Virus record (IMG/VR): IMGVR_UViG_3300027833_000087
Span: 1-44,071 of that record
From: a virus
Length of the DNA stretch: 44,071 nucleotides
Strand: one strand, 5' to 3'
The position numbers were made by a program, and so were the translations under genes. This document shows, one piece after another, positions 1-44,071 of this stretch (positions are counted from its first letter, which is position 1; each line of letters opens with the position of its first letter). A model generated the notes under the pieces. That model was not told where the DNA came from, ran no database searches, and saw only the letters and a program-made list of their open reading frames with translations.

Positions 1-1164
1 GGGGATGTCAACAGGCAGTCACTTAACCTTCATCAGTGCGCAATTGTTGGTGATAAATTTATGCGAAAACTTGAACAAGGAGATGCAGATGCAAGGACTC
101 GATGGAGTAAACTACTTAGAAAGCGAAAAGCAACTGGAGAACCGTACATTATGTTTAAAGGGAATGTTAACAAAGCAAATCCAGAAGCATATAAAGAAAA
201 TGGATTAAAGGTTCACATGACTAATATATGTTCAGAGATCACATTACACACCGATGAAAGCCACAGTTTTGTATGTTGCCTATCATCATTAAACCTAGCT
301 AAATATGAGGAATGGAAGGATACTAACCTTATCTATGACGCCACGTTCTTTCTTGACGGAGTTATGGAGGAATTTATTCAAAGAGCCAAGGGGTTACGCG
401 GATTCGAAAATGCTATACGATCTGCGCAGAAAGGGCGAGCATTGGGCCTGGGAGTCCTTGGATGGCATACATATCTCCAAGAGAAAGGTATTCCTTTCGA
501 AGGTTTATTATCTCAGTTTGAAACTAGGAAAATATTTTCGCAAATCAAAATTGAAAGCGAAAGAGCTTCCATGGACCTTGCGGAGATTTATGGAGAACCT
601 CTTTGGTGTGCTGGAACTGGTATGCGTAATACCCATTTACGTGCTGTTGCACCTACTGTTAGCAATAGCAAGCTTAGTGGAAATGTCTCACCGGGTATTG
701 AGCCGTGGGCTGCAAATGTTTTCACGGAGCAAAGTGCTAAAGGTACTTTTATTAGGAAAAACCTAACGCTTGTTAAACTACTAGAAAAACATAACTTAAA
801 CAATGAAAAAACATGGAGTAAGATACTGGCTGACGGTGGTTCAGTACAGGATATTGACGGGTTGGATGATATTACCGTTGGTGATCATGACATACCTGCC
901 AAAGAAGTTTTTAAAACATTTAAAGAGATCAATCAGTTGGAACTCATTGCCCAGGCCGGACTAAGACAACAGTATGTAGATCAGTCTGTTAGTTTGAATC
1001 TTGCTTTTCCAGCGGAGGCAACTCCTAAATGGCTTAACAAAGTACACATGGAAGCTTGGAAGAAAGGTGTTAAAACCTTATACTATACAAGAACAGAAAG
1101 TGTGTTGCGAGGAGATATTGCCGCGTCTGCAATGGATGAAGACTGTCTCGCATGTGATGGATAG
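1..1164 (+). CDS. nrdA: Class I ribonucleoside-diphosphate reductase large subunit, C-terminal part
   Basis: The reading frame is open from base 1, so the gene begins outside the window; an ATG at 61 is internal. The protein reduces ribonucleoside diphosphates to deoxy forms for phage DNA synthesis. The finger-loop motif N-I-C-S-E (codons 223-237) carries the thiyl-radical cysteine between the conserved Asn and Glu. A Cys-rich C-C-L-S-S-L-N-L segment follows at 274-297 and would hold the second active-site cysteine. L-Y-Y-T-R-T at 1078-1095 has the Tyr pair that carries the radical to the small subunit. The C-terminus ends C-L-A-C-D-G, the redox cysteine pair re-reduced by thioredoxin or glutaredoxin. 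These residues fit NrdA of class Ia/phage type. It is the only large plus-strand gene here and faces the minus-strand late unit. No NrdB is in the window. The family call is very secure. Confidence 0.96.
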   Translation, partial: GDVNRQSLNLHQCAIVGDKFMRKLEQGDADARTRWSKLLRKRKATGEPYIMFKGNVNKANPEAYKENGLKVHMTNICSEITLHTDESHSFVCCLSSLNLAKYEEWKDTNLIYDATFFLDGVMEEFIQRAKGLRGFENAIRSAQKGRALGLGVLGWHTYLQEKGIPFEGLLSQFETRKIFSQIKIESERASMDLAEIYGEPLWCAGTGMRNTHLRAVAPTVSNSKLSGNVSPGIEPWAANVFTEQSAKGTFIRKNLTLVKLLEKHNLNNEKTWSKILADGGSVQDIDGLDDITVGDHDIPAKEVFKTFKEINQLELIAQAGLRQQYVDQSVSLNLAFPAEATPKWLNKVHMEAWKKGVKTLYYTRTESVLRGDIAASAMDEDCLACDG

Positions 1165-1212
1165 TAAGCGTATACGTTTACAAATATATCTAAAGTAAGC
1201 ATATATGTTTAC
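1164..1212. repeat. Two tandem 18-nt dyads after nrdA
   Basis: GTAAGCGTATACGTTTAC (1164-1181) and GTAAGCATATATGTTTAC (1195-1212) sit 31 nt apart just after the nrdA stop. Each is palindromic except for one G/T pair. The central G...C pair of the first copy is A...T in the second, so dyad symmetry is kept while the sequence changes. This could be a protein-binding operator pair, or RNA structure with a G-U wobble. The function is unknown. Confidence 0.6.
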
Positions 1213-1217
1213 AATAT

Positions 1218-1252
1218 AAAACGCCAGTAAAATTAATTACTGGCGTTTTTTT
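1218..1252 (+). terminator. Rho-independent terminator after nrdA, possibly bidirectional
   Basis: Arm AAAACGCCAGTAA (1218-1230), loop AATTAA and arm TTACTGGCGTTTT (1237-1249) form a perfect 13-bp stem that runs into a T tract to 1252. It lies where the plus-strand nrdA and the minus-strand late unit converge. The minus-direction U run is short (UUUU), so termination of the late unit here is likely but weaker. Confidence 0.9.
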
Positions 1253-1319
1253 ATTCATTATAGTTTTTAAACATAAGCCAATACATTAGCTTATTCCAAT
1301 AGCTTTTTAGTTTTTTCAT
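1251..1319 (-). CDS. Possible 22-aa peptide at the end of the late unit
   Basis: A short frame starts with ATG 2 nt after the stop of the 81-aa gene and reads MKKLKSYWNKLMYWLMFKNY plus two more residues. It is lysine-rich with Trp, Tyr, Leu and Met, so an amphipathic or membrane-binding helix is possible. Its stop codon touches the T tract of the terminator. Tight spacing to the gene before it favours translation, but the size makes it uncertain. It could instead be untranslated 3' sequence. Confidence 0.35.
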   Translation of the reverse strand: MKKLKSYWNKLMYWLMFKNYNE

Positions 1320-1321
1320 AA

Positions 1322-1567
1322 TTAATTATCTTTTACTACGTAGTTTTTACCTTTTTTCTTTTTTACTGTACTATAATCTTGAACAGATAGCTGAGGAAAA
1401 TCTTTAGTTTGACTCATTATACTGTCCTCAAGTTCAGTTTCTTCTACATAATCACCTGGTTTGTATTTTTTTGATACATATATTGTATCTTTACTTCTTT
1501 TTAATTGTTTAAGTGGACTAGTCCCTAATTTTTTAGGTCCTATTCCTTTGAATCCATTGTATGCCAT
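1322..1567 (-). CDS. Small basic protein with S-P-L-K motif
   Basis: 81 aa of unknown function. The N-terminal third is basic and holds T-S-P-L-K-Q-L-K-R-S at residues 16-25, nearly identical to S-P-A-K-Q-L-K-R-S in the 142-aa protein at 2675. The middle is acidic (V-E-E-T-E-L-E-D, about 41-48) and the C-terminus is again lysine-rich (K-K-K-K-G-K). No membrane segment or enzyme motif is seen. It starts 3 nt after the stop of the 48-aa gene, so it belongs to the same transcript and is probably translated with it. The shared motif suggests a virion or DNA-associated role with the other S-P-x-K proteins; that role is an inference. Confidence 0.75.
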   Translation of the reverse strand: MAYNGFKGIGPKKLGTSPLKQLKRSKDTIYVSKKYKPGDYVEETELEDSIMSQTKDFPQLSVQDYSTVKKKKGKNYVVKDN

Positions 1568-1570
1568 AGT

Positions 1571-1717
1571 TTATTTTTTTTTACAACTTCCTTTTGCGTT
1601 TTTCTTAGTTCCCGGTACTCGTGCGTATCCTTGCCAGCATTTCGCAGGAGATCCTATTATATATCCGTTATTACCCTTTATACCTAGACCTTGAGGCCCT
1701 ATTCCTTTTGTTCTCAT
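1571..1717 (-). CDS. Small Cys- and Lys-containing protein with S-P-A-K motif
   Basis: A 48-aa gene found by hand translation. It begins MRTKGIGPQGLGIKGNNGY and contains I-G-S-P-A-K-C-W-Q-G-Y-A-R-V-P-G-T-K-K, ending K-G-S-C-K-K-K. Its ATG overlaps the TGA of the 133-aa gene in an ATGA arrangement, a common sign of translational coupling, and its stop lies 3 nt before the next start. The motif G-I-G-P at the N-terminus is also present in the following 81-aa protein (K-G-I-G-P-K-K). Its function is unknown. Coupling on both sides plus the family motif make it a credible gene despite its length. Confidence 0.7.
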   Translation of the reverse strand: MRTKGIGPQGLGIKGNNGYIIGSPAKCWQGYARVPGTKKNAKGSCKKK

Positions 1718-2115
1718 GACTTTTTGTTTTTACTGCAAAAGCTAGACGCTGCTCCAACGCTACCAAATCCCCATTTTTTTAAAGCCATTGCTTTTCTTGT
1801 TGGTTCACCTTTTTCGTCTTTCATAGCTCCCTTCATTCCCGCAAACCTGCAGGCAAATGAAGTTCGTCTAGGGCTTGTGCCTGTAAGATGCCTCTTGCCT
1901 AATGTCTTACCGGTTTCTTTCGTATAATCAGATCGCATTTTACGGTTTGATTTTTCGTAAGCAGCATTTTTAATTTTTGCTGGCGAAGGATTAACCTCAG
2001 GCACAGCTCCACCGGACCCATCGGCATTCATTGATATTTCCATACCTTTAGGCATATTCACACCGCTTCGGGCATTTCTTACTCTTGTTGTTATTGGTTT
2101 TAAACAGTTCCCCAT
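1714..2115 (-). CDS. Basic late protein with P-I-T-T-R-V and S-P-A-K motifs (DUF6321-like C-terminus)
   Basis: 133 aa. The N-terminus MGNCLKPITTRVRNARSG matches the start of the 142-aa protein (MNLPITTRVAKARGGA) and the predicted start of the 314-aa protein at 31912. S-P-A-K-I-K is at residues 44-49. The C-terminal half, with R-T-S-F-A-C-R-F-A-G-M-K-G and K-K-W-G-F-G-S near the end, resembles from memory a small Cys-containing phage domain (DUF6321-like); this was not checked. It is strongly basic with no membrane segment, consistent with a DNA-contacting or virion protein. It follows the M15 peptidase gene by 5 nt and overlaps the next gene by 4 nt. Confidence 0.8.
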   Translation of the reverse strand: MGNCLKPITTRVRNARSGVNMPKGMEISMNADGSGGAVPEVNPSPAKIKNAAYEKSNRKMRSDYTKETGKTLGKRHLTGTSPRRTSFACRFAGMKGAMKDEKGEPTRKAMALKKWGFGSVGAASSFCSKNKKS

Positions 2116-2120
2116 AATTT

Positions 2121-2504
2121 TTATTTAGTTGTGTTATCCCATCTTGCGTTTTTGCCTCGTATGTCTATATGTGTAAATGTATTGTATCTTCCTACTCCAC
2201 CAGAGCTTAATACTTCTTCAGCCATTAATCTTTCGATCAACGTAGCTACCTCTTCGGGAGTCATACCTTCTACAGTAATATCAGCAGCCTTACCTAATAC
2301 ATGCTGACTTGTAGATTTACTACCGATGCTTTCGTTATGTTCTTCACAGCGATATGCGCTGTTAACATTGATAGTGCCATAAATATCCCTTAATATTTGT
2401 AGCTGATCAGACAGCTTAAATATATTTTCCATTACACTGCGAGGCATATCACACCCGCATTTGCACTGAAATTCCCCTAAGCCAAAGTTCTTAGTTAGTT
2501 TCAT
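2121..2504 (-). CDS. M15A-family peptidoglycan peptidase (endolysin)
   Basis: 127 aa, the full length of a minimal M15A domain (D-Ala-D-Ala carboxypeptidase-like). The zinc site is complete: S66-Q-H68-x-x-G71-K-A-A-D75 matches the SxHxxGxAxD motif and T-H112-I-D114 gives the last ligand. N48-S-A-Y-R-C is the usual strand before the active site. The N-terminal C-K-C-G-C (14-18) follows F-x-L-x-E-F, typical of phage and Bacteroidetes members. It should cut cross-links in host peptidoglycan, either for lysis or during entry. Its start is overlapped by 14 nt by the predicted holin gene, which favours the lysis role. No signal peptide is seen, so export would need the holin. Confidence 0.93.
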   Translation of the reverse strand: MKLTKNFGLGEFQCKCGCDMPRSVMENIFKLSDQLQILRDIYGTINVNSAYRCEEHNESIGSKSTSQHVLGKAADITVEGMTPEEVATLIERLMAEEVLSSGGVGRYNTFTHIDIRGKNARWDNTTK

Positions 2505-2664
2505 CTTTATCGTTTTTATTATTCAAAGATGCCCACTTCGCCAACGTATAACCTATAGTTATGAGCAGTAGTAGTATCTTCAGCCAATCTTCTATACCTG
2601 TAAAGGTAGTTACTCCTAGCGTGCTACCGTTTATTAGGTACAGTTTTATTTCGTTTATGCTCAT
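2491..2664 (-). CDS. Small single-span membrane protein, putative holin
   Basis: 57 aa found by hand translation, starting MSINEIKLYLINGST. One hydrophobic segment around residues 27-44 (W-L-K-I-L-L-L-L-I-T-I-G-Y-T-L-A-K-W) is followed by a charged tail ending N-K-N-D-K-D-E-T-N. The last 14 nt overlap the start of the M15 peptidase gene in another frame, so the two are probably co-translated. A small membrane protein joined to an endolysin is the usual holin arrangement. Holins share little sequence, so the role comes from topology and position. It could instead be a spanin-like or other membrane peptide. Confidence 0.7.
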   Translation of the reverse strand: MSINEIKLYLINGSTLGVTTFTGIEDWLKILLLLITIGYTLAKWASLNNKNDKDETN

Positions 2665-2674
2665 GCTTTTATTT

Positions 2675-3103
2675 TTATGCGATTCCGTCGCGGGACATGT
2701 TATTGAATCCTTTTCTTTTTAAATCGTAATCATTTTCTCTTTCCTCTATGTTTATAGAACGATTTTCTTGTCTAGCAGCTCGTTTCAGTAAGCGAGTGGC
2801 TTTTTTATCTTTACCTTCGTCAACAGCTTTTCGACCTTTGATAGCGGTTTTAGCGGCTTTTAAAGCAACTTTTGTAGATCTTTTTAATTGTTTAGCAGGA
2901 GATGCATCCCTAGCTCCACCGCATGGCTTACCTAGACAAGATTTTGATGAGTCACGAAGACCGTACGTAACGCCTTTAGGTGTTTCCTTAGCGTTTGGGT
3001 TTCGCTTGTTTATTTTTGTACTTTGTGCTTTTCTTAATTGTTTAGCAGGGGAACAGGCACCGCCTCTAGCTTTAGCTACTCTAGTTGTTATTGGTAAGTT
3101 CAT
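2675..3103 (-). CDS. Basic late protein with two S-P-A-K-Q-L motifs
   Basis: 142 aa, strongly basic, unknown function. It starts MNLPITTRVAKARGGACSPA. S-P-A-K-Q-L-R-K is at 18-25 and S-P-A-K-Q-L-K-R-S at 68-76, each soon after a short Gly/Ala/Arg stretch, so the first half looks like a duplicated unit. The second half is a lysine/arginine-rich helix (K-A-A-K-T-A-I-K-G-R-K and on) ending R-D-G-I-A. It starts 2 nt after the giant gene ends. The motif pair is shared with the 133-, 314- and 230-aa proteins. A nucleic-acid-binding virion protein is plausible but not shown. Confidence 0.8.
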   Translation of the reverse strand: MNLPITTRVAKARGGACSPAKQLRKAQSTKINKRNPNAKETPKGVTYGLRDSSKSCLGKPCGGARDASPAKQLKRSTKVALKAAKTAIKGRKAVDEGKDKKATRLLKRAARQENRSINIEERENDYDLKRKGFNNMSRDGIA

Positions 3104-3105
3104 AG

Positions 3106-6100
3106 TTATTTATTTTTATTAGCTTCTTCTTTTTCTTTTCTTTTTTTAGCAATAGCAGCAATACGCTCATTCGCTTCGACCGTCTTAATTGAATCTTTTT
3201 TCTTTTTGGTTTTAGCCCTTGTATTTCTAGATTTTATTTTTCTTCGCTGTCTCTTTTCCCAGTCTTCTAGATCTCTATCATCTTGCGATAATTTAGATCT
3301 TCTGTCTTTCTCCTCCATTTCCTCTAGAAGTTTCTTCTGCTTTCTTTTTTCCTTGTTTTCTTCTTTTTTGCGCTCCTTATTTTCTGACTTTATCCTTACT
3401 TCTATTAAATCGTTTTCTTCATTTTTAGATCCAACGTTCCAAGTCTTCCAACCTAATGCTAAAGCTATTCTTTGCCATGCAGTGTTTCTAGAATCCAGGG
3501 CTTCTGTTATTGAATTAAGTTCATCAACTACCCTAGCTGTTGGTATATTAAGTGTTCCTTCAATAAGATTACCCGCTGAAGACCATCTAGGGCTTAAATT
3601 GAATTTACCATCTATGGTTACATCCCAACCTCTTTCGCCTATAACTTCTTTGTCAAATCTTTCTGTTTTAATAAAGTTAACTATCTTTCTTGCTTTTGAT
3701 CCCACTGCTGGCGATATATTAAGTAAAGCTATAAGTGTTTTAGAATCGTCTGCTAAAAATCCTCTGTCTTCCTGCTTTTTGTATTCTATTATAGCGTTCT
3801 TTAAAATAGATACAACCGCTCCAGGTAAACCAAATCCTCCTTTAAGCGTAGTGTCTACCATTGAATTTATAACCTGAAAAAGCTTTTTGTCAGTTTTTTC
3901 CTGCATAGTTAACTTACCCTCCTCTTCTTCATCGTCATTAAATCCTGGTATAAGTGCAAACATTGCGGCTTGTAGAGATGAGAAAATGGCATTTTGAATA
4001 GCCCCGTAATATATTATTTTACTAAAATTAGAAAAGTCACTTTGTGCTTGCGACATACCTGGTGTTCTTCTTCTGTTGTATATATCCTGAGCAGATTTTT
4101 TAATTGATCTGTTTAGCTGTATAGGTGTATTCATAAAATTTAAAACAACCCTACCAAGTGAACTAGATTGATCCGAGGATATTAAAGCAGGATCGCCTGA
4201 TTGCTGTGTCTCGCGAGAAACAACGCTAAAGTCGAAAAACGCTTGCTTTTCAGCTTCTTTCTGTGTATACTTAGGTTTTCCATCTGCACCCTTTTCTTTT
4301 AAATAAGTATTTAACCTATTTCTATAAAATGTAGCTCCGCCTGATGCAATAGCAAAGCTATCTACCATTTGCGTAGGTGTAAATCCTATTTTAAGCAAGT
4401 AATTCAATGCCGCAGATGCCTTGTCTGTAGCTCCTGTAACCGCGCTAGCAAGTTCAGCCGCGTTAACATCTGTCTTTAATCCTGACCTTCTCTGCTTTAA
4501 TTTGTCTGAGTTAAATATCATAGCGAAGTCAGACCAAAATTGCGCTTGATTAGCAAACGCTGCTGCCGCCTTCATTGGATTGTTGTCACTCCAGTTTACA
4601 AAGTTTACAATAGATAACGTTTGTAGTAATGCAGATCTTCTGTTAAAGAACATGATAGCACCGATCGAATTGTTTAACCAATTGTTCCATGCTTGCTCAT
4701 TTTTTTTCATGCCTGCCGCCCTGTTTGTACCGTTTTTCATTCGATACAATATATCTACAATGGCATCTCTATGATCTTTTCCGTATATAGCCTCTATCTT
4801 GTTTAGGTTAGCCTCACTAAAAATTAAATCAGCATTGTCAATAAACTCTTTAAGGTATTCTTTTCTACCCGCCTTCTCCGTAAAGTTATTAATATCAGAT
4901 AGTATGGTTTGTACGTCCCAATAATCAGAAGGCTTAGACCATTCTTTTCTTTGAGACATTTGCAGCGCTCCTTTAGCGTAGGCTAATAGTTCAGCATCAT
5001 TTTGAACATACCTAACAAGTTCTCTTTCTTGCTTTCTAGTAAGCCCAGGTATTTCGTACCCGGCTTTATTCCAAAGGTATACTCTTAATGCTTGATCATG
5101 AGTATGCACCATGCCTGGAATTTTTTTACCAAGCTTTTTCATTACAGGTTTAAACTTCTTGTTAAGTGCCGCAAACCCATTTTTAAGTGATTGCTTAACT
5201 TGGTCCATTTCATTTATACCTCTCCAGTACGGTGTAATTAAGGCATCTCGGAAAAACTTTTGGTCAGCGTCTCCCTGCCTGCCTTTACCTGCGAATGTAT
5301 ATTCCGTAAGACCTCTGAAATCCTCAAGTGAAGAAGGCATCCATATTTTGAATCTCCCTTTATTCTTACCTAGCTGGCGGCCTTCTACCTGTGTTAATCT
5401 TTTTCTAGATTTTATACCGGAAGCTCTTTCGAGCATGTCGTTAAAGGTTTTATTTGATGATCTATTGAATTTGATTCTAGATCTCTGTGTTGGTCCTTTA
5501 ACATCAAACGTGTTAAGTATGTCTCTTACTGCCTTAGGTTGATTTTTAAAATCTACTATAGACAGCTCTGTTTGTCCTTTAACGCCTTTGCCTTTAAGCG
5601 CCTTACCTACAGCTTTAACATTACCCATGTGATCGTCCGCAAAGTAAAAATCGTTGTAGCCATCGGCTATCTTGCTAACCATCCAATCGGCTTTGGCTTG
5701 GGGCGATCCGTTACCTAATCCTGTAATGTTCTCTATAGGTATGTTTAGCCCTTCAGACCTTAAAAATTCATGTATTGCTTTAGCGGAATTTGCCGGCCTT
5801 GCAGTCAAAACAAATATGTCTTTGTTTGTGTACTTGCCTTCCTTTTTTTGTGCTTCGCTAAACAATGGGCCCAGCTCCCCCTTCATTACTTTACTAAACT
5901 CGCTAAAATCAAATTCAGCACCTTGGTCTAATAATGTTTCTGACTGAGCGGCGAATTGAGCAGCGTTTAGTTTACCTTTTGTGCCGTCAGGCATTGCGTA
6001 TAGCACATTACTTTTCGTGCGAGCCAGTGTGTCGTCAAAGTCAAATACACTAATGCCTTTAGTTGGTTTCGAGGACTTAAGGCCTTCTGTTATTGCCTTG

Positions 6101-9100
6101 TTACCAACATTACCTTTGTTTATTTTTTCGGTATTTACAGCAGACTGAATAAACTTTTTTATTTCTTTTACGTCAGATAAAGAGGTAGTTGATTCTTTAA
6201 TTTCTCCGTTAATATTAGGAAAAACTCTCATAGAGGCCGTGTAAATACCTTGTTTGTTTTTAGATCCCTTTGTCATTCTAGCATACAAAGTTACATCAGC
6301 TTTTAATTCAGGAACACCCAAGCCATTTATGTCTTCTCCCATATAAAACAGCCCCTTGTTACCAAAATCAACATAATACACACCTTCATTATTATACATC
6401 TCTTGTATAACAGTTGCATCAGATGGTATCTGTAAATTTAATTTTGCTAAGTCACCTGTTTCAACCATTTTAGTAAACACAGCACCTTCAGCACGTAGCT
6501 TGCCGTTTTTAATTTCAGCAAAATATCCTTCTTTTTTTGCATAATCTAAAGCAGCTTTGTGGTATGCTTCTATTTTTTTCTTGTAATTTTCACTATTTAG
6601 TTTTTTTAATAATTCTTTCCCGCCTTCTGTTTTTAAAACTTCCGGTTTTGTAAGTGAAGCAACACCTTCAGTATATTTAACACTAAAGCTACTCATTTGA
6701 GCATTATCATTAAGCTTTAACTCTATTTGTATAATTTCTGTACCTATTTGTAATATTAAATCACCTCCTATGCCTTTTTTATTTCCTATAAGCTTAACTT
6801 TTACGTTTTTTTGGTTTGTGGCAGATAATACTTTTTTAATGAATTTTTCATAAGATAGCCCTTTGTTTTTAGCTTTGTAATCAGCAAATTTACCCGCTCT
6901 CCAAAGATTGTTGTCAAAGTAATTTCTCACTAAATTTCTAAGCTCTACGTTTTCGACGCTGTCTACGTAGTCATTGTAGGCGTCCATTCCTTTATCTACA
7001 AGTATATCTAAAGCTATATTGTGAATTTTTATAAATTGTGGGTTTTTAAAAGATTTTGAAAATTTAATATTGCCCCTATCTATATCGTTATCTATTTGTT
7101 GTATAAAATTTTCGGCAAGTATTGCACCTTGACGTTCTTGGTTGCTTTCAAACGCTTCGCTTATCTCGCTAGCTGGATCTGCTAAATCAGTAGAAAATAT
7201 TTCAAATGAAATTTCTTCAGCCATAGCTTTAGCTAATGCCTCTTTTCTACCCCTTATAGGGTTACCAGTTTCGTCTAGAAATTGAGCTAAATAGGTGTCA
7301 TTATCAATAATTTCGTCTACATTTTTGTAATTAACTATGCTTGGATGTCTCCTTACAAGCAAAGCCCCTGACGTTCTACCCGCGTTATCGGTACTTGTTT
7401 TTTCTCTGTCTATTTCTTTTCCAACCCAAGCCGGATAAGAAAGCCATTTGCCATCTACTTTCTTTTGTATAGCCTGGGGTATTCCACCTTGACCATCTTT
7501 ACCCATTAACCAGGTTGTGGTCATGTTTTGTAACGTTGCCTTTTTAGTCTTAAGTAAAAACTTTCTAAGCTTACCGTCTTTCTTGCCACCCATAGCTTTT
7601 TTAAGATCTATATCGGCTTGCTTACCCATTTCAAATTGTATCTCTGCCATAAGCGGAGTTACAGTACGGTTATTGGATATAGCGGCATCCATTCTGGATT
7701 TTACAGTACGAAGTACCGTTTTTAACTTAGCTTTTACAGCCTTTATTACTTCGCCGGATACTACACCAGCATCTGTTAAGCTTCTGTATTTAGGCTTTTC
7801 TTTTACTTCGTTTGAACTTTCTTCTGCGACTATACCCTTGGCATTGCTAACGTCACTAGCCTCGTTTAATTCTTTTCCTTTTCTTAACTCAGTGAGAGCT
7901 TCTTTAATTCTGTTGTTTAATCCAAATTCACTACCTATAATATATCCTCCGAAGTCATCGTTGCCTTGAGGGTTTTCTTTTGTTTTAGGTTTGAAATTAA
8001 GAATGTTTTTAATATACTGAACACCTATGGTGGCATCGTAAAATTCTTTAGAAGTTTTGCCGTAAATATCGTTTTCCACGATACCCATTTTAGCAATTTG
8101 TTTTTTAAACAATGGAAACAACATCCCGTCTTGAAAAGCTACTATAATCTTGCCTGCAACTTCAGGCCATTCAGCAGAAGTCATATCTTCAGGTATCATC
8201 TTGTTTATAGCATCACCTATTAAAACTTTTTCTTTTTTTAGCGCTTTAGCTTTTACATTATCGGTTTTAGCCTTAGGCTTAGGCTTAGGCTTAGGTTTTG
8301 CCTTTGCTTCTACCTTAGGTGGATTTTCGATGTTCTCGTATTCTTCTTCCAGCTTCTCAATTAGCCTATCGTGAGTGTCTTGCTGTATTTCATTTTGCGC
8401 AAGCTGTTCGCTTATAGCGTCGATTTCCCCATCGATAGCTTCCATTCTGTTTTCTTCAGCTTCCGTAAGCTTACGGCTAGCCTTAAAGCCTGGCTTAGAT
8501 GCAGCGCTCTCTCCTATTCCTGAGATTGTTCTTCCTATAGTTTCGTCCAAAGACATTTTAGAATTACTATCGTAATTTAAAACCGTGTTGTATATACTGT
8601 TAGGATTGTCTCTCCCAATTAAAGCGTACTCAATTGCGTTGGTTTTTTCTCTTGATCCAAATACATTGCTAGAAGATTTATTTATTAATTCCTGGACCCT
8701 GGCTCTATAAGCCATTGCAATACCAAGAGCTTTTCTAGGTAAATCTAATTTCGGGCTATTATAAGCACTTTGAACGTTTGCTTCAAAATTTGCATCGTAT
8801 AAAAAAGCGCTGCTAGCTCCTAATTTTTTGCCAATTTTAACACCTTCAGTAGCTGCTTTGGTTAATCCCTTGCCTAGCCCCTTGTTGTCTATTACGCTTT
8901 TATTAAAATCTTTTATAAAATTGAAAACGTCTTTACCTGAATTAAATGTAACTTTCATTCCGGCTCTCTGTAAACCTTGACGAATAAAATCACCTATTTT
9001 AGTAAAAGTATTTTCTTCAAAAGCAATAAAGCCTTGAGTTAAGCCCTCTGAAAATATAGTTAACAGCTCTTCTGCTTCTACACTAGAAGGATCCGATTTG

Positions 9101-12087
9101 TAAGCCTCTAGCCTACCTTGTATGTACGCATTGTTAAAGCTAATACCAGTTGGTATCATTTTGTCAATTTCAGATTTAAGAGCATTACTCATTTGCACTA
9201 TAGCGCCTGGGTTGTCTGTAATCGTTTTAAGTAACACCCCGTGAAGTAATTCGTGCTGAGCTGTGGTTACAGCCTTATTTGTACCCGCAACATCTTCATT
9301 AATTACTATGCTTTGTGTTCCATCGGGGTTCTGCATGATAAACCCATTCTGCTTTACAGCTTCCTCTACATTTATTAACTTTTCTTTATCAGCCTCCTTT
9401 TTGCCTTCGTTTCTTTTATTTATATCAGCATTTTGCTGCTCAACCGCTTCTCTAACTTTCGAAGTATTTCCTTTATCAAATTTAATACCTAAAGCTTCAG
9501 CGATTTTTTTAGACCCGGCTTCTGTTTTTTGCTGTATAACTGCGGACTGCTGTGTAACCTGAGAGTTTTCTATTTTAACGTTTATTGCTTCAATTTCCGC
9601 ATCGATGCCTTTTGTATAACGCGGATCGGCTTTTGATTTTTTATCTAGCAATTGATTTTTTTGTACTAATAAATCTATTTGCTCATCATTCATTACATCA
9701 GGAGCTACGTTAATAGCTTTTATAATATCAGCACCATATTCTATAGCAGAATTTATTTCGTTTAATTGTCTTTGGGCTGCTTCCTTGCTTTGCTGGGTTC
9801 TGGCTCTTTTTAACTTATTTTCTACAATTTTTTTAGTTTCTTGTAGAGTTGTTATTACATCAGCACCTTGGGTTCGGTATTGATTATATATTTTGTTTTT
9901 GTAGTTTTTAAATTGAGCAGGAGCCATAACTGCTGAGGTACTTCCTGCTAAAAGTATAGTACCAGCTATAGTTTCAAATTGAGTATCAAAATCAAAAAAC
10001 TTTGTCTCATTACTCAATCCTACTGTTATTTTAGCTATATCATTTAAAAGCAATTCAGCCTCTTCCTCCCCTATTTCCCCTATAAGGTTGTCTATAAACT
10101 GCTTTGTTACAACTTTTATTCCGTCTTTAGTCGTAACTTTCTTAAGGTTTTCTACAAAAGTTTTCTTTATAGTAGCCCCGGCCGTTGTGCTAAAAAATTT
10201 ACTGTCAGGCATTATACCTTGTACCAATGCAGTGGAAAAGGAAGTCATTGTTGAGTAGGCTAGCGATTGACTGTTACTTAAGCCCATCTGCTTACCTTCT
10301 AAATAATTATCATTAACGGTGGCTCTAAAAGCAAACCCACCCATTTTCACTTTGTTTATAGTTTGAGCACTAGCCCCCATACCGCGCATGATAGAGTATG
10401 CGGTTCTAAGTCCCTTAACGTCCCCTTTACGAGCAGCAAGAGCTACCCCTATTGTAAATGGCAGCATGTTTGCAATAGTTTTAGTTGTAGACCTGAAGGT
10501 GAGGTTGTCCATAGAAATACGGCCCCCTTTATCGCTTATTCCAAAATAATTAATATTGTTATAATTAGAAAACGTATCGCTAATCATATCAAGGCTAGTA
10601 TAGTTGTCTTCGAAATAATCAGAATCTATAGCGTCCCAAGCTACCCTATTAAGCCATATAGATGTACCAATTGTGGCGTCTCCTATCAACTTCTGGCCAC
10701 CTTGAATAAGAGTACCTACGGCATCTCCAAGATCACCTATATAACCCCCGTCAATATGGCGATCTCTCCACTTTTCAAAGTCATCAGTCATTTGAAAATT
10801 ATTAGCAAAGGATTGTTCACCAATATTGTAAGCTAATTCAGCAGAAGTGTCTTGTATTTTTATAGCAGCATTGTAAAGTATACCTTGAGCAGCGTTAGCT
10901 ACCTCAGGCGTTATATTAGCGGCCTCGTCTGCAGCAAATATTATATCTTCAGCTTTATTGTATTCAGATACATATTCATCATAGGATTTATTTAGCACTA
11001 TACTTTTAGCTCCTGTAATAATCATTTCTTTTTCAGCAAGAGGCACGTTGCCATCAAGTATCTTGCCTACTAGTTTTTTATTACCTGAAATACCGTTTAT
11101 TATTTCATCTTCTACTCTTTGATCAAATACTTTTTTTTCTTCTTTTGTTTGACCTAAGTCGCTTTCGCCAAAGCTACTGTATGTGTCTTTCGTTCTAGCT
11201 GTGGTTATTTCGTTTAATAACAAGTTTTGCTCTTGGTATTTTTCTTTGTCATAAGAAGTTTCAAACACATTATCCTGCATGTCCTCATAACGCCCAGCGT
11301 ATACTTCAAATTCTTCTTGGGTAATTTCGCCAGCATTGTATTTATCAATACCGCTATTCATGTATGCCTCGGCATCATTTATCTTTTTCTTATATTTGTT
11401 TCTTTGGCTAGAGTCAAAAGTTCTGCTTTCTTCTAGCTCGTTTTGCTTGTTATATTCAAGCTGATCAATTTGTTTTTGTATTTCTGCTCCCTCCGCGGAC
11501 ATAAGAGGGTAATTTTTTTGTTTGTTCTTTAAAAATTTAAGCTCATTGTCGTAAATTGATAAAGCAGCCTCGTTTCTGTCAAAAGCAGGGTCCTCGTATA
11601 AGCTTATAACAAAATCGCTAGGGCTATACTTTGGATCAGTTAGCTTAGGTTTTTCTTTATTAGCTTCGTATATTTCTTTTTCTTCTTGAAAAGTGTACTG
11701 AGATTCTGTTGGGCCGCCGGGCCTATTTATCCATGCAGATAACTCATCTGCAGAAAGATCAGGATTATCAGCAATATAAGCATTAGTTTCTTCCTCCCAC
11801 TCTTTTACTGTAATAGCATTGCCGTAGCCGTCTGTTTGTATTTCTACCTCATCCAGCCTGGACACCGAAAAACCATCTTCCGAGGCGGAATCCCCATTTG
11901 ATGCTTGACTTGTCTCCGGAGTTACAGACGCATCGGTCTCCGCATCTCCGTTCTGAAAATTTTCAGCAGGGGGTGTTTCGCTAATAAGCTCAGCGTTTGG
12001 GTATTTTTCTAAAAAGTAAGGTACTAATCCTTCAGAAATTTCTTTGGTTACAGGATTACCGTCTATATTTATTTTATACTTAGGCAT
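3106..12087 (-). CDS. Giant 2993-aa multidomain internal virion or polyvalent protein
   Basis: One uninterrupted frame. Residues about 30-80 are acidic and low-complexity. Hydrophobic helices occur near 700-718 and 2685-2710. H945-E-L-L-H949 after a strand-helix pattern (V-T-T-A-Q) is a zincin metallopeptidase motif; E1006, E1007 or E1014 could be the third ligand. A K-P repeat lies near 1258-1272. G-G-D1776 ... I-E1789-L-K1791 fits the D-x12-ExK core of PD-(D/E)XK nucleases. F-D2016-F-D2018-D-T-L, L-T2095-A-R and A-D2151-D2152-H give a HAD phosphatase domain, about 2010-2170. The last 100 residues are highly charged coiled coil. Such patchworks resemble phage polyvalent or ejected proteins that enter the cell with the DNA. 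It is encoded after two other internal virion candidates, as expected for ejection proteins. No RNA polymerase motif was recognised. The overall role is inferred; the HAD motifs are the most secure. Confidence 0.85.
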   Translation of the reverse strand: MPKYKINIDGNPVTKEISEGLVPYFLEKYPNAELISETPPAENFQNGDAETDASVTPETSQASNGDSASEDGFSVSRLDEVEIQTDGYGNAITVKEWEEETNAYIADNPDLSADELSAWINRPGGPTESQYTFQEEKEIYEANKEKPKLTDPKYSPSDFVISLYEDPAFDRNEAALSIYDNELKFLKNKQKNYPLMSAEGAEIQKQIDQLEYNKQNELEESRTFDSSQRNKYKKKINDAEAYMNSGIDKYNAGEITQEEFEVYAGRYEDMQDNVFETSYDKEKYQEQNLLLNEITTARTKDTYSSFGESDLGQTKEEKKVFDQRVEDEIINGISGNKKLVGKILDGNVPLAEKEMIITGAKSIVLNKSYDEYVSEYNKAEDIIFAADEAANITPEVANAAQGILYNAAIKIQDTSAELAYNIGEQSFANNFQMTDDFEKWRDRHIDGGYIGDLGDAVGTLIQGGQKLIGDATIGTSIWLNRVAWDAIDSDYFEDNYTSLDMISDTFSNYNNINYFGISDKGGRISMDNLTFRSTTKTIANMLPFTIGVALAARKGDVKGLRTAYSIMRGMGASAQTINKVKMGGFAFRATVNDNYLEGKQMGLSNSQSLAYSTMTSFSTALVQGIMPDSKFFSTTAGATIKKTFVENLKKVTTKDGIKVVTKQFIDNLIGEIGEEEAELLLNDIAKITVGLSNETKFFDFDTQFETIAGTILLAGSTSAVMAPAQFKNYKNKIYNQYRTQGADVITTLQETKKIVENKLKRARTQQSKEAAQRQLNEINSAIEYGADIIKAINVAPDVMNDEQIDLLVQKNQLLDKKSKADPRYTKGIDAEIEAINVKIENSQVTQQSAVIQQKTEAGSKKIAEALGIKFDKGNTSKVREAVEQQNADINKRNEGKKEADKEKLINVEEAVKQNGFIMQNPDGTQSIVINEDVAGTNKAVTTAQHELLHGVLLKTITDNPGAIVQMSNALKSEIDKMIPTGISFNNAYIQGRLEAYKSDPSSVEAEELLTIFSEGLTQGFIAFEENTFTKIGDFIRQGLQRAGMKVTFNSGKDVFNFIKDFNKSVIDNKGLGKGLTKAATEGVKIGKKLGASSAFLYDANFEANVQSAYNSPKLDLPRKALGIAMAYRARVQELINKSSSNVFGSREKTNAIEYALIGRDNPNSIYNTVLNYDSNSKMSLDETIGRTISGIGESAASKPGFKASRKLTEAEENRMEAIDGEIDAISEQLAQNEIQQDTHDRLIEKLEEEYENIENPPKVEAKAKPKPKPKPKAKTDNVKAKALKKEKVLIGDAINKMIPEDMTSAEWPEVAGKIIVAFQDGMLFPLFKKQIAKMGIVENDIYGKTSKEFYDATIGVQYIKNILNFKPKTKENPQGNDDFGGYIIGSEFGLNNRIKEALTELRKGKELNEASDVSNAKGIVAEESSNEVKEKPKYRSLTDAGVVSGEVIKAVKAKLKTVLRTVKSRMDAAISNNRTVTPLMAEIQFEMGKQADIDLKKAMGGKKDGKLRKFLLKTKKATLQNMTTTWLMGKDGQGGIPQAIQKKVDGKWLSYPAWVGKEIDREKTSTDNAGRTSGALLVRRHPSIVNYKNVDEIIDNDTYLAQFLDETGNPIRGRKEALAKAMAEEISFEIFSTDLADPASEISEAFESNQERQGAILAENFIQQIDNDIDRGNIKFSKSFKNPQFIKIHNIALDILVDKGMDAYNDYVDSVENVELRNLVRNYFDNNLWRAGKFADYKAKNKGLSYEKFIKKVLSATNQKNVKVKLIGNKKGIGGDLILQIGTEIIQIELKLNDNAQMSSFSVKYTEGVASLTKPEVLKTEGGKELLKKLNSENYKKKIEAYHKAALDYAKKEGYFAEIKNGKLRAEGAVFTKMVETGDLAKLNLQIPSDATVIQEMYNNEGVYYVDFGNKGLFYMGEDINGLGVPELKADVTLYARMTKGSKNKQGIYTASMRVFPNINGEIKESTTSLSDVKEIKKFIQSAVNTEKINKGNVGNKAITEGLKSSKPTKGISVFDFDDTLARTKSNVLYAMPDGTKGKLNAAQFAAQSETLLDQGAEFDFSEFSKVMKGELGPLFSEAQKKEGKYTNKDIFVLTARPANSAKAIHEFLRSEGLNIPIENITGLGNGSPQAKADWMVSKIADGYNDFYFADDHMGNVKAVGKALKGKGVKGQTELSIVDFKNQPKAVRDILNTFDVKGPTQRSRIKFNRSSNKTFNDMLERASGIKSRKRLTQVEGRQLGKNKGRFKIWMPSSLEDFRGLTEYTFAGKGRQGDADQKFFRDALITPYWRGINEMDQVKQSLKNGFAALNKKFKPVMKKLGKKIPGMVHTHDQALRVYLWNKAGYEIPGLTRKQERELVRYVQNDAELLAYAKGALQMSQRKEWSKPSDYWDVQTILSDINNFTEKAGRKEYLKEFIDNADLIFSEANLNKIEAIYGKDHRDAIVDILYRMKNGTNRAAGMKKNEQAWNNWLNNSIGAIMFFNRRSALLQTLSIVNFVNWSDNNPMKAAAAFANQAQFWSDFAMIFNSDKLKQRRSGLKTDVNAAELASAVTGATDKASAALNYLLKIGFTPTQMVDSFAIASGGATFYRNRLNTYLKEKGADGKPKYTQKEAEKQAFFDFSVVSRETQQSGDPALISSDQSSSLGRVVLNFMNTPIQLNRSIKKSAQDIYNRRRTPGMSQAQSDFSNFSKIIYYGAIQNAIFSSLQAAMFALIPGFNDDEEEEGKLTMQEKTDKKLFQVINSMVDTTLKGGFGLPGAVVSILKNAIIEYKKQEDRGFLADDSKTLIALLNISPAVGSKARKIVNFIKTERFDKEVIGERGWDVTIDGKFNLSPRWSSAGNLIEGTLNIPTARVVDELNSITEALDSRNTAWQRIALALGWKTWNVGSKNEENDLIEVRIKSENKERKKEENKEKRKQKKLLEEMEEKDRRSKLSQDDRDLEDWEKRQRRKIKSRNTRAKTKKKKDSIKTVEANERIAAIAKKRKEKEEANKNK

Positions 12088-12104
12088 ATTTTATTTTTAT
12101 TTAA

Positions 12105-13208
12105 TTAAATATTAGCTAATTCTTGAGCCGCAAAGGCCTTGTGTTGCGCTTCGGTAACCTCTGTTTCGTCTCCGTTTTTTCTTATAAGGTAAAACTTTCC
12201 ATTCCTGGAAGGGCCTGTACTTACTACTGGGTTTGTATTTTTTGGTGTTTTTTTAGCCTGCTTTTCGTTATAACCGGCTTGTCCAGCTTCCCTGCGGGAT
12301 GTAATTAGCCTGTCTATCAGCTTCTTTTTTATTTCCTGAACTACTTTGCCGTTGTCTGGGTTTTCTTCCCACAGGGTTCCTAAATCCTCTGTAGGAAATT
12401 CGTCTTCAAAATCGTAGATAAATGACCTCAAAGAGTCTTGACTAGCAAAAGCGCTTTCCAATTCTATCCTGTATAATTTTTCAGATTCAGGGCTAACCAA
12501 ATCACCTGCTTTTCGCACAGATTCGTTTTCAGTAAGTATTTTCCCCCCTAATTTATAATCTTTTAATAAAGGCGGGGATGTTTCATTATATGACTTTACT
12601 TCTCCATCGATATTAAATCCTATATTACCACCGTCCATTATAGTAAACGGGGCATCCATTTTTTCATCGCTAATTCCATCGCCGTCTGCATCCTTGTGGC
12701 CATACATTGATTGGTTTAGGTATATTAAAGTATTTTGCCTAGTATTCTTAGGGTCGTTACCGCTAGAGTATACACCTCCAACCATGCCTTCAACAAACTC
12801 TACCTTACTTTTTTTGTATGATTTGATTTGAGACGCTAAGTTTTTAAAGCTATTGTTGACACCGTTCATTATGTCTACTTGTGCCATATACTCAGATGAA
12901 GTCGTATCGGTCATTCCGGCCAATGCTTTTGCTGCCTCAGCATATTTATTTCTTTCTGAACCCAAAAAGGTACGCATCGAGCTAGTTTCTGCTGGGGAAA
13001 ACGAAGTAAAGTCTATGTCTGTTTTCATTTTGCCCATTAGAGAATTAACCCTAGCTTGGTACTTTTCATTTTCAGTAACAATATTAGGTTTTTTAAATCC
13101 TCTTGCTGTAAGGCCAGAGCTCGCAAGCCCTTTCATCATTTCTGCTCCTACATCTACAAATTTCTTTGCCGCCTTGCCTGCTCCTAGTATTAATTGATTA
13201 TTTGCCAT
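12105..13208 (-). CDS. Virion protein, probably internal or ejection-associated
   Basis: 367 aa. The N-terminus has an amphipathic stretch, G9-A-G-K-A-A-K-K-F-V-D-V-G21, that recurs almost unchanged in the 167-aa protein at 32849. The middle is helical (about 45-130). D173-A-D-G-D-G-I-S-D-E182 is an EF-hand or dockerin-like calcium-binding loop. It lies between the 212-aa and 2993-aa genes with gaps of 8 and 17 nt, the place where T7-like phages encode internal core proteins. No enzyme motif is seen. An internal virion role is inferred from position; a minor tail protein is the alternative. Confidence 0.7.
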   Translation of the reverse strand: MANNQLILGAGKAAKKFVDVGAEMMKGLASSGLTARGFKKPNIVTENEKYQARVNSLMGKMKTDIDFTSFSPAETSSMRTFLGSERNKYAEAAKALAGMTDTTSSEYMAQVDIMNGVNNSFKNLASQIKSYKKSKVEFVEGMVGGVYSSGNDPKNTRQNTLIYLNQSMYGHKDADGDGISDEKMDAPFTIMDGGNIGFNIDGEVKSYNETSPPLLKDYKLGGKILTENESVRKAGDLVSPESEKLYRIELESAFASQDSLRSFIYDFEDEFPTEDLGTLWEENPDNGKVVQEIKKKLIDRLITSRREAGQAGYNEKQAKKTPKNTNPVVSTGPSRNGKFYLIRKNGDETEVTEAQHKAFAAQELANI

Positions 13209-13216
13209 AAGTTAAT

Positions 13217-13855
13217 CTACTTTGTGCCGTTCATAAAATTCTGTGGACCTACGCCCATCATACCGCCTGACGCTGCTGAAGCTGCTCCTCCTACCACACT
13301 GCCGACGCCCCCTACTATAGACGCGGTTGCTGCGTCTCTTGCTTCATTTGCTGCTCCTAGCCTTTGCTGGGACATGCCAAACATTGTGTCCACCTTATCT
13401 TTTTCTGCCGCTCTAGAAGCGTATTCTCCTTGTATTTCTTGCTGCTGTAGTTGTCCAGCCATTTGCCTTTCAGCTCTTTGATTGCTAGCTTCTTGCCTAC
13501 CTATATCCGCAGACGCTGCTTGTGCCGCATTACTTTGTGCCCCCGCCATTGATTGGGCTAAAGCCGCAATACCAGATCCTCCAGCTGCAGAAGACAGTTT
13601 ATCCATAGTATTAGCAAATCCTCCCGCTTGCTGCTGAGCTTGAAATTCAGCTGCCTGAGTATTGACCGTAAGGTCTTCCATGGTATTCTCCATGTTTTTA
13701 TTTAGGTTAGAGGTATCAGCCCCTTCCATTCTTGCTTTATTTCTGTTAAATTCCGCTTGCGCTTCTGCCTGTTCTTTTTTTCTGCCTTTACTGCCTATTA
13801 TACCAGAAGCAATTCCAGTAAGTCCTGACACAACGCCTCCTATGGCTCCTATCAT
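13217..13855 (-). CDS. Small Ala/Gln-rich virion protein, T7 gp14-like by position
   Basis: 212 aa. Residues 1-22 are a glycine-rich hydrophobic helix (MIGAIGGVVSGLTGIASGII) and a second one lies near the C-terminus (A-S-I-V-G-G-V-G-S-V-V-G-G-A-A). Between them is a long Ala/Gln/Glu-rich helical region. Paired Gly-rich hydrophobic ends around a coiled region are seen in small ejection proteins that insert in the envelope. The genes on both sides are candidate virion proteins. There is no direct homology evidence; the name is by architecture and position only. Confidence 0.65.
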   Translation of the reverse strand: MIGAIGGVVSGLTGIASGIIGSKGRKKEQAEAQAEFNRNKARMEGADTSNLNKNMENTMEDLTVNTQAAEFQAQQQAGGFANTMDKLSSAAGGSGIAALAQSMAGAQSNAAQAASADIGRQEASNQRAERQMAGQLQQQEIQGEYASRAAEKDKVDTMFGMSQQRLGAANEARDAATASIVGGVGSVVGGAASAASGGMMGVGPQNFMNGTK

Positions 13856-13893
13856 ATCTTTGTATTTTATTATTATACTTTTATTATTACGTG

Positions 13894-14220
13894 TTATTTG
13901 CTGCTTTCAAATATCTCAGATCCTACTAAGAATAGTTCCGCATACTCTGTGGTGTCGTTTTTAATTTGCATTTCAGCATAGTAGCCTTTAAGCCCACTAG
14001 TATTAACGTTTGCTGTTTTACTAAATAGTATAAAGCTAGTTAATGTAGGTCTTATCTGGGAAGGATCTATGTCAGCTGTAATCGTATAAGTGGTTACAGC
14101 AGTTATTAATCCTATCAATACTATTTCCACCCCGTTTATATCGTTTGTATAATACGCGGTATCGCCTACTTGTACAGATACGTTTAATGGTTGGGGGAAT
14201 GTTAATGTTATTTCGTCCAT
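13894..14220 (-). CDS. Small beta-rich structural protein
   Basis: 108 aa, starting MDEITLTFPQPLNVSVQVGD. The alternating hydrophobic pattern, with almost no helix-forming stretch until the last 20 residues, suggests a beta sandwich. Similar short proteins with N-V-S-V-Q-V-G-D-T-A-Y-Y are common beside tail genes of marine phages, as recalled and unchecked. It sits 13 nt after the 434-aa gene and before the 212-aa internal protein. It is probably a tail or head-tail accessory. No catalytic residues are evident. Confidence 0.6.
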   Translation of the reverse strand: MDEITLTFPQPLNVSVQVGDTAYYTNDINGVEIVLIGLITAVTTYTITADIDPSQIRPTLTSFILFSKTANVNTSGLKGYYAEMQIKNDTTEYAELFLVGSEIFESSK

Positions 14221-14233
14221 GCTTAATTGTTTA

Positions 14234-15538
14234 TTAAATCAATACGTTGTCTAAATCTAATGTACTCGTTTTGGATATTGAACCAGGGGTATTAACATTG
14301 ACAACAACAGTAGCTGTTAATGCAGCGGGAGATAATAAATTATTTACCTCAAATGTCTGACTTACCATGGTGTAGTTAAAGTCCTGTGGAGGCACTGCTG
14401 GATCTTGCCCCGTCCAGGCTAGCGCCGGAGGCGGATTATTTGCTACCGTGAAGGTGCTCGTAGAGGTTGCGGTGACAGTGTATATCACTTGCTGCGGTAT
14501 AGAATAAGGCAAATAATACCTAACAGCTGTAGCTCCAGGAGTAATAGCGGCGTTTGTACTAGTAAATACTAAGCCTAAACTTGCCTGCCCATATTGATTT
14601 ATAGACGGAGTAGATGTTTGTCCATTAGCGGTGTTAAAGCTAGTTGCTAAATCGCCAGTGAGCGCAAAATTGTATGTTCTATTTACATTTGTAGTTGCGG
14701 GAAATACAACATTCACAACAGCTTGTCCTGTAGCATCTATAGTGCCGGAAGTATTAACTATGTTTACATTTCCAGGAGTATAAACACACCGCAAGTCCCA
14801 GTTAGCGCCTGTTATTCCGTATATTGTGAACGCTCTTGTTTCTCCCCCTTGAGCTATTACATTTTGAGTATTAAATTGATAGCCTGTTATCTTTACGGGA
14901 GGGTTATAATATTGTACAGCGTTGGCTGTTAAGGTCAGGGTATCCCCAGAAACATTGTCTGCAGGAAATTTATAAGAAACAGAAAATGTTACCTGCACAA
15001 GCCTGTTTTCAGAATCAAAAGACTCAACGCTTGTTACCGTGTAATTTTTTCTATTGCCTTGGTTTATTGAAAGAGTCGGCGTGGTTGCGAAATAATAGCC
15101 GGCTAAAGCCACAATAGCCTGAGTGAATACTGTTGTAGTAGTGTCCCATGTCCCGCTTGAGCTAAAATTTAAAGGTAAATCTCCTGCAGCGGGCGTAGAT
15201 ACGTTAGTTATGCCTCCACTTTCCGCGGTCCCCGCTATGATTATCGGTGTTTCTGAAGCATAGCCTTGAATACAAAGAGATATAAGCACGTTTATACTAG
15301 GCATTACACTAGGCGAATCGTAGGTTATAACACAATCTACATTCAACCCATTTTGAGTAAAAACAACGCTACTCACATACGTAGGTAAAGGGGTTATTGG
15401 TGAAAAATTAGCTGCGATTATAGTATAACCTGCATCTGGGGTTATTGTTAATAAAACAGAAGGATTTGCTATTGTCCAATCCGTTCCTGCTGTTTCAGAA
15501 AAACTTACTACGTTTACTGTAAAATTATCAAATGCCAT
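14234..15538 (-). CDS. Beta-rich tail-associated protein
   Basis: 434 aa, dominated by Thr, Val, Asn and Pro with alternating strands and no clear helix, as in stacked Ig-like domains. Segments such as Y-T-I-I-A-A-N-F-S-P and D-C-V-I-T-Y look like Ig or fibronectin-type strands. It starts 11 nt after the tail-hub gene ends and is co-oriented with it. The likely role is a tail appendage or decoration, possibly binding the host surface. The family was not recognised. Confidence 0.6.
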   Translation of the reverse strand: MAFDNFTVNVVSFSETAGTDWTIANPSVLLTITPDAGYTIIAANFSPITPLPTYVSSVVFTQNGLNVDCVITYDSPSVMPSINVLISLCIQGYASETPIIIAGTAESGGITNVSTPAAGDLPLNFSSSGTWDTTTTVFTQAIVALAGYYFATTPTLSINQGNRKNYTVTSVESFDSENRLVQVTFSVSYKFPADNVSGDTLTLTANAVQYYNPPVKITGYQFNTQNVIAQGGETRAFTIYGITGANWDLRCVYTPGNVNIVNTSGTIDATGQAVVNVVFPATTNVNRTYNFALTGDLATSFNTANGQTSTPSINQYGQASLGLVFTSTNAAITPGATAVRYYLPYSIPQQVIYTVTATSTSTFTVANNPPPALAWTGQDPAVPPQDFNYTMVSQTFEVNNLLSPAALTATVVVNVNTPGSISKTSTLDLDNVLI

Positions 15539-15549
15539 AATATTTTTTT

Positions 15550-18500
15550 TTAAGAGAAAGGTATTACTATACCCATGGTTGCTGTAGGGCTACTCAAATT
15601 TCCACACCAAGCTTTCACAACAAAAACCCCGCAATTACCTTGAAACCCTGAGGTAGGCGTATATGTAAAACTTCCTGTCGTTAAATCTAAAGTCAAGCCA
15701 GATGGATTTTCTAATAGATTATTTTCTAGCGTGAAATATATACCTGTAGAGCATGTGTTACTTTGCTGGATAGTATGGCTCACGGTTTGATTTTCTATTC
15801 CTGGGAACGTTTGCTTAACAAGCACCGGAGCAGTGGGTATAGTCGAACAATCCGGATCTATCTTGTTTGTAACCTGAAATTCTGTTTGAATTGGGCCAGA
15901 TATAACTGTAGCTCTTCCAATACCTTGAACGTTAAACTCGCTAGAATCCACATTAGTGTTGCAATTTGTTGTAAAAAAAGTATCAAGACCCTTTATATAA
16001 TTAAAGTACTTACCTTCTTTCTTTATGAACTCTTTGATTTTACCTTCTTGCAAGTCTGTAACAATAGATTCCGCAAACCAACCTTTGGTCCTAACCGAAG
16101 AGGTAGGCGTTAATCGCTGTGCCTGCACCTCGGCTAAAGAGTATTCCTGAAGGCTAGCCCCTACTCTGTAAATATATTCTCTTGATTTTGTACCGCTATA
16201 GTTAAGAGTTTTATACCCTTTTACTACGGCTGGGTTTTCGTTGAATATAGTGGTAAATGAACTATAATGATACGCAGGGGTTGTGCCTATACTGTCAGGC
16301 CCTACATTGTAAAAAGTATTTCGTTTTTCATTTGTTCCATGCTCCCATATTCTACCTCCTTTAAATGTGTAATAAGCATTATCCAAGTAAGCTCCCGCTT
16401 CTGGTATATAAACTTTTCTTGATGTAAAACCATTTATTGCTTCTTTATACGAAACAGTTGTAGTAGTTGTAGGTAAAGAGTTTACAAACTGATCACACAA
16501 TGGATGCTTATTAAGCCTGTCAAATTCTCCAGCCCCTAGTGTTTGTTGCCAGTAGGGGGTTAAAGAATTTAATGTTACATTGTAATTCCTTTTGTTAGGG
16601 TCCCACGTCCCTAGTATTTTATTGTTAATAGGTAGGTTATCAGAGAAAAACGAGTGCATGCCATAATCAGATAAATCTGTTATACCATCACCTGAAAGCC
16701 TAAGGACGGCGCCTCTAGTTGCATCGGTGTAATACATTCTAAATCCAAACTCAGCAAATGACTCGGGATTTTTAGCTATACCAAATTCACCTTGAAATGT
16801 TAATGTCTGCCCTAAAACTTCAGCGTTAGAAGTTAAGTTAGTGCTGCCGTCGGCATTAAACAAAGCATCTTTTTTAGCAAGTATTTTCATAGACTTATTT
16901 TCACATAAAGTGATTAAGTCAGTGTCTCTTGTATGAAACTTTTGTATACTTCCGTATTCTGGGTTTAAATCTTTAGTAATAGACTCTGCTTGTATAAACT
17001 GGTTTAAGTTATTTACACCAGATATAGAGTTAAATATTTGTGAAAATATTATACCGCTGGATCTAATTTCTTCGTTATAAGGTTCATCTAAAGTAGCAGA
17101 AGCCTTAACGCCATTTTCAATTGTAGGCTGGTTAAAATCGTCTCTAATGCGATCAGATTCAACCCCATTACCAAATGAATAACAGTTAGTAAACTCTAAT
17201 GTGTGCGTTTGGCCTGTATATTCTGAAGTTTTATAAACTTTAGGCACTTCCCAGTATATATCTAGCTCTGCTGCTTCTTTAGGCTCTGTTTCAAATATAG
17301 CTGGATTTGCGGTGGAAAAGCTATCGTCTTCTTCAGATAGCTCTATAAATTCAATACCCACATAAGAATTCGCCCAGTTATTTGCATCAGTAGGGGCCCA
17401 AGGCTGAAGCCCGTTTTGAGTTCCACCACCTTCTAAATTTATTTGGTCTGTTAAAGGATTCCATTGCATGCCTTGATTACCTTGCGCCTCTGCCACTCTA
17501 AAACTTAATGTCCAGTTGGTAATTTGATTTGCAGAGTTTTCTCCTTCATTACCGTCCCAGATGTCCCCGCAGTCACATTGATAAGTTAACCCTTGTTTTT
17601 CAACTGAATTATATACTCTATATACAGTGCCTTGGGGGTCGGCTACCTCATTACCTGCCTTTATAAATCTAAACAGGGTGCTGTCTTGTCTTAATTGCTG
17701 TAACAAATTAGGGTTACTGCCGGCAATACCGTTTTCTTCAGTACCTGCACCTACTTCATTTTCGCAAAACCCAAATCCTCCAGCCCAGGCTATATCTATT
17801 TTATTTTCGCCCCCTTCTGTATAAATACCACTTCCTTCAGGGATATACTGAGTACAACCCGTTCTTATTCTATTTATAAAAAGCCTTTCAGGAGAGTTTT
17901 GAGCGTCAGGAGGATTAGGAGAATTTCTCCAATTGTTTTTCCACCAGGATTCTGAATTAGTATTTCCTCCATTAAAGTTATATAAATATCCTAAAGCTTT
18001 TCTTAAGTAAGATGCGGTAGCCGTATTGCTGGCTTGAGCTATTTTTCTTCTAAGCAAATCGTCTTGAAAAACCTTTACAAAAAACCTACCTGTAAATTCA
18101 GGTTTGTTTTGAGATTCTACTCTAATAATTTCTAATTCTAAATTATCTACCCTGGTAGGAAAACCAAAAGGTTCAGTAGACGTAAAATTCATGTCAGGTC
18201 CAAATACCTCACTGGAGTTAATTAACACTTGTGAAGTGGTAGGCGCTGTAAATGATGCTATCTTATAATATTTACTAATCGACAGCCCTGACTTAACCCT
18301 CATTAATAGTCCCGATAAAGTTTTTGTTTCTTCTCCAAATTGATCATCAAACGCAGTTTTATCGACTATAACTTTGTTTGCCCCTTCTATTGGAAAACCC
18401 GCTACTGTAAATACGGTAGACATAGCCCCTAAAGAAATTTTTGTTTCTTTTAAATAAGTGGGCGCTTCGTTTTCTATTGCGATGACCTTATACCTTGCTT

Positions 18501-20451
18501 GTTCAACAACAGGTTCTGAATTATCGTGTTCTTTTTTTAATATTAAAAAAGTCTCTTCATCTACTTTATTTCTTTCAGCAGAAGGAAATGACAGCCATAA
18601 ATTACCGTCTTCCGCATCATAAAATCTATCCAATGCTAAATTATAGTATTCCCGCGAAGTTTCTTTTACGTAATACTTAAAATAAGGAAACTGCTTGTTT
18701 TGTTCGTAGTATGGTATTAAAGTTGGGTTATTGCCGTTGCCGGTTAGCGTAACTTGAAGCTTTGTAGATAAAGGTGCTTGCAGTTTTGGAACAATAATAG
18801 ATGCTGCTTTACTTGTAAATACAGGTGTTGTTCTGCCGTATTTATCCATATAGGCTACCCCTATTTGATAAGTTCTTATTGATTTTACAGAAGGAGCAAC
18901 TATTTTGCCTTCTATATTAACAGCCTCTCCTTGAGCCACAGTTGGTAGGCCAACTCTTTGGCTTACTGAAGATGCTTCAATATTGTTTTGAAAAAGCGAG
19001 CCGTTATTATTTAGCAGATTAAAATTTTGCGTATAATTCCCAAATAGCAATCTATTAGCAGTTATTTCCTGAGCTTTAGCTTTACGCGGCACGTTATCAA
19101 ATGGCCTTAATATTTGGTTTGTATTAACAACCGATGTTATTATTTCTGTTGTTATATCAAAAAGTCCTATAATATTATCACTACTATCCTCTACGCTCCA
19201 CTCTGGGTCTTCATTTGTAAAAGTGTCTACTACATATACGTTGGCATTGTTAGTTGCCTTATAAAGTATGTCCACAGCTACGACATCAGGGTACTCTACA
19301 ACATTGGGAGTAAAATGAGATATACTAAGTTGCCTAACATTGTTAGTCATACCTAAGTTGTACCCCTGGCTTGGAGAATAATTAAAATCACCCGGTATAA
19401 ACGCGGGATTTGAAAAAGCAGAAAACGCGGAAATTTCGTTATTTTTGTATTTATACCTATAACCAAATCTTGCAAATTTCATTTCAAAAAACGGGGGATC
19501 CTGTTCTAATGTTACATCATACAATATTGGATTCAAAGTAACACCTTCTGGGGCTGGTCCAACAGAAAGAATACTTACTACAGCCGTGCCTGCGCCTACC
19601 CCTATAACTTTGACTCTTATTACAGCATCTATATCTAATGGATTATTTTCAGCATTAGTAAGAAGTAATATGTTGTCAATAGCGTATACTGGAGGAATAT
19701 TTGAGGACCAAAACAACTGAACCTCAGTGCCTGCAGCAATAGGCTGTATATCCCCTACGACAAGTTCGTTATAAAATGAAAAAGTAGTTTGAGTATCTAC
19801 ATTTGCACCAGGCAATCCGTCAGGACCTATTACACTATTAGAATATGCAGCTACAACAGGCGGCTGCAGTGGATACTTTTTTACTACAGTTATATCATCT
19901 TCAATAAAGTTTCTACCGTATATTTGAGAATGTGTTACAAAATTAGGCGTAGATCCTACCCAATCTTCAACGAATATTTTCTTTGGCTCAGTTTGATTGT
20001 CTGTCCAAATTAATATACCCTCTATTACGTTTATACCTGTAATTAAATAATCCTCACTAAAATTTAAAACACCTTCCGTGTCAACTAATAAAGGCCTAGT
20101 TAATTTCGTGTTGATATTATAGTAAGCTATAACGCTTACAGAATCCGAAGCTATAAACCAATATATATTGTCTGAATTTTCATCCGCTATAGCTCCTACG
20201 CATACAGGATTAGTCAATGCCGTAATATATTTGACATTTCCCCACTGGTTATACGCGTTGGTTTTAGGATTGTACATTTTATTGCGCAATTCTAAGTTAC
20301 CTTTTATATTCTGGAAAGTACCAACTTGAGAGGTATCTGAAGATGCTAACTCTAAATTTAAGGCATCTCTATATTCTCCGTTAGGAACAAGTCTTTCGTC
20401 AAGATCCTTGTTCATTTTACCTGATGTAAACGTGTGTATTAACTCTGCCAT
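15550..20451 (-). CDS. Large tail hub or stabilization-type protein
   Basis: 1633 aa. The N-terminus (T-S-G-K-M-N-K-D-L-D-E-R-L-V-P-N-G-E-Y-R) is a motif I recall from phage proteins annotated as stabilization proteins, which compare to P22 gp10 and T7 gp12 tail-nozzle beta-propellers. Early segments such as D-N-I-Y-W-F-I-A and I-L-I-W-T-D-N could be propeller blades. The C-terminus (about 1530-1633) is Ig-like, with S-G-L-T-L-D-L-T-T-G and a Y-T-P-T-S-G-F-Q-G motif. It follows the connector genes, the place expected for the nozzle or hub. At more than 1600 aa it is much longer than P22 gp10 (about 470 aa), so extra adhesion domains seem fused on. Confidence 0.7.
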   Translation of the reverse strand: MAELIHTFTSGKMNKDLDERLVPNGEYRDALNLELASSDTSQVGTFQNIKGNLELRNKMYNPKTNAYNQWGNVKYITALTNPVCVGAIADENSDNIYWFIASDSVSVIAYYNINTKLTRPLLVDTEGVLNFSEDYLITGINVIEGILIWTDNQTEPKKIFVEDWVGSTPNFVTHSQIYGRNFIEDDITVVKKYPLQPPVVAAYSNSVIGPDGLPGANVDTQTTFSFYNELVVGDIQPIAAGTEVQLFWSSNIPPVYAIDNILLLTNAENNPLDIDAVIRVKVIGVGAGTAVVSILSVGPAPEGVTLNPILYDVTLEQDPPFFEMKFARFGYRYKYKNNEISAFSAFSNPAFIPGDFNYSPSQGYNLGMTNNVRQLSISHFTPNVVEYPDVVAVDILYKATNNANVYVVDTFTNEDPEWSVEDSSDNIIGLFDITTEIITSVVNTNQILRPFDNVPRKAKAQEITANRLLFGNYTQNFNLLNNNGSLFQNNIEASSVSQRVGLPTVAQGEAVNIEGKIVAPSVKSIRTYQIGVAYMDKYGRTTPVFTSKAASIIVPKLQAPLSTKLQVTLTGNGNNPTLIPYYEQNKQFPYFKYYVKETSREYYNLALDRFYDAEDGNLWLSFPSAERNKVDEETFLILKKEHDNSEPVVEQARYKVIAIENEAPTYLKETKISLGAMSTVFTVAGFPIEGANKVIVDKTAFDDQFGEETKTLSGLLMRVKSGLSISKYYKIASFTAPTTSQVLINSSEVFGPDMNFTSTEPFGFPTRVDNLELEIIRVESQNKPEFTGRFFVKVFQDDLLRRKIAQASNTATASYLRKALGYLYNFNGGNTNSESWWKNNWRNSPNPPDAQNSPERLFINRIRTGCTQYIPEGSGIYTEGGENKIDIAWAGGFGFCENEVGAGTEENGIAGSNPNLLQQLRQDSTLFRFIKAGNEVADPQGTVYRVYNSVEKQGLTYQCDCGDIWDGNEGENSANQITNWTLSFRVAEAQGNQGMQWNPLTDQINLEGGGTQNGLQPWAPTDANNWANSYVGIEFIELSEEDDSFSTANPAIFETEPKEAAELDIYWEVPKVYKTSEYTGQTHTLEFTNCYSFGNGVESDRIRDDFNQPTIENGVKASATLDEPYNEEIRSSGIIFSQIFNSISGVNNLNQFIQAESITKDLNPEYGSIQKFHTRDTDLITLCENKSMKILAKKDALFNADGSTNLTSNAEVLGQTLTFQGEFGIAKNPESFAEFGFRMYYTDATRGAVLRLSGDGITDLSDYGMHSFFSDNLPINNKILGTWDPNKRNYNVTLNSLTPYWQQTLGAGEFDRLNKHPLCDQFVNSLPTTTTTVSYKEAINGFTSRKVYIPEAGAYLDNAYYTFKGGRIWEHGTNEKRNTFYNVGPDSIGTTPAYHYSSFTTIFNENPAVVKGYKTLNYSGTKSREYIYRVGASLQEYSLAEVQAQRLTPTSSVRTKGWFAESIVTDLQEGKIKEFIKKEGKYFNYIKGLDTFFTTNCNTNVDSSEFNVQGIGRATVISGPIQTEFQVTNKIDPDCSTIPTAPVLVKQTFPGIENQTVSHTIQQSNTCSTGIYFTLENNLLENPSGLTLDLTTGSFTYTPTSGFQGNCGVFVVKAWCGNLSSPTATMGIVIPFS

Positions 20452-20457
20452 TTAATT

Positions 20458-21381
20458 CTAGTGTTTAATCCATTTTGATTGATTTCTAAATACCTGTGCC
20501 ATTAAGTCTGACTTAAGTTCTGATAATCTAATCTTAGCGTTTCTTCTTGCCGCCGAAGCAACTTTCCTAAATCTAGCGACTAAGTATTCCTGTATGTTAG
20601 CCCTTGTAGATAGTATAGAGTAAGCTATATACTTTTCTATTGCATCCATCGCAAACTTATGAACAGTCATATCTTCTGCTGTTCCCAGTCCGTCACTTAC
20701 GTATTTTAGTGTAACTATTCTACCTCGTATATCTGAGCTGAATCGAATTACATTGTTTATTTTGTCCACGTAAAAAGTTCCATTTGCTTGAGCTTGTTCA
20801 GGGTTTATCCCGTATCTTCCGCCATAAGCATATAATGCCAATAGGTCTGGATTGTTCACTAAATCAAAGTTACCTCCTCCTGAGCCACCTAATGGATAGC
20901 TGCTACTTGAGTTCCATCTTTTTAGCGTTTCTGATTCCGCTGCAAGAGGTATATTGCCATCTTGATCGAAAGTGTATTCGTACGTGTTGTCTTGTATTAT
21001 TGCATTTGGATTGCTTGACAAATCCGTCCTATATATTATTCTTTCTATACCCCGGCTATCTACCCAGGAAAGCTTAGTGTAGTTAACATAGTCTTGCGGT
21101 AAAATCATATACAAGCCAGGAGGGCATTCTATTTCAATAGACTTTTCCTGCGGCAATGTATCAAAGCTAAACTCTTGAATAGCTCTTTGAGCCCAATATG
21201 CAACATCAGTTCTTTTTACTTTTGTTATCAGCTTGTCTTGCCCAACATAAGCTACTATAAAATTGTTTATAATATCTGTTATACTAACAAACTGATAATC
21301 CCCGTAGCTTTCATCTCCACTATCCCATATCCCGTCAGGGCCTAAGTAGTATTCTTCCGGTGTTTGATTTATTAATGCCAT
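20458..21381 (-). CDS. Head-tail connector or tail tubular A-like protein
   Basis: 307 aa. The central part is beta-rich (residues about 85-230) and the last 70 residues are a long basic helix (A-I-E-K-Y-I-A-Y-S-I-L-S-T-R-A and R-K-V-A-S-A-A-R-R-N). The gene sits between a helical adaptor gene and the tail-hub gene with gaps of 3 and 6 nt. In T7- and P22-like phages this place is held by the adaptor or tail tubular protein A that joins portal and nozzle. The call is positional; no specific family motif was identified. Confidence 0.65.
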   Translation of the reverse strand: MALINQTPEEYYLGPDGIWDSGDESYGDYQFVSITDIINNFIVAYVGQDKLITKVKRTDVAYWAQRAIQEFSFDTLPQEKSIEIECPPGLYMILPQDYVNYTKLSWVDSRGIERIIYRTDLSSNPNAIIQDNTYEYTFDQDGNIPLAAESETLKRWNSSSSYPLGGSGGGNFDLVNNPDLLALYAYGGRYGINPEQAQANGTFYVDKINNVIRFSSDIRGRIVTLKYVSDGLGTAEDMTVHKFAMDAIEKYIAYSILSTRANIQEYLVARFRKVASAARRNAKIRLSELKSDLMAQVFRNQSKWIKH

Positions 21382-21384
21382 ATA

Positions 21385-22131
21385 TTATGCTTTTTCTTGT
21401 TGGTTGGTTTGTCCTTCTATTTGATTTGCTATTTGATATAGCCCGATGTCCTTAACTAAAAGCCCCGCGAATTCTAATATTTTAATAACTAATTCTGTTT
21501 CTTCCGATTCATGAAGTTCAAAGTCTACAGCTTGAGACGCATCATATAAAGCTTCTCCAAAAACCATTTGATATGCCCATTCTACTTTAGCAGGTTCTTT
21601 TATATAATTACACGTAACATCCGTAGTTAACTCGCTATCACCATATACCCTATAACCAATGTAGTCAGCTATAAATATCGGTCTTGAATTAGATGGTTTT
21701 GTGTAAGGTGATTGGTTTATGTATATAAACTCATTAAAGTTTATTCGCTCTGCCTCAGTAGGCACTATTGTAGTCACCACTGTGTTAGGCACAGGATATA
21801 ATGACTTTGAAGTTATTGTGTTATTGTATACTATAGTCCCTAATCTATACAGATCAGCAGGTGCAGCCCAGTGAGTTCCGCCGTATACTAAAGCGGTATT
21901 TTTTTCGAAGATGTTTATTTTTTCGTTTAGAACATTGAGCATGTCAGAAAACTCTGTGTCATTGCCCGGCACTCTACCGAATTGGTTGATGTCGTAAAAG
22001 TATTGTTCAAATATATCTAATTGCGCTTGGTTTGCAAATAGGTTAAATTCTTGCGGGGTAAGATACCCTCTTTGTTCTTTGTTGAGTATTGCCAACACTC
22101 TTTGATAAACAGTATCTACGCTTACAGCCAT
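21385..22131 (-). CDS. Head-tail adaptor-like protein
   Basis: 248 aa. It starts MAVSVDTVYQRVLAILNKEQ and continues with F-N-L-F-A-N-Q-A-Q-L-D-I-F-E-Q-Y, a helical pair typical of connector proteins, then a beta-rich middle and a helical C-terminus ending in Gln/Lys. It precedes the 307-aa connector candidate by 3 nt. Together the two probably form the ring under the portal. The function is inferred from position and architecture. Confidence 0.65.
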   Translation of the reverse strand: MAVSVDTVYQRVLAILNKEQRGYLTPQEFNLFANQAQLDIFEQYFYDINQFGRVPGNDTEFSDMLNVLNEKINIFEKNTALVYGGTHWAAPADLYRLGTIVYNNTITSKSLYPVPNTVVTTIVPTEAERINFNEFIYINQSPYTKPSNSRPIFIADYIGYRVYGDSELTTDVTCNYIKEPAKVEWAYQMVFGEALYDASQAVDFELHESEETELVIKILEFAGLLVKDIGLYQIANQIEGQTNQQEKA

Positions 22132-22162
22132 AATTTGTTTTTTATTTTATATAGTTATAGGC

Positions 22163-22193
22163 CACCTTTCAGCAGCCTATTACTATAAAGGTG
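22163..22193 (-). other. Stem-loop between the 277-aa and 248-aa genes
   Basis: CACCTTT (22163-22169) and AAAGGTG (22187-22193) give a 7-bp stem with a 17-nt loop, in the 63-nt gap after the 277-aa gene. No U tract follows in the minus direction, so it is more likely an mRNA-processing or stability element, or chance, than a strong terminator. Confidence 0.35.
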
Positions 22194-22194
22194 A

Positions 22195-23028
22195 CTAGTT
22201 TAGTCTTTTTTCTATTGCCTTGTATATTTCCATACCTTCGTCTGTTCTAAAGAATGCAGACAAAGCAAAGTAAGGATGCTCATCAAATGGCACTGTCATT
22301 ACTTTTCTACCGGTATTTCCGTATGTAAAGGTTCTTTGATCTTGTGATAAATTTAATATACCCATTTCAACAGCCTTTGCTCCGAAACTTCTTAATTGCG
22401 TATTTTCATCCGTAGCCAATTGTATGAATAGGTTTGGATTCTTTTTAGCAAAAATCAATACATCTCTTTTGATTTCAGAAGATGATAGTTCTGTTACAGA
22501 TGCACCCATTTCAACGCGTAAGATAGCCTCTGCTTCATCAACAGATAAACTCTTAGCTAGATTCAATGCTTGTAATTCAAACTCAATCCAGTCAACCTCA
22601 TTACTTGCCTGTTGTGCTGGTTTGTATTCTTCATATATACCGTCTTTACCAGCGGGGTGATACAAAGATAATAGTTTTTGTAATACTACATTTTCTTTTG
22701 GAACATTAAGTTTACCGTCTCTAAACACGATACGGCCCATAACTATCTGCCCTTGCTGCTCATCAACAAAACAGGATCTTTGATTTGTGGCGTATCTTAG
22801 TTCTCTCTGGTAACCTAATTCTTCGTCAAAATGTAATAAACTTTTTTTCCTACCATGTGCTGTAGGTAATGTAAAAACCAGTGGCTTTGTTCTTGTTAGC
22901 TCATATAGCCTATCCTTAATAACCCACTCATTTTTTGGTTTTTTTATTTCAGCAATTGGTTTAACAACTTGCTTCACTTCTTCCTGAGGAGCAACCTCAA
23001 CTTTATTTGCTGTAGCTTTTTTAGCCAT
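22195..23028 (-). CDS. Late protein of unknown function next to the major capsid gene
   Basis: 277 aa. The first 30 residues are Lys/Ala/Val-rich and low-complexity (MAKKATANKVEVAPQEEVKQ). A compact domain follows: R-T-K-P-L-V-F-T-L-P at about 47-56, then R-S-C-F-V-D-E-Q-Q-G and a helical C-terminal half. It is flanked by 60-140 nt gaps holding stem-loops, unlike the rest of the late unit, so its expression may be set apart from the capsid gene. A head decoration or head-completion role is possible. I do not recognise the family. Confidence 0.6.
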   Translation of the reverse strand: MAKKATANKVEVAPQEEVKQVVKPIAEIKKPKNEWVIKDRLYELTRTKPLVFTLPTAHGRKKSLLHFDEELGYQRELRYATNQRSCFVDEQQGQIVMGRIVFRDGKLNVPKENVVLQKLLSLYHPAGKDGIYEEYKPAQQASNEVDWIEFELQALNLAKSLSVDEAEAILRVEMGASVTELSSSEIKRDVLIFAKKNPNLFIQLATDENTQLRSFGAKAVEMGILNLSQDQRTFTYGNTGRKVMTVPFDEHPYFALSAFFRTDEGMEIYKAIEKRLN

Positions 23029-23118
23029 AATATAATATAATATAAATGTTAATAATGTATGACAATAGCCTGTTACTATTTAATATAACTACCTACTGTC
23101 GCTAATAGTAGTAATAAC

Positions 23119-23143
23119 TACCCCCGTAGATTCAACGAGGGTA
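23119..23143 (-). other. RNA stem-loop after the major capsid gene
   Basis: Read on the minus strand, UACCCUCGU pairs with ACGGGGGUA through nine consecutive pairs including one U-G wobble, around a 7-nt loop. On the plus strand the same position would be a mismatch, so the structure fits the late mRNA. It has no U tract. It may protect or process the abundant capsid mRNA, or weaken read-through to the next gene. Confidence 0.5.
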
Positions 23144-23164
23144 ATCATTACAATAAACTTACTA

Positions 23165-24613
23165 CTATGTATTTTTTAGTAATACAAAGTTGTTAGCTGC
23201 TTGAGTACACATAGTTCTTTCCGATAGGAAGTGAACATTCATTGCATCCTCGTCACTTGTGTAGTTTCCACCAACTGAACCAGTTACCCAAGATTTCAAA
23301 CGTCTGTCATCAGCTTCTGAAGCTCTATAACGGATATGTAAGAAAGGTCGTGAGATGTTCTGTCCTAATTGCTGATCATATACAGTAGACGTTCCTGCTG
23401 GAACTATTACTCCTGATATGTCTGAAATAAGTCCACGAGTTGTAGAATCATTTAAGTATTTCCAGTCTGTCTTGTAGAAATCGTAAGATCCTCTACGGAA
23501 CCCTGAAAATCCTAAGTTCAACGCCATTTCCTCAGAGTTTTCGAATACACCGTAAGATGTACCACCTGCTCCGTAAGAGTTTTGCGTAGCCAACATATTG
23601 TCAATGCTTAAAGAAGTACCACGATCTAAGAACATCATGTTCTCTTCAATCGCTCCTTGTTTATCAAGCTCTGCTAATATAGTGTCAAACTGTGTAAGTC
23701 CACCACCACCCGCGATGTCAAAGTCTGGATCGTTAAATACTAGTCCTCTAGTTTCTAATGAATCAAACAAACCTTGCATACCTGAGATAGTAGCCCCTGC
23801 TGCGTCAGTAAATGCACTTTGAGCATCTTTGGCTTCAACCATAGACATCTCTAAGTAATCTTCAAAACGAATTCTAGACTCATGCTCAGACTTTAGGTAC
23901 CATAGGTATCCTCCAGTTCCGATCTCAGTAGTAACTTCAACCCATCCAATTTGAGCAACGTCTGATCCGTTAACGGCATACTTGTCTCTTAAGATGATTG
24001 GCTTGTTACTGAAAGTTGTAAAAGAAGCGTCAACTGAATTACCAGCTAAGCTAGATCCTTTACCGTATTCAGATCCATATACGAATAAGCTAAGTGGTGC
24101 TCCTGCCGCTGCACCCGCTAAGGCTGCTGGCAATTGACCATTGGCAGTATCATATACTTCAATGTTATACGTTTGTAACCCACCTGCTAAAGCCCCTACA
24201 GACTTTATGAAAGCTTTTACTGTAGTGTTACCTAAAGCTATTACTACTGTCATACCAGGTCCTAGTAATGGCACTTTGCCATCTGCTCCAGGAGAAGGTA
24301 ATATAATAGTTTTAGCTGCTGCTGCACCAGAAGTAACAGTATCATAAGCAATGTGTAATCTTCCTTGTTCTGACCAAACTACTTGATCTGACGCCATTGG
24401 CATCTCAGCTCCGACCATACGTAAAAATCCAGTGATTGTTCTGTTTCCATAACGCTCAATTTCTTTTTCGTATACCTCAGGTAAAAATTGTTGTGCCCAG
24501 TCCATATCCGCAAGAGCTAAATAGTTGTCTCCGAATAATCCTTTTACTGGACGTGGTGTTAAGTGCGCTAAATTGGCTAATGTAGCCGGCGCGGTTGCAA
24601 ATCCTGTTGCCAT
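23165..24613 (-). CDS. Major capsid protein
   Basis: 482 aa. It lies after portal and scaffold candidates in the usual head-gene order. The segment L-P-E-V-Y-E-K-E-I-E-R-Y-G-N-R-T, followed by F-L-R-M-V-G-A-E-M-P and V-V-W-S-E-Q-G-R-L-H, is a conserved N-terminal pattern I recall from marine phage capsid proteins. Length and mixed alpha/beta composition fit an HK97-fold capsid subunit. No obvious cleavable N-terminal delta domain is seen; the separate acidic protein before it would serve as scaffold. It starts 8 nt after that gene. A stem-loop follows its stop. Confidence 0.88.
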   Translation of the reverse strand: MATGFATAPATLANLAHLTPRPVKGLFGDNYLALADMDWAQQFLPEVYEKEIERYGNRTITGFLRMVGAEMPMASDQVVWSEQGRLHIAYDTVTSGAAAAKTIILPSPGADGKVPLLGPGMTVVIALGNTTVKAFIKSVGALAGGLQTYNIEVYDTANGQLPAALAGAAAGAPLSLFVYGSEYGKGSSLAGNSVDASFTTFSNKPIILRDKYAVNGSDVAQIGWVEVTTEIGTGGYLWYLKSEHESRIRFEDYLEMSMVEAKDAQSAFTDAAGATISGMQGLFDSLETRGLVFNDPDFDIAGGGGLTQFDTILAELDKQGAIEENMMFLDRGTSLSIDNMLATQNSYGAGGTSYGVFENSEEMALNLGFSGFRRGSYDFYKTDWKYLNDSTTRGLISDISGVIVPAGTSTVYDQQLGQNISRPFLHIRYRASEADDRRLKSWVTGSVGGNYTSDEDAMNVHFLSERTMCTQAANNFVLLKNT

Positions 24614-24621
24614 AATTTTTG

Positions 24622-25785
24622 TTATTTAATGTGTTTAAATTTTTTAATTCTCAGTTTTGAATCACTTCCCCCGGAATCAACAGATCTAACTGACCAACCA
24701 TTCGGTGCTTTAACATCCTCGTGAACGCCTCTCGCGCCCATTTGTACGTTTTTCGAATTGGTTATACTCGTTTTCATTGCATCGGCTTTGCCTTGCTCAT
24801 AAAAATGATTTGCAATTGAATCTGCATTCATAGCTGTAAATAATCCCTTATGGTAACCCGCGGCATCTGACATTGCATTATCTTTGTCCAAGAACTTCTT
24901 GACGAAATTGTTAATGTCACTTTGGGTCTCCTTAATAGAAGGTACGTCTTTAACTTTAAAACGGAATTTTTTGTCTCCAACCTGATAATCAAAACCTTTG
25001 AAATCTTGGTTAAAAACATTTTCTGTTTTGTTTAAAAACACCTCTGATTGCTTTTTAGCTAATTGAGTTGCTGTTTCGTTTTCTTTTGTATAGCGATTGA
25101 AAAACTCTACCGCTTTCTTTTGTTCAGGTGCTAATCTAGCTCCTCCGCGAATTTCTTCGTAATATTTATCTTTTAATCCAGTAAGATGCGCTCTAGCTTT
25201 TGCTAGTTCTTCTCTTCGGGCTAATTTTTTTCTTTTTATGTCACGCTCCTCATCCATATCCTCATCATAAAGAAATTTGTCTTCCATTAAGAATTCAATA
25301 TCTTCTTTATCTAAGTGAGGTTTTGTATCTGCGTAATATTCTTTAAGTAATTGTTCTGCGTCAAGATCCTCGTAATTTTGATTAAGCTTAACATAGTCTT
25401 CAAGAGACCCACTTGTCTCGTTCATGAAGTCCACAACCTTCTGTATATTTTCTGGTAATTCAATACCCGCACTGGCTTCAACTACAGCTTGTTCAACCTG
25501 CTCAGCAAGTTCTTCCACTTGTTCCACAACCTCTTCTTCTGTTATTTCTTCTAGGGCGGTGTCCTCGACTGCTGTTTCTAATACAGGTTCTGCTGGCGCT
25601 TCTGCTGGTGTTTCTGCAATTAGCTGTTCTTCAACTGGTTGCTCGATAGGCGTTTCTGCCGCGGGTTCAGCGAATTTACCCATGTCTAGTTTAATTGTTC
25701 CGTCGTCGCCCATTGATGTTGGGCTTGTATCCTCAACCGTAACTTCTGTTACCGGCTGTTCTACAATTTCTTGATTTTCTTCCAT
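24622..25785 (-). CDS. Acidic scaffold-like head assembly protein
   Basis: 387 aa. The first 115 residues are Glu/Val/Pro/Ala-rich repeats (E-T-P-A-E-A-P-A-E-P and similar), very acidic and probably disordered. The middle is helical and charged with a basic turn (D-I-K-R-K-K-L-A-R-R, about 184-193). The C-terminus ends with basic K-L-R-I-K-K-F-K-H-I-K. An acidic helical protein with a basic C-terminal tail between portal and capsid genes is the standard scaffold arrangement; the basic end would bind the capsid subunit. The sequence family itself was not recognised. Confidence 0.75.
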   Translation of the reverse strand: MEENQEIVEQPVTEVTVEDTSPTSMGDDGTIKLDMGKFAEPAAETPIEQPVEEQLIAETPAEAPAEPVLETAVEDTALEEITEEEVVEQVEELAEQVEQAVVEASAGIELPENIQKVVDFMNETSGSLEDYVKLNQNYEDLDAEQLLKEYYADTKPHLDKEDIEFLMEDKFLYDEDMDEERDIKRKKLARREELAKARAHLTGLKDKYYEEIRGGARLAPEQKKAVEFFNRYTKENETATQLAKKQSEVFLNKTENVFNQDFKGFDYQVGDKKFRFKVKDVPSIKETQSDINNFVKKFLDKDNAMSDAAGYHKGLFTAMNADSIANHFYEQGKADAMKTSITNSKNVQMGARGVHEDVKAPNGWSVRSVDSGGSDSKLRIKKFKHIK

Positions 25786-25823
25786 GATAAAATATTATAT
25801 AATTATTGTTACTATTATTATTA

Positions 25824-28256
25824 TTACCTAGGATCGAACGCTCCTAAGCCAAATCCTCCGCCCATTACGTCATTTCCTGCAGACTCAAAGTTTTTAGCTG
25901 GAGAATCATTTTTTCTTTGCTCGATCATTTCGCTTTGTTGAGTGCCTTGTATTCTTGTGCGTTGGTCTTTGCGATCCTCCATTTCTTTTTCTCTGGCTTG
26001 ATTTTTGTTTACCTCAAGACCCTTAAGCTGCATGTTATACTGGAATTCTAATCCCATTAACTCTTTCTTGGCGGCTACTTCCGTAGACATTTCTTGTTGC
26101 CTTAATTGGCCTTTGAGTTGTTCTAGCTGTGCCTTAGTTTGAAATAAAGCCTGATCTTTTTGTATTTCTGCCTGAGCAGCAACCTGTTGCGCTTGAGCAT
26201 TTGCCTGGGCTTGGGCTTGTATATTAGCCTGTTGCTCCGCCTGTAATCTAGCCTGTCGTTGCTTCTGCTTAACTTTTAGCAATTGGTTTGCTAGCTTTAT
26301 ATTTTTAACTTCGCGTATGTCAATAGCATCAGATAAATCTATAGATCCTTGTTGTAAAGCAACCTGGACATTGTTTTCAAGCATAGCGGATTCTTCTGCG
26401 TCGGGCATTAGTTCAAGAGATATTCCAAAGTCGTGCATGTATAAATCTGACATTTCCTCCAGGATACCTACATTAAATTTACCTATTTTGGTTATAAATG
26501 CTTCCTTAGCTGGATGATACTCTATTATATCCGATATTCTAAGTGACAAACATTCACAAAGCTCTCTTGTTAAATACAACCCAGAGTCAAGTATATGCCT
26601 TGTTGCAGTGTTTGAATTTGCTGCTGCTAATTTTTGTACACCTACTAATGCTCTAGAATCAGGTGTAGACCCGTCTCTTGCTTCGTTTAATCCAGTTACA
26701 TCTCTTATCATTTGCAGATAATAGTTGTACGTAGATATTAATGTTTGTAGCTTTTGACCACCGCTACCAGTAGGCACTTCTTGTATAGGTACTTTACCAG
26801 GGTTCATGTCCCCTTCTTGCGTAAATGATCTACCTATTATAGAACCCGTTTGAAAAAACATATTCAATGCTTCCTGCGGATTGTAATTTGTACCGTTGCC
26901 TAAATCAACCTCGTTGATTCCATCAGCGTCAAGATAAACACCATCAGGTATCATTCTTTGCAGTACTTGTTGTAATTTTAAGTGAGTTAGTTGCACCATG
27001 TCAGCAAATCCTGTGCACTTGCTTACTAATGATTCTATTCTACCCTTGTACATTCTAGGGGCAGTAATAGCGTAATTCATTTTAACCTTAGTTACATCAC
27101 TTTTGGGGCGCATCATGTTTTTTGCCATTTCCCACTTAAGCATAATATCAGTACCAACAATCATTACCCCTTCGTAAAGTACTTCAAGTGATCTTGACAT
27201 TTTGCCAAATTGTTCCTCAAGCATCTCTACTGGCGGATCAAACTGATCGTCTCTTACTATTATTTTAGTTGCTCCTGTGGAAGTTTCTTTAACTTTGTAT
27301 ACTTCATTCATGTAAGTTTTATAATTAAAGTATAAAACCTGTATGACGTTTGAATCTCTATTGTTGTTATATTCGTTACTTACGTTAGTATCAAAGACCC
27401 CGTAATTTTGTGTTCCTTGTTGCTGGATTCTTTCTAATTGATCCTGCGTTAAACTTGGGAATTGCTTTTTAAGCTCGTTTATAGGTACAAATTTTACTTC
27501 GCCGGCATAATATATGTCTTGAAAATAAGGATCCTCGGTATAAGAATATACTAAATAAGCTGGATCAACGTAATCAATAGTTACTCCTTCTGATTCTGAA
27601 AAGTTATTTTTAACAGCTCCAATACCTAAAGTAGCGAGATCTAAATAAGTTCTCCTTTTTGTTAAATCATATCTGTTTTCGTCAAGTAATGTATTAAGGG
27701 CAGTTTCCTCCGCTATTTCAATACCTTGCTTGTAAGTAAGTTGCATGTGTATGTCAAGCTCCTCTTGTGAATCGGGTAATGTTTCTGGGGGGTTTTCAAA
27801 AAGATTAATACCGAAGTTTTCTTGCGCAAAATTGTTAAGCTCTTCCGTTTGCTTATCTCTTATTACGGATTCCATATAAGCAGATCTTTTACTTATACCG
27901 TACGGATCTTGTGAATAAGTAGTAATATCAAAAGACCTATCAGCAATACCGTTTACAACTATATCAACAAACTTTGATAATATAGGCACAGGCTTCCAAT
28001 CTAAATTCAAGTAAGATAAATCTCCATTAATAGAAAGTTCGTCTTTATACTTCTGCACAGGTTGTTCACCTCTTGCGTATAACCTTAAGTTATGAAAAGT
28101 ATTTTGATTGCTTCTATAGCGAGTAGCCCCTGTATTACTGGAAAACCATTCGTTTTGAATCGCTCTACCAACCTGTAACCCGTAACTCTCAGAAACTTTT
28201 TCTTGATCACTTACTACCTGGCTAGGGAAAAAACTATTTATTGCATTTATCGCCAT
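25824..28256 (-). CDS. Portal protein
   Basis: 810 aa, right after TerL with a 1-nt gap, the expected place for the dodecameric DNA-entry ring. Residues 1-650 are a mixed alpha/beta body with R-D-V-T-G-L-N-E-A-R-D-G-S-T in the region of the portal stem helices. Residues about 655-770 are a Gln/Ala-rich coiled coil (A-Q-A-Q-A-N-A-Q-A-Q-Q-V-A). S-P-A-K-N-F is at 785-790 in the glycine-rich tail G-G-G-F-G-L-G-A-F. The tail S-P-A-K links the portal to the small basic S-P-x-K proteins encoded elsewhere in the late unit. The length is at the large end for podoviral portals. Confidence is from context and domain layout. Confidence 0.87.
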   Translation of the reverse strand: MAINAINSFFPSQVVSDQEKVSESYGLQVGRAIQNEWFSSNTGATRYRSNQNTFHNLRLYARGEQPVQKYKDELSINGDLSYLNLDWKPVPILSKFVDIVVNGIADRSFDITTYSQDPYGISKRSAYMESVIRDKQTEELNNFAQENFGINLFENPPETLPDSQEELDIHMQLTYKQGIEIAEETALNTLLDENRYDLTKRRTYLDLATLGIGAVKNNFSESEGVTIDYVDPAYLVYSYTEDPYFQDIYYAGEVKFVPINELKKQFPSLTQDQLERIQQQGTQNYGVFDTNVSNEYNNNRDSNVIQVLYFNYKTYMNEVYKVKETSTGATKIIVRDDQFDPPVEMLEEQFGKMSRSLEVLYEGVMIVGTDIMLKWEMAKNMMRPKSDVTKVKMNYAITAPRMYKGRIESLVSKCTGFADMVQLTHLKLQQVLQRMIPDGVYLDADGINEVDLGNGTNYNPQEALNMFFQTGSIIGRSFTQEGDMNPGKVPIQEVPTGSGGQKLQTLISTYNYYLQMIRDVTGLNEARDGSTPDSRALVGVQKLAAANSNTATRHILDSGLYLTRELCECLSLRISDIIEYHPAKEAFITKIGKFNVGILEEMSDLYMHDFGISLELMPDAEESAMLENNVQVALQQGSIDLSDAIDIREVKNIKLANQLLKVKQKQRQARLQAEQQANIQAQAQANAQAQQVAAQAEIQKDQALFQTKAQLEQLKGQLRQQEMSTEVAAKKELMGLEFQYNMQLKGLEVNKNQAREKEMEDRKDQRTRIQGTQQSEMIEQRKNDSPAKNFESAGNDVMGGGFGLGAFDPR

Positions 28257-28257
28257 A

Positions 28258-30471
28258 TTATCTTTTTATTATTTTTGATGCGTTACCTTCGTGGGTATAT
28301 TTCGCAAATCTTAAATTAACAACTTGCCTCTGCCTAATATTACTAGGCCTATATAGATCTTTGTTGCAAGCCATTATAGCAAGCCCAGAGCTAATAGCTG
28401 CATCAAACTTTGTCCTATTATTTATATCAAATTTAGACCAGTCGTTTAATGTCTCATTAAAATACATTGTCCCGTACTCTCCTTCGTCATTAAGCCCTAC
28501 GTGTCTGTCTATATACATTTCAATAGCAGCAGCGTGTGCTTGTTTTATATCCTCACTTGAATTTGGTATTCCACCTATTTCTTTCTCGGTAACAGACAGC
28601 TTGTTCCATAGCTTGTCTGGTCTGTTCATAGAGTAACCTCTATACCCCCTTCTTTTAAAGTAATATAAAAGTCTTGGCTTGTTATTTTCACACAATAAAG
28701 GCATTCCATAAAATACGCATGCCATAAGGACGTCTTCAAAAAATATCTCAGCGGTTTGAGGCCTTGCTACATACTCTAAAAAGAAAGTACTTGGCGGAGC
28801 GTCTTCCATACTAAATTTGGTTAAACCGTGCAAAGCACCCTTGGATCCTCTGCCGTCAGTTGTACCTGATATATCGTAACTATCACAACCAAAAGCACCC
28901 ATGTGTTCATTGCCAGGATGTTTAACGCCGTTTTTGATTACTTGCCTGTTCTGTATACTATATTCAGGTGTCCAAGAAATTAAAAATCTTCCTTGAGGGT
29001 TTGGCGTAAATACCACCTTGGTGTCTTTAATACCGTTTTCCCAATGAAAACTACCTTTAGTTAATACATTGCTGTTCCTTAGATCTTCGTTGTAATCTAT
29101 TTGTTCGTATATTTTTGCTAAATTAAATATACTATTTTTTGTTTCATCTCTAAAAGCGTGTTCCTCTGTTCTAGGGAATTGTCGGTAAAACTCATTTAGA
29201 GCATCCTGGTCGCCTTTTAATCCTTCAACCTCATTATTCCAGTGCTCTATAACCCCGACGTCTATAACGTCTCCGTGCGGGTCCACAGTGCCTTCTGGTG
29301 GCGTATTAAATACAGCGTGCCCGTATTCATCTATAAAGCCTTCGTAATTCCATTCCATGGGAATAAACAAAGAATACAGCCCGGATCTAGTTTGACCGTT
29401 GGCATTTCTTTTAGTTACATCTGAGCTATTATATAGCTTTTTAAAATTCTCTCCCCCTTTATCTAATGCGTTTGATGTTGATCCCATCATACACTTACCA
29501 ATAATACGACTACCTAATCTTAATGTTGTTTTCGTGACCCTCCAGTTGTTGAGGATGTTGTTCGGCCTTTCCCATTTACCGCTCTCATCGTGGACGAGGA
29601 GTTTAAGTTTCTCCCCATCGTACGCATTGTCCCCTGTGTTCTTCCAGTCAATGGTGGTATCAAGGCCTGCGAGCGATTCCGTCTTGTCATTCGAATCGAG
29701 TCTGCGTCGTGTGAATTTGGATGCGGGTACTCTGTATGCGAGTTCTGTTTTGGGACGGTCCATTCCGTCTTGTATTGGTTTGAAAAAGAATGGGTAGTTA
29801 ACAGATATGGGTACAACCTTATCGGTGAACATTTTCTTCGCATCGGCCCCAGATTTGGACAATATTCCAATCCGTGCATCGCTTGATATGGTTGCGAGGT
29901 TAACTGTCTCCCCTGACCCCATGAACGAAAAACCCGAACGTCTGTTCTTAAGATAACACATACCATAACATCTTCTGTCGGCTTTACAAGCTTCCCAGAA
30001 TATGAAGAATAATCTGTTTGATTCTCTAAAGTCAGGTTGCCCAACGTCAATCTTGGTCCACTGCAAGTACATAAAGTGAGTACCAGTAAGGTAAGTGTCC
30101 ACGCCTTTATTATTGAACCAATGACCGTTCTCTCTTTTGTTGAAATTTTCATCTATATATTCCCCCCATTTTGTTTTGAATCCCTCAGGGTAATCCCTCC
30201 AATCAAAAATGCTTTTTATGCCTTTCAATTCTTTTGGGTATTCCTCTGGAGTCCATTTGTTAGTAGCTTTACTTAATTTGCCTGGAGATTTAGGCAGCGC
30301 TATCTTTAGATTCTGTATCTTATAGATTTCACCTATTTGTCCAGTCTTGCTTATAACAACAACGTCGTGTTCCTTGTTATAGCCATATTCCCATTTTTTA
30401 CCTTTATTAAGCCGCGTAATTGTTGTGCGCCTTATAGGTTCTATTATTTGATATAGTTCTTGGGTATACAT
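28258..30471 (-). CDS. terL: Terminase large subunit
   Basis: 737 aa; it packages DNA through the portal using ATP, then cuts it. ATPase: K175-N-R-R-S-G-F-S182 is the variant Walker A of large terminases; L291-L-V-H-D295-E296 is Walker B with the catalytic Glu; G330-S-T-S333 is the coupling motif. Y-R-Q-F-P-R-T-E-E-H-A-F (429-440) is the usual linker. Nuclease: D530 (G-C-D-S-Y-D), E595 (L-L-C-E-N-N) and D690 (K-F-D-A-A-I) fit the RNase H-like metal triad. The start overlaps the end of the TerS candidate by 1 nt, and the portal gene follows. The length is usual for this branch of terminases. Confidence 0.93.
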   Translation of the reverse strand: MYTQELYQIIEPIRRTTITRLNKGKKWEYGYNKEHDVVVISKTGQIGEIYKIQNLKIALPKSPGKLSKATNKWTPEEYPKELKGIKSIFDWRDYPEGFKTKWGEYIDENFNKRENGHWFNNKGVDTYLTGTHFMYLQWTKIDVGQPDFRESNRLFFIFWEACKADRRCYGMCYLKNRRSGFSFMGSGETVNLATISSDARIGILSKSGADAKKMFTDKVVPISVNYPFFFKPIQDGMDRPKTELAYRVPASKFTRRRLDSNDKTESLAGLDTTIDWKNTGDNAYDGEKLKLLVHDESGKWERPNNILNNWRVTKTTLRLGSRIIGKCMMGSTSNALDKGGENFKKLYNSSDVTKRNANGQTRSGLYSLFIPMEWNYEGFIDEYGHAVFNTPPEGTVDPHGDVIDVGVIEHWNNEVEGLKGDQDALNEFYRQFPRTEEHAFRDETKNSIFNLAKIYEQIDYNEDLRNSNVLTKGSFHWENGIKDTKVVFTPNPQGRFLISWTPEYSIQNRQVIKNGVKHPGNEHMGAFGCDSYDISGTTDGRGSKGALHGLTKFSMEDAPPSTFFLEYVARPQTAEIFFEDVLMACVFYGMPLLCENNKPRLLYYFKRRGYRGYSMNRPDKLWNKLSVTEKEIGGIPNSSEDIKQAHAAAIEMYIDRHVGLNDEGEYGTMYFNETLNDWSKFDINNRTKFDAAISSGLAIMACNKDLYRPSNIRQRQVVNLRFAKYTHEGNASKIIKR

Positions 30472-30746
30472 TATTTGGATCTATTTTCAGCAAATCCACC
30501 GAAGCTAGTAGTTTCAACTTCTTGCCTAGGTTTATTCTCGAGGATTCTTTCTTCCTCTTCAATACGGTTAAGTATTTCAAACGCGTCAAATATAGCCAGC
30601 TTTTTTGTAGCTGCTGCATTCTTGAGTCTGTCTGCTGAAATGTCATCGTCTGAATCCACGATGTCTTCTTTAGCTACTTTAATGAGTTCCTCTACTGCTC
30701 TGTGCCCAGCTCGGATTATATTCCTCTTCGTTTCCTTTGTGTCCAT
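30471..30746 (-). CDS. Putative terminase small subunit
   Basis: 91 aa, helical and charged, directly before terL and sharing one base with it. The sequence has an N-terminal basic helix (R-N-I-I-R-A-G-H-R-A-V-E-E) and a long Ala/Glu-rich helix (A-A-A-T-K-K-L-A-I-F-D-A-F). TerS proteins recognise DNA and regulate the motor; they are small, helical and encoded just here. The first 68 nt overlap the end of the GroES-like gene in another frame; the only ATG available for this frame is the one used. The assignment is by position and shape. Confidence 0.65.
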   Translation of the reverse strand: MDTKETKRNIIRAGHRAVEELIKVAKEDIVDSDDDISADRLKNAAATKKLAIFDAFEILNRIEEEERILENKPRQEVETTSFGGFAENRSK

Positions 30747-31281
30747 AATTGATTGTAATTGAATTGTTGGGTACTCGGTATAACCTCTGCCCGTCTATAA
30801 TAAATTCGTATTCTGATGTAGGCCTAAAACCTATTAATGTGTCAAGACCTATTTCTTCGCTGTACTTAATAAGCCCTATTAAAGGCTTTTCAAAATCCAT
30901 TGAAAACATTTTGGTTTCTTTAACCGGCATTACAAAGCAAAAACCTTCTAATGCTTTCCACTCACCGTTTCTTCTATAAGCGTATATTTGATCAGGTTGC
31001 GCTAAGTAGGTCTCTTCAGTTAGATAGCTTTTACTATTTTTCTCTTTACCTCTTACGTCTCTAAATCTTCTGAATACATTGTGATGCACTATAACCTCAT
31101 CACCTTCTTTTATTTCTTTATATTTCTCCGCTAATGGTAAACTTAAAACAACACCAACTCTATTCGAGTACTCATGGTTTTGCAATTCAGTATTAAGCAA
31201 TAGCTCTTGTCCGTCGATAGTTGTTTGTCCTGTCGTTCTAGCACCTTTTGGCGATACTAGGTAATTAAATACACTCTGCAT
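30679..31281 (-). CDS. GroES-like protein, apparently two co-chaperonin-like units
   Basis: Start chosen at 31281 (MQSVFNYLVSPKGARTTGQT, 200 aa), 1 nt after the previous stop; the longer frame from 31353 would overlap that gene by 71 nt. The first half reads F-N-Y-L-V-S-P, a polar loop, then N-R-V-G-V-V-L-S-L-P and I-K-E-G-D-E-V-I-V-H-H-N-V-F-R, the strand-loop-strand order of GroES. The second half repeats the order: F-C-F-V-M-P-V, then P-L-I-G-L-I-K-Y, then S-E-Y-E-F-I-I-D-G-Q-R-L-Y-R-V-P, close to the GroES C-terminus T-E-V-K-x-D-G-x-E-Y-L-I. A true GroES is encoded 3.5 kb away, so this may be a second, phage-specific GroEL cap. The fold is an inference from pattern. Confidence 0.55.
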   Translation of the reverse strand: MQSVFNYLVSPKGARTTGQTTIDGQELLLNTELQNHEYSNRVGVVLSLPLAEKYKEIKEGDEVIVHHNVFRRFRDVRGKEKNSKSYLTEETYLAQPDQIYAYRRNGEWKALEGFCFVMPVKETKMFSMDFEKPLIGLIKYSEEIGLDTLIGFRPTSEYEFIIDGQRLYRVPNNSITINYGHKGNEEEYNPSWAQSSRGTH

Positions 31282-31282
31282 T

Positions 31283-31501
31283 CTACCATGCAATATTGTA
31301 TTCCACAGATATAGACATATTCTTATTGAAGTCTTTCCATGGCATGATAACATCCCCTTTTGATATATAGATTGAGTACTTTGTTTCCTCTTCTATAATG
31401 TTCTCTATAGTATGACCACCATACACTTCCTGTCCAACAGTATAGTGCATGGCATCATTCTTATAGTCTTTGCCTACACTAATCTTTCGTATCAGCTGCA
31501 T
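31283..31501 (-). CDS. Small conserved-looking phage protein, function unknown
   Basis: 72 aa starting MQLIRKISVGKDYKNDAMHY. Beta-rich with G-Q-E-V-Y-G-G-H-T-I-E and D-V-I-M-P-W-K-D-F-N. I recall similar short proteins beside terminase genes of marine phages but no function. It overlaps the gene before it by 23 nt and is followed 1 nt later by the GroES-like start, so it is translated within the same tight block. No membrane segment or enzymatic motif is evident. Confidence 0.7.
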   Translation of the reverse strand: MQLIRKISVGKDYKNDAMHYTVGQEVYGGHTIENIIEEETKYSIYISKGDVIMPWKDFNKNMSISVEYNIAW

Positions 31502-31757
31502 GTTCTGTAATTTCCCCAGTACTGAGATTAATATTTACATCTCCGTATTTAGCGGCTAGTATTTTTTGAGTGCTTTCAACTTCTTTATTAAGCAATAGTA
31601 TATCCGCTATCAACTTAGCTTTATGCGCTTCGATTCCACCTATTTGCATTTGAACTTCACTAACGCTATTAACCGCTGTTTGCAGCTCTTTTAATTCAGT
31701 TTCGCTTAATGATTTTTTCACTGCTGTGAATTCTGTGTACTCTTTTACTTTTTTCAT
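31479..31757 (-). CDS. Small helical (coiled-coil) protein, function unknown
   Basis: 92 aa. Residues about 15-70 form a long heptad-like helix pair (L-S-E-T-E-L-K-E-L-Q-T-A-V and A-K-L-I-A-D-I-L-L-L-N-K-E-V) ending with a short strand (Y-G-D-V-N-I-N-L-S-T-G-E). That hairpin of two helices resembles prefoldin-like coiled coils, which would fit the GroES-like neighbour, but this is a guess from shape. It starts 17 nt after the stop of the 46-aa gene and overlaps the next gene by 23 nt. Confidence 0.65.
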   Translation of the reverse strand: MKKVKEYTEFTAVKKSLSETELKELQTAVNSVSEVQMQIGGIEAHKAKLIADILLLNKEVESTQKILAAKYGDVNINLSTGEITEHAADTKD

Positions 31758-31774
31758 AATATTAAATTTAATTG

Positions 31775-31915
31775 TTACTTATATGGAAACATCTTATTTA
31801 ATGTTTCTTTTCTTTTATCACAACCGCAATCCCAAGGTAAAGCCTTAACAGCTTTTTTAATTCCGGTTACGGTTGTAATTTTTTCTATTGTATCTCCTAG
31901 TCCTTTTGCTTTCAC
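31775..31915 (-). CDS. Small Cys-containing protein with GTG start
   Basis: 46 aa found by hand translation. GTG start overlaps the TGA of the preceding gene as GTGA, a coupling arrangement. The product reads K-A-K-G-L-G-D-T-I-E-K-I-T-T-V-T-G-I-K-K, then L-P-W-D-C-G-C-D-K-R-K-E, ending K-M-F-P-Y-K. The C-G-C pair in a basic context recalls small Cys-containing phage proteins with K-G-L-G-D-T-I-E-K-I and D-C-G-C. No function is known to me. Coupling and the coherent sequence make it likely real; it lacks an ATG. Confidence 0.65.
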   Translation of the reverse strand: MKAKGLGDTIEKITTVTGIKKAVKALPWDCGCDKRKETLNKMFPYK

Positions 31916-32856
31916 TTTTTAAAGTAATTCATTTTCATAGGTGATTTCTTTTTAAAGAAACCTGTGTTTTTCATTTTAGCTACACCCTCGCCGGCATTTT
32001 TTTGCTCATCTCTAGTCAAGCTTCCTGCAGTATCCTCAACATCTTTAAGCCTTGTTTTTTGCGATGTGTCAAATGCGGATTGGCCCTGAGCAGATTGAGT
32101 TGTTGCATTTAGCATTTCAGACTTTGCAACTTTATTAACGTCTTCAGCCTGCTTCTTTTGTCTAGCTCTTCTTTGATCTTTTGCGGAGAGGTCTTTATTA
32201 TCTCTGCGAGCTGCCCTGTCCTCTTTTCTTTGATACTTTTTTTCATTGCGGGCCGCTACTTTTGCTTTCCTTAAATTATTACGGGTAGCGTAAGCACTTG
32301 ATGCTCTTCCTTCAACTTTTCGGTATATCTTTTTATCAGATGGTACCTCGGTTTCGGTGTCTTTACCTTTAACTGTTTTATCAGGGGTGCCTTTTACTGT
32401 TGTTGTATTTGCTTTATCCTTTACTTCCTGAGATAATCCTTTGTATTCATCGCAAGCAGCGTTTCCATTCGCAGCAATGTATTGAGCTGAGCAAGCATCA
32501 TTAGCAGCTCCTACGTAAGGCTTATTAGTAACTACATCTGGTGTGCCTTCTACGAAAGTATCTTCTCCAGGTGTAACAACTGTTGTAGTAGACCTTGCTG
32601 AAAGCTCACCGTTTGGCCCCACCATGTACTGAGCGTTTTTTGAATTTTGTATTGCTTTGTCTGCAGCATTGGTGCCATCTGTTTTTGCTTGCTTAAAAGG
32701 CGAAGACTTCATTGAGTATCCTTTCATCTTACTCGGAGAAGGCATAGTGCGAGTCGTATTGTTTCCGTCAACTCCAGCCGGTCCTACATTTAATAAAGGC
32801 TCTTTTGTTTTGAACATGCCGCTTTTGACTCTGGCTGTAATTGGTTTGTTATTCAT
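31912..32856 (-). CDS. Basic late protein with three S-P-x-K motifs
   Basis: Start chosen at 32856 (314 aa, MNNKPITARVKSGMFKT) because it gives the P-I-T-x-R-V start shared by two other late proteins and only an 8-nt overlap with the previous gene; the longer frame from 32925 would overlap by 77 nt. Motifs: S-P-S-K-M-K 40-45, S-P-F-K-Q-A-K 52-58, S-P-M-K-M 305-309 at the very end. The middle holds a Thr/Lys-rich stretch and a long charged helix (R-R-D-N-K-D-L-S-A-K-D-Q-R-R). Strongly basic, probably partly disordered. Unknown function; likely virion-associated with its motif relatives. Confidence 0.75.
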   Translation of the reverse strand: MNNKPITARVKSGMFKTKEPLLNVGPAGVDGNNTTRTMPSPSKMKGYSMKSSPFKQAKTDGTNAADKAIQNSKNAQYMVGPNGELSARSTTTVVTPGEDTFVEGTPDVVTNKPYVGAANDACSAQYIAANGNAACDEYKGLSQEVKDKANTTTVKGTPDKTVKGKDTETEVPSDKKIYRKVEGRASSAYATRNNLRKAKVAARNEKKYQRKEDRAARRDNKDLSAKDQRRARQKKQAEDVNKVAKSEMLNATTQSAQGQSAFDTSQKTRLKDVEDTAGSLTRDEQKNAGEGVAKMKNTGFFKKKSPMKMNYFKK

Positions 32857-33352
32857 CTGTCTTGGTATTTGTTGTTTTTTCTGTTTCTTTTGTTTTATCG
32901 TCATCGGTGGGCTTATTGCCGTCATTAACGTTAGGATCTAAATCCGTAGCTAATGGCTCTGGGCCTCCGGGATCTACTGGAGTAATAGCTTCTGGTGGGC
33001 TAAAGCCTTCTGACATAGCCGAACCAACATCAACAAACTTTTTTGCCGCTCTACCCGCACCTGTAACCAATGCTTCATTTATTTTTAAAGGCGATCTTGA
33101 CTTTTGGGTTATAGGCCTACTCTTCCCTAAGTCTCCGCTATATCCGTCTTGGAAATAAGCTTCACCTCCGTAAAAGTTTTTCTTTATTTTAGCAGGACTA
33201 GTTATGTTGCCAAACCTTTTTTCTGCTCTGGCTAAACTGCCTGGCTGATCACCACCTTGCCCTTGTCTTGGGCCTGGCGCCGATTTTTCTTGAAACCCGT
33301 GTTGGTTTCTTTTGCCTAGCCTATTGGCTTCTCCTCTAAAATTTAATCCCAT
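32849..33352 (-). CDS. Late protein with S-P-A-K motifs and a segment shared with the 367-aa virion protein
   Basis: Start chosen at 33352 (167 aa, MGLNFRGEANRLGKRN), 2 nt after the previous stop; the frame from 33385 would overlap it. S-P-A-K-I-K-K-N is at 52-59 and S-P-L-K-I-N at 87-92. Residues 98-113, G-A-G-R-A-A-K-K-F-V-D-V-G-S-A-M, match the N-terminus of the 367-aa protein encoded 20 kb away. The C-terminal 50 residues are acidic, Pro/Thr/Asp-rich and disordered (P-T-D-D-D-K-T-K-E-T-E-K). Function unknown; the shared helix suggests both proteins use the same docking or membrane-binding element. Confidence 0.75.
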   Translation of the reverse strand: MGLNFRGEANRLGKRNQHGFQEKSAPGPRQGQGGDQPGSLARAEKRFGNITSPAKIKKNFYGGEAYFQDGYSGDLGKSRPITQKSRSPLKINEALVTGAGRAAKKFVDVGSAMSEGFSPPEAITPVDPGGPEPLATDLDPNVNDGNKPTDDDKTKETEKTTNTKTDE

Positions 33353-33354
33353 AA

Positions 33355-33708
33355 TTATGATTGTTTGTATGCTTCGTTTTCCCACTCAAAATCAGGGTGC
33401 CCCTCATTCATTGTAGCCCTGTCGTATTTTCTAGCAGGAGATCTAGTGTCTCGTTTCCAAGTAACAGAATCGTCTGAGTATTGCAACCTACCAGAAGCCA
33501 TTTGATCTAAATGTACTTTTTCGTGATTAACAGCATCTTGCACTTTGCTTTCAGGCAAGTCCGAGCTAACAAAGATCGTTCCATCTCTATTAGCCTCCGC
33601 TTGTACTCCTTCTTCCAAATCGTCTTTTATAATAACAGGTGTGCCAAACTCTGACGTAGCGTCATGCAACCCAAATATTTCAGAATGTGGTTTTAACCTA
33701 AATGCCAT
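33355..33708 (-). CDS. Small HExxH zincin-like protein
   Basis: 117 aa. V60-N-H62-E63-K-V-H66-L-D-Q-M is a zinc-binding helix HExxH, and W109-E-N-E-A-Y near the end could give the third ligand. The first part (MAFRLKPHSEIFGLHDATSE) and D-G-T-I-F-V-S-S strand before the helix look like a compact minimal metallopeptidase. It also has an R-S-P-A-R-K motif at 89-94. A short peptidase among the S-P-x-K proteins could process them, though no cleavage is shown. It could also be an inactive zincin fold. Gaps of 2 and 6 nt join it to its neighbours. Confidence 0.7.
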   Translation of the reverse strand: MAFRLKPHSEIFGLHDATSEFGTPVIIKDDLEEGVQAEANRDGTIFVSSDLPESKVQDAVNHEKVHLDQMASGRLQYSDDSVTWKRDTRSPARKYDRATMNEGHPDFEWENEAYKQS

Positions 33709-33714
33709 TTATAC

Positions 33715-34407
33715 CTAAGATTTGCCGTATTTTTTTAATTTTGCTTTTTGCGCAGCAGTCATATCTTTACCTGCTGTCAACCCAGTTTTGTCTAAAGACT
33801 TTTTATTTTTTGGTGGCTTTGCGACCTTTTTTCCGTCTGGCCCAAATACAGACTTGTCTTTCATTGCTTTCTTTTGCGCCGCTGTCATGCTGCTACCAGA
33901 TTGCATTGCTTGCTTGGCTGGGGAGTTCCCCCTAGTCCTAGTCTTTGTTTTTCTAATCTCAATCCTTTTGCTGCCATTAGGATTTATAGTAATTATTTCT
34001 GTTTTATTTTTAGTTCTTGTCCTACCTTTCCCTGTTGTCGGCGCCGGCTTATCTTTTGTTTTTGCTTTTATAGGCAAAGCTTCCGGCTTATCATTTTTAG
34101 GGTCTTTAAATTTAATCTTTTCAGCCTTCAGACTTATAGGCACGGGCGTTGGTTTTCTTTTTTTGCTCGGCACTTTTTTTAAGTCTTTTTTGGTCATATT
34201 TTTCAAACCTTTTTTGGTAGGAACAGGTTCACCCCCTCTTAAAGCCTCTCCTTTCAGTTCCATCTTGTCTTCGCCGCGTGTTGAACGCTGCTTAGCTGGA
34301 GAAGAGGTCTTAGCTGGGCCGTAACCCTTGTTCATGTTTTTTGCCGGAGATCCGAATTTACCCGTTGCCATTAATACAGGGGATTTGGGTGCCATTTTAA
34401 ATGCCAT
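33715..34407 (-). CDS. Highly basic Lys-rich protein with three S-P-A-K motifs
   Basis: 230 aa, about one quarter lysine. G-S-P-A-K-N 19-24, S-S-P-A-K-Q 35-40 and N-S-P-A-K-Q 161-166 are spread through it. A second internal repeat is M-T-A-A-Q-K-K-A-M-K (174-183) and M-T-A-A-Q-K-A-K-L-K-K (216-226). K/P-rich linkers between them (K-K-R-K-P-T-P-V-P-I) suggest a disordered, histone H1-like polymer. A DNA-condensing or capsid-lining role is plausible. The N-terminal M-A-F-K-M is close to the M-A-F-R-L of the 117-aa neighbour. Exact start is uncertain (M1, M5 or M13). Confidence 0.72.
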   Translation of the reverse strand: MAFKMAPKSPVLMATGKFGSPAKNMNKGYGPAKTSSPAKQRSTRGEDKMELKGEALRGGEPVPTKKGLKNMTKKDLKKVPSKKRKPTPVPISLKAEKIKFKDPKNDKPEALPIKAKTKDKPAPTTGKGRTRTKNKTEIITINPNGSKRIEIRKTKTRTRGNSPAKQAMQSGSSMTAAQKKAMKDKSVFGPDGKKVAKPPKNKKSLDKTGLTAGKDMTAAQKAKLKKYGKS

Positions 34408-34417
34408 AGTGTTTGTT

Positions 34418-34858
34418 TTATCGTTCGTTATCTTTAATCATATTATCAATCGCATGATTGAAAACCTTATCGGTATATGTTTTATTTTTATAAAAAGTAC
34501 TTCTTTCTGATGTAGGCAGATCTTCTTCGCCTAGTAGTATTCTATATATTCTAGTTATAAGTTGCTTGCACTTAAAAGAAGTTGTATACGTATTGTACTT
34601 CATTGTTGTCCTGTTCCTTTTGCTAAAAACAGTTATCCAATCGTTCTTACGTAATCTTTCCCACCTTGCTTTATCCCAAGAATAGGTGTATGCACCTTTA
34701 ATAAAATCATTACGTATAAAATGGTTTTTACAATCTAAATAAATAAGCAACTCTAAATCCGCATCTTTCAAATCGTAAGTTTTACAAGCCCATCTCCTGA
34801 CAAGCCTGTAATACTTAAATATGTTCTTATTCCTTAAATCCTGCGCGCTTAGTCTCAT
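34418..34858 (-). CDS. Winged-helix (MarR-like) DNA-binding protein
   Basis: 146 aa. The order helix, helix, helix, two-strand wing is visible: Y-Y-R-L-V-R-R-W-A-C-K (16-26), D-A-D-L-E-L-L-I-Y-L-D-C-K (33-45), then W-D-K-A-R-W-E-R-L-R-K-N-D-W-I and V-F-S-K-R-N-R-T-T-M-K-Y wing. The C-terminal helix ends D-N-M-I-K-D-N-E-R. I recall close relatives in marine phages. It overlaps the GroES stop by 4 nt (ATGA) and precedes the S-P-x-K cluster. A regulator of late transcription or of the capsid/chaperonin operon is possible; a target was not identified. Confidence 0.7.
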   Translation of the reverse strand: MRLSAQDLRNKNIFKYYRLVRRWACKTYDLKDADLELLIYLDCKNHFIRNDFIKGAYTYSWDKARWERLRKNDWITVFSKRNRTTMKYNTYTTSFKCKQLITRIYRILLGEEDLPTSERSTFYKNKTYTDKVFNHAIDNMIKDNER

Positions 34859-35112
34859 TCAACTAAAACAATATCGTTTATAGTGATAACATGGTACATC
34901 TTATCATTCCATTCTATTCCGTGACCAGCGTGTTTGTCATATCTAACAACACTACCTTCTTTTATATAATCAACTTTATCACCAGCACTTATAACCTCGG
35001 CTTTTAAGTACCTAATGTCTGTGTTCTGTGTTTCAGTTAATTCTAGGCCAGCAACCGTTTTCGGCGCTTCCTTTATCTTATCTATTACGATATAATAATT
35101 AATTGCTTTCAA
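34855..35112 (-). CDS. groES: Co-chaperonin GroES
   Basis: 85 aa. K-A-I-N-Y-Y-I-V-I-D (2-11), a short mobile-loop region, then A-E-V-I-S-A-G-D (33-40), K-E-G-S-V-V-R-Y-D-K-H-A-G (51-63) and W-N-D-K-M-Y-H-V-I-T-I-N-D-I follow the GroES order: the 10-kDa cap that closes GroEL over a folding substrate. Slightly shorter than bacterial GroES (about 95 aa). It overlaps the groEL end by 14 nt, with groEL first, the reverse of the bacterial groES-groEL order. A phage GroES would adapt the chaperonin to capsid subunits, as T4 gp31 does. Confidence 0.85.
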   Translation of the reverse strand: MKAINYYIVIDKIKEAPKTVAGLELTETQNTDIRYLKAEVISAGDKVDYIKEGSVVRYDKHAGHGIEWNDKMYHVITINDIVLVE

Positions 35113-36703
35113 GAGATCTTACATTTGAGATTATACAATCGGCTGAGATAATAGTAGTGGCAACACTTATTGCATTCTTTAATGCAGACTTAGTTACCAG
35201 TACCGGATCTATAATACCGTTATGAACCATTCTTTTATAACACCCGCAAGTAACATCAACACCTACACCAACCCAATCATCCTCTTCACCGCTGCCGGCT
35301 TCTATAGATTTTTCTTTGGGTGATATGTAATCAGAGTAACCTGCGTTATCTAATATAATGTTGTAAGGTGACTGTATTGCTTCTAACAATATTTTGTACC
35401 CGTCATTTTTAGGCTCTATAAGTTGAGACGCATTTAATAAAGCAGTTCCACCACCTGGGATAATACCTTCTTGTAAAGCAGCCTTAGTTGCGTGGATAGC
35501 GTCTTCTACTCTGTCTTTCTTTTCTTTTAACTCTACGGCAGAATCGGCTCCTACATATATAACACCAACCTTACCGGTTAGCATTGATAAACGCTGCTCT
35601 AATTTCTTTTTAATATAACCGTTTGTTTCTTTGTCAATTTTGTTTTCTACTTCTGCTATTCTATCTGATAGATCTTCGGTTGCTTCTTTAATTTGCAACG
35701 TAGTGTTTTTAGCGTCTGTAACGGACTTAATTGCTTCTCCTAATACATCAGGGCTAATAAGATCTAAATCATCCCCTAACTCCTCGTTAACGACTGTGGC
35801 ACCGGTTAATATGGCCAGGTCTTCTATAGTGTCTTGCTTAGTTGGGCCAAAACCGGGTAGGTCAACAATATTGACTTTAATATTGCCTTTAACCTTGTTG
35901 GCTAATAAAGTAGCATACGGCTGTTGATCCATAGGTGCAACAATAAGCAATGCTCTTTTAGTTTTAACTACATGCTCCAATATACTTTGTATACGTCGTA
36001 CACTTGGTATGTTCGAGCTAACTATCAATACATACGGGTTTTCCAACACTGCAGTACCTTTATCTTTGTCAGTTAATAAATGCGGAGATTTTATGCCCGC
36101 TTCAAATTGTGTCCCCTCAACAAAATCAACATAAGTATCATTTGTTTCAGAGTCTTCCATTAGAACAACTCCATTTTTGCCAACTTTTTCAAAAGCCTCT
36201 CCAATTTTGTCTCCAAGACCACTGTCATTATTGCAGCTAATATAAGCAACTTGCCTAAGCATTTCGCCTTCAACTGGTATACTGGCATTGTCAAGGTAAT
36301 CAACAACTTCTTTATAACATTCAGAAACGCCATCTTTAATACTTCTAATCTTTTCTTCACCCTTGTAATTGTTTAATCCTGTTAATAATGAAGTAGCAAG
36401 AACGGTAGCTGTAGTAGTACCGTCTCCTGCCTCTTTCACTGTATTGTTAGCCGCTTCCTTTATTAAGGTAGCACCTATATTCTCGACCGGGTCCATTAAG
36501 ACTACGCTTTCTGCAACGGTTACCCCGTCTTTTGTTATCACCGGTCTGCCCATTGCGTCCTCATATATCACGCACTTTCCTGAAGCCCCTAATGTGGACT
36601 TAACTGCGTTTGATAATTTATAAACACCTGACAATATCTTATTGCGCGCTTCTTCTCCGAAGCTTAGATCCTTTACGATCTGACTTGGTAAATTGAATTC
36701 CAT
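35099..36703 (-). CDS. groEL: Chaperonin GroEL
   Basis: 534 aa, close to the usual 540. T37-L-G-A-S-G-K43, I-T-K-D59-G-V-T-V-A and D94-G-T-T-T-A-T are the ATP-binding motifs; R398-V-E-D401-A-I-H-A-T-K and the I-I-P-G-G-G signature (414-419) complete it. The three catalytic Asp (59, 94, 401; E. coli 52, 87, 398) are present, so it should be an active ATPase. The C-terminus ends R-S-L-E-S-N and lacks the Gly-Gly-Met tail of bacterial GroEL. Virally encoded GroEL is uncommon outside large phages. It sits at the start of the chaperonin/accessory part of the late unit, with a hairpin in its leader. Confidence 0.96.
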   Translation of the reverse strand: MEFNLPSQIVKDLSFGEEARNKILSGVYKLSNAVKSTLGASGKCVIYEDAMGRPVITKDGVTVAESVVLMDPVENIGATLIKEAANNTVKEAGDGTTTATVLATSLLTGLNNYKGEEKIRSIKDGVSECYKEVVDYLDNASIPVEGEMLRQVAYISCNNDSGLGDKIGEAFEKVGKNGVVLMEDSETNDTYVDFVEGTQFEAGIKSPHLLTDKDKGTAVLENPYVLIVSSNIPSVRRIQSILEHVVKTKRALLIVAPMDQQPYATLLANKVKGNIKVNIVDLPGFGPTKQDTIEDLAILTGATVVNEELGDDLDLISPDVLGEAIKSVTDAKNTTLQIKEATEDLSDRIAEVENKIDKETNGYIKKKLEQRLSMLTGKVGVIYVGADSAVELKEKKDRVEDAIHATKAALQEGIIPGGGTALLNASQLIEPKNDGYKILLEAIQSPYNIILDNAGYSDYISPKEKSIEAGSGEEDDWVGVGVDVTCGCYKRMVHNGIIDPVLVTKSALKNAISVATTIISADCIISNVRSLESN

Positions 36704-36731
36704 TTAATTTAATTTAATTGATTTAATCTTA

Positions 36732-36747
36732 TATGCCTTTTGGCATA
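36732..36747 (-). other. Perfect hairpin in the groEL leader
   Basis: TATGCC-TTTT-GGCATA gives a 6-bp stem with a 4-nt loop, about 28 nt before the groEL start. No U tract follows in the minus direction. It may mark the mRNA start or end of the fibre gene block or regulate groEL translation; nothing more can be said. Confidence 0.4.
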
Positions 36748-36783
36748 CCTTTATTATTACGTAAAATAATTTTATTTAATACT

Positions 36784-37125
36784 TTACGCTACTGGTTCCC
36801 CTATAGTAAGTGTTATTGACACTGGGTTTATATCCAGGTTGATAGCGTTAGCTATGTTTGTTTCTATTGCCGCAACTTGCTCTGCCCCCATTGCTGACTG
36901 TGTCCAAGCTACAACTTCATCATTAGTTAGCTCATCAAACGGTATAAAATTTGTTATGTCGTCAATATTCAGAACCTGTGTTCCTATATTTGTGGAGGAG
37001 TATTCTTCGTCTCCCTCGGTGGTGGTTCCTGTGACTATCCAGTGTACGTTATACACTACATCGTCATTTCCGCCTTGTTCTACATAGGCATCTACTGTTT
37101 TGCAATTCCAATCGTAAGTAATCAT
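36784..37125 (-). CDS. DUF7936-like small phage protein
   Basis: 113 aa. It reads as strand-rich first (V-V-Y-N-V-H-W-I-V-T-G-T), then F-I-P-F-D-E-L-T-N-D-E-V-V-A-W-T-Q-S-A and a helix ending I-N-L-D-I-N-P. I recall the F-I-P-(F/Y)-x-x-L-T pattern from a family (DUF7936) found beside fibre genes in cyanophages and other marine phages; not checked. Function unknown. It follows the fibre gene pair by 21 nt and precedes groEL by 80 nt. Confidence 0.65.
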   Translation of the reverse strand: MITYDWNCKTVDAYVEQGGNDDVVYNVHWIVTGTTTEGDEEYSSTNIGTQVLNIDDITNFIPFDELTNDEVVAWTQSAMGAEQVAAIETNIANAINLDINPVSITLTIGEPVA

Positions 37126-37146
37126 AATTTTTTTTATTTAATAATT

Positions 37147-38025
37147 TTATTCTATCCTAGCACGCTCTCCTTCTTGAAGAAGAAATACTATTTTTAAATT
37201 TTGTAATCTGTCTTGATAAACATCTCCATTTACTAATCCTCCTTCTTCCACCGCTTCTGTTTGATCCCGAAAGACAGGAACATTACCTAAGTTTAATTGC
37301 GTGAATATTTTGGTTTTATTTTCAAACCCATTTATTTCTAAATGCTTCTTTTCAACAACACTTTTTCCATCTCTTGTATTTGTATAGAACTGTAAATTTG
37401 CTCTTTGATCTTCGTAGGAATTCTGCACTTGGCCTCCGTTATCTGATTTAATCGAACTATAAATAACGGGGTTGTCCTCTTCTTCACTAACATTTGCCCT
37501 GAACAATATATTACCAAATTCAGGAGTTGTGTCTCCTCTTTTGCTTTTATAAAAAGGCTGCGTGATCGCTATTGAAGAAGTTATTGGTCTTCCGGGTCCA
37601 AAACCTTCAACTGGAAGTGCCTCCCTTACATCTAGCGTCTGCTTTTGGTTGTTAGGGCTGTTTATCCCTACTCTTCCTGCGCCGGTAATAGTAAGTCTTT
37701 CGGCGCCGGGATAGTATGCAACTGCAGATAGATCGAGTTCTTCACTCGTGTAAAACCTTATGTTACTTGGAGCTTGCACAGAAATTGGCTCAATAGGAAT
37801 TGTTTCGTCCACGAAACCCCCTATGCTAACGGTTGTTGTTGGTTGGCCCGCCACTTTTGGAGGCGGTCCTACGGTAGCGACAGAAAAAACAGGTAAAATT
37901 CGTTCTTTCCCGTCAAACGCAACATTGGCAGAAATCTGAGTCAATTTATATTCTGTACCTGTTAACTCATTAAGCGTTTCTACTCCTCGTAATGTAACCG
38001 TATCTGTTATATATTCTTTTCCCAT
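37147..38025 (-). CDS. Second tail fibre or fibre-associated protein
   Basis: 292 aa, beta-rich. I-T-G-A-G-R-V-G-I-N-S-P-N-N-Q-K-Q-T at about 111-128 is one divergent copy of the V-G-I-G-T-T-S-P unit that fills the larger fibre gene just before it. The start is 4 nt after the fibre stop. The N-terminal half has S-N-I-R-F-Y-T-S-E-E and repeated short strands; the C-terminus is helical with Gln/Glu. It could be a fibre tip, a chaperone-like partner or a shorter co-assembling fibre. Confidence 0.7.
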   Translation of the reverse strand: MGKEYITDTVTLRGVETLNELTGTEYKLTQISANVAFDGKERILPVFSVATVGPPPKVAGQPTTTVSIGGFVDETIPIEPISVQAPSNIRFYTSEELDLSAVAYYPGAERLTITGAGRVGINSPNNQKQTLDVREALPVEGFGPGRPITSSIAITQPFYKSKRGDTTPEFGNILFRANVSEEEDNPVIYSSIKSDNGGQVQNSYEDQRANLQFYTNTRDGKSVVEKKHLEINGFENKTKIFTQLNLGNVPVFRDQTEAVEEGGLVNGDVYQDRLQNLKIVFLLQEGERARIE

Positions 38026-38029
38026 AAAT

Positions 38030-40816
38030 TTAATTCCAAACGTTTTGTACTATATTAACCCAAGCGTAACTGCTTGCTCCTGTTTGCATGCACATGTCTA
38101 CATAACTGTAGTTTTTAGGCGAACCTGGAACATATCTATATCTTAGTGTACCTACTTTGTTTGCGCTTGCTGTATCTGTGTCATCTGCAACTTTTATTCC
38201 TCCTGCTACATCTAATTTAGCTCTTGGTGTTGTTACTCCGATACCTGTGTCTCCTGCTGAGGTTATTCGCATACGTTCGGCTTGGTTAGGAACTGTCGTA
38301 GATGAAGATGTAAATCTAATTCCTCCAAAACCTCCTACCACTAAATCATTAGCAACTCTTTTTATACCTACGTTTTGATTGTTTATATAAAAACCGTTAT
38401 TTACTCCTACTCTTATGTTACCCTCGACATCTAGTTTTTCACTAGGATTAGTAGTCCCGATACCTACGTTGCCGTTGTTAATAATCATTTTATTAACACC
38501 ACCTTGCAGAAATTGTGTTCTAACATTTGTTCCTGAGTCAAGAATTAATCCCCCTCCTGAAATGTAGCCTCCTGTGCCGTCCATTATAATAGACCCTGTG
38601 TACGTTGTGCTTTTTAGATCAAGCTTGGAGTAATGAACTGTATTCTCAATAGTCATATACCCGCTTCCTGCTGACGTGCTTTTTACATGTAAGGAGGTAC
38701 TAGGAGCTGTCGTTCCGATACCTACGTTGCCCCCGTTCAAATAGGAGTTGCCATTATTATTTAATACTACATTCGTATTATAGCTACCATCTTGAAATTG
38801 AAAAACACCTGATGCCGAGCTTCTAAACCTAGATACAACACTTCCCGCGTCACTGAAAGCCACAAACGTCCTATCTTTTAAGTGTAATCCATCTGCTGAA
38901 TCGCTAGACCCATTTATAACTATATTGCCAGCAACCTCAAGCTTCTCACTTGGACTAGTCGTCCCTATACCTACATTGCCTGTTGATGTTATCTTTAACC
39001 TTGTGGCGTTTTGTTCTGTATTTGTAGATGTGTATAATTCAAGAGCATTGTCCTGTAATACGGTACCAGTTGAAATACCTCTTATTCCTGAACCAAAATG
39101 ACCTTGTTGAGTTAAAGTTCGTCTTGTTAAGTGTAATCCTCCCGTGTACAGTCCATCTGTTGAGCCGTTTGAACTCATTACAATTTTATTAGCTGTGTCG
39201 TAGCTAGCTAGAGCGTTGGTTCCTTTTAAGTATGTTAGTCCGTAGAATCCATTCCCTAATAATGATGCTTGTCCATCAACTTGAAACTTACTTAAAGGAG
39301 CAGTTGTTCCGATACCAAGACCAGTACTCGTTAAGCGCATTTTTTCAGAAGATGTCACCGTAAATTTAATAGTAGAGCCATCAAGTTCTACTTGACTCGT
39401 GGCCCCTACCCCCCTTAGTCGTAAATATCCAGCAGCTGTATATGAGCTTGAACCTCCTGAGGTTATATTTAAAAACTCGCTTGAGGTTATTCTATCATTA
39501 CCGAAATTGTCTACGTAAAAATGTAAATTAGAATTGTTCTCGTTATCAAAGCCTACTATTTTTAAACCTTGATTATCTGCTGACTGCTGAACTTCTAAAG
39601 CTACACCAGGACTAGTAGTCCCGATGCCTACGTTGCCTGTGTTTAGTATAGCTAACGGGTACGTGCTGGCTGCGGAATTACCTATATAAAAGTTATTGCT
39701 AGCAGTGTGCATAGTGTATTTTCCCGTAAATGTACCTGTCCTTTCCAGCGTTAATTGACTATTAGAGCCCACACTAGAAACGTGTAGCTTAGAACTAGGG
39801 CTAGTTGTTCCGATCCCGACGTTGCCGTTAGCTGAAAATGTAGTAGAAACGGTATTGCCAGGTCTCATAGTTATAAAACCAGTAGACTGAATTCTTAATT
39901 CCCCGTTGTTCCCTATTAGATAGTGGTTGTCAGAGCTTGTAATATCCTCAATCCTTATTGAAGGCGCATCAGCTCTTATATGTAAAGGGTTAGATGGACT
40001 AGTCGTTCCGATACCTACGTTACCATTTGCATAATTTATACCACCGGTAACCGTATCCCAAGGAGATGATGTTATATCTGTTGTTAAGGCTAACGTACCG
40101 CTACTATCAGGAAACGCAAAACCCCTGTCGTCAGATAATTCGCTAGAATTAAGCTGCGCTTTGTACCCCTCCGTATTTTTTATAAGTATATTTTCACTTA
40201 GAATATTACCGCTAACCTCAAGCTTCTCACTTGGAGTTTCAGTTCCAATACCTACGTCGGCCGCTGTATAACTTATACCATCTGGCACTGTATTCCAAGG
40301 TGACTGCGTAGCATCATTTGCTAACACGAAGTTTTGAGCCTCGTATATTTGCTCCGCCTCCATAGAGCCATTACCAGACTTAAAGGTAACACCTAAATCG
40401 TAATAAGCAGGGTCAGTCGCATTAACTGCATAGCTGTCGATGCTGTAGTAACCAAATGTTGATATAGCCTCTTGCTCGGTTATAAGTATGTCCGAACCAA
40501 CTAACAAATTTAAAAATTCAACAACCCTTTGGCCCCCAATATCCTGATTACTCAAAGTTAATTTAGTAACCGCACTAAAGGCCACCGGATCCGTTCCACC
40601 ACCAAAAACAGCAAACGAACCCGTCTCACTCTCAGGCGTAACCACATATTTATAGGTCATTTGACCTACTATTGATATCTTACCCTGTATATTAAGGTAG
40701 TTAGCCACAGCCTCTGCAGTATATTGCTTCGTCCTACCTCCACCGTCTTCAGAACCTATCCACGCATCACCGTCCTGCACATTATCATCATACTGGTAAC
40801 CTATAATTCTACCCAT
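38030..40816 (-). CDS. Tail fibre with nine G-I-G-T-T-S-P repeats
   Basis: 928 aa. Nine copies of a motif close to V-G-I-G-T-T-S-P-S-E-K-L-x-V (one ends G-I-G-V-T-T-P) are spread from about residue 190 to the C-terminus at uneven spacing, with variable beta-rich loops between them. These repeats build trimeric beta shafts in receptor-binding fibres. The C-terminal tip (Y-V-P-G-S-P-K-N-Y-S-Y-V-D-M-C-M-Q-T) is distinct; no S74 intramolecular chaperone motif was recognised. The N-terminus begins G-R-I-I-G-Y-Q-Y-D and probably attaches to the tail. It likely determines host range. Confidence 0.85.
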   Translation of the reverse strand: MGRIIGYQYDDNVQDGDAWIGSEDGGGRTKQYTAEAVANYLNIQGKISIVGQMTYKYVVTPESETGSFAVFGGGTDPVAFSAVTKLTLSNQDIGGQRVVEFLNLLVGSDILITEQEAISTFGYYSIDSYAVNATDPAYYDLGVTFKSGNGSMEAEQIYEAQNFVLANDATQSPWNTVPDGISYTAADVGIGTETPSEKLEVSGNILSENILIKNTEGYKAQLNSSELSDDRGFAFPDSSGTLALTTDITSSPWDTVTGGINYANGNVGIGTTSPSNPLHIRADAPSIRIEDITSSDNHYLIGNNGELRIQSTGFITMRPGNTVSTTFSANGNVGIGTTSPSSKLHVSSVGSNSQLTLERTGTFTGKYTMHTASNNFYIGNSAASTYPLAILNTGNVGIGTTSPGVALEVQQSADNQGLKIVGFDNENNSNLHFYVDNFGNDRITSSEFLNITSGGSSSYTAAGYLRLRGVGATSQVELDGSTIKFTVTSSEKMRLTSTGLGIGTTAPLSKFQVDGQASLLGNGFYGLTYLKGTNALASYDTANKIVMSSNGSTDGLYTGGLHLTRRTLTQQGHFGSGIRGISTGTVLQDNALELYTSTNTEQNATRLKITSTGNVGIGTTSPSEKLEVAGNIVINGSSDSADGLHLKDRTFVAFSDAGSVVSRFRSSASGVFQFQDGSYNTNVVLNNNGNSYLNGGNVGIGTTAPSTSLHVKSTSAGSGYMTIENTVHYSKLDLKSTTYTGSIIMDGTGGYISGGGLILDSGTNVRTQFLQGGVNKMIINNGNVGIGTTNPSEKLDVEGNIRVGVNNGFYINNQNVGIKRVANDLVVGGFGGIRFTSSSTTVPNQAERMRITSAGDTGIGVTTPRAKLDVAGGIKVADDTDTASANKVGTLRYRYVPGSPKNYSYVDMCMQTGASSYAWVNIVQNVWN

Positions 40817-40819
40817 AAC

Positions 40820-41104
40820 CTATTTTTTACTTTTAGTTTTACGCTTAGGCACCTTATACTTCTTTCTGCCCTCCTTTTTAGTACCCTCACCATCATTTGC
40901 GCGGTTTCTCGAAACCTTCTCCCATCTTCCATCCTTATGATCCCAATCTTTACCTTTAACATTGACACCTCTCCTCTTAGCCTTACGTCTCTCCCTCTGC
41001 GCATGAGCCTTTTTAGCCCTCCTCGCAGGTGTTTTAGCAAAAGCTAAGTCCCTAGCAGCCTTACGCTTCCTCGCCGCAGGCGATAATTTTTGTTTTGAGG
41101 CCAT
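40820..41104 (-). CDS. Basic 94-aa protein, first gene of the late unit
   Basis: 94 aa, strongly basic (MASKQKLSPAARKRKAARDL). The first half is one Lys/Arg/Ala helix with a loose S-P-A-A-R-K variant of the motif found in other late proteins. The second half has G-K-D-W-D-H-K-D-G-R-W-E and R-N-R-A-N-D-G-E-G-T-K-K. I recall similar small basic proteins next to fibre genes in marine phages. A DNA-binding or virion role is possible; no catalytic evidence. Its start at 41104 marks the left side of the divergent control region. Confidence 0.7.
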   Translation of the reverse strand: MASKQKLSPAARKRKAARDLAFAKTPARRAKKAHAQRERRKAKRRGVNVKGKDWDHKDGRWEKVSRNRANDGEGTKKEGRKKYKVPKRKTKSKK

Positions 41105-41401
41105 TTTTTTTAAAATTTAAAATATCTGACTAAAGCGCCAGTACTATGACTAATATAATTACCCGATTTTGCAAAAAGCTACGGCTGTAAAAATTTTTTG
41201 TTGCATAATTAGAGGTAAGGGGCTATATAGTAAATTGAAAAACATTTTTCGTTACGGAAATGAATTTGATTTGACCCACCCCCCCTTTGATTTTAGGGAT
41301 TGGGGTTTAGGGTTTGCCTTTAGCCGTGGGTTTACGGCCAGGGTTTAGGCTTACTAACTAGGCTTTAGCCAGGTACTACAGCGGATGCGGTTGCACGCAG
41401 C
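41105..41401. other. Divergent control region without a gene
   Basis: 297 bp between the minus-strand late unit and the plus-strand small genes, with no frame worth calling. It holds an A/T-rich part near the late start, a run of 7 C (41279-41285), the GGGTTTA repeats, and a hairpin GCCGT-GGGTTT-ACGGC (41323-41338). Promoters for both directions are expected here, but only the plus-strand element starting at 41430 could be matched to a repeat family. Confidence 0.6.
41303..41347 (+). repeat. GGGTTT(A/G) heptamer repeats
   Basis: Four copies: GGGTTTA at 41303, GGGTTTG at 41310 directly after it, GGGTTTA at 41328 and at 41341. With GGG at 41296-41298 the G-tracts could fold a G-quadruplex. It resembles a plant-type telomere unit only by chance of sequence. 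Function not known; a protein-binding array is possible. Confidence 0.55.
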
Positions 41402-41425
41402 GCGTGTATAGCAACGCGTATAGCA
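41402..41425 (+). repeat. Double TATAGCA repeat, copy 1
   Basis: 24 nt made of two TATAGCA units joined by ACGCG, with a GTG before the first. It lies 4 nt before promoter-like element 1. Identical copies occur at 42344 and, without the first two bases, at 43518. Confidence 0.75.
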
Positions 41426-41429
41426 TTTT

Positions 41430-41462
41430 GCAGACGAATCACGTTGATCCATAGATAATATA
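41430..41462 (+). promoter_or_regulatory. Promoter-like element 1
   Basis: GCAGAC-G-AATCACG at 41430 and GATAATATA at 41454, preceded by TT so the first part begins TTGCAGAC. The 24-nt offset is identical in all seven copies. The ATG of the 24-aa frame is 34 nt after the element. Confidence 0.7.
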
Positions 41463-41496
41463 GTTGTAAGATAATAATAATTAAAATAAATATAAG

Positions 41497-41571
41497 ATGA
41501 AAAATTTAGATCCCGCTTTAGAAATGAAAATCCAAGATATTAAAGATCTTATCTACCGCTGCCTGAGGTAA
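41497..41571 (+). CDS. Possible 24-aa leader peptide
   Basis: ATG at 41497 gives a 24-residue frame (M-K-N-L-D-P-A-L-E-M-K-I-Q-D-I-K-D-L-I-Y and on) that follows promoter-like element 1 after an A/T-rich leader. Its TAA stop is exactly the 3-nt loop of a perfect hairpin (CTGAGG/CCTCAG). That layout suggests an attenuator-like leader peptide or coincidence. The peptide is a charged helix with no known function. Confidence 0.35.
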   Translation: MKNLDPALEMKIQDIKDLIYRCLR

Positions 41572-41596
41572 CCTCAGCCGGTCCTTGATACCAAGG
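41563..41596 (+). other. Two adjacent hairpins after the 24-aa frame
   Basis: CTGAGG-TAA-CCTCAG (41563-41577) is followed by CCTTG-ATAC-CAAGG (41583-41596). There is no T tract after either. They may terminate or pause transcription from element 1 before element 2 starts at 41607. Confidence 0.45.
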
Positions 41597-41606
41597 CGGA
41601 TCATTC

Positions 41607-41639
41607 GCAGACAAACCACGTCTACTCTAAGATAATATA
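41607..41639 (+). promoter_or_regulatory. Promoter-like element 2
   Basis: GCAGAC-A-AACCACG at 41607 and GATAATATA at 41631, offset 24. Preceded by TC, not TT. The 59-aa gene starts 41 nt after the element. Confidence 0.7.
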
Positions 41640-41679
41640 AATGTAAGTAAGTAACTAATAATAATTTAATATAATAACA

Positions 41680-41859
41680 ATGACAAAGATTCTATTCAAC
41701 ACAGTCTACAAGACTATCAATCAGATCACAAACAGTAACAAACTGAACAGACCAGTCCATATAACATACGGCGGACTGATAGCCGACAACAGTGACGTCG
41801 AAACAATAACCAAGATACTGGACCGTGAAATAATAAAGTATAAACTAAAATCCATATAA
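41680..41859 (+). CDS. Small early gene, 59 aa, function unknown
   Basis: Found by hand translation: M-T-K-I-L-F-N-T-V-Y-K-T-I-N-Q-I and on, ending K-Y-K-L-K-S-I. It is the first of four tightly packed small genes after promoter-like element 2, with an A/T-rich leader and no Shine-Dalgarno sequence. The central T-Y-G-G-L-I-A-D-N-S could be a strand-turn. The whole stretch has a strong excess of A over T. It is not recognised; small early phage proteins often modify host enzymes. Confidence 0.6.
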   Translation: MTKILFNTVYKTINQITNSNKLNRPVHITYGGLIADNSDVETITKILDREIIKYKLKSI

Positions 41860-41861
41860 CT

Positions 41862-42032
41862 ATGACCTTACAAGATCACAACACAATCAATGAACTGATA
41901 AGGTTCTACCAGAAGAACAGAAGCGAAGCCGACTACAAGAAAGGGATACAACCTATCGACGGCCACAAGATCGACAGCCTGATGATGTCTAACTATCTCC
42001 AGGGCAAAGAGCTAGACCTAAACATATACTAA
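41862..42032 (+). CDS. Small early gene, 56 aa, function unknown
   Basis: The ATG is 2 nt after the previous stop. The product reads M-T-L-Q-D-H-N-T-I-N-E-L-I-R-F-Y and ends E-L-D-L-N-I-Y. It is polar and probably helical. It lies in the same operon as the 59-, 46- and 21-aa frames, since no promoter-like element lies between. The family is not recognised. Confidence 0.6.
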   Translation: MTLQDHNTINELIRFYQKNRSEADYKKGIQPIDGHKIDSLMMSNYLQGKELDLNIY

Positions 42033-42047
42033 TCTAAAACCAAACAA

Positions 42048-42188
42048 ATGAGAACACCAGAACAAATTATACAAGCGTACGCCATGGGATTACTAATGCC
42101 TGGCGAGGTAGTAAGCCAGATGAAGGATCACTACCCAGGACTGAACCCAGTACAGATTATGAACACTATAAACACCATACTAACATGA
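42048..42188 (+). CDS. Small early gene, 46 aa, function unknown
   Basis: M-R-T-P-E-Q-I-I-Q-A-Y-A-M-G-L-L-M-P-G-E and on. A helix followed by L-M-P-G-E-V-V and another helix with D-H-Y-P-G-L-N-P looks like a compact helix-turn-helix-sized domain, but no DNA-binding signature was recognised. It starts 15 nt after the previous gene and overlaps the next frame by ATGA. Confidence 0.6.
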   Translation: MRTPEQIIQAYAMGLLMPGEVVSQMKDHYPGLNPVQIMNTINTILT

Positions 42189-42250
42189 GAACATTCAAGA
42201 GGATACTTGCCGACCTGGCTCGAGGAGCTGGGTATGCATTAAGAAACTAA
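42185..42250 (+). CDS. Possible 21-aa basic peptide
   Basis: The ATG overlaps the TGA of the 46-aa gene as ATGA. The peptide is M-R-T-F-K-R-I-L-A-D-L-A-R-G-A-G-Y and on, a short basic amphipathic helix. Coupling supports translation; the length leaves it doubtful. It is the last frame of the element-2 operon before a structured gap. Confidence 0.4.
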   Translation: MRTFKRILADLARGAGYALRN

Positions 42251-42408
42251 GATCACGACCTCGCGGCGACAATGCCTGACCCCGAACCCTAGAACGGAAA
42301 CTAGCAGCTGACGTGGCTGTGGGTCACAGCGGCAACGCCGGAGGCGTGTATAGCAACGCGTATAGCATGTGACGTTATGTCATGTCATTTTGTCACCCCC
42401 CCATTTTT
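42251..42408. other. Structured gene-free region before element 3
   Basis: No coding frame is seen. Hairpins GCTGTG-GGT-CACAGC (42316-42330) and ACGCC-GGA-GGCGT (42335-42347) lie close together, followed by the second TATAGCA repeat and by GTGAC...GTCAC pairs around 42370-42396. It may end the previous operon and separate it from element 3. Confidence 0.5.
42344..42367 (+). repeat. Double TATAGCA repeat, copy 2
   Basis: Identical over 24 nt to the copy at 41402. It ends 41 nt before promoter-like element 3 and overlaps the end of the hairpin at 42335-42347. Confidence 0.75.
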
Positions 42409-42441
42409 GCAGACAAACTACGTTCACTTTTAGATAATATA
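42409..42441 (+). promoter_or_regulatory. Promoter-like element 3
   Basis: GCAGAC-A-AACTACG at 42409 and GATAATATA at 42433, offset 24, preceded by TT. It is followed by an A/T-rich stretch without a gene, then by element 4, so the two act in tandem on the 106-aa gene. Confidence 0.7.
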
Positions 42442-42512
42442 GTTGTAAGTAAGTAATTAATATAAATAATAAAATAAAAATAAATTAAGAAATTATTTAA
42501 TAATACAAAGTT

Positions 42513-42545
42513 GCAGACTAATCACGTCTATAAATCGATAATATA
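42513..42545 (+). promoter_or_regulatory. Promoter-like element 4
   Basis: GCAGAC-T-AATCACG at 42513 and GATAATATA at 42537, offset 24, preceded by TT. The 106-aa start is 44 nt after the element. Confidence 0.7.
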
Positions 42546-42589
42546 ATTGAATACTAATAATAATAATTAATAATTAAATTCTAAATCAA

Positions 42590-42910
42590 ATGGAAAATTC
42601 AAACGAAATTTTACAGAATGCACTGAAATCAATGTCCAACGAAGATAAAGCTAAAATCTTCCCACCGATCGAGCGAAAGAACTTCGTAGTCCGAGAAAGC
42701 TGGATGAATCGAAATCAAATAATAACTTTTGTGAACAACAAAAATCAGAAAGTTACGTACAACCATGACGAAGTACTGAATGCAATGCTACCGAAATTAC
42801 AATTCCAAGCTTGCTGGCTTAAGCGAAAGTACTGGTCTCAAAGCACTAACTTGCCGACGAATGTGAGGCACTTGGCTACGATCGAAGAGCTAGAGTCTAC
42901 TGAAAAGTAG
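42590..42910 (+). CDS. 106-aa early protein, function unknown
   Basis: MENSNEILQNALKSMSNEDK opens a helical start; the middle has E-S-W-M-N-R-N-Q-I-I-T-F-V-N-N-K-N and K-V-T-Y-N-H-D-E-V-L, a strand pair followed by a helix, and the end is F-Q-A-C-W-L-K-R-K-Y-W. The largest gene of the right arm. It is served by two promoter-like elements in tandem, suggesting strong expression. The fold is not recognised; no catalytic motif. Confidence 0.75.
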   Translation: MENSNEILQNALKSMSNEDKAKIFPPIERKNFVVRESWMNRNQIITFVNNKNQKVTYNHDEVLNAMLPKLQFQACWLKRKYWSQSTNLPTNVRHLATIEELESTEK

Positions 42911-42929
42911 GCTTAGGCTTCGGCCAAAT

Positions 42930-42962
42930 GCAGACGAATTACGAGTACTAATAGATAATAAT
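42930..42962 (+). promoter_or_regulatory. Promoter-like element 5
   Basis: GCAGAC-G-AATTACG at 42930 and GATAATAAT at 42954, offset 24, preceded by AT. The 46-aa gene starts 23 nt after the element. Confidence 0.65.
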
Positions 42963-42984
42963 AATGTAACTAGAACTAAATAAT

Positions 42985-43125
42985 ATGAACTATACTGAAA
43001 CGAAAGAAATGTTAGAACTATGTCAACGAAGTCTAAGCTATCACGGATGTGAGCCGATCGCTGACGATATACAAAAAGCACTAGATAATCTAGAGTATGC
43101 AATTAATAATAACTTAATAGAATAA
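42985..43125 (+). CDS. Small early gene, 46 aa, function unknown
   Basis: M-N-Y-T-E-T-K-E-M-L-E-L-C-Q-R-S-L-S-Y-H and on, ending A-I-N-N-N-L-I-E. Helical, acidic. It is preceded by the leader A-A-C-T-A-A-A-T-A-A-T-ATG that is repeated before the gene at 43299. First of three genes driven by element 5. Confidence 0.6.
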   Translation: MNYTETKEMLELCQRSLSYHGCEPIADDIQKALDNLEYAINNNLIE

Positions 43126-43127
43126 TT

Positions 43128-43283
43128 ATGAACCGAATTGAACAACTAATTGAGGATAGATATCCAGGACAACTAAACGAGATCTTAGATCAAATCGAGA
43201 TCTTATCAAAAGAGTATGACGAAGAACAATTCCTCGAAGAGGATATACTAGAGAGTATACTAATGGAACTAGATGTAATATAA
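43128..43283 (+). CDS. Small acidic early gene, 51 aa, function unknown
   Basis: M-N-R-I-E-Q-L-I-E-D-R-Y-P-G-Q-L-N-E-I-L and on, very rich in Glu, Asp, Leu and Ile (I-L-S-K-E-Y-D-E-E-Q-F-L-E-E-D). Starts 2 nt after the previous stop, so it is probably co-translated. An acidic helical protein of this kind could act as a DNA mimic or inhibitor, but that is a guess from charge. Confidence 0.6.
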   Translation: MNRIEQLIEDRYPGQLNEILDQIEILSKEYDEEQFLEEDILESILMELDVI

Positions 43284-43298
43284 TTAAAACTAAATAAT

Positions 43299-43445
43299 AT
43301 GTGGAGTAACTGTTGTGGCTCAGAGCCAAGCTATTTAAGCGAAGAACTATGCGGATCGTGTCTAGAGCACGCCGTATTTGATGACGAAGATGAGGATGAA
43401 ACCTGTAGAAACGGTAAAGAATGGAACAAATGTGACTGTTGTTAA
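43299..43445 (+). CDS. Small Cys-rich, probably zinc-binding protein
   Basis: 48 aa starting M-W-S-N-C-C-G-S-E-P-S-Y-L-S-E-E-L. Eight cysteines: C5-C6, C18-x-x-C21, C36, C45, C47-C48. The C-C...C-x-x-C spacing fits a zinc ribbon or knuckle, with an acidic D-D-E-D-E-D-E linker (28-34). Small Cys-rich phage proteins starting M-W-x-N-C-C-G-x-E are, from memory, common in marine phages. Function unknown. Confidence 0.65.
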   Translation: MWSNCCGSEPSYLSEELCGSCLEHAVFDDEDEDETCRNGKEWNKCDCC

Positions 43446-43468
43446 CTAACTAAAAAAACCACACCTCA

Positions 43469-43490
43469 GCGTGTGTATAGCATAGGTATG
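43469..43490 (+). repeat. Partial TATAGCA repeat
   Basis: GCGTGTGTATAGCA then TAGGTATG. It has one TATAGCA unit after a GTGT and shares the preceding CTCAGCG with a second occurrence at 43499-43505, 33 nt further on. It is probably a decayed copy of the double repeat at 43518. Confidence 0.5.
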
Positions 43491-43517
43491 TTCCGTCCTC
43501 AGCGGGCGGTCATAGCG

Positions 43518-43539
43518 GTGTATAGCAACGCGTATAGCA
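43518..43539 (+). repeat. Double TATAGCA repeat, copy 3
   Basis: 22 nt identical to the last 22 nt of the copies at 41402 and 42344. It ends 21 nt before promoter-like element 6, in a 115-bp gap without a gene between 43446 and 43560. Confidence 0.7.
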
Positions 43540-43560
43540 CGGTAAAATCAGTGCCACCTT

Positions 43561-43593
43561 GCAGACGAATTACGCTCACCTATAGATAATATA
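43561..43593 (+). promoter_or_regulatory. Promoter-like element 6
   Basis: GCAGAC-G-AATTACG at 43561 and GATAATATA at 43585, offset 24, preceded by TT. The 51-aa gene at 43616 starts 23 nt after the element. Confidence 0.7.
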
Positions 43594-43615
43594 TGTGAAT
43601 ACAAAATAACACACT

Positions 43616-43771
43616 ATGGAAAAAGAATTTAAAGATTGGATGGAAGACGGTAATGTTGAGAAGATCGGTGAAAACACCTATATTGAGCAAACTACCCAAT
43701 GGAGAAAGAAGTTTACGATGTCCGAGTTAATCGGGTTTTACAACCGAGAGTACCGATTGAGTCAGTTTTAA
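43616..43771 (+). CDS. Small early gene, 51 aa, function unknown
   Basis: M-E-K-E-F-K-D-W-M-E-D-G-N-V-E-K-I-G and on, ending E-Y-R-L-S-Q-F. Charged, with aromatic residues (W8, W29, F33, F41, Y42, Y46). The only gene driven by element 6. No motif recognised. Confidence 0.65.
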   Translation: MEKEFKDWMEDGNVEKIGENTYIEQTTQWRKKFTMSELIGFYNREYRLSQF

Positions 43772-44041
43772 GGGTCGATGTTGGAGAAATGGATCCCACT
43801 GAGCTAACTTAGATAACTAAGCTTTAGTTAAGTAATACTAGTGTAGAGTAGTCAGAGACTATCTATTAGACTATAACTACTATTTACTTGGAGTAATAGA
43901 ATTACACTTAAACAACTAGTATTTTATTAAATTAATATAATTACCTGTTTTGGAGTGAAAGCTACAGTAAATATGGGATTATTTAAGTGAGTAAGAGGTA
44001 TTAAGTGTTTGTAAGTGGCTACGGTAATGGTTGTCACGGTT
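43772..44041. other. Gene-free region with inverted repeats
   Basis: No frame longer than a few codons on the plus strand. It holds AACTAA-GCT-TTAGTT near 43816-43830 and a widely spaced inverted pair AATACTAGT (43834-43842) and ACTAGTATT (43915-43923). Transcription from element 6 would read into it, so it may be a 3' structured RNA or terminator region. Confidence 0.45.
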
Positions 44042-44071
44042 GCAGACTAATTACGACCACCTTTTGATAAT
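44042..44071 (+). promoter_or_regulatory. Promoter-like element 7, cut by the window edge
   Basis: GCAGAC-T-AATTACG at 44042 and GATAAT at 44066, offset 24, preceded by TT. The rest lies beyond the window, where another small gene is expected. Confidence 0.65.

Follow-up and report, generated by a model that had tools for sequence, protein, structure and literature searches.

The window analyzed here, a 44-kb contig (44,071 nucleotides) of an uncultured virus, a marine bacteriophage, carries genes in the order terminase, portal, capsid, tail, muzzle, small proteins, a 212-aa protein, a 367-aa protein and a giant protein. Families known from phage heads and tails were matched by the terminase, portal, capsid and tail proteins, and phages of Flavobacterium, Cellulophaga and Tenacibaculum gave matches to the terminase and the muzzle-type protein; the terminase is 63% identical to that of MW202828 and 46% identical to those of the Flavobacterium elemo phages. 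The muzzle/nozzle-type tail protein (1,633 aa; 15550..20451, minus strand) matched a virion structural PHROG (E = 6e-125) and is 29% identical to phi38:1 gp097; its match to crAss_MUZ_C (E = 1e-3) is below that profile's cut-off. The 212-aa small internal-virion-like protein (13217..13855, minus strand) showed weak similarity to its counterparts in Gundel (Gundel_72, E = 1e-6 by profile) and elemo, and to phi38:1 gp099 (E = 0.002 by blastp). The 367-aa neighbor (12105..13208, minus strand) occupies, by gene order, the place of phi40:1 gp100, a virion protein detected by MS/MS. A giant protein also closes this gene order in phi38:1 (1,691 aa), elemo (3,694 aa) and MW202828 (3,859 aa), and in Gundel a 2,482-aa giant follows proteins of 225 and 511 aa. 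The last three proteins of phi40:1 in the same order, gp099, gp100 and gp101, are annotated with "experimental MS/MS proteomics analysis"; phi40:1 gp101 is a counterpart of our giant by position only, not by sequence, and phi38:1 gp101 had no detectable similarity to it.

Elsewhere in the window, a phage-encoded GroEL (PHROG E = 3e-136) and a probable GroES lie as a pair at 34855-36703, and a 117-aa protein at 33355-33708 has an HExxH of its own (NHEKVHLDQM) and is possibly a second zincin-like protein. Seven of the 33 predicted proteins (1322-1567, 1714-2115, 2675-3103, 25824-28256, 31912-32925, 32849-33385 and 33715-34407) contain a SPAK/SPLKQ-type motif, with 16 pattern hits, a few of them counted twice, for a pattern picked after it had been seen; shuffled proteins averaged 0.35 hits, with a maximum of 4. 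This motif is possibly a tag or processing signal.

One uninterrupted frame on the minus strand, 3106..12087, encodes the 2,993-aa giant protein (N-terminus MPKYKINIDG); the coordinates of its domains given below are all on this strand, and its homologs at the same place range from about 2,000 to 4,400 aa. An earlier note made from the DNA had described this frame, leaving out its strand, and had listed motifs of three enzyme families in it. HELLH at 945, D1776-x12-E1789-L-K1791, FDFDDT (D2016/D2018), T2095 and D2151/D2152 all lie at the residues given there; the list had omitted E1007, which is the third zinc ligand, as well as R2097 and K2132. Searching the whole protein against Pfam, PHROGs and 50,697 phage records produced no match, and a PDB sequence search with profiles of the HAD, the zincin and the C-terminal core yielded nothing real. 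Because single motifs could arise by chance in 3,000 residues, conservation among relatives decides their standing. Viral-contig scans with the giant, the terminase, the 212-aa neighbor, the core and the HAD gave 194 proteins, 167 of them non-redundant. AlphaFold models were assessed for active-site geometry through their secondary structure and through fold alignments rather than through distances. The model of residues 1975-2993 had a mean pLDDT of 80.9; that of residues 815-1990 had a pLDDT of 76.0 and a pTM of 0.39, so the arrangement of domains in the latter is not reliable.

The zincin-like domain (residues 837-1081; 8845..9579) carries H945, E946, H949 and E1007, which were invariant (120/120) in an alignment of relatives drawn from the 167 giants. 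In model numbering, strands at 55-59, 101-105 and 111-116 are followed by a helix at 128-142 with H131/H135 and a helix at 187-204 with E193; the three-stranded sheet, HExxH helix and later Glu helix of a zincin are thus present in the model, with conserved ligands. Zincin-type folds of the lethal-factor and Certhrax kind align with this region at Z 6.2-6.3; since a Z of about 6 is within the range of chance resemblance, we weighed this match only together with the invariant ligands. The domain also matched its counterpart region in the giant of elemo (E = 2e-8). Iyer et al. 2017 (PMC5512222) place a polyvalent-protein peptidase in the superfamily of lethal-factor-type zincins, and polyvalent-protein zincins are proposed there to process their own chain or to attack host proteins.

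The PD-(D/E)XK nuclease-like domain (residues 1737-1985; 6133..6879) keeps D1776, E1789 and K1791 (D..ExK) in all 10 members with this module, the distant ones being only about 20-25% identical. Its model aligned to HhaI endonuclease (6uke) at Z 10.9 (rmsd 3.5 over 181 residues, 15% identity), and Holliday-junction (Hjc) resolvases aligned well below this, at Z of about 6. GCGC occurs 58 times in the window against 71 expected, which is no special depletion and says little about activity; HhaI-like specificity is accordingly not supported. Extra N-terminal "nuclease" copies returned by an iterated profile in relatives L121 and L124 lack D..ExK and were rejected as artifacts. The model of residues 815-1990 was matched by two viral BFVD proteins of 225-259 aa, A0A6J7X0G9 and Q58MG2; one belongs to Prochlorococcus phage P-SSM2, and, judged from size alone, both could be stand-alone forms of this nuclease.

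The combination of DxD, T/S, K and DD motifs in a Rossmannoid fold is the hallmark of the HAD superfamily, and this combination was found in the HAD phosphatase-like domain (residues 2003-2181; 5545..6081). Among relatives, D2016 and D2018 are kept in 132 of 133, T2095, R2097, K2132 and D2151 in 130 of 130, and D2152 in 129 of 130. In the model, the first strand ends at D2016/D2018 and another strand at T2095, a helix carries K2132, and D2151/D2152 come after a strand. The best solved structure is the T4 Pnkp 3'-phosphatase (5uj0; Z 13.2, rmsd 2.3 over 125 residues), the next different family aligning at Z 10.9, and the domain matched the PHROG "polynucleotide kinase" (E = 1.6e-4). At the level of fold and sequence, these two matches uphold the suggestion of the earlier note that the motif set is of the 3'-phosphatase type. 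Structure prediction, which it had proposed as a check, placed the HAD motif residues as in HAD enzymes and aligned the nuclease to HhaI, both clear fold matches, and gave a modest match for the zincin; conservation sustained all three assignments. Two or more biochemically unrelated enzyme domains, namely zincin, PD-(D/E)XK and HAD, therefore share one polypeptide, each with a complete catalytic set in the right fold according to sequence and models (zincin, whose fold is less certain; HhaI-like nuclease; T4-Pnkp-like HAD), and the corresponding activities are predicted.

The slot of the HAD is variable among relatives. In eight giants, a P-loop kinase replaces the HAD directly before the core; in L186, L214 and L157, the kinase is nested within the HAD, right behind the first HAD motif, and in L303 it is found elsewhere. 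The kinase profile matched, at marginal E-values, solved structures of Clostridium Pnkp kinase, zeta toxins and T4 polynucleotide kinase, and it also matched Pfam AAA_33/Zeta_toxin and the PHROG polynucleotide kinase (E = 9e-9). The window's giant gave no match to this kinase profile, indicating no P-loop 5'-kinase on that polypeptide, and no RNA ligase or kinase partner was found in the window. Other domains are inserted in the HAD after motif I in L131 (residues 2072-2242), L159 (also L125) and L153 (residues 1473-1582). An ADP-ribosyltransferase-like reading of the L125, L131 and L153 inserts, made by eye from YHGTS...GLGKHYT only, had no Pfam support and was discarded. The HAD-less giants L142, L179, L181, L202 and L219 have another module with EH.xP (YEHLVPA, IEHAVPS) just before the core.

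According to the earlier note, the 2,500 residues outside these motifs lacked any recognized domain. It is true that no library names them, but two of their stretches are conserved. The first, the helical C-terminal core (residues 2197-2910, about 700 aa; 3358..5499), is present in 153 of the 167 giants and was modeled mostly at a pLDDT of 80-95. Its fold resembles those of many predicted phage proteins in BFVD, polyvalent-type ones among them (E = 1e-13 to 1e-5), and some are annotated as polyvalent, LPD or ART-PolyVal; proteins labeled LPD/PolyVal matched at E = 1e-7 to 1e-4, and the label may concern another part of them. The Gundel_1 structural protein also has the core fold, and the core matched the Gundel giant in sequence (E = 4e-12). 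The second, which we call the C module (residues 1237-1679; 7051..8379), has no assigned function, was found in 67 of the 167 giants and has invariant P1537, K1542, G1546, G1570, T1572 and G1574. An N-terminal module (residues 1-75, MPKYKINIDG...; 11863..12087) was seen in 27 of the 167, and a charged tail (residues 2911-2993; 3109..3357) forms a long helix in the model. The part between the N-terminal module and the zincin (residues 76-836; 9580..11862) contains no known domain and is variable: its only homolog among the first 34 giants was L002, and it is unrelated (21-26% identity) in giants whose cores are 78-96% identical.

A scan with the core confirmed at least 592 relatives in viral contigs. 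Of 67 giants that were selected by the core and have their N-terminus intact, 65 contain HExxH, 50 the HAD, 33 the C module and 2 a match to the nuclease profile. One relative, L200, shares with the window's giant identities of 96% (core), 94% (HAD), 60% (C module), 31% (zincin) and 22% (nuclease), and its N part is unrelated. On the core tree, presence of the HAD required at least 11 changes, compared with about 24 for shuffled labels, which indicates that the HAD is inherited in clades yet has been exchanged repeatedly. As read from these alignments, architectures are shuffled between relatives, and the upstream enzyme domains are swapped like cassettes on a fixed C-terminal end. Besides Bacteroidota bins, core relatives L320, L323, L324, L327, L329 and L330 were binned as Maricaulis, Aliivibrio, Caldiserica and Woesearchaeota; those in odd bins are probably mis-binned phage contigs.

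We consider it likely that the product of this gene is a giant polyvalent-type ejection protein, with a helical core and an exchangeable set of upstream enzymes. Gene order, the MS/MS annotation in phi40:1 and the fold similarity of the core make it probable that the giant travels inside the virion and is delivered into the bacterium by ejection. The core would hold the protein in the capsid and participate in its ejection together with the neighbors of 212 and 367 aa, and the chain would enter the cell via the tail, either before the DNA or along with it. There the zincin may cut its own chain, or a host protein, freeing domains, and the nuclease and phosphatase would then find their substrates among the nucleic acids of the new host. 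The nuclease would most likely cut host or competing nucleic acid, and the HAD would most likely remove the 3'-phosphate or cyclic-phosphate ends that host nucleases or damage leave behind.

It is possible, though we doubt it, that the giant is ejected as an effector but that proteins or small phosphorylated molecules are what its HAD acts upon, an account that differs from the one we favor only in the HAD substrate. Foldseek alone put Ceg4 (prob 0.99) and Lem4 (0.91), which are Legionella effectors, first among PDB matches to the HAD, with weak E-values, and Lem4 aligned at Z 10.1. After structural alignment, however, T4 Pnkp is ahead by more than 2 Z units, the PHROG match is to polynucleotide kinase, and the slot is common to polynucleotide-kinase/zeta-type kinases. 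A more specific proposal, which we advance as a speculation with rather doubtful prospects, is that the packaged giants are virion-delivered end-healing toolkits in which a HAD 3'-phosphatase and a PNK-type kinase alternate or nest in the same slot.

It seems quite unlikely that the giant is mainly a structural ejection protein, similar to T7 gp16, with enzyme domains serving virion maturation or channel building rather than host targets. The gene does follow tail and small internal-protein genes, and the core is the only part retained in nearly all members, but active sites are invariant amid diverging surroundings and whole enzyme types are swapped between near-identical cores, so effectors fit better than fixed assembly parts. 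No Pfam hit to a T7 gp16-type lytic transglycosylase was found in the giant. Still less probable is a late-expressed, unpackaged cytoplasmic protein that neighbors virion genes by operon coincidence: although the MS/MS support rests on the positional counterpart in phi40:1, outside this clade, the protein at that place was detected in virions, and in the loci examined the giant is repeatedly preceded, directly upstream, by a gene of 360-640 aa. We give almost no credence to a relative of the N4 virion RNA polymerase with an overlooked polymerase domain, which the size and HExxH domain of that ejected protein (about 3,500 aa; PMC12633501) might suggest, as the whole protein had no polymerase family match, modeled residues 815-2993 yielded nuclease and HAD folds with no polymerase match, and the sole DxDxD is DNDID at 1666, with no convincing motifs.

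The giant ejection protein we propose has several precedents. Large ejected proteins are known from crAss001 cargo proteins and N4 vRNAP (PMC12633501, PMC10172136); these, like the internal ejection proteins of T7 and crAss001, resemble our case in that giant internal proteins lie beside smaller ejection proteins, but the enzymes differ. The giants of Cellulophaga phi38:1/phi40:1 (gp101), Flavobacterium elemo and Tenacibaculum Gundel_1 share gene order and large size with ours; no HAD module was detected in them, and there is little or no similarity beyond the Gundel core and the elemo zincin. The HAD has the fold and full motif set of T4 polynucleotide kinase 3'-phosphatase (5uj0, 2ia5), but with about 12% identity, no kinase on the window's chain and a setting within a giant virion-type protein. 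Likewise, the nuclease shares the PD-(D/E)XK fold of HhaI but is one domain of a larger chain. Polyvalent proteins, as Iyer et al. 2017 (PMC5512222) describe them, also place unrelated enzyme domains on one long chain with cassette variation, have the zincin as their commonest domain and are predicted to be injected with the DNA. In the present family, the HAD is the commonest cassette after the zincin, and a kinase or other domains are nested in it. A term search of the main text of that paper returned no haloacid/HAD phosphatase, no REase domain and no kinase-in-HAD nesting, so that, relative to it, the polyvalent, ejected frame is known and the HAD and REase-type cassettes and the kinase nested in the HAD are added here.

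This family is abundant in environmental viral contigs, with no close match in the annotated phage records searched. If the end-healing proposal is true, the phage would import, before phage gene expression, a repair of nucleic acids that reverses the cuts made by host defense in tRNA or DNA. The giant supplies enzyme domains that can each be tested on their own, for proteins that probably reach the inside of the bacterium at time zero, and the sharp borders of the cassettes make the family a natural catalog of early-acting phage effectors.

Follow-up and report, generated by a model that had tools for sequence, protein, structure and literature searches.

Elements ahead of the early genes

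What is the role of the near-identical elements that recur on one strand up to the last base of IMGVR_UViG_3300027833_000087, and which protein reads them? The window, meaning the whole stretch of DNA analyzed, is a linear virus contig of 44,071 bases. Its phage is a podovirus: the minus strand encodes terminase, portal, capsid, GroEL and GroES, and the left end carries a fragment of ribonucleotide reductase. The terminase is nearest to that of MW202828 (63%) and also near those of Flavobacterium elemo and Cellulophaga phages; these relatives, together with the MAG labels, point to a Bacteroidota host.

A preliminary description had listed seven copies of an element, here called motif 1, in which GATAAT lies exactly 24 nt past the G of GCAGAC. 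Every start was verified, all copies are on the plus strand, five of the seven have TTG in front of GCAGAC as reported, and searching for the GCAGAC/GATAAT pair across the window yielded no further copy. The count expected by chance, estimated from shuffles of the window, is 0, and the reversed pattern gives 0 matches. The conserved unit exceeds that described earlier, with TT ahead and TGWAA after it. The placement of copies before small genes was also borne out, with start codons at 41497, 41680, 42590, 42985 and 43616 after copies 1, 2, 4, 5 and 6, respectively. The features of the early region, for which gene calls are mechanical, are the following:

41406..41425, plus strand: GTATAGCAACGCGTATAGCA repeat, directly before copy 1 of motif 1
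41428..41469, plus strand: motif 1 copy 1 (putative early promoter), TTGCAGACGAATCACG-N10-GATAATATAGTTGTAA
41497..41571, plus strand: 24-aa open reading frame after copy 1, from sequence reading
41605..41646, plus strand: motif 1 copy 2
41680..41859, plus strand: 59-aa early gene after copy 2, kept in relatives
42407..42448, plus strand: motif 1 copy 3, in tandem with copy 4
42511..42552, plus strand: motif 1 copy 4, 5' of the conserved 106-aa gene
42590..42910, plus strand: gene of the 106-aa early protein, after copy 4
42928..42969, plus strand: motif 1 copy 5
42985..43125, plus strand: 46-aa early open reading frame after copy 5
43559..43600, plus strand: motif 1 copy 6
43616..43771, plus strand: 51-aa early open reading frame after copy 6
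44040..44071, plus strand: motif 1 copy 7, truncated where the contig stops

Intact equivalents of copy 7 lie at 44980 in the related contig G002 and at 23831 in G006, and genes come next in both. The GTATAGCAACGCGTATAGCA repeat occurs again at 42348-42367 and 43520-43539.

A strict pattern for motif 1 is found in 9 IMG/VR contigs, of which 8 have a terminase with 73-76% identity to the one in the window, and a relaxed pattern is found in at least 119 stretches, versus 3 single matches for an off-by-one control pattern over all of IMG/VR. In the same register and on the early-gene strand, the element recurs in about 100 contigs from related phages in IMG/VR, and reversed patterns give almost no matches. 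All these relatives are metagenome contigs, and the phages with motif 1 constitute a large, so far uncultured family whose hosts are probably aquatic Bacteroidota; isolated phages gave no full-length match to motif 1 and no match to the sigma factor treated below. The full consensus is TT(A/G)CA(A/G)AC-n-AAnYACG-N10-GATAATATAnnTG(A/T)AA, the logo of the window clade (64 unique sites) reads TT(G/A)CA(G/A)ACnAAnYACG-N10-GATAATATAnnTGWAA, and the family-wide logo is TTTACAAACnAAATACGA-N9-GATAATATAaaTGtAA. The information content amounts to about 41 bits in two blocks, a value that is inflated because sites within a clade share ancestry.

Loci were also collected by searching with the sigma protein, without reference to motif 1, and then scanned for the element. 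Relative to the sigma gene, 323 of the copies in these loci are upstream and 24 (of 347) downstream, a 13-fold excess of upstream positions, with 2 copies on the other strand, and six patterns with shifted spacing produced 1 match in total versus 347 on the motif strand. Among the 47 loci with 8 kb of upstream sequence, the strict pattern detected motif 1 in 39, and 6 further loci (L203, L211, L215, L219, L234 and L251) carry a variant in the same register.

Motif 1 as a probable promoter

Motif 1 is very probably an early promoter of the phage, because it is directional, stands before gene groups and is followed by start codons clustered after a conserved purine; the fixed spacing and the -10-like core are in line with this assignment. 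The preliminary description had likewise seen a promoter-like element. The purine occupies motif position 37, with a T before it at position 36, and start codons are found most often 16-24 nt past it (162 sites). This arrangement fits a predicted +1 on that purine (7 nt past GATAAT), which would place GATAAT at -12 to -7 and (G/A)CA(G/A)AC at -36 to -31. In place of the -35 hexamer read earlier, TTGCAG with a 20-nt spacer, we prefer GCAGAC with an 18-nt spacer, because the +1 then coincides with the conserved purine and the ATGs cluster beyond it at the distance given above. The 18 nt between the end of (G/A)CA(G/A)AC and GATAAT are kept in every copy and lie within the -35 distance of sigma70-type promoters (16-18 nt); the hexamer itself differs from TTGACA. 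A(-11) and T(-7) of the -10 element are present in 99-100% of 361 sites, a figure into which the -10 is partly built, the sites having been seeded on [GT]ATAATA. An extra conserved block, AAnYACG(A), spans -29 to -22, and the suggestion that ACG marks an additional contact fits the conservation of this triplet at -25 to -23. We infer transcription from motif 1 on these grounds, and its early timing from gene content and order.

It is very improbable that motif 1, rather than being a promoter, serves as an operator, as a signal for replication or packaging, or as a leader element in RNA. Its length and high conservation, with the bits distributed over two blocks, would suit such a role, and MW202828, which has CGGTGTCGTTAACGACAC ahead of its early genes, carries a palindromic operator-like element in the place equivalent to motif 1. 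Motif 1, however, is not palindromic; it is directional and confined to one strand, occurs mostly once per gene group at a narrow distance from the ATG, and combines a -10-like core with a purine initiator. No RNA structure was found in the copies, which fold no better than shuffles.

A promoter could be read by a phage-encoded RNA polymerase, either virion-borne or made early, and the high information content recalls the promoters of such enzymes. Among related phages, those of the crAss-like group employ a virion polymerase; phi14:2 of this group and N4 share with the motif-1 family a similar podovirus layout, a weakly related muzzle protein and a divergent early block. Whereas these phages have a virion RNA polymerase, none was detectable among the scanned proteins of the motif-1 family, which has a sigma factor instead. 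The proteins scanned, which are part of the family's proteins, gave no match to a polymerase family, and the phage-specific RNA polymerase put forward earlier was not found among them. Comparison of the giant virion proteins with the polymerases of N4 and crAss found no relation (hhalign probability <1% to N4 gp50 and to phi14:2 gp66/67), and these proteins have no conserved DxDxD and no PDB or Pfam match. With a bipartite 41-bp layout and a -10/-35 spacing typical of sigma-type promoters, motif 1 is highly unlikely to serve a polymerase of the phage's own.

The other straightforward reader is host sigma-A, unaided, for which motif 1 would be a very strong promoter, over-optimized like those of other virulent phages. 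Early promoters normally serve the host polymerase, no virion polymerase was found, the early region is without other host-type promoters, and motif 1 shares A(-11) and T(-7) with Bacteroidota sigma-A promoters (TAnnTTTG at -7, TTG at -33). Flavobacterial sigma-A sites are, however, variations on TAnnTTTG at -12 to -5 (PMC9723704), and neither register of GATAATATAnnTG matches this box: motif 1 is without the TTTG part, since motif positions 34-35 are not T, and without a TTG 17-23 nt upstream, so that the canonical Bacteroidetes box is indeed missing, as had been noted. For the -29 to -22 block, no contact with sigma-A is known. Furthermore, among 84,980 bacterial species genomes, exact motif 1 is restricted to four contigs, which belong to three MAGs, and by clustering these contigs are presumed to be phage DNA. 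We therefore regard recognition by host sigma-A alone as rather unlikely. The host sigma-A pattern itself was seen 5 times on the early strand, with 6.5 expected, i.e. it is not enriched there.

A phage sigma factor and a second motif

Just downstream of the motif 1 cluster, the relatives encode a 255-aa sigma70-type protein. It matches PHROG 351 (E 1e-19) and the PDB profiles of SigA and FliA (down to 2e-11), with a Pfam match below the cut-off, and its structural model, which is of medium confidence (pTM 0.46), aligns in Foldseek with sigma chains (E 5e-6). These matches assign the protein to the sigma70 family, with regions 2 and 4 predicted to be homologous to those of SigA/RpoD. Of 48 contigs of at least 40 kb, 37 carry the gene, and several of the contigs without it end inside or just past the motif cluster. 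The window ends at copy 7, and the part that carries the sigma gene in G002 and G006 lies beyond this point; in this phage, the gene is predicted for the unrecovered DNA from copy 7 to the ribonucleotide reductase gene. The conserved order is motif 1 cluster, sigma gene, motif 2 and ERF gene.

Motif 2 has the form [G/T]TAAA...GTRATWATAT, where [C/T]GTRATWATAT is preceded by the -35 element exactly 19 nt upstream. It is found directly after the sigma stop codon, before the ERF recombination gene. Late genes are preceded by it as well, among them the first late gene and GroEL. The window contains two such sites:

41153..41182, minus strand: motif 2 (proposed late promoter and sigma target), upstream of the first late gene 40820-41104, GTAGCTTTTT-N10-GTAATTATAT
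43935..43965, minus strand: motif 2, antisense to the early genes

The second site is found at the same place in G002, G006 and G004, and is one base weaker in G003.

The first base of the -35 element of motif 2 covaries with a residue in the recognition helix of sigma. Across 71 loci, G accompanies the helix VS-E-L/I-K in 42 and T accompanies VS-Q-L/I-K in 24, leaving 5 exceptions, among them L278, which departs by an offset of one base; the sequences are related, so these counts are not independent, and parsimony indicates about five E/Q switches. On a tree of the N-terminal part of sigma, 5 switches were counted for the residue and 9 each for the base and for the joint state, as expected if each residue switch coincides with a base switch. 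The E/Q residue aligns with Q589 of sigma70, which touches the T that opens the -35 element (PMC8561392). The consensus of motif 1, in contrast, does not differ between loci with E (195 sites) and loci with Q (166 sites). Because the Q589-equivalent residue covaries with the -35 base of motif 2 while motif 1 remains unchanged, the target of the sigma factor is most likely motif 2 rather than motif 1.

The same comparison disfavors positive feedback, in which the phage sigma itself would read motif 1 and activate its own operon. The two do co-occur, and the sigma gene sits within the motif 1 region, in some genomes directly behind a copy. Both are missing, as is motif 2, from MW202828 and Elemovirus, which have in common with the window family the terminase family, portal, capsid, GroEL and gene order. 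The E-to-Q change in the helix, however, alters motif 2 and leaves the motif 1 consensus constant, and loci L247 and L251, with near-identical region 4, differ in the conserved block (ACGA in one, ATAA in the other). L263 and L270 have sigma but neither motif 1 nor motif 2 was found in them, and the first round of transcription would be unexplained unless sigma were present in the virion. Self-recognition of this kind is thus improbable, although sigma could recognize motif 1 if another protein assisted it. The earlier idea of a phage sigma factor accordingly holds for the presence of the gene in the relatives but is disfavored for action at motif 1, the covariation pointing to motif 2. An activator, which the preliminary description also named, or a different specificity factor may act at motif 1.

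A proposed order of transcription

We estimate a probability of about 0.72 for the whole scheme, in which motif 1 acts as the early promoter, leading to the phage sigma and through it to the motif 2 class. Motif 1 would be a double-stranded promoter for a multisubunit RNA polymerase, probably that of the host, in podophages of Bacteroidota. Its copies would fire the early operons leading to the sigma gene, and the sigma factor would then direct transcription from motif 2, both of the recombination genes after the sigma gene and of the late genes on the other strand. The 24 copies of motif 1 downstream of sigma, and the loci L263 and L270 with sigma and neither motif, speak against the scheme. 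Because the -29 to -22 block is unusual and a host-type -7 box is lacking, motif 1 would need a specificity factor beyond unaided host sigma-A, which suggests that such an extra factor exists. Tentatively, motif 1 may be read by the host core polymerase together with a phage-supplied factor, either non-sigma or of a new kind, that is virion-borne or encoded by a first gene, e.g. of the 106-aa family.

The 106-aa early protein is a candidate helper at motif 1 as a lead only. It is encoded in all 13 of the 13 near-complete motif-1 phages compared, is absent from MW202828 and elemo and was not found in L263 or L270. Searches of Pfam, PDB and isolated phages detected nothing related to it, and its structure, predicted with confidence (pLDDT 89), has no PDB, Pfam or BFVD match.

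In SPO1 (gp28, gp33-34) and T4 (gp55), an early-encoded sigma factor redirects the host polymerase to a second promoter class. The motif-1 phages would follow the same scheme, but they belong to a different family with a host of a different phylum, their early promoter departs from the host sigma-A type, and their sigma has regions 2 and 4 and a -35 element covarying with the Q589-equivalent. In promoter layout, the T4 middle promoters (MotA/AsiA) resemble motif 1 in that they combine a -10 element with a block around -30 that replaces the normal -35, an arrangement suggesting an added DNA-binding factor; motif 1, however, is early rather than middle, and no relative of MotA or AsiA was seen in the family scans. 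A search of the open-access literature found no description of the system of motif 1, sigma and motif 2, which does not prove that none exists.

The analysis yields, from sequence alone, a transcription plan for an uncultured phage family, made up of early promoters, a sigma factor and promoters of a second class. It separates the statement that the phage has a sigma factor from the statement that this factor reads motif 1. If the reader does include a phage-supplied factor, this would represent a new way to redirect the bacterial polymerase at the start of infection. Standard promoters fail in Bacteroidota, and the promoters of motifs 1 and 2 may serve as tools there.

Repeats near early genes and the sigma gene

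The proposed early promoter, motif 1, is preceded at three of its copies by a repeat, and GTATAGCA likewise lies ahead of motif 1 in related phages (contigs G003 and G008, locus L203).

Repeat GTATAGCAACGCGTATAGCA, a short distance 5' of motif-1 copies 1, 3 and 6, respectively:
41406-41425, +
42348-42367, +
43520-43539, +

In MW202828 (L020), a phage of the same terminase family, many small early genes (about 14500-19900) carry the operator-like palindrome CGGTGTCGTTAACGACAC 20-60 nt upstream of the ATG. Two sigma-encoding phage loci possessing neither promoter motif have short repeats ending GCCTAAC...GTTAGGC between the genes 5' of sigma (L263:5223-8564, L270:2606-7621). This arrangement is reminiscent of the attC sites of integrons or of gene cassettes, here in a phage genome.

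Late-gene upstream regions and the giant virion protein

Upstream regions of late genes contain an inverted repeat with an AT-rich centre, also found 5' of the first late gene in the related contigs G027, G055, G058 and G014. A family match was sought for the 2993-aa virion protein and none was found; it has a HAD-like DFDDT stretch, and its C-terminal third is conserved.

about 23050-23130, inverted repeat TGACAnTAGGTAG...GGCTAnTGTCA
3106-12087, -, giant virion protein, 2993 aa

Motif 2 at the ERF gene and antisense to early genes

Motif 2, the proposed target of the phage sigma, ends only a few bases 5' of the ATG of the ERF gene in G045, G028, G053, G058 and G007, suggesting that the mRNAs arising from it are leaderless. 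Another copy occurs in the early region.

43965-43935, -, motif-2 promoter directed antisense through early genes

Its place is kept in G002, G006 and G004 and more weakly in G003, and it may give rise to late antisense RNA, switching off the early genes.
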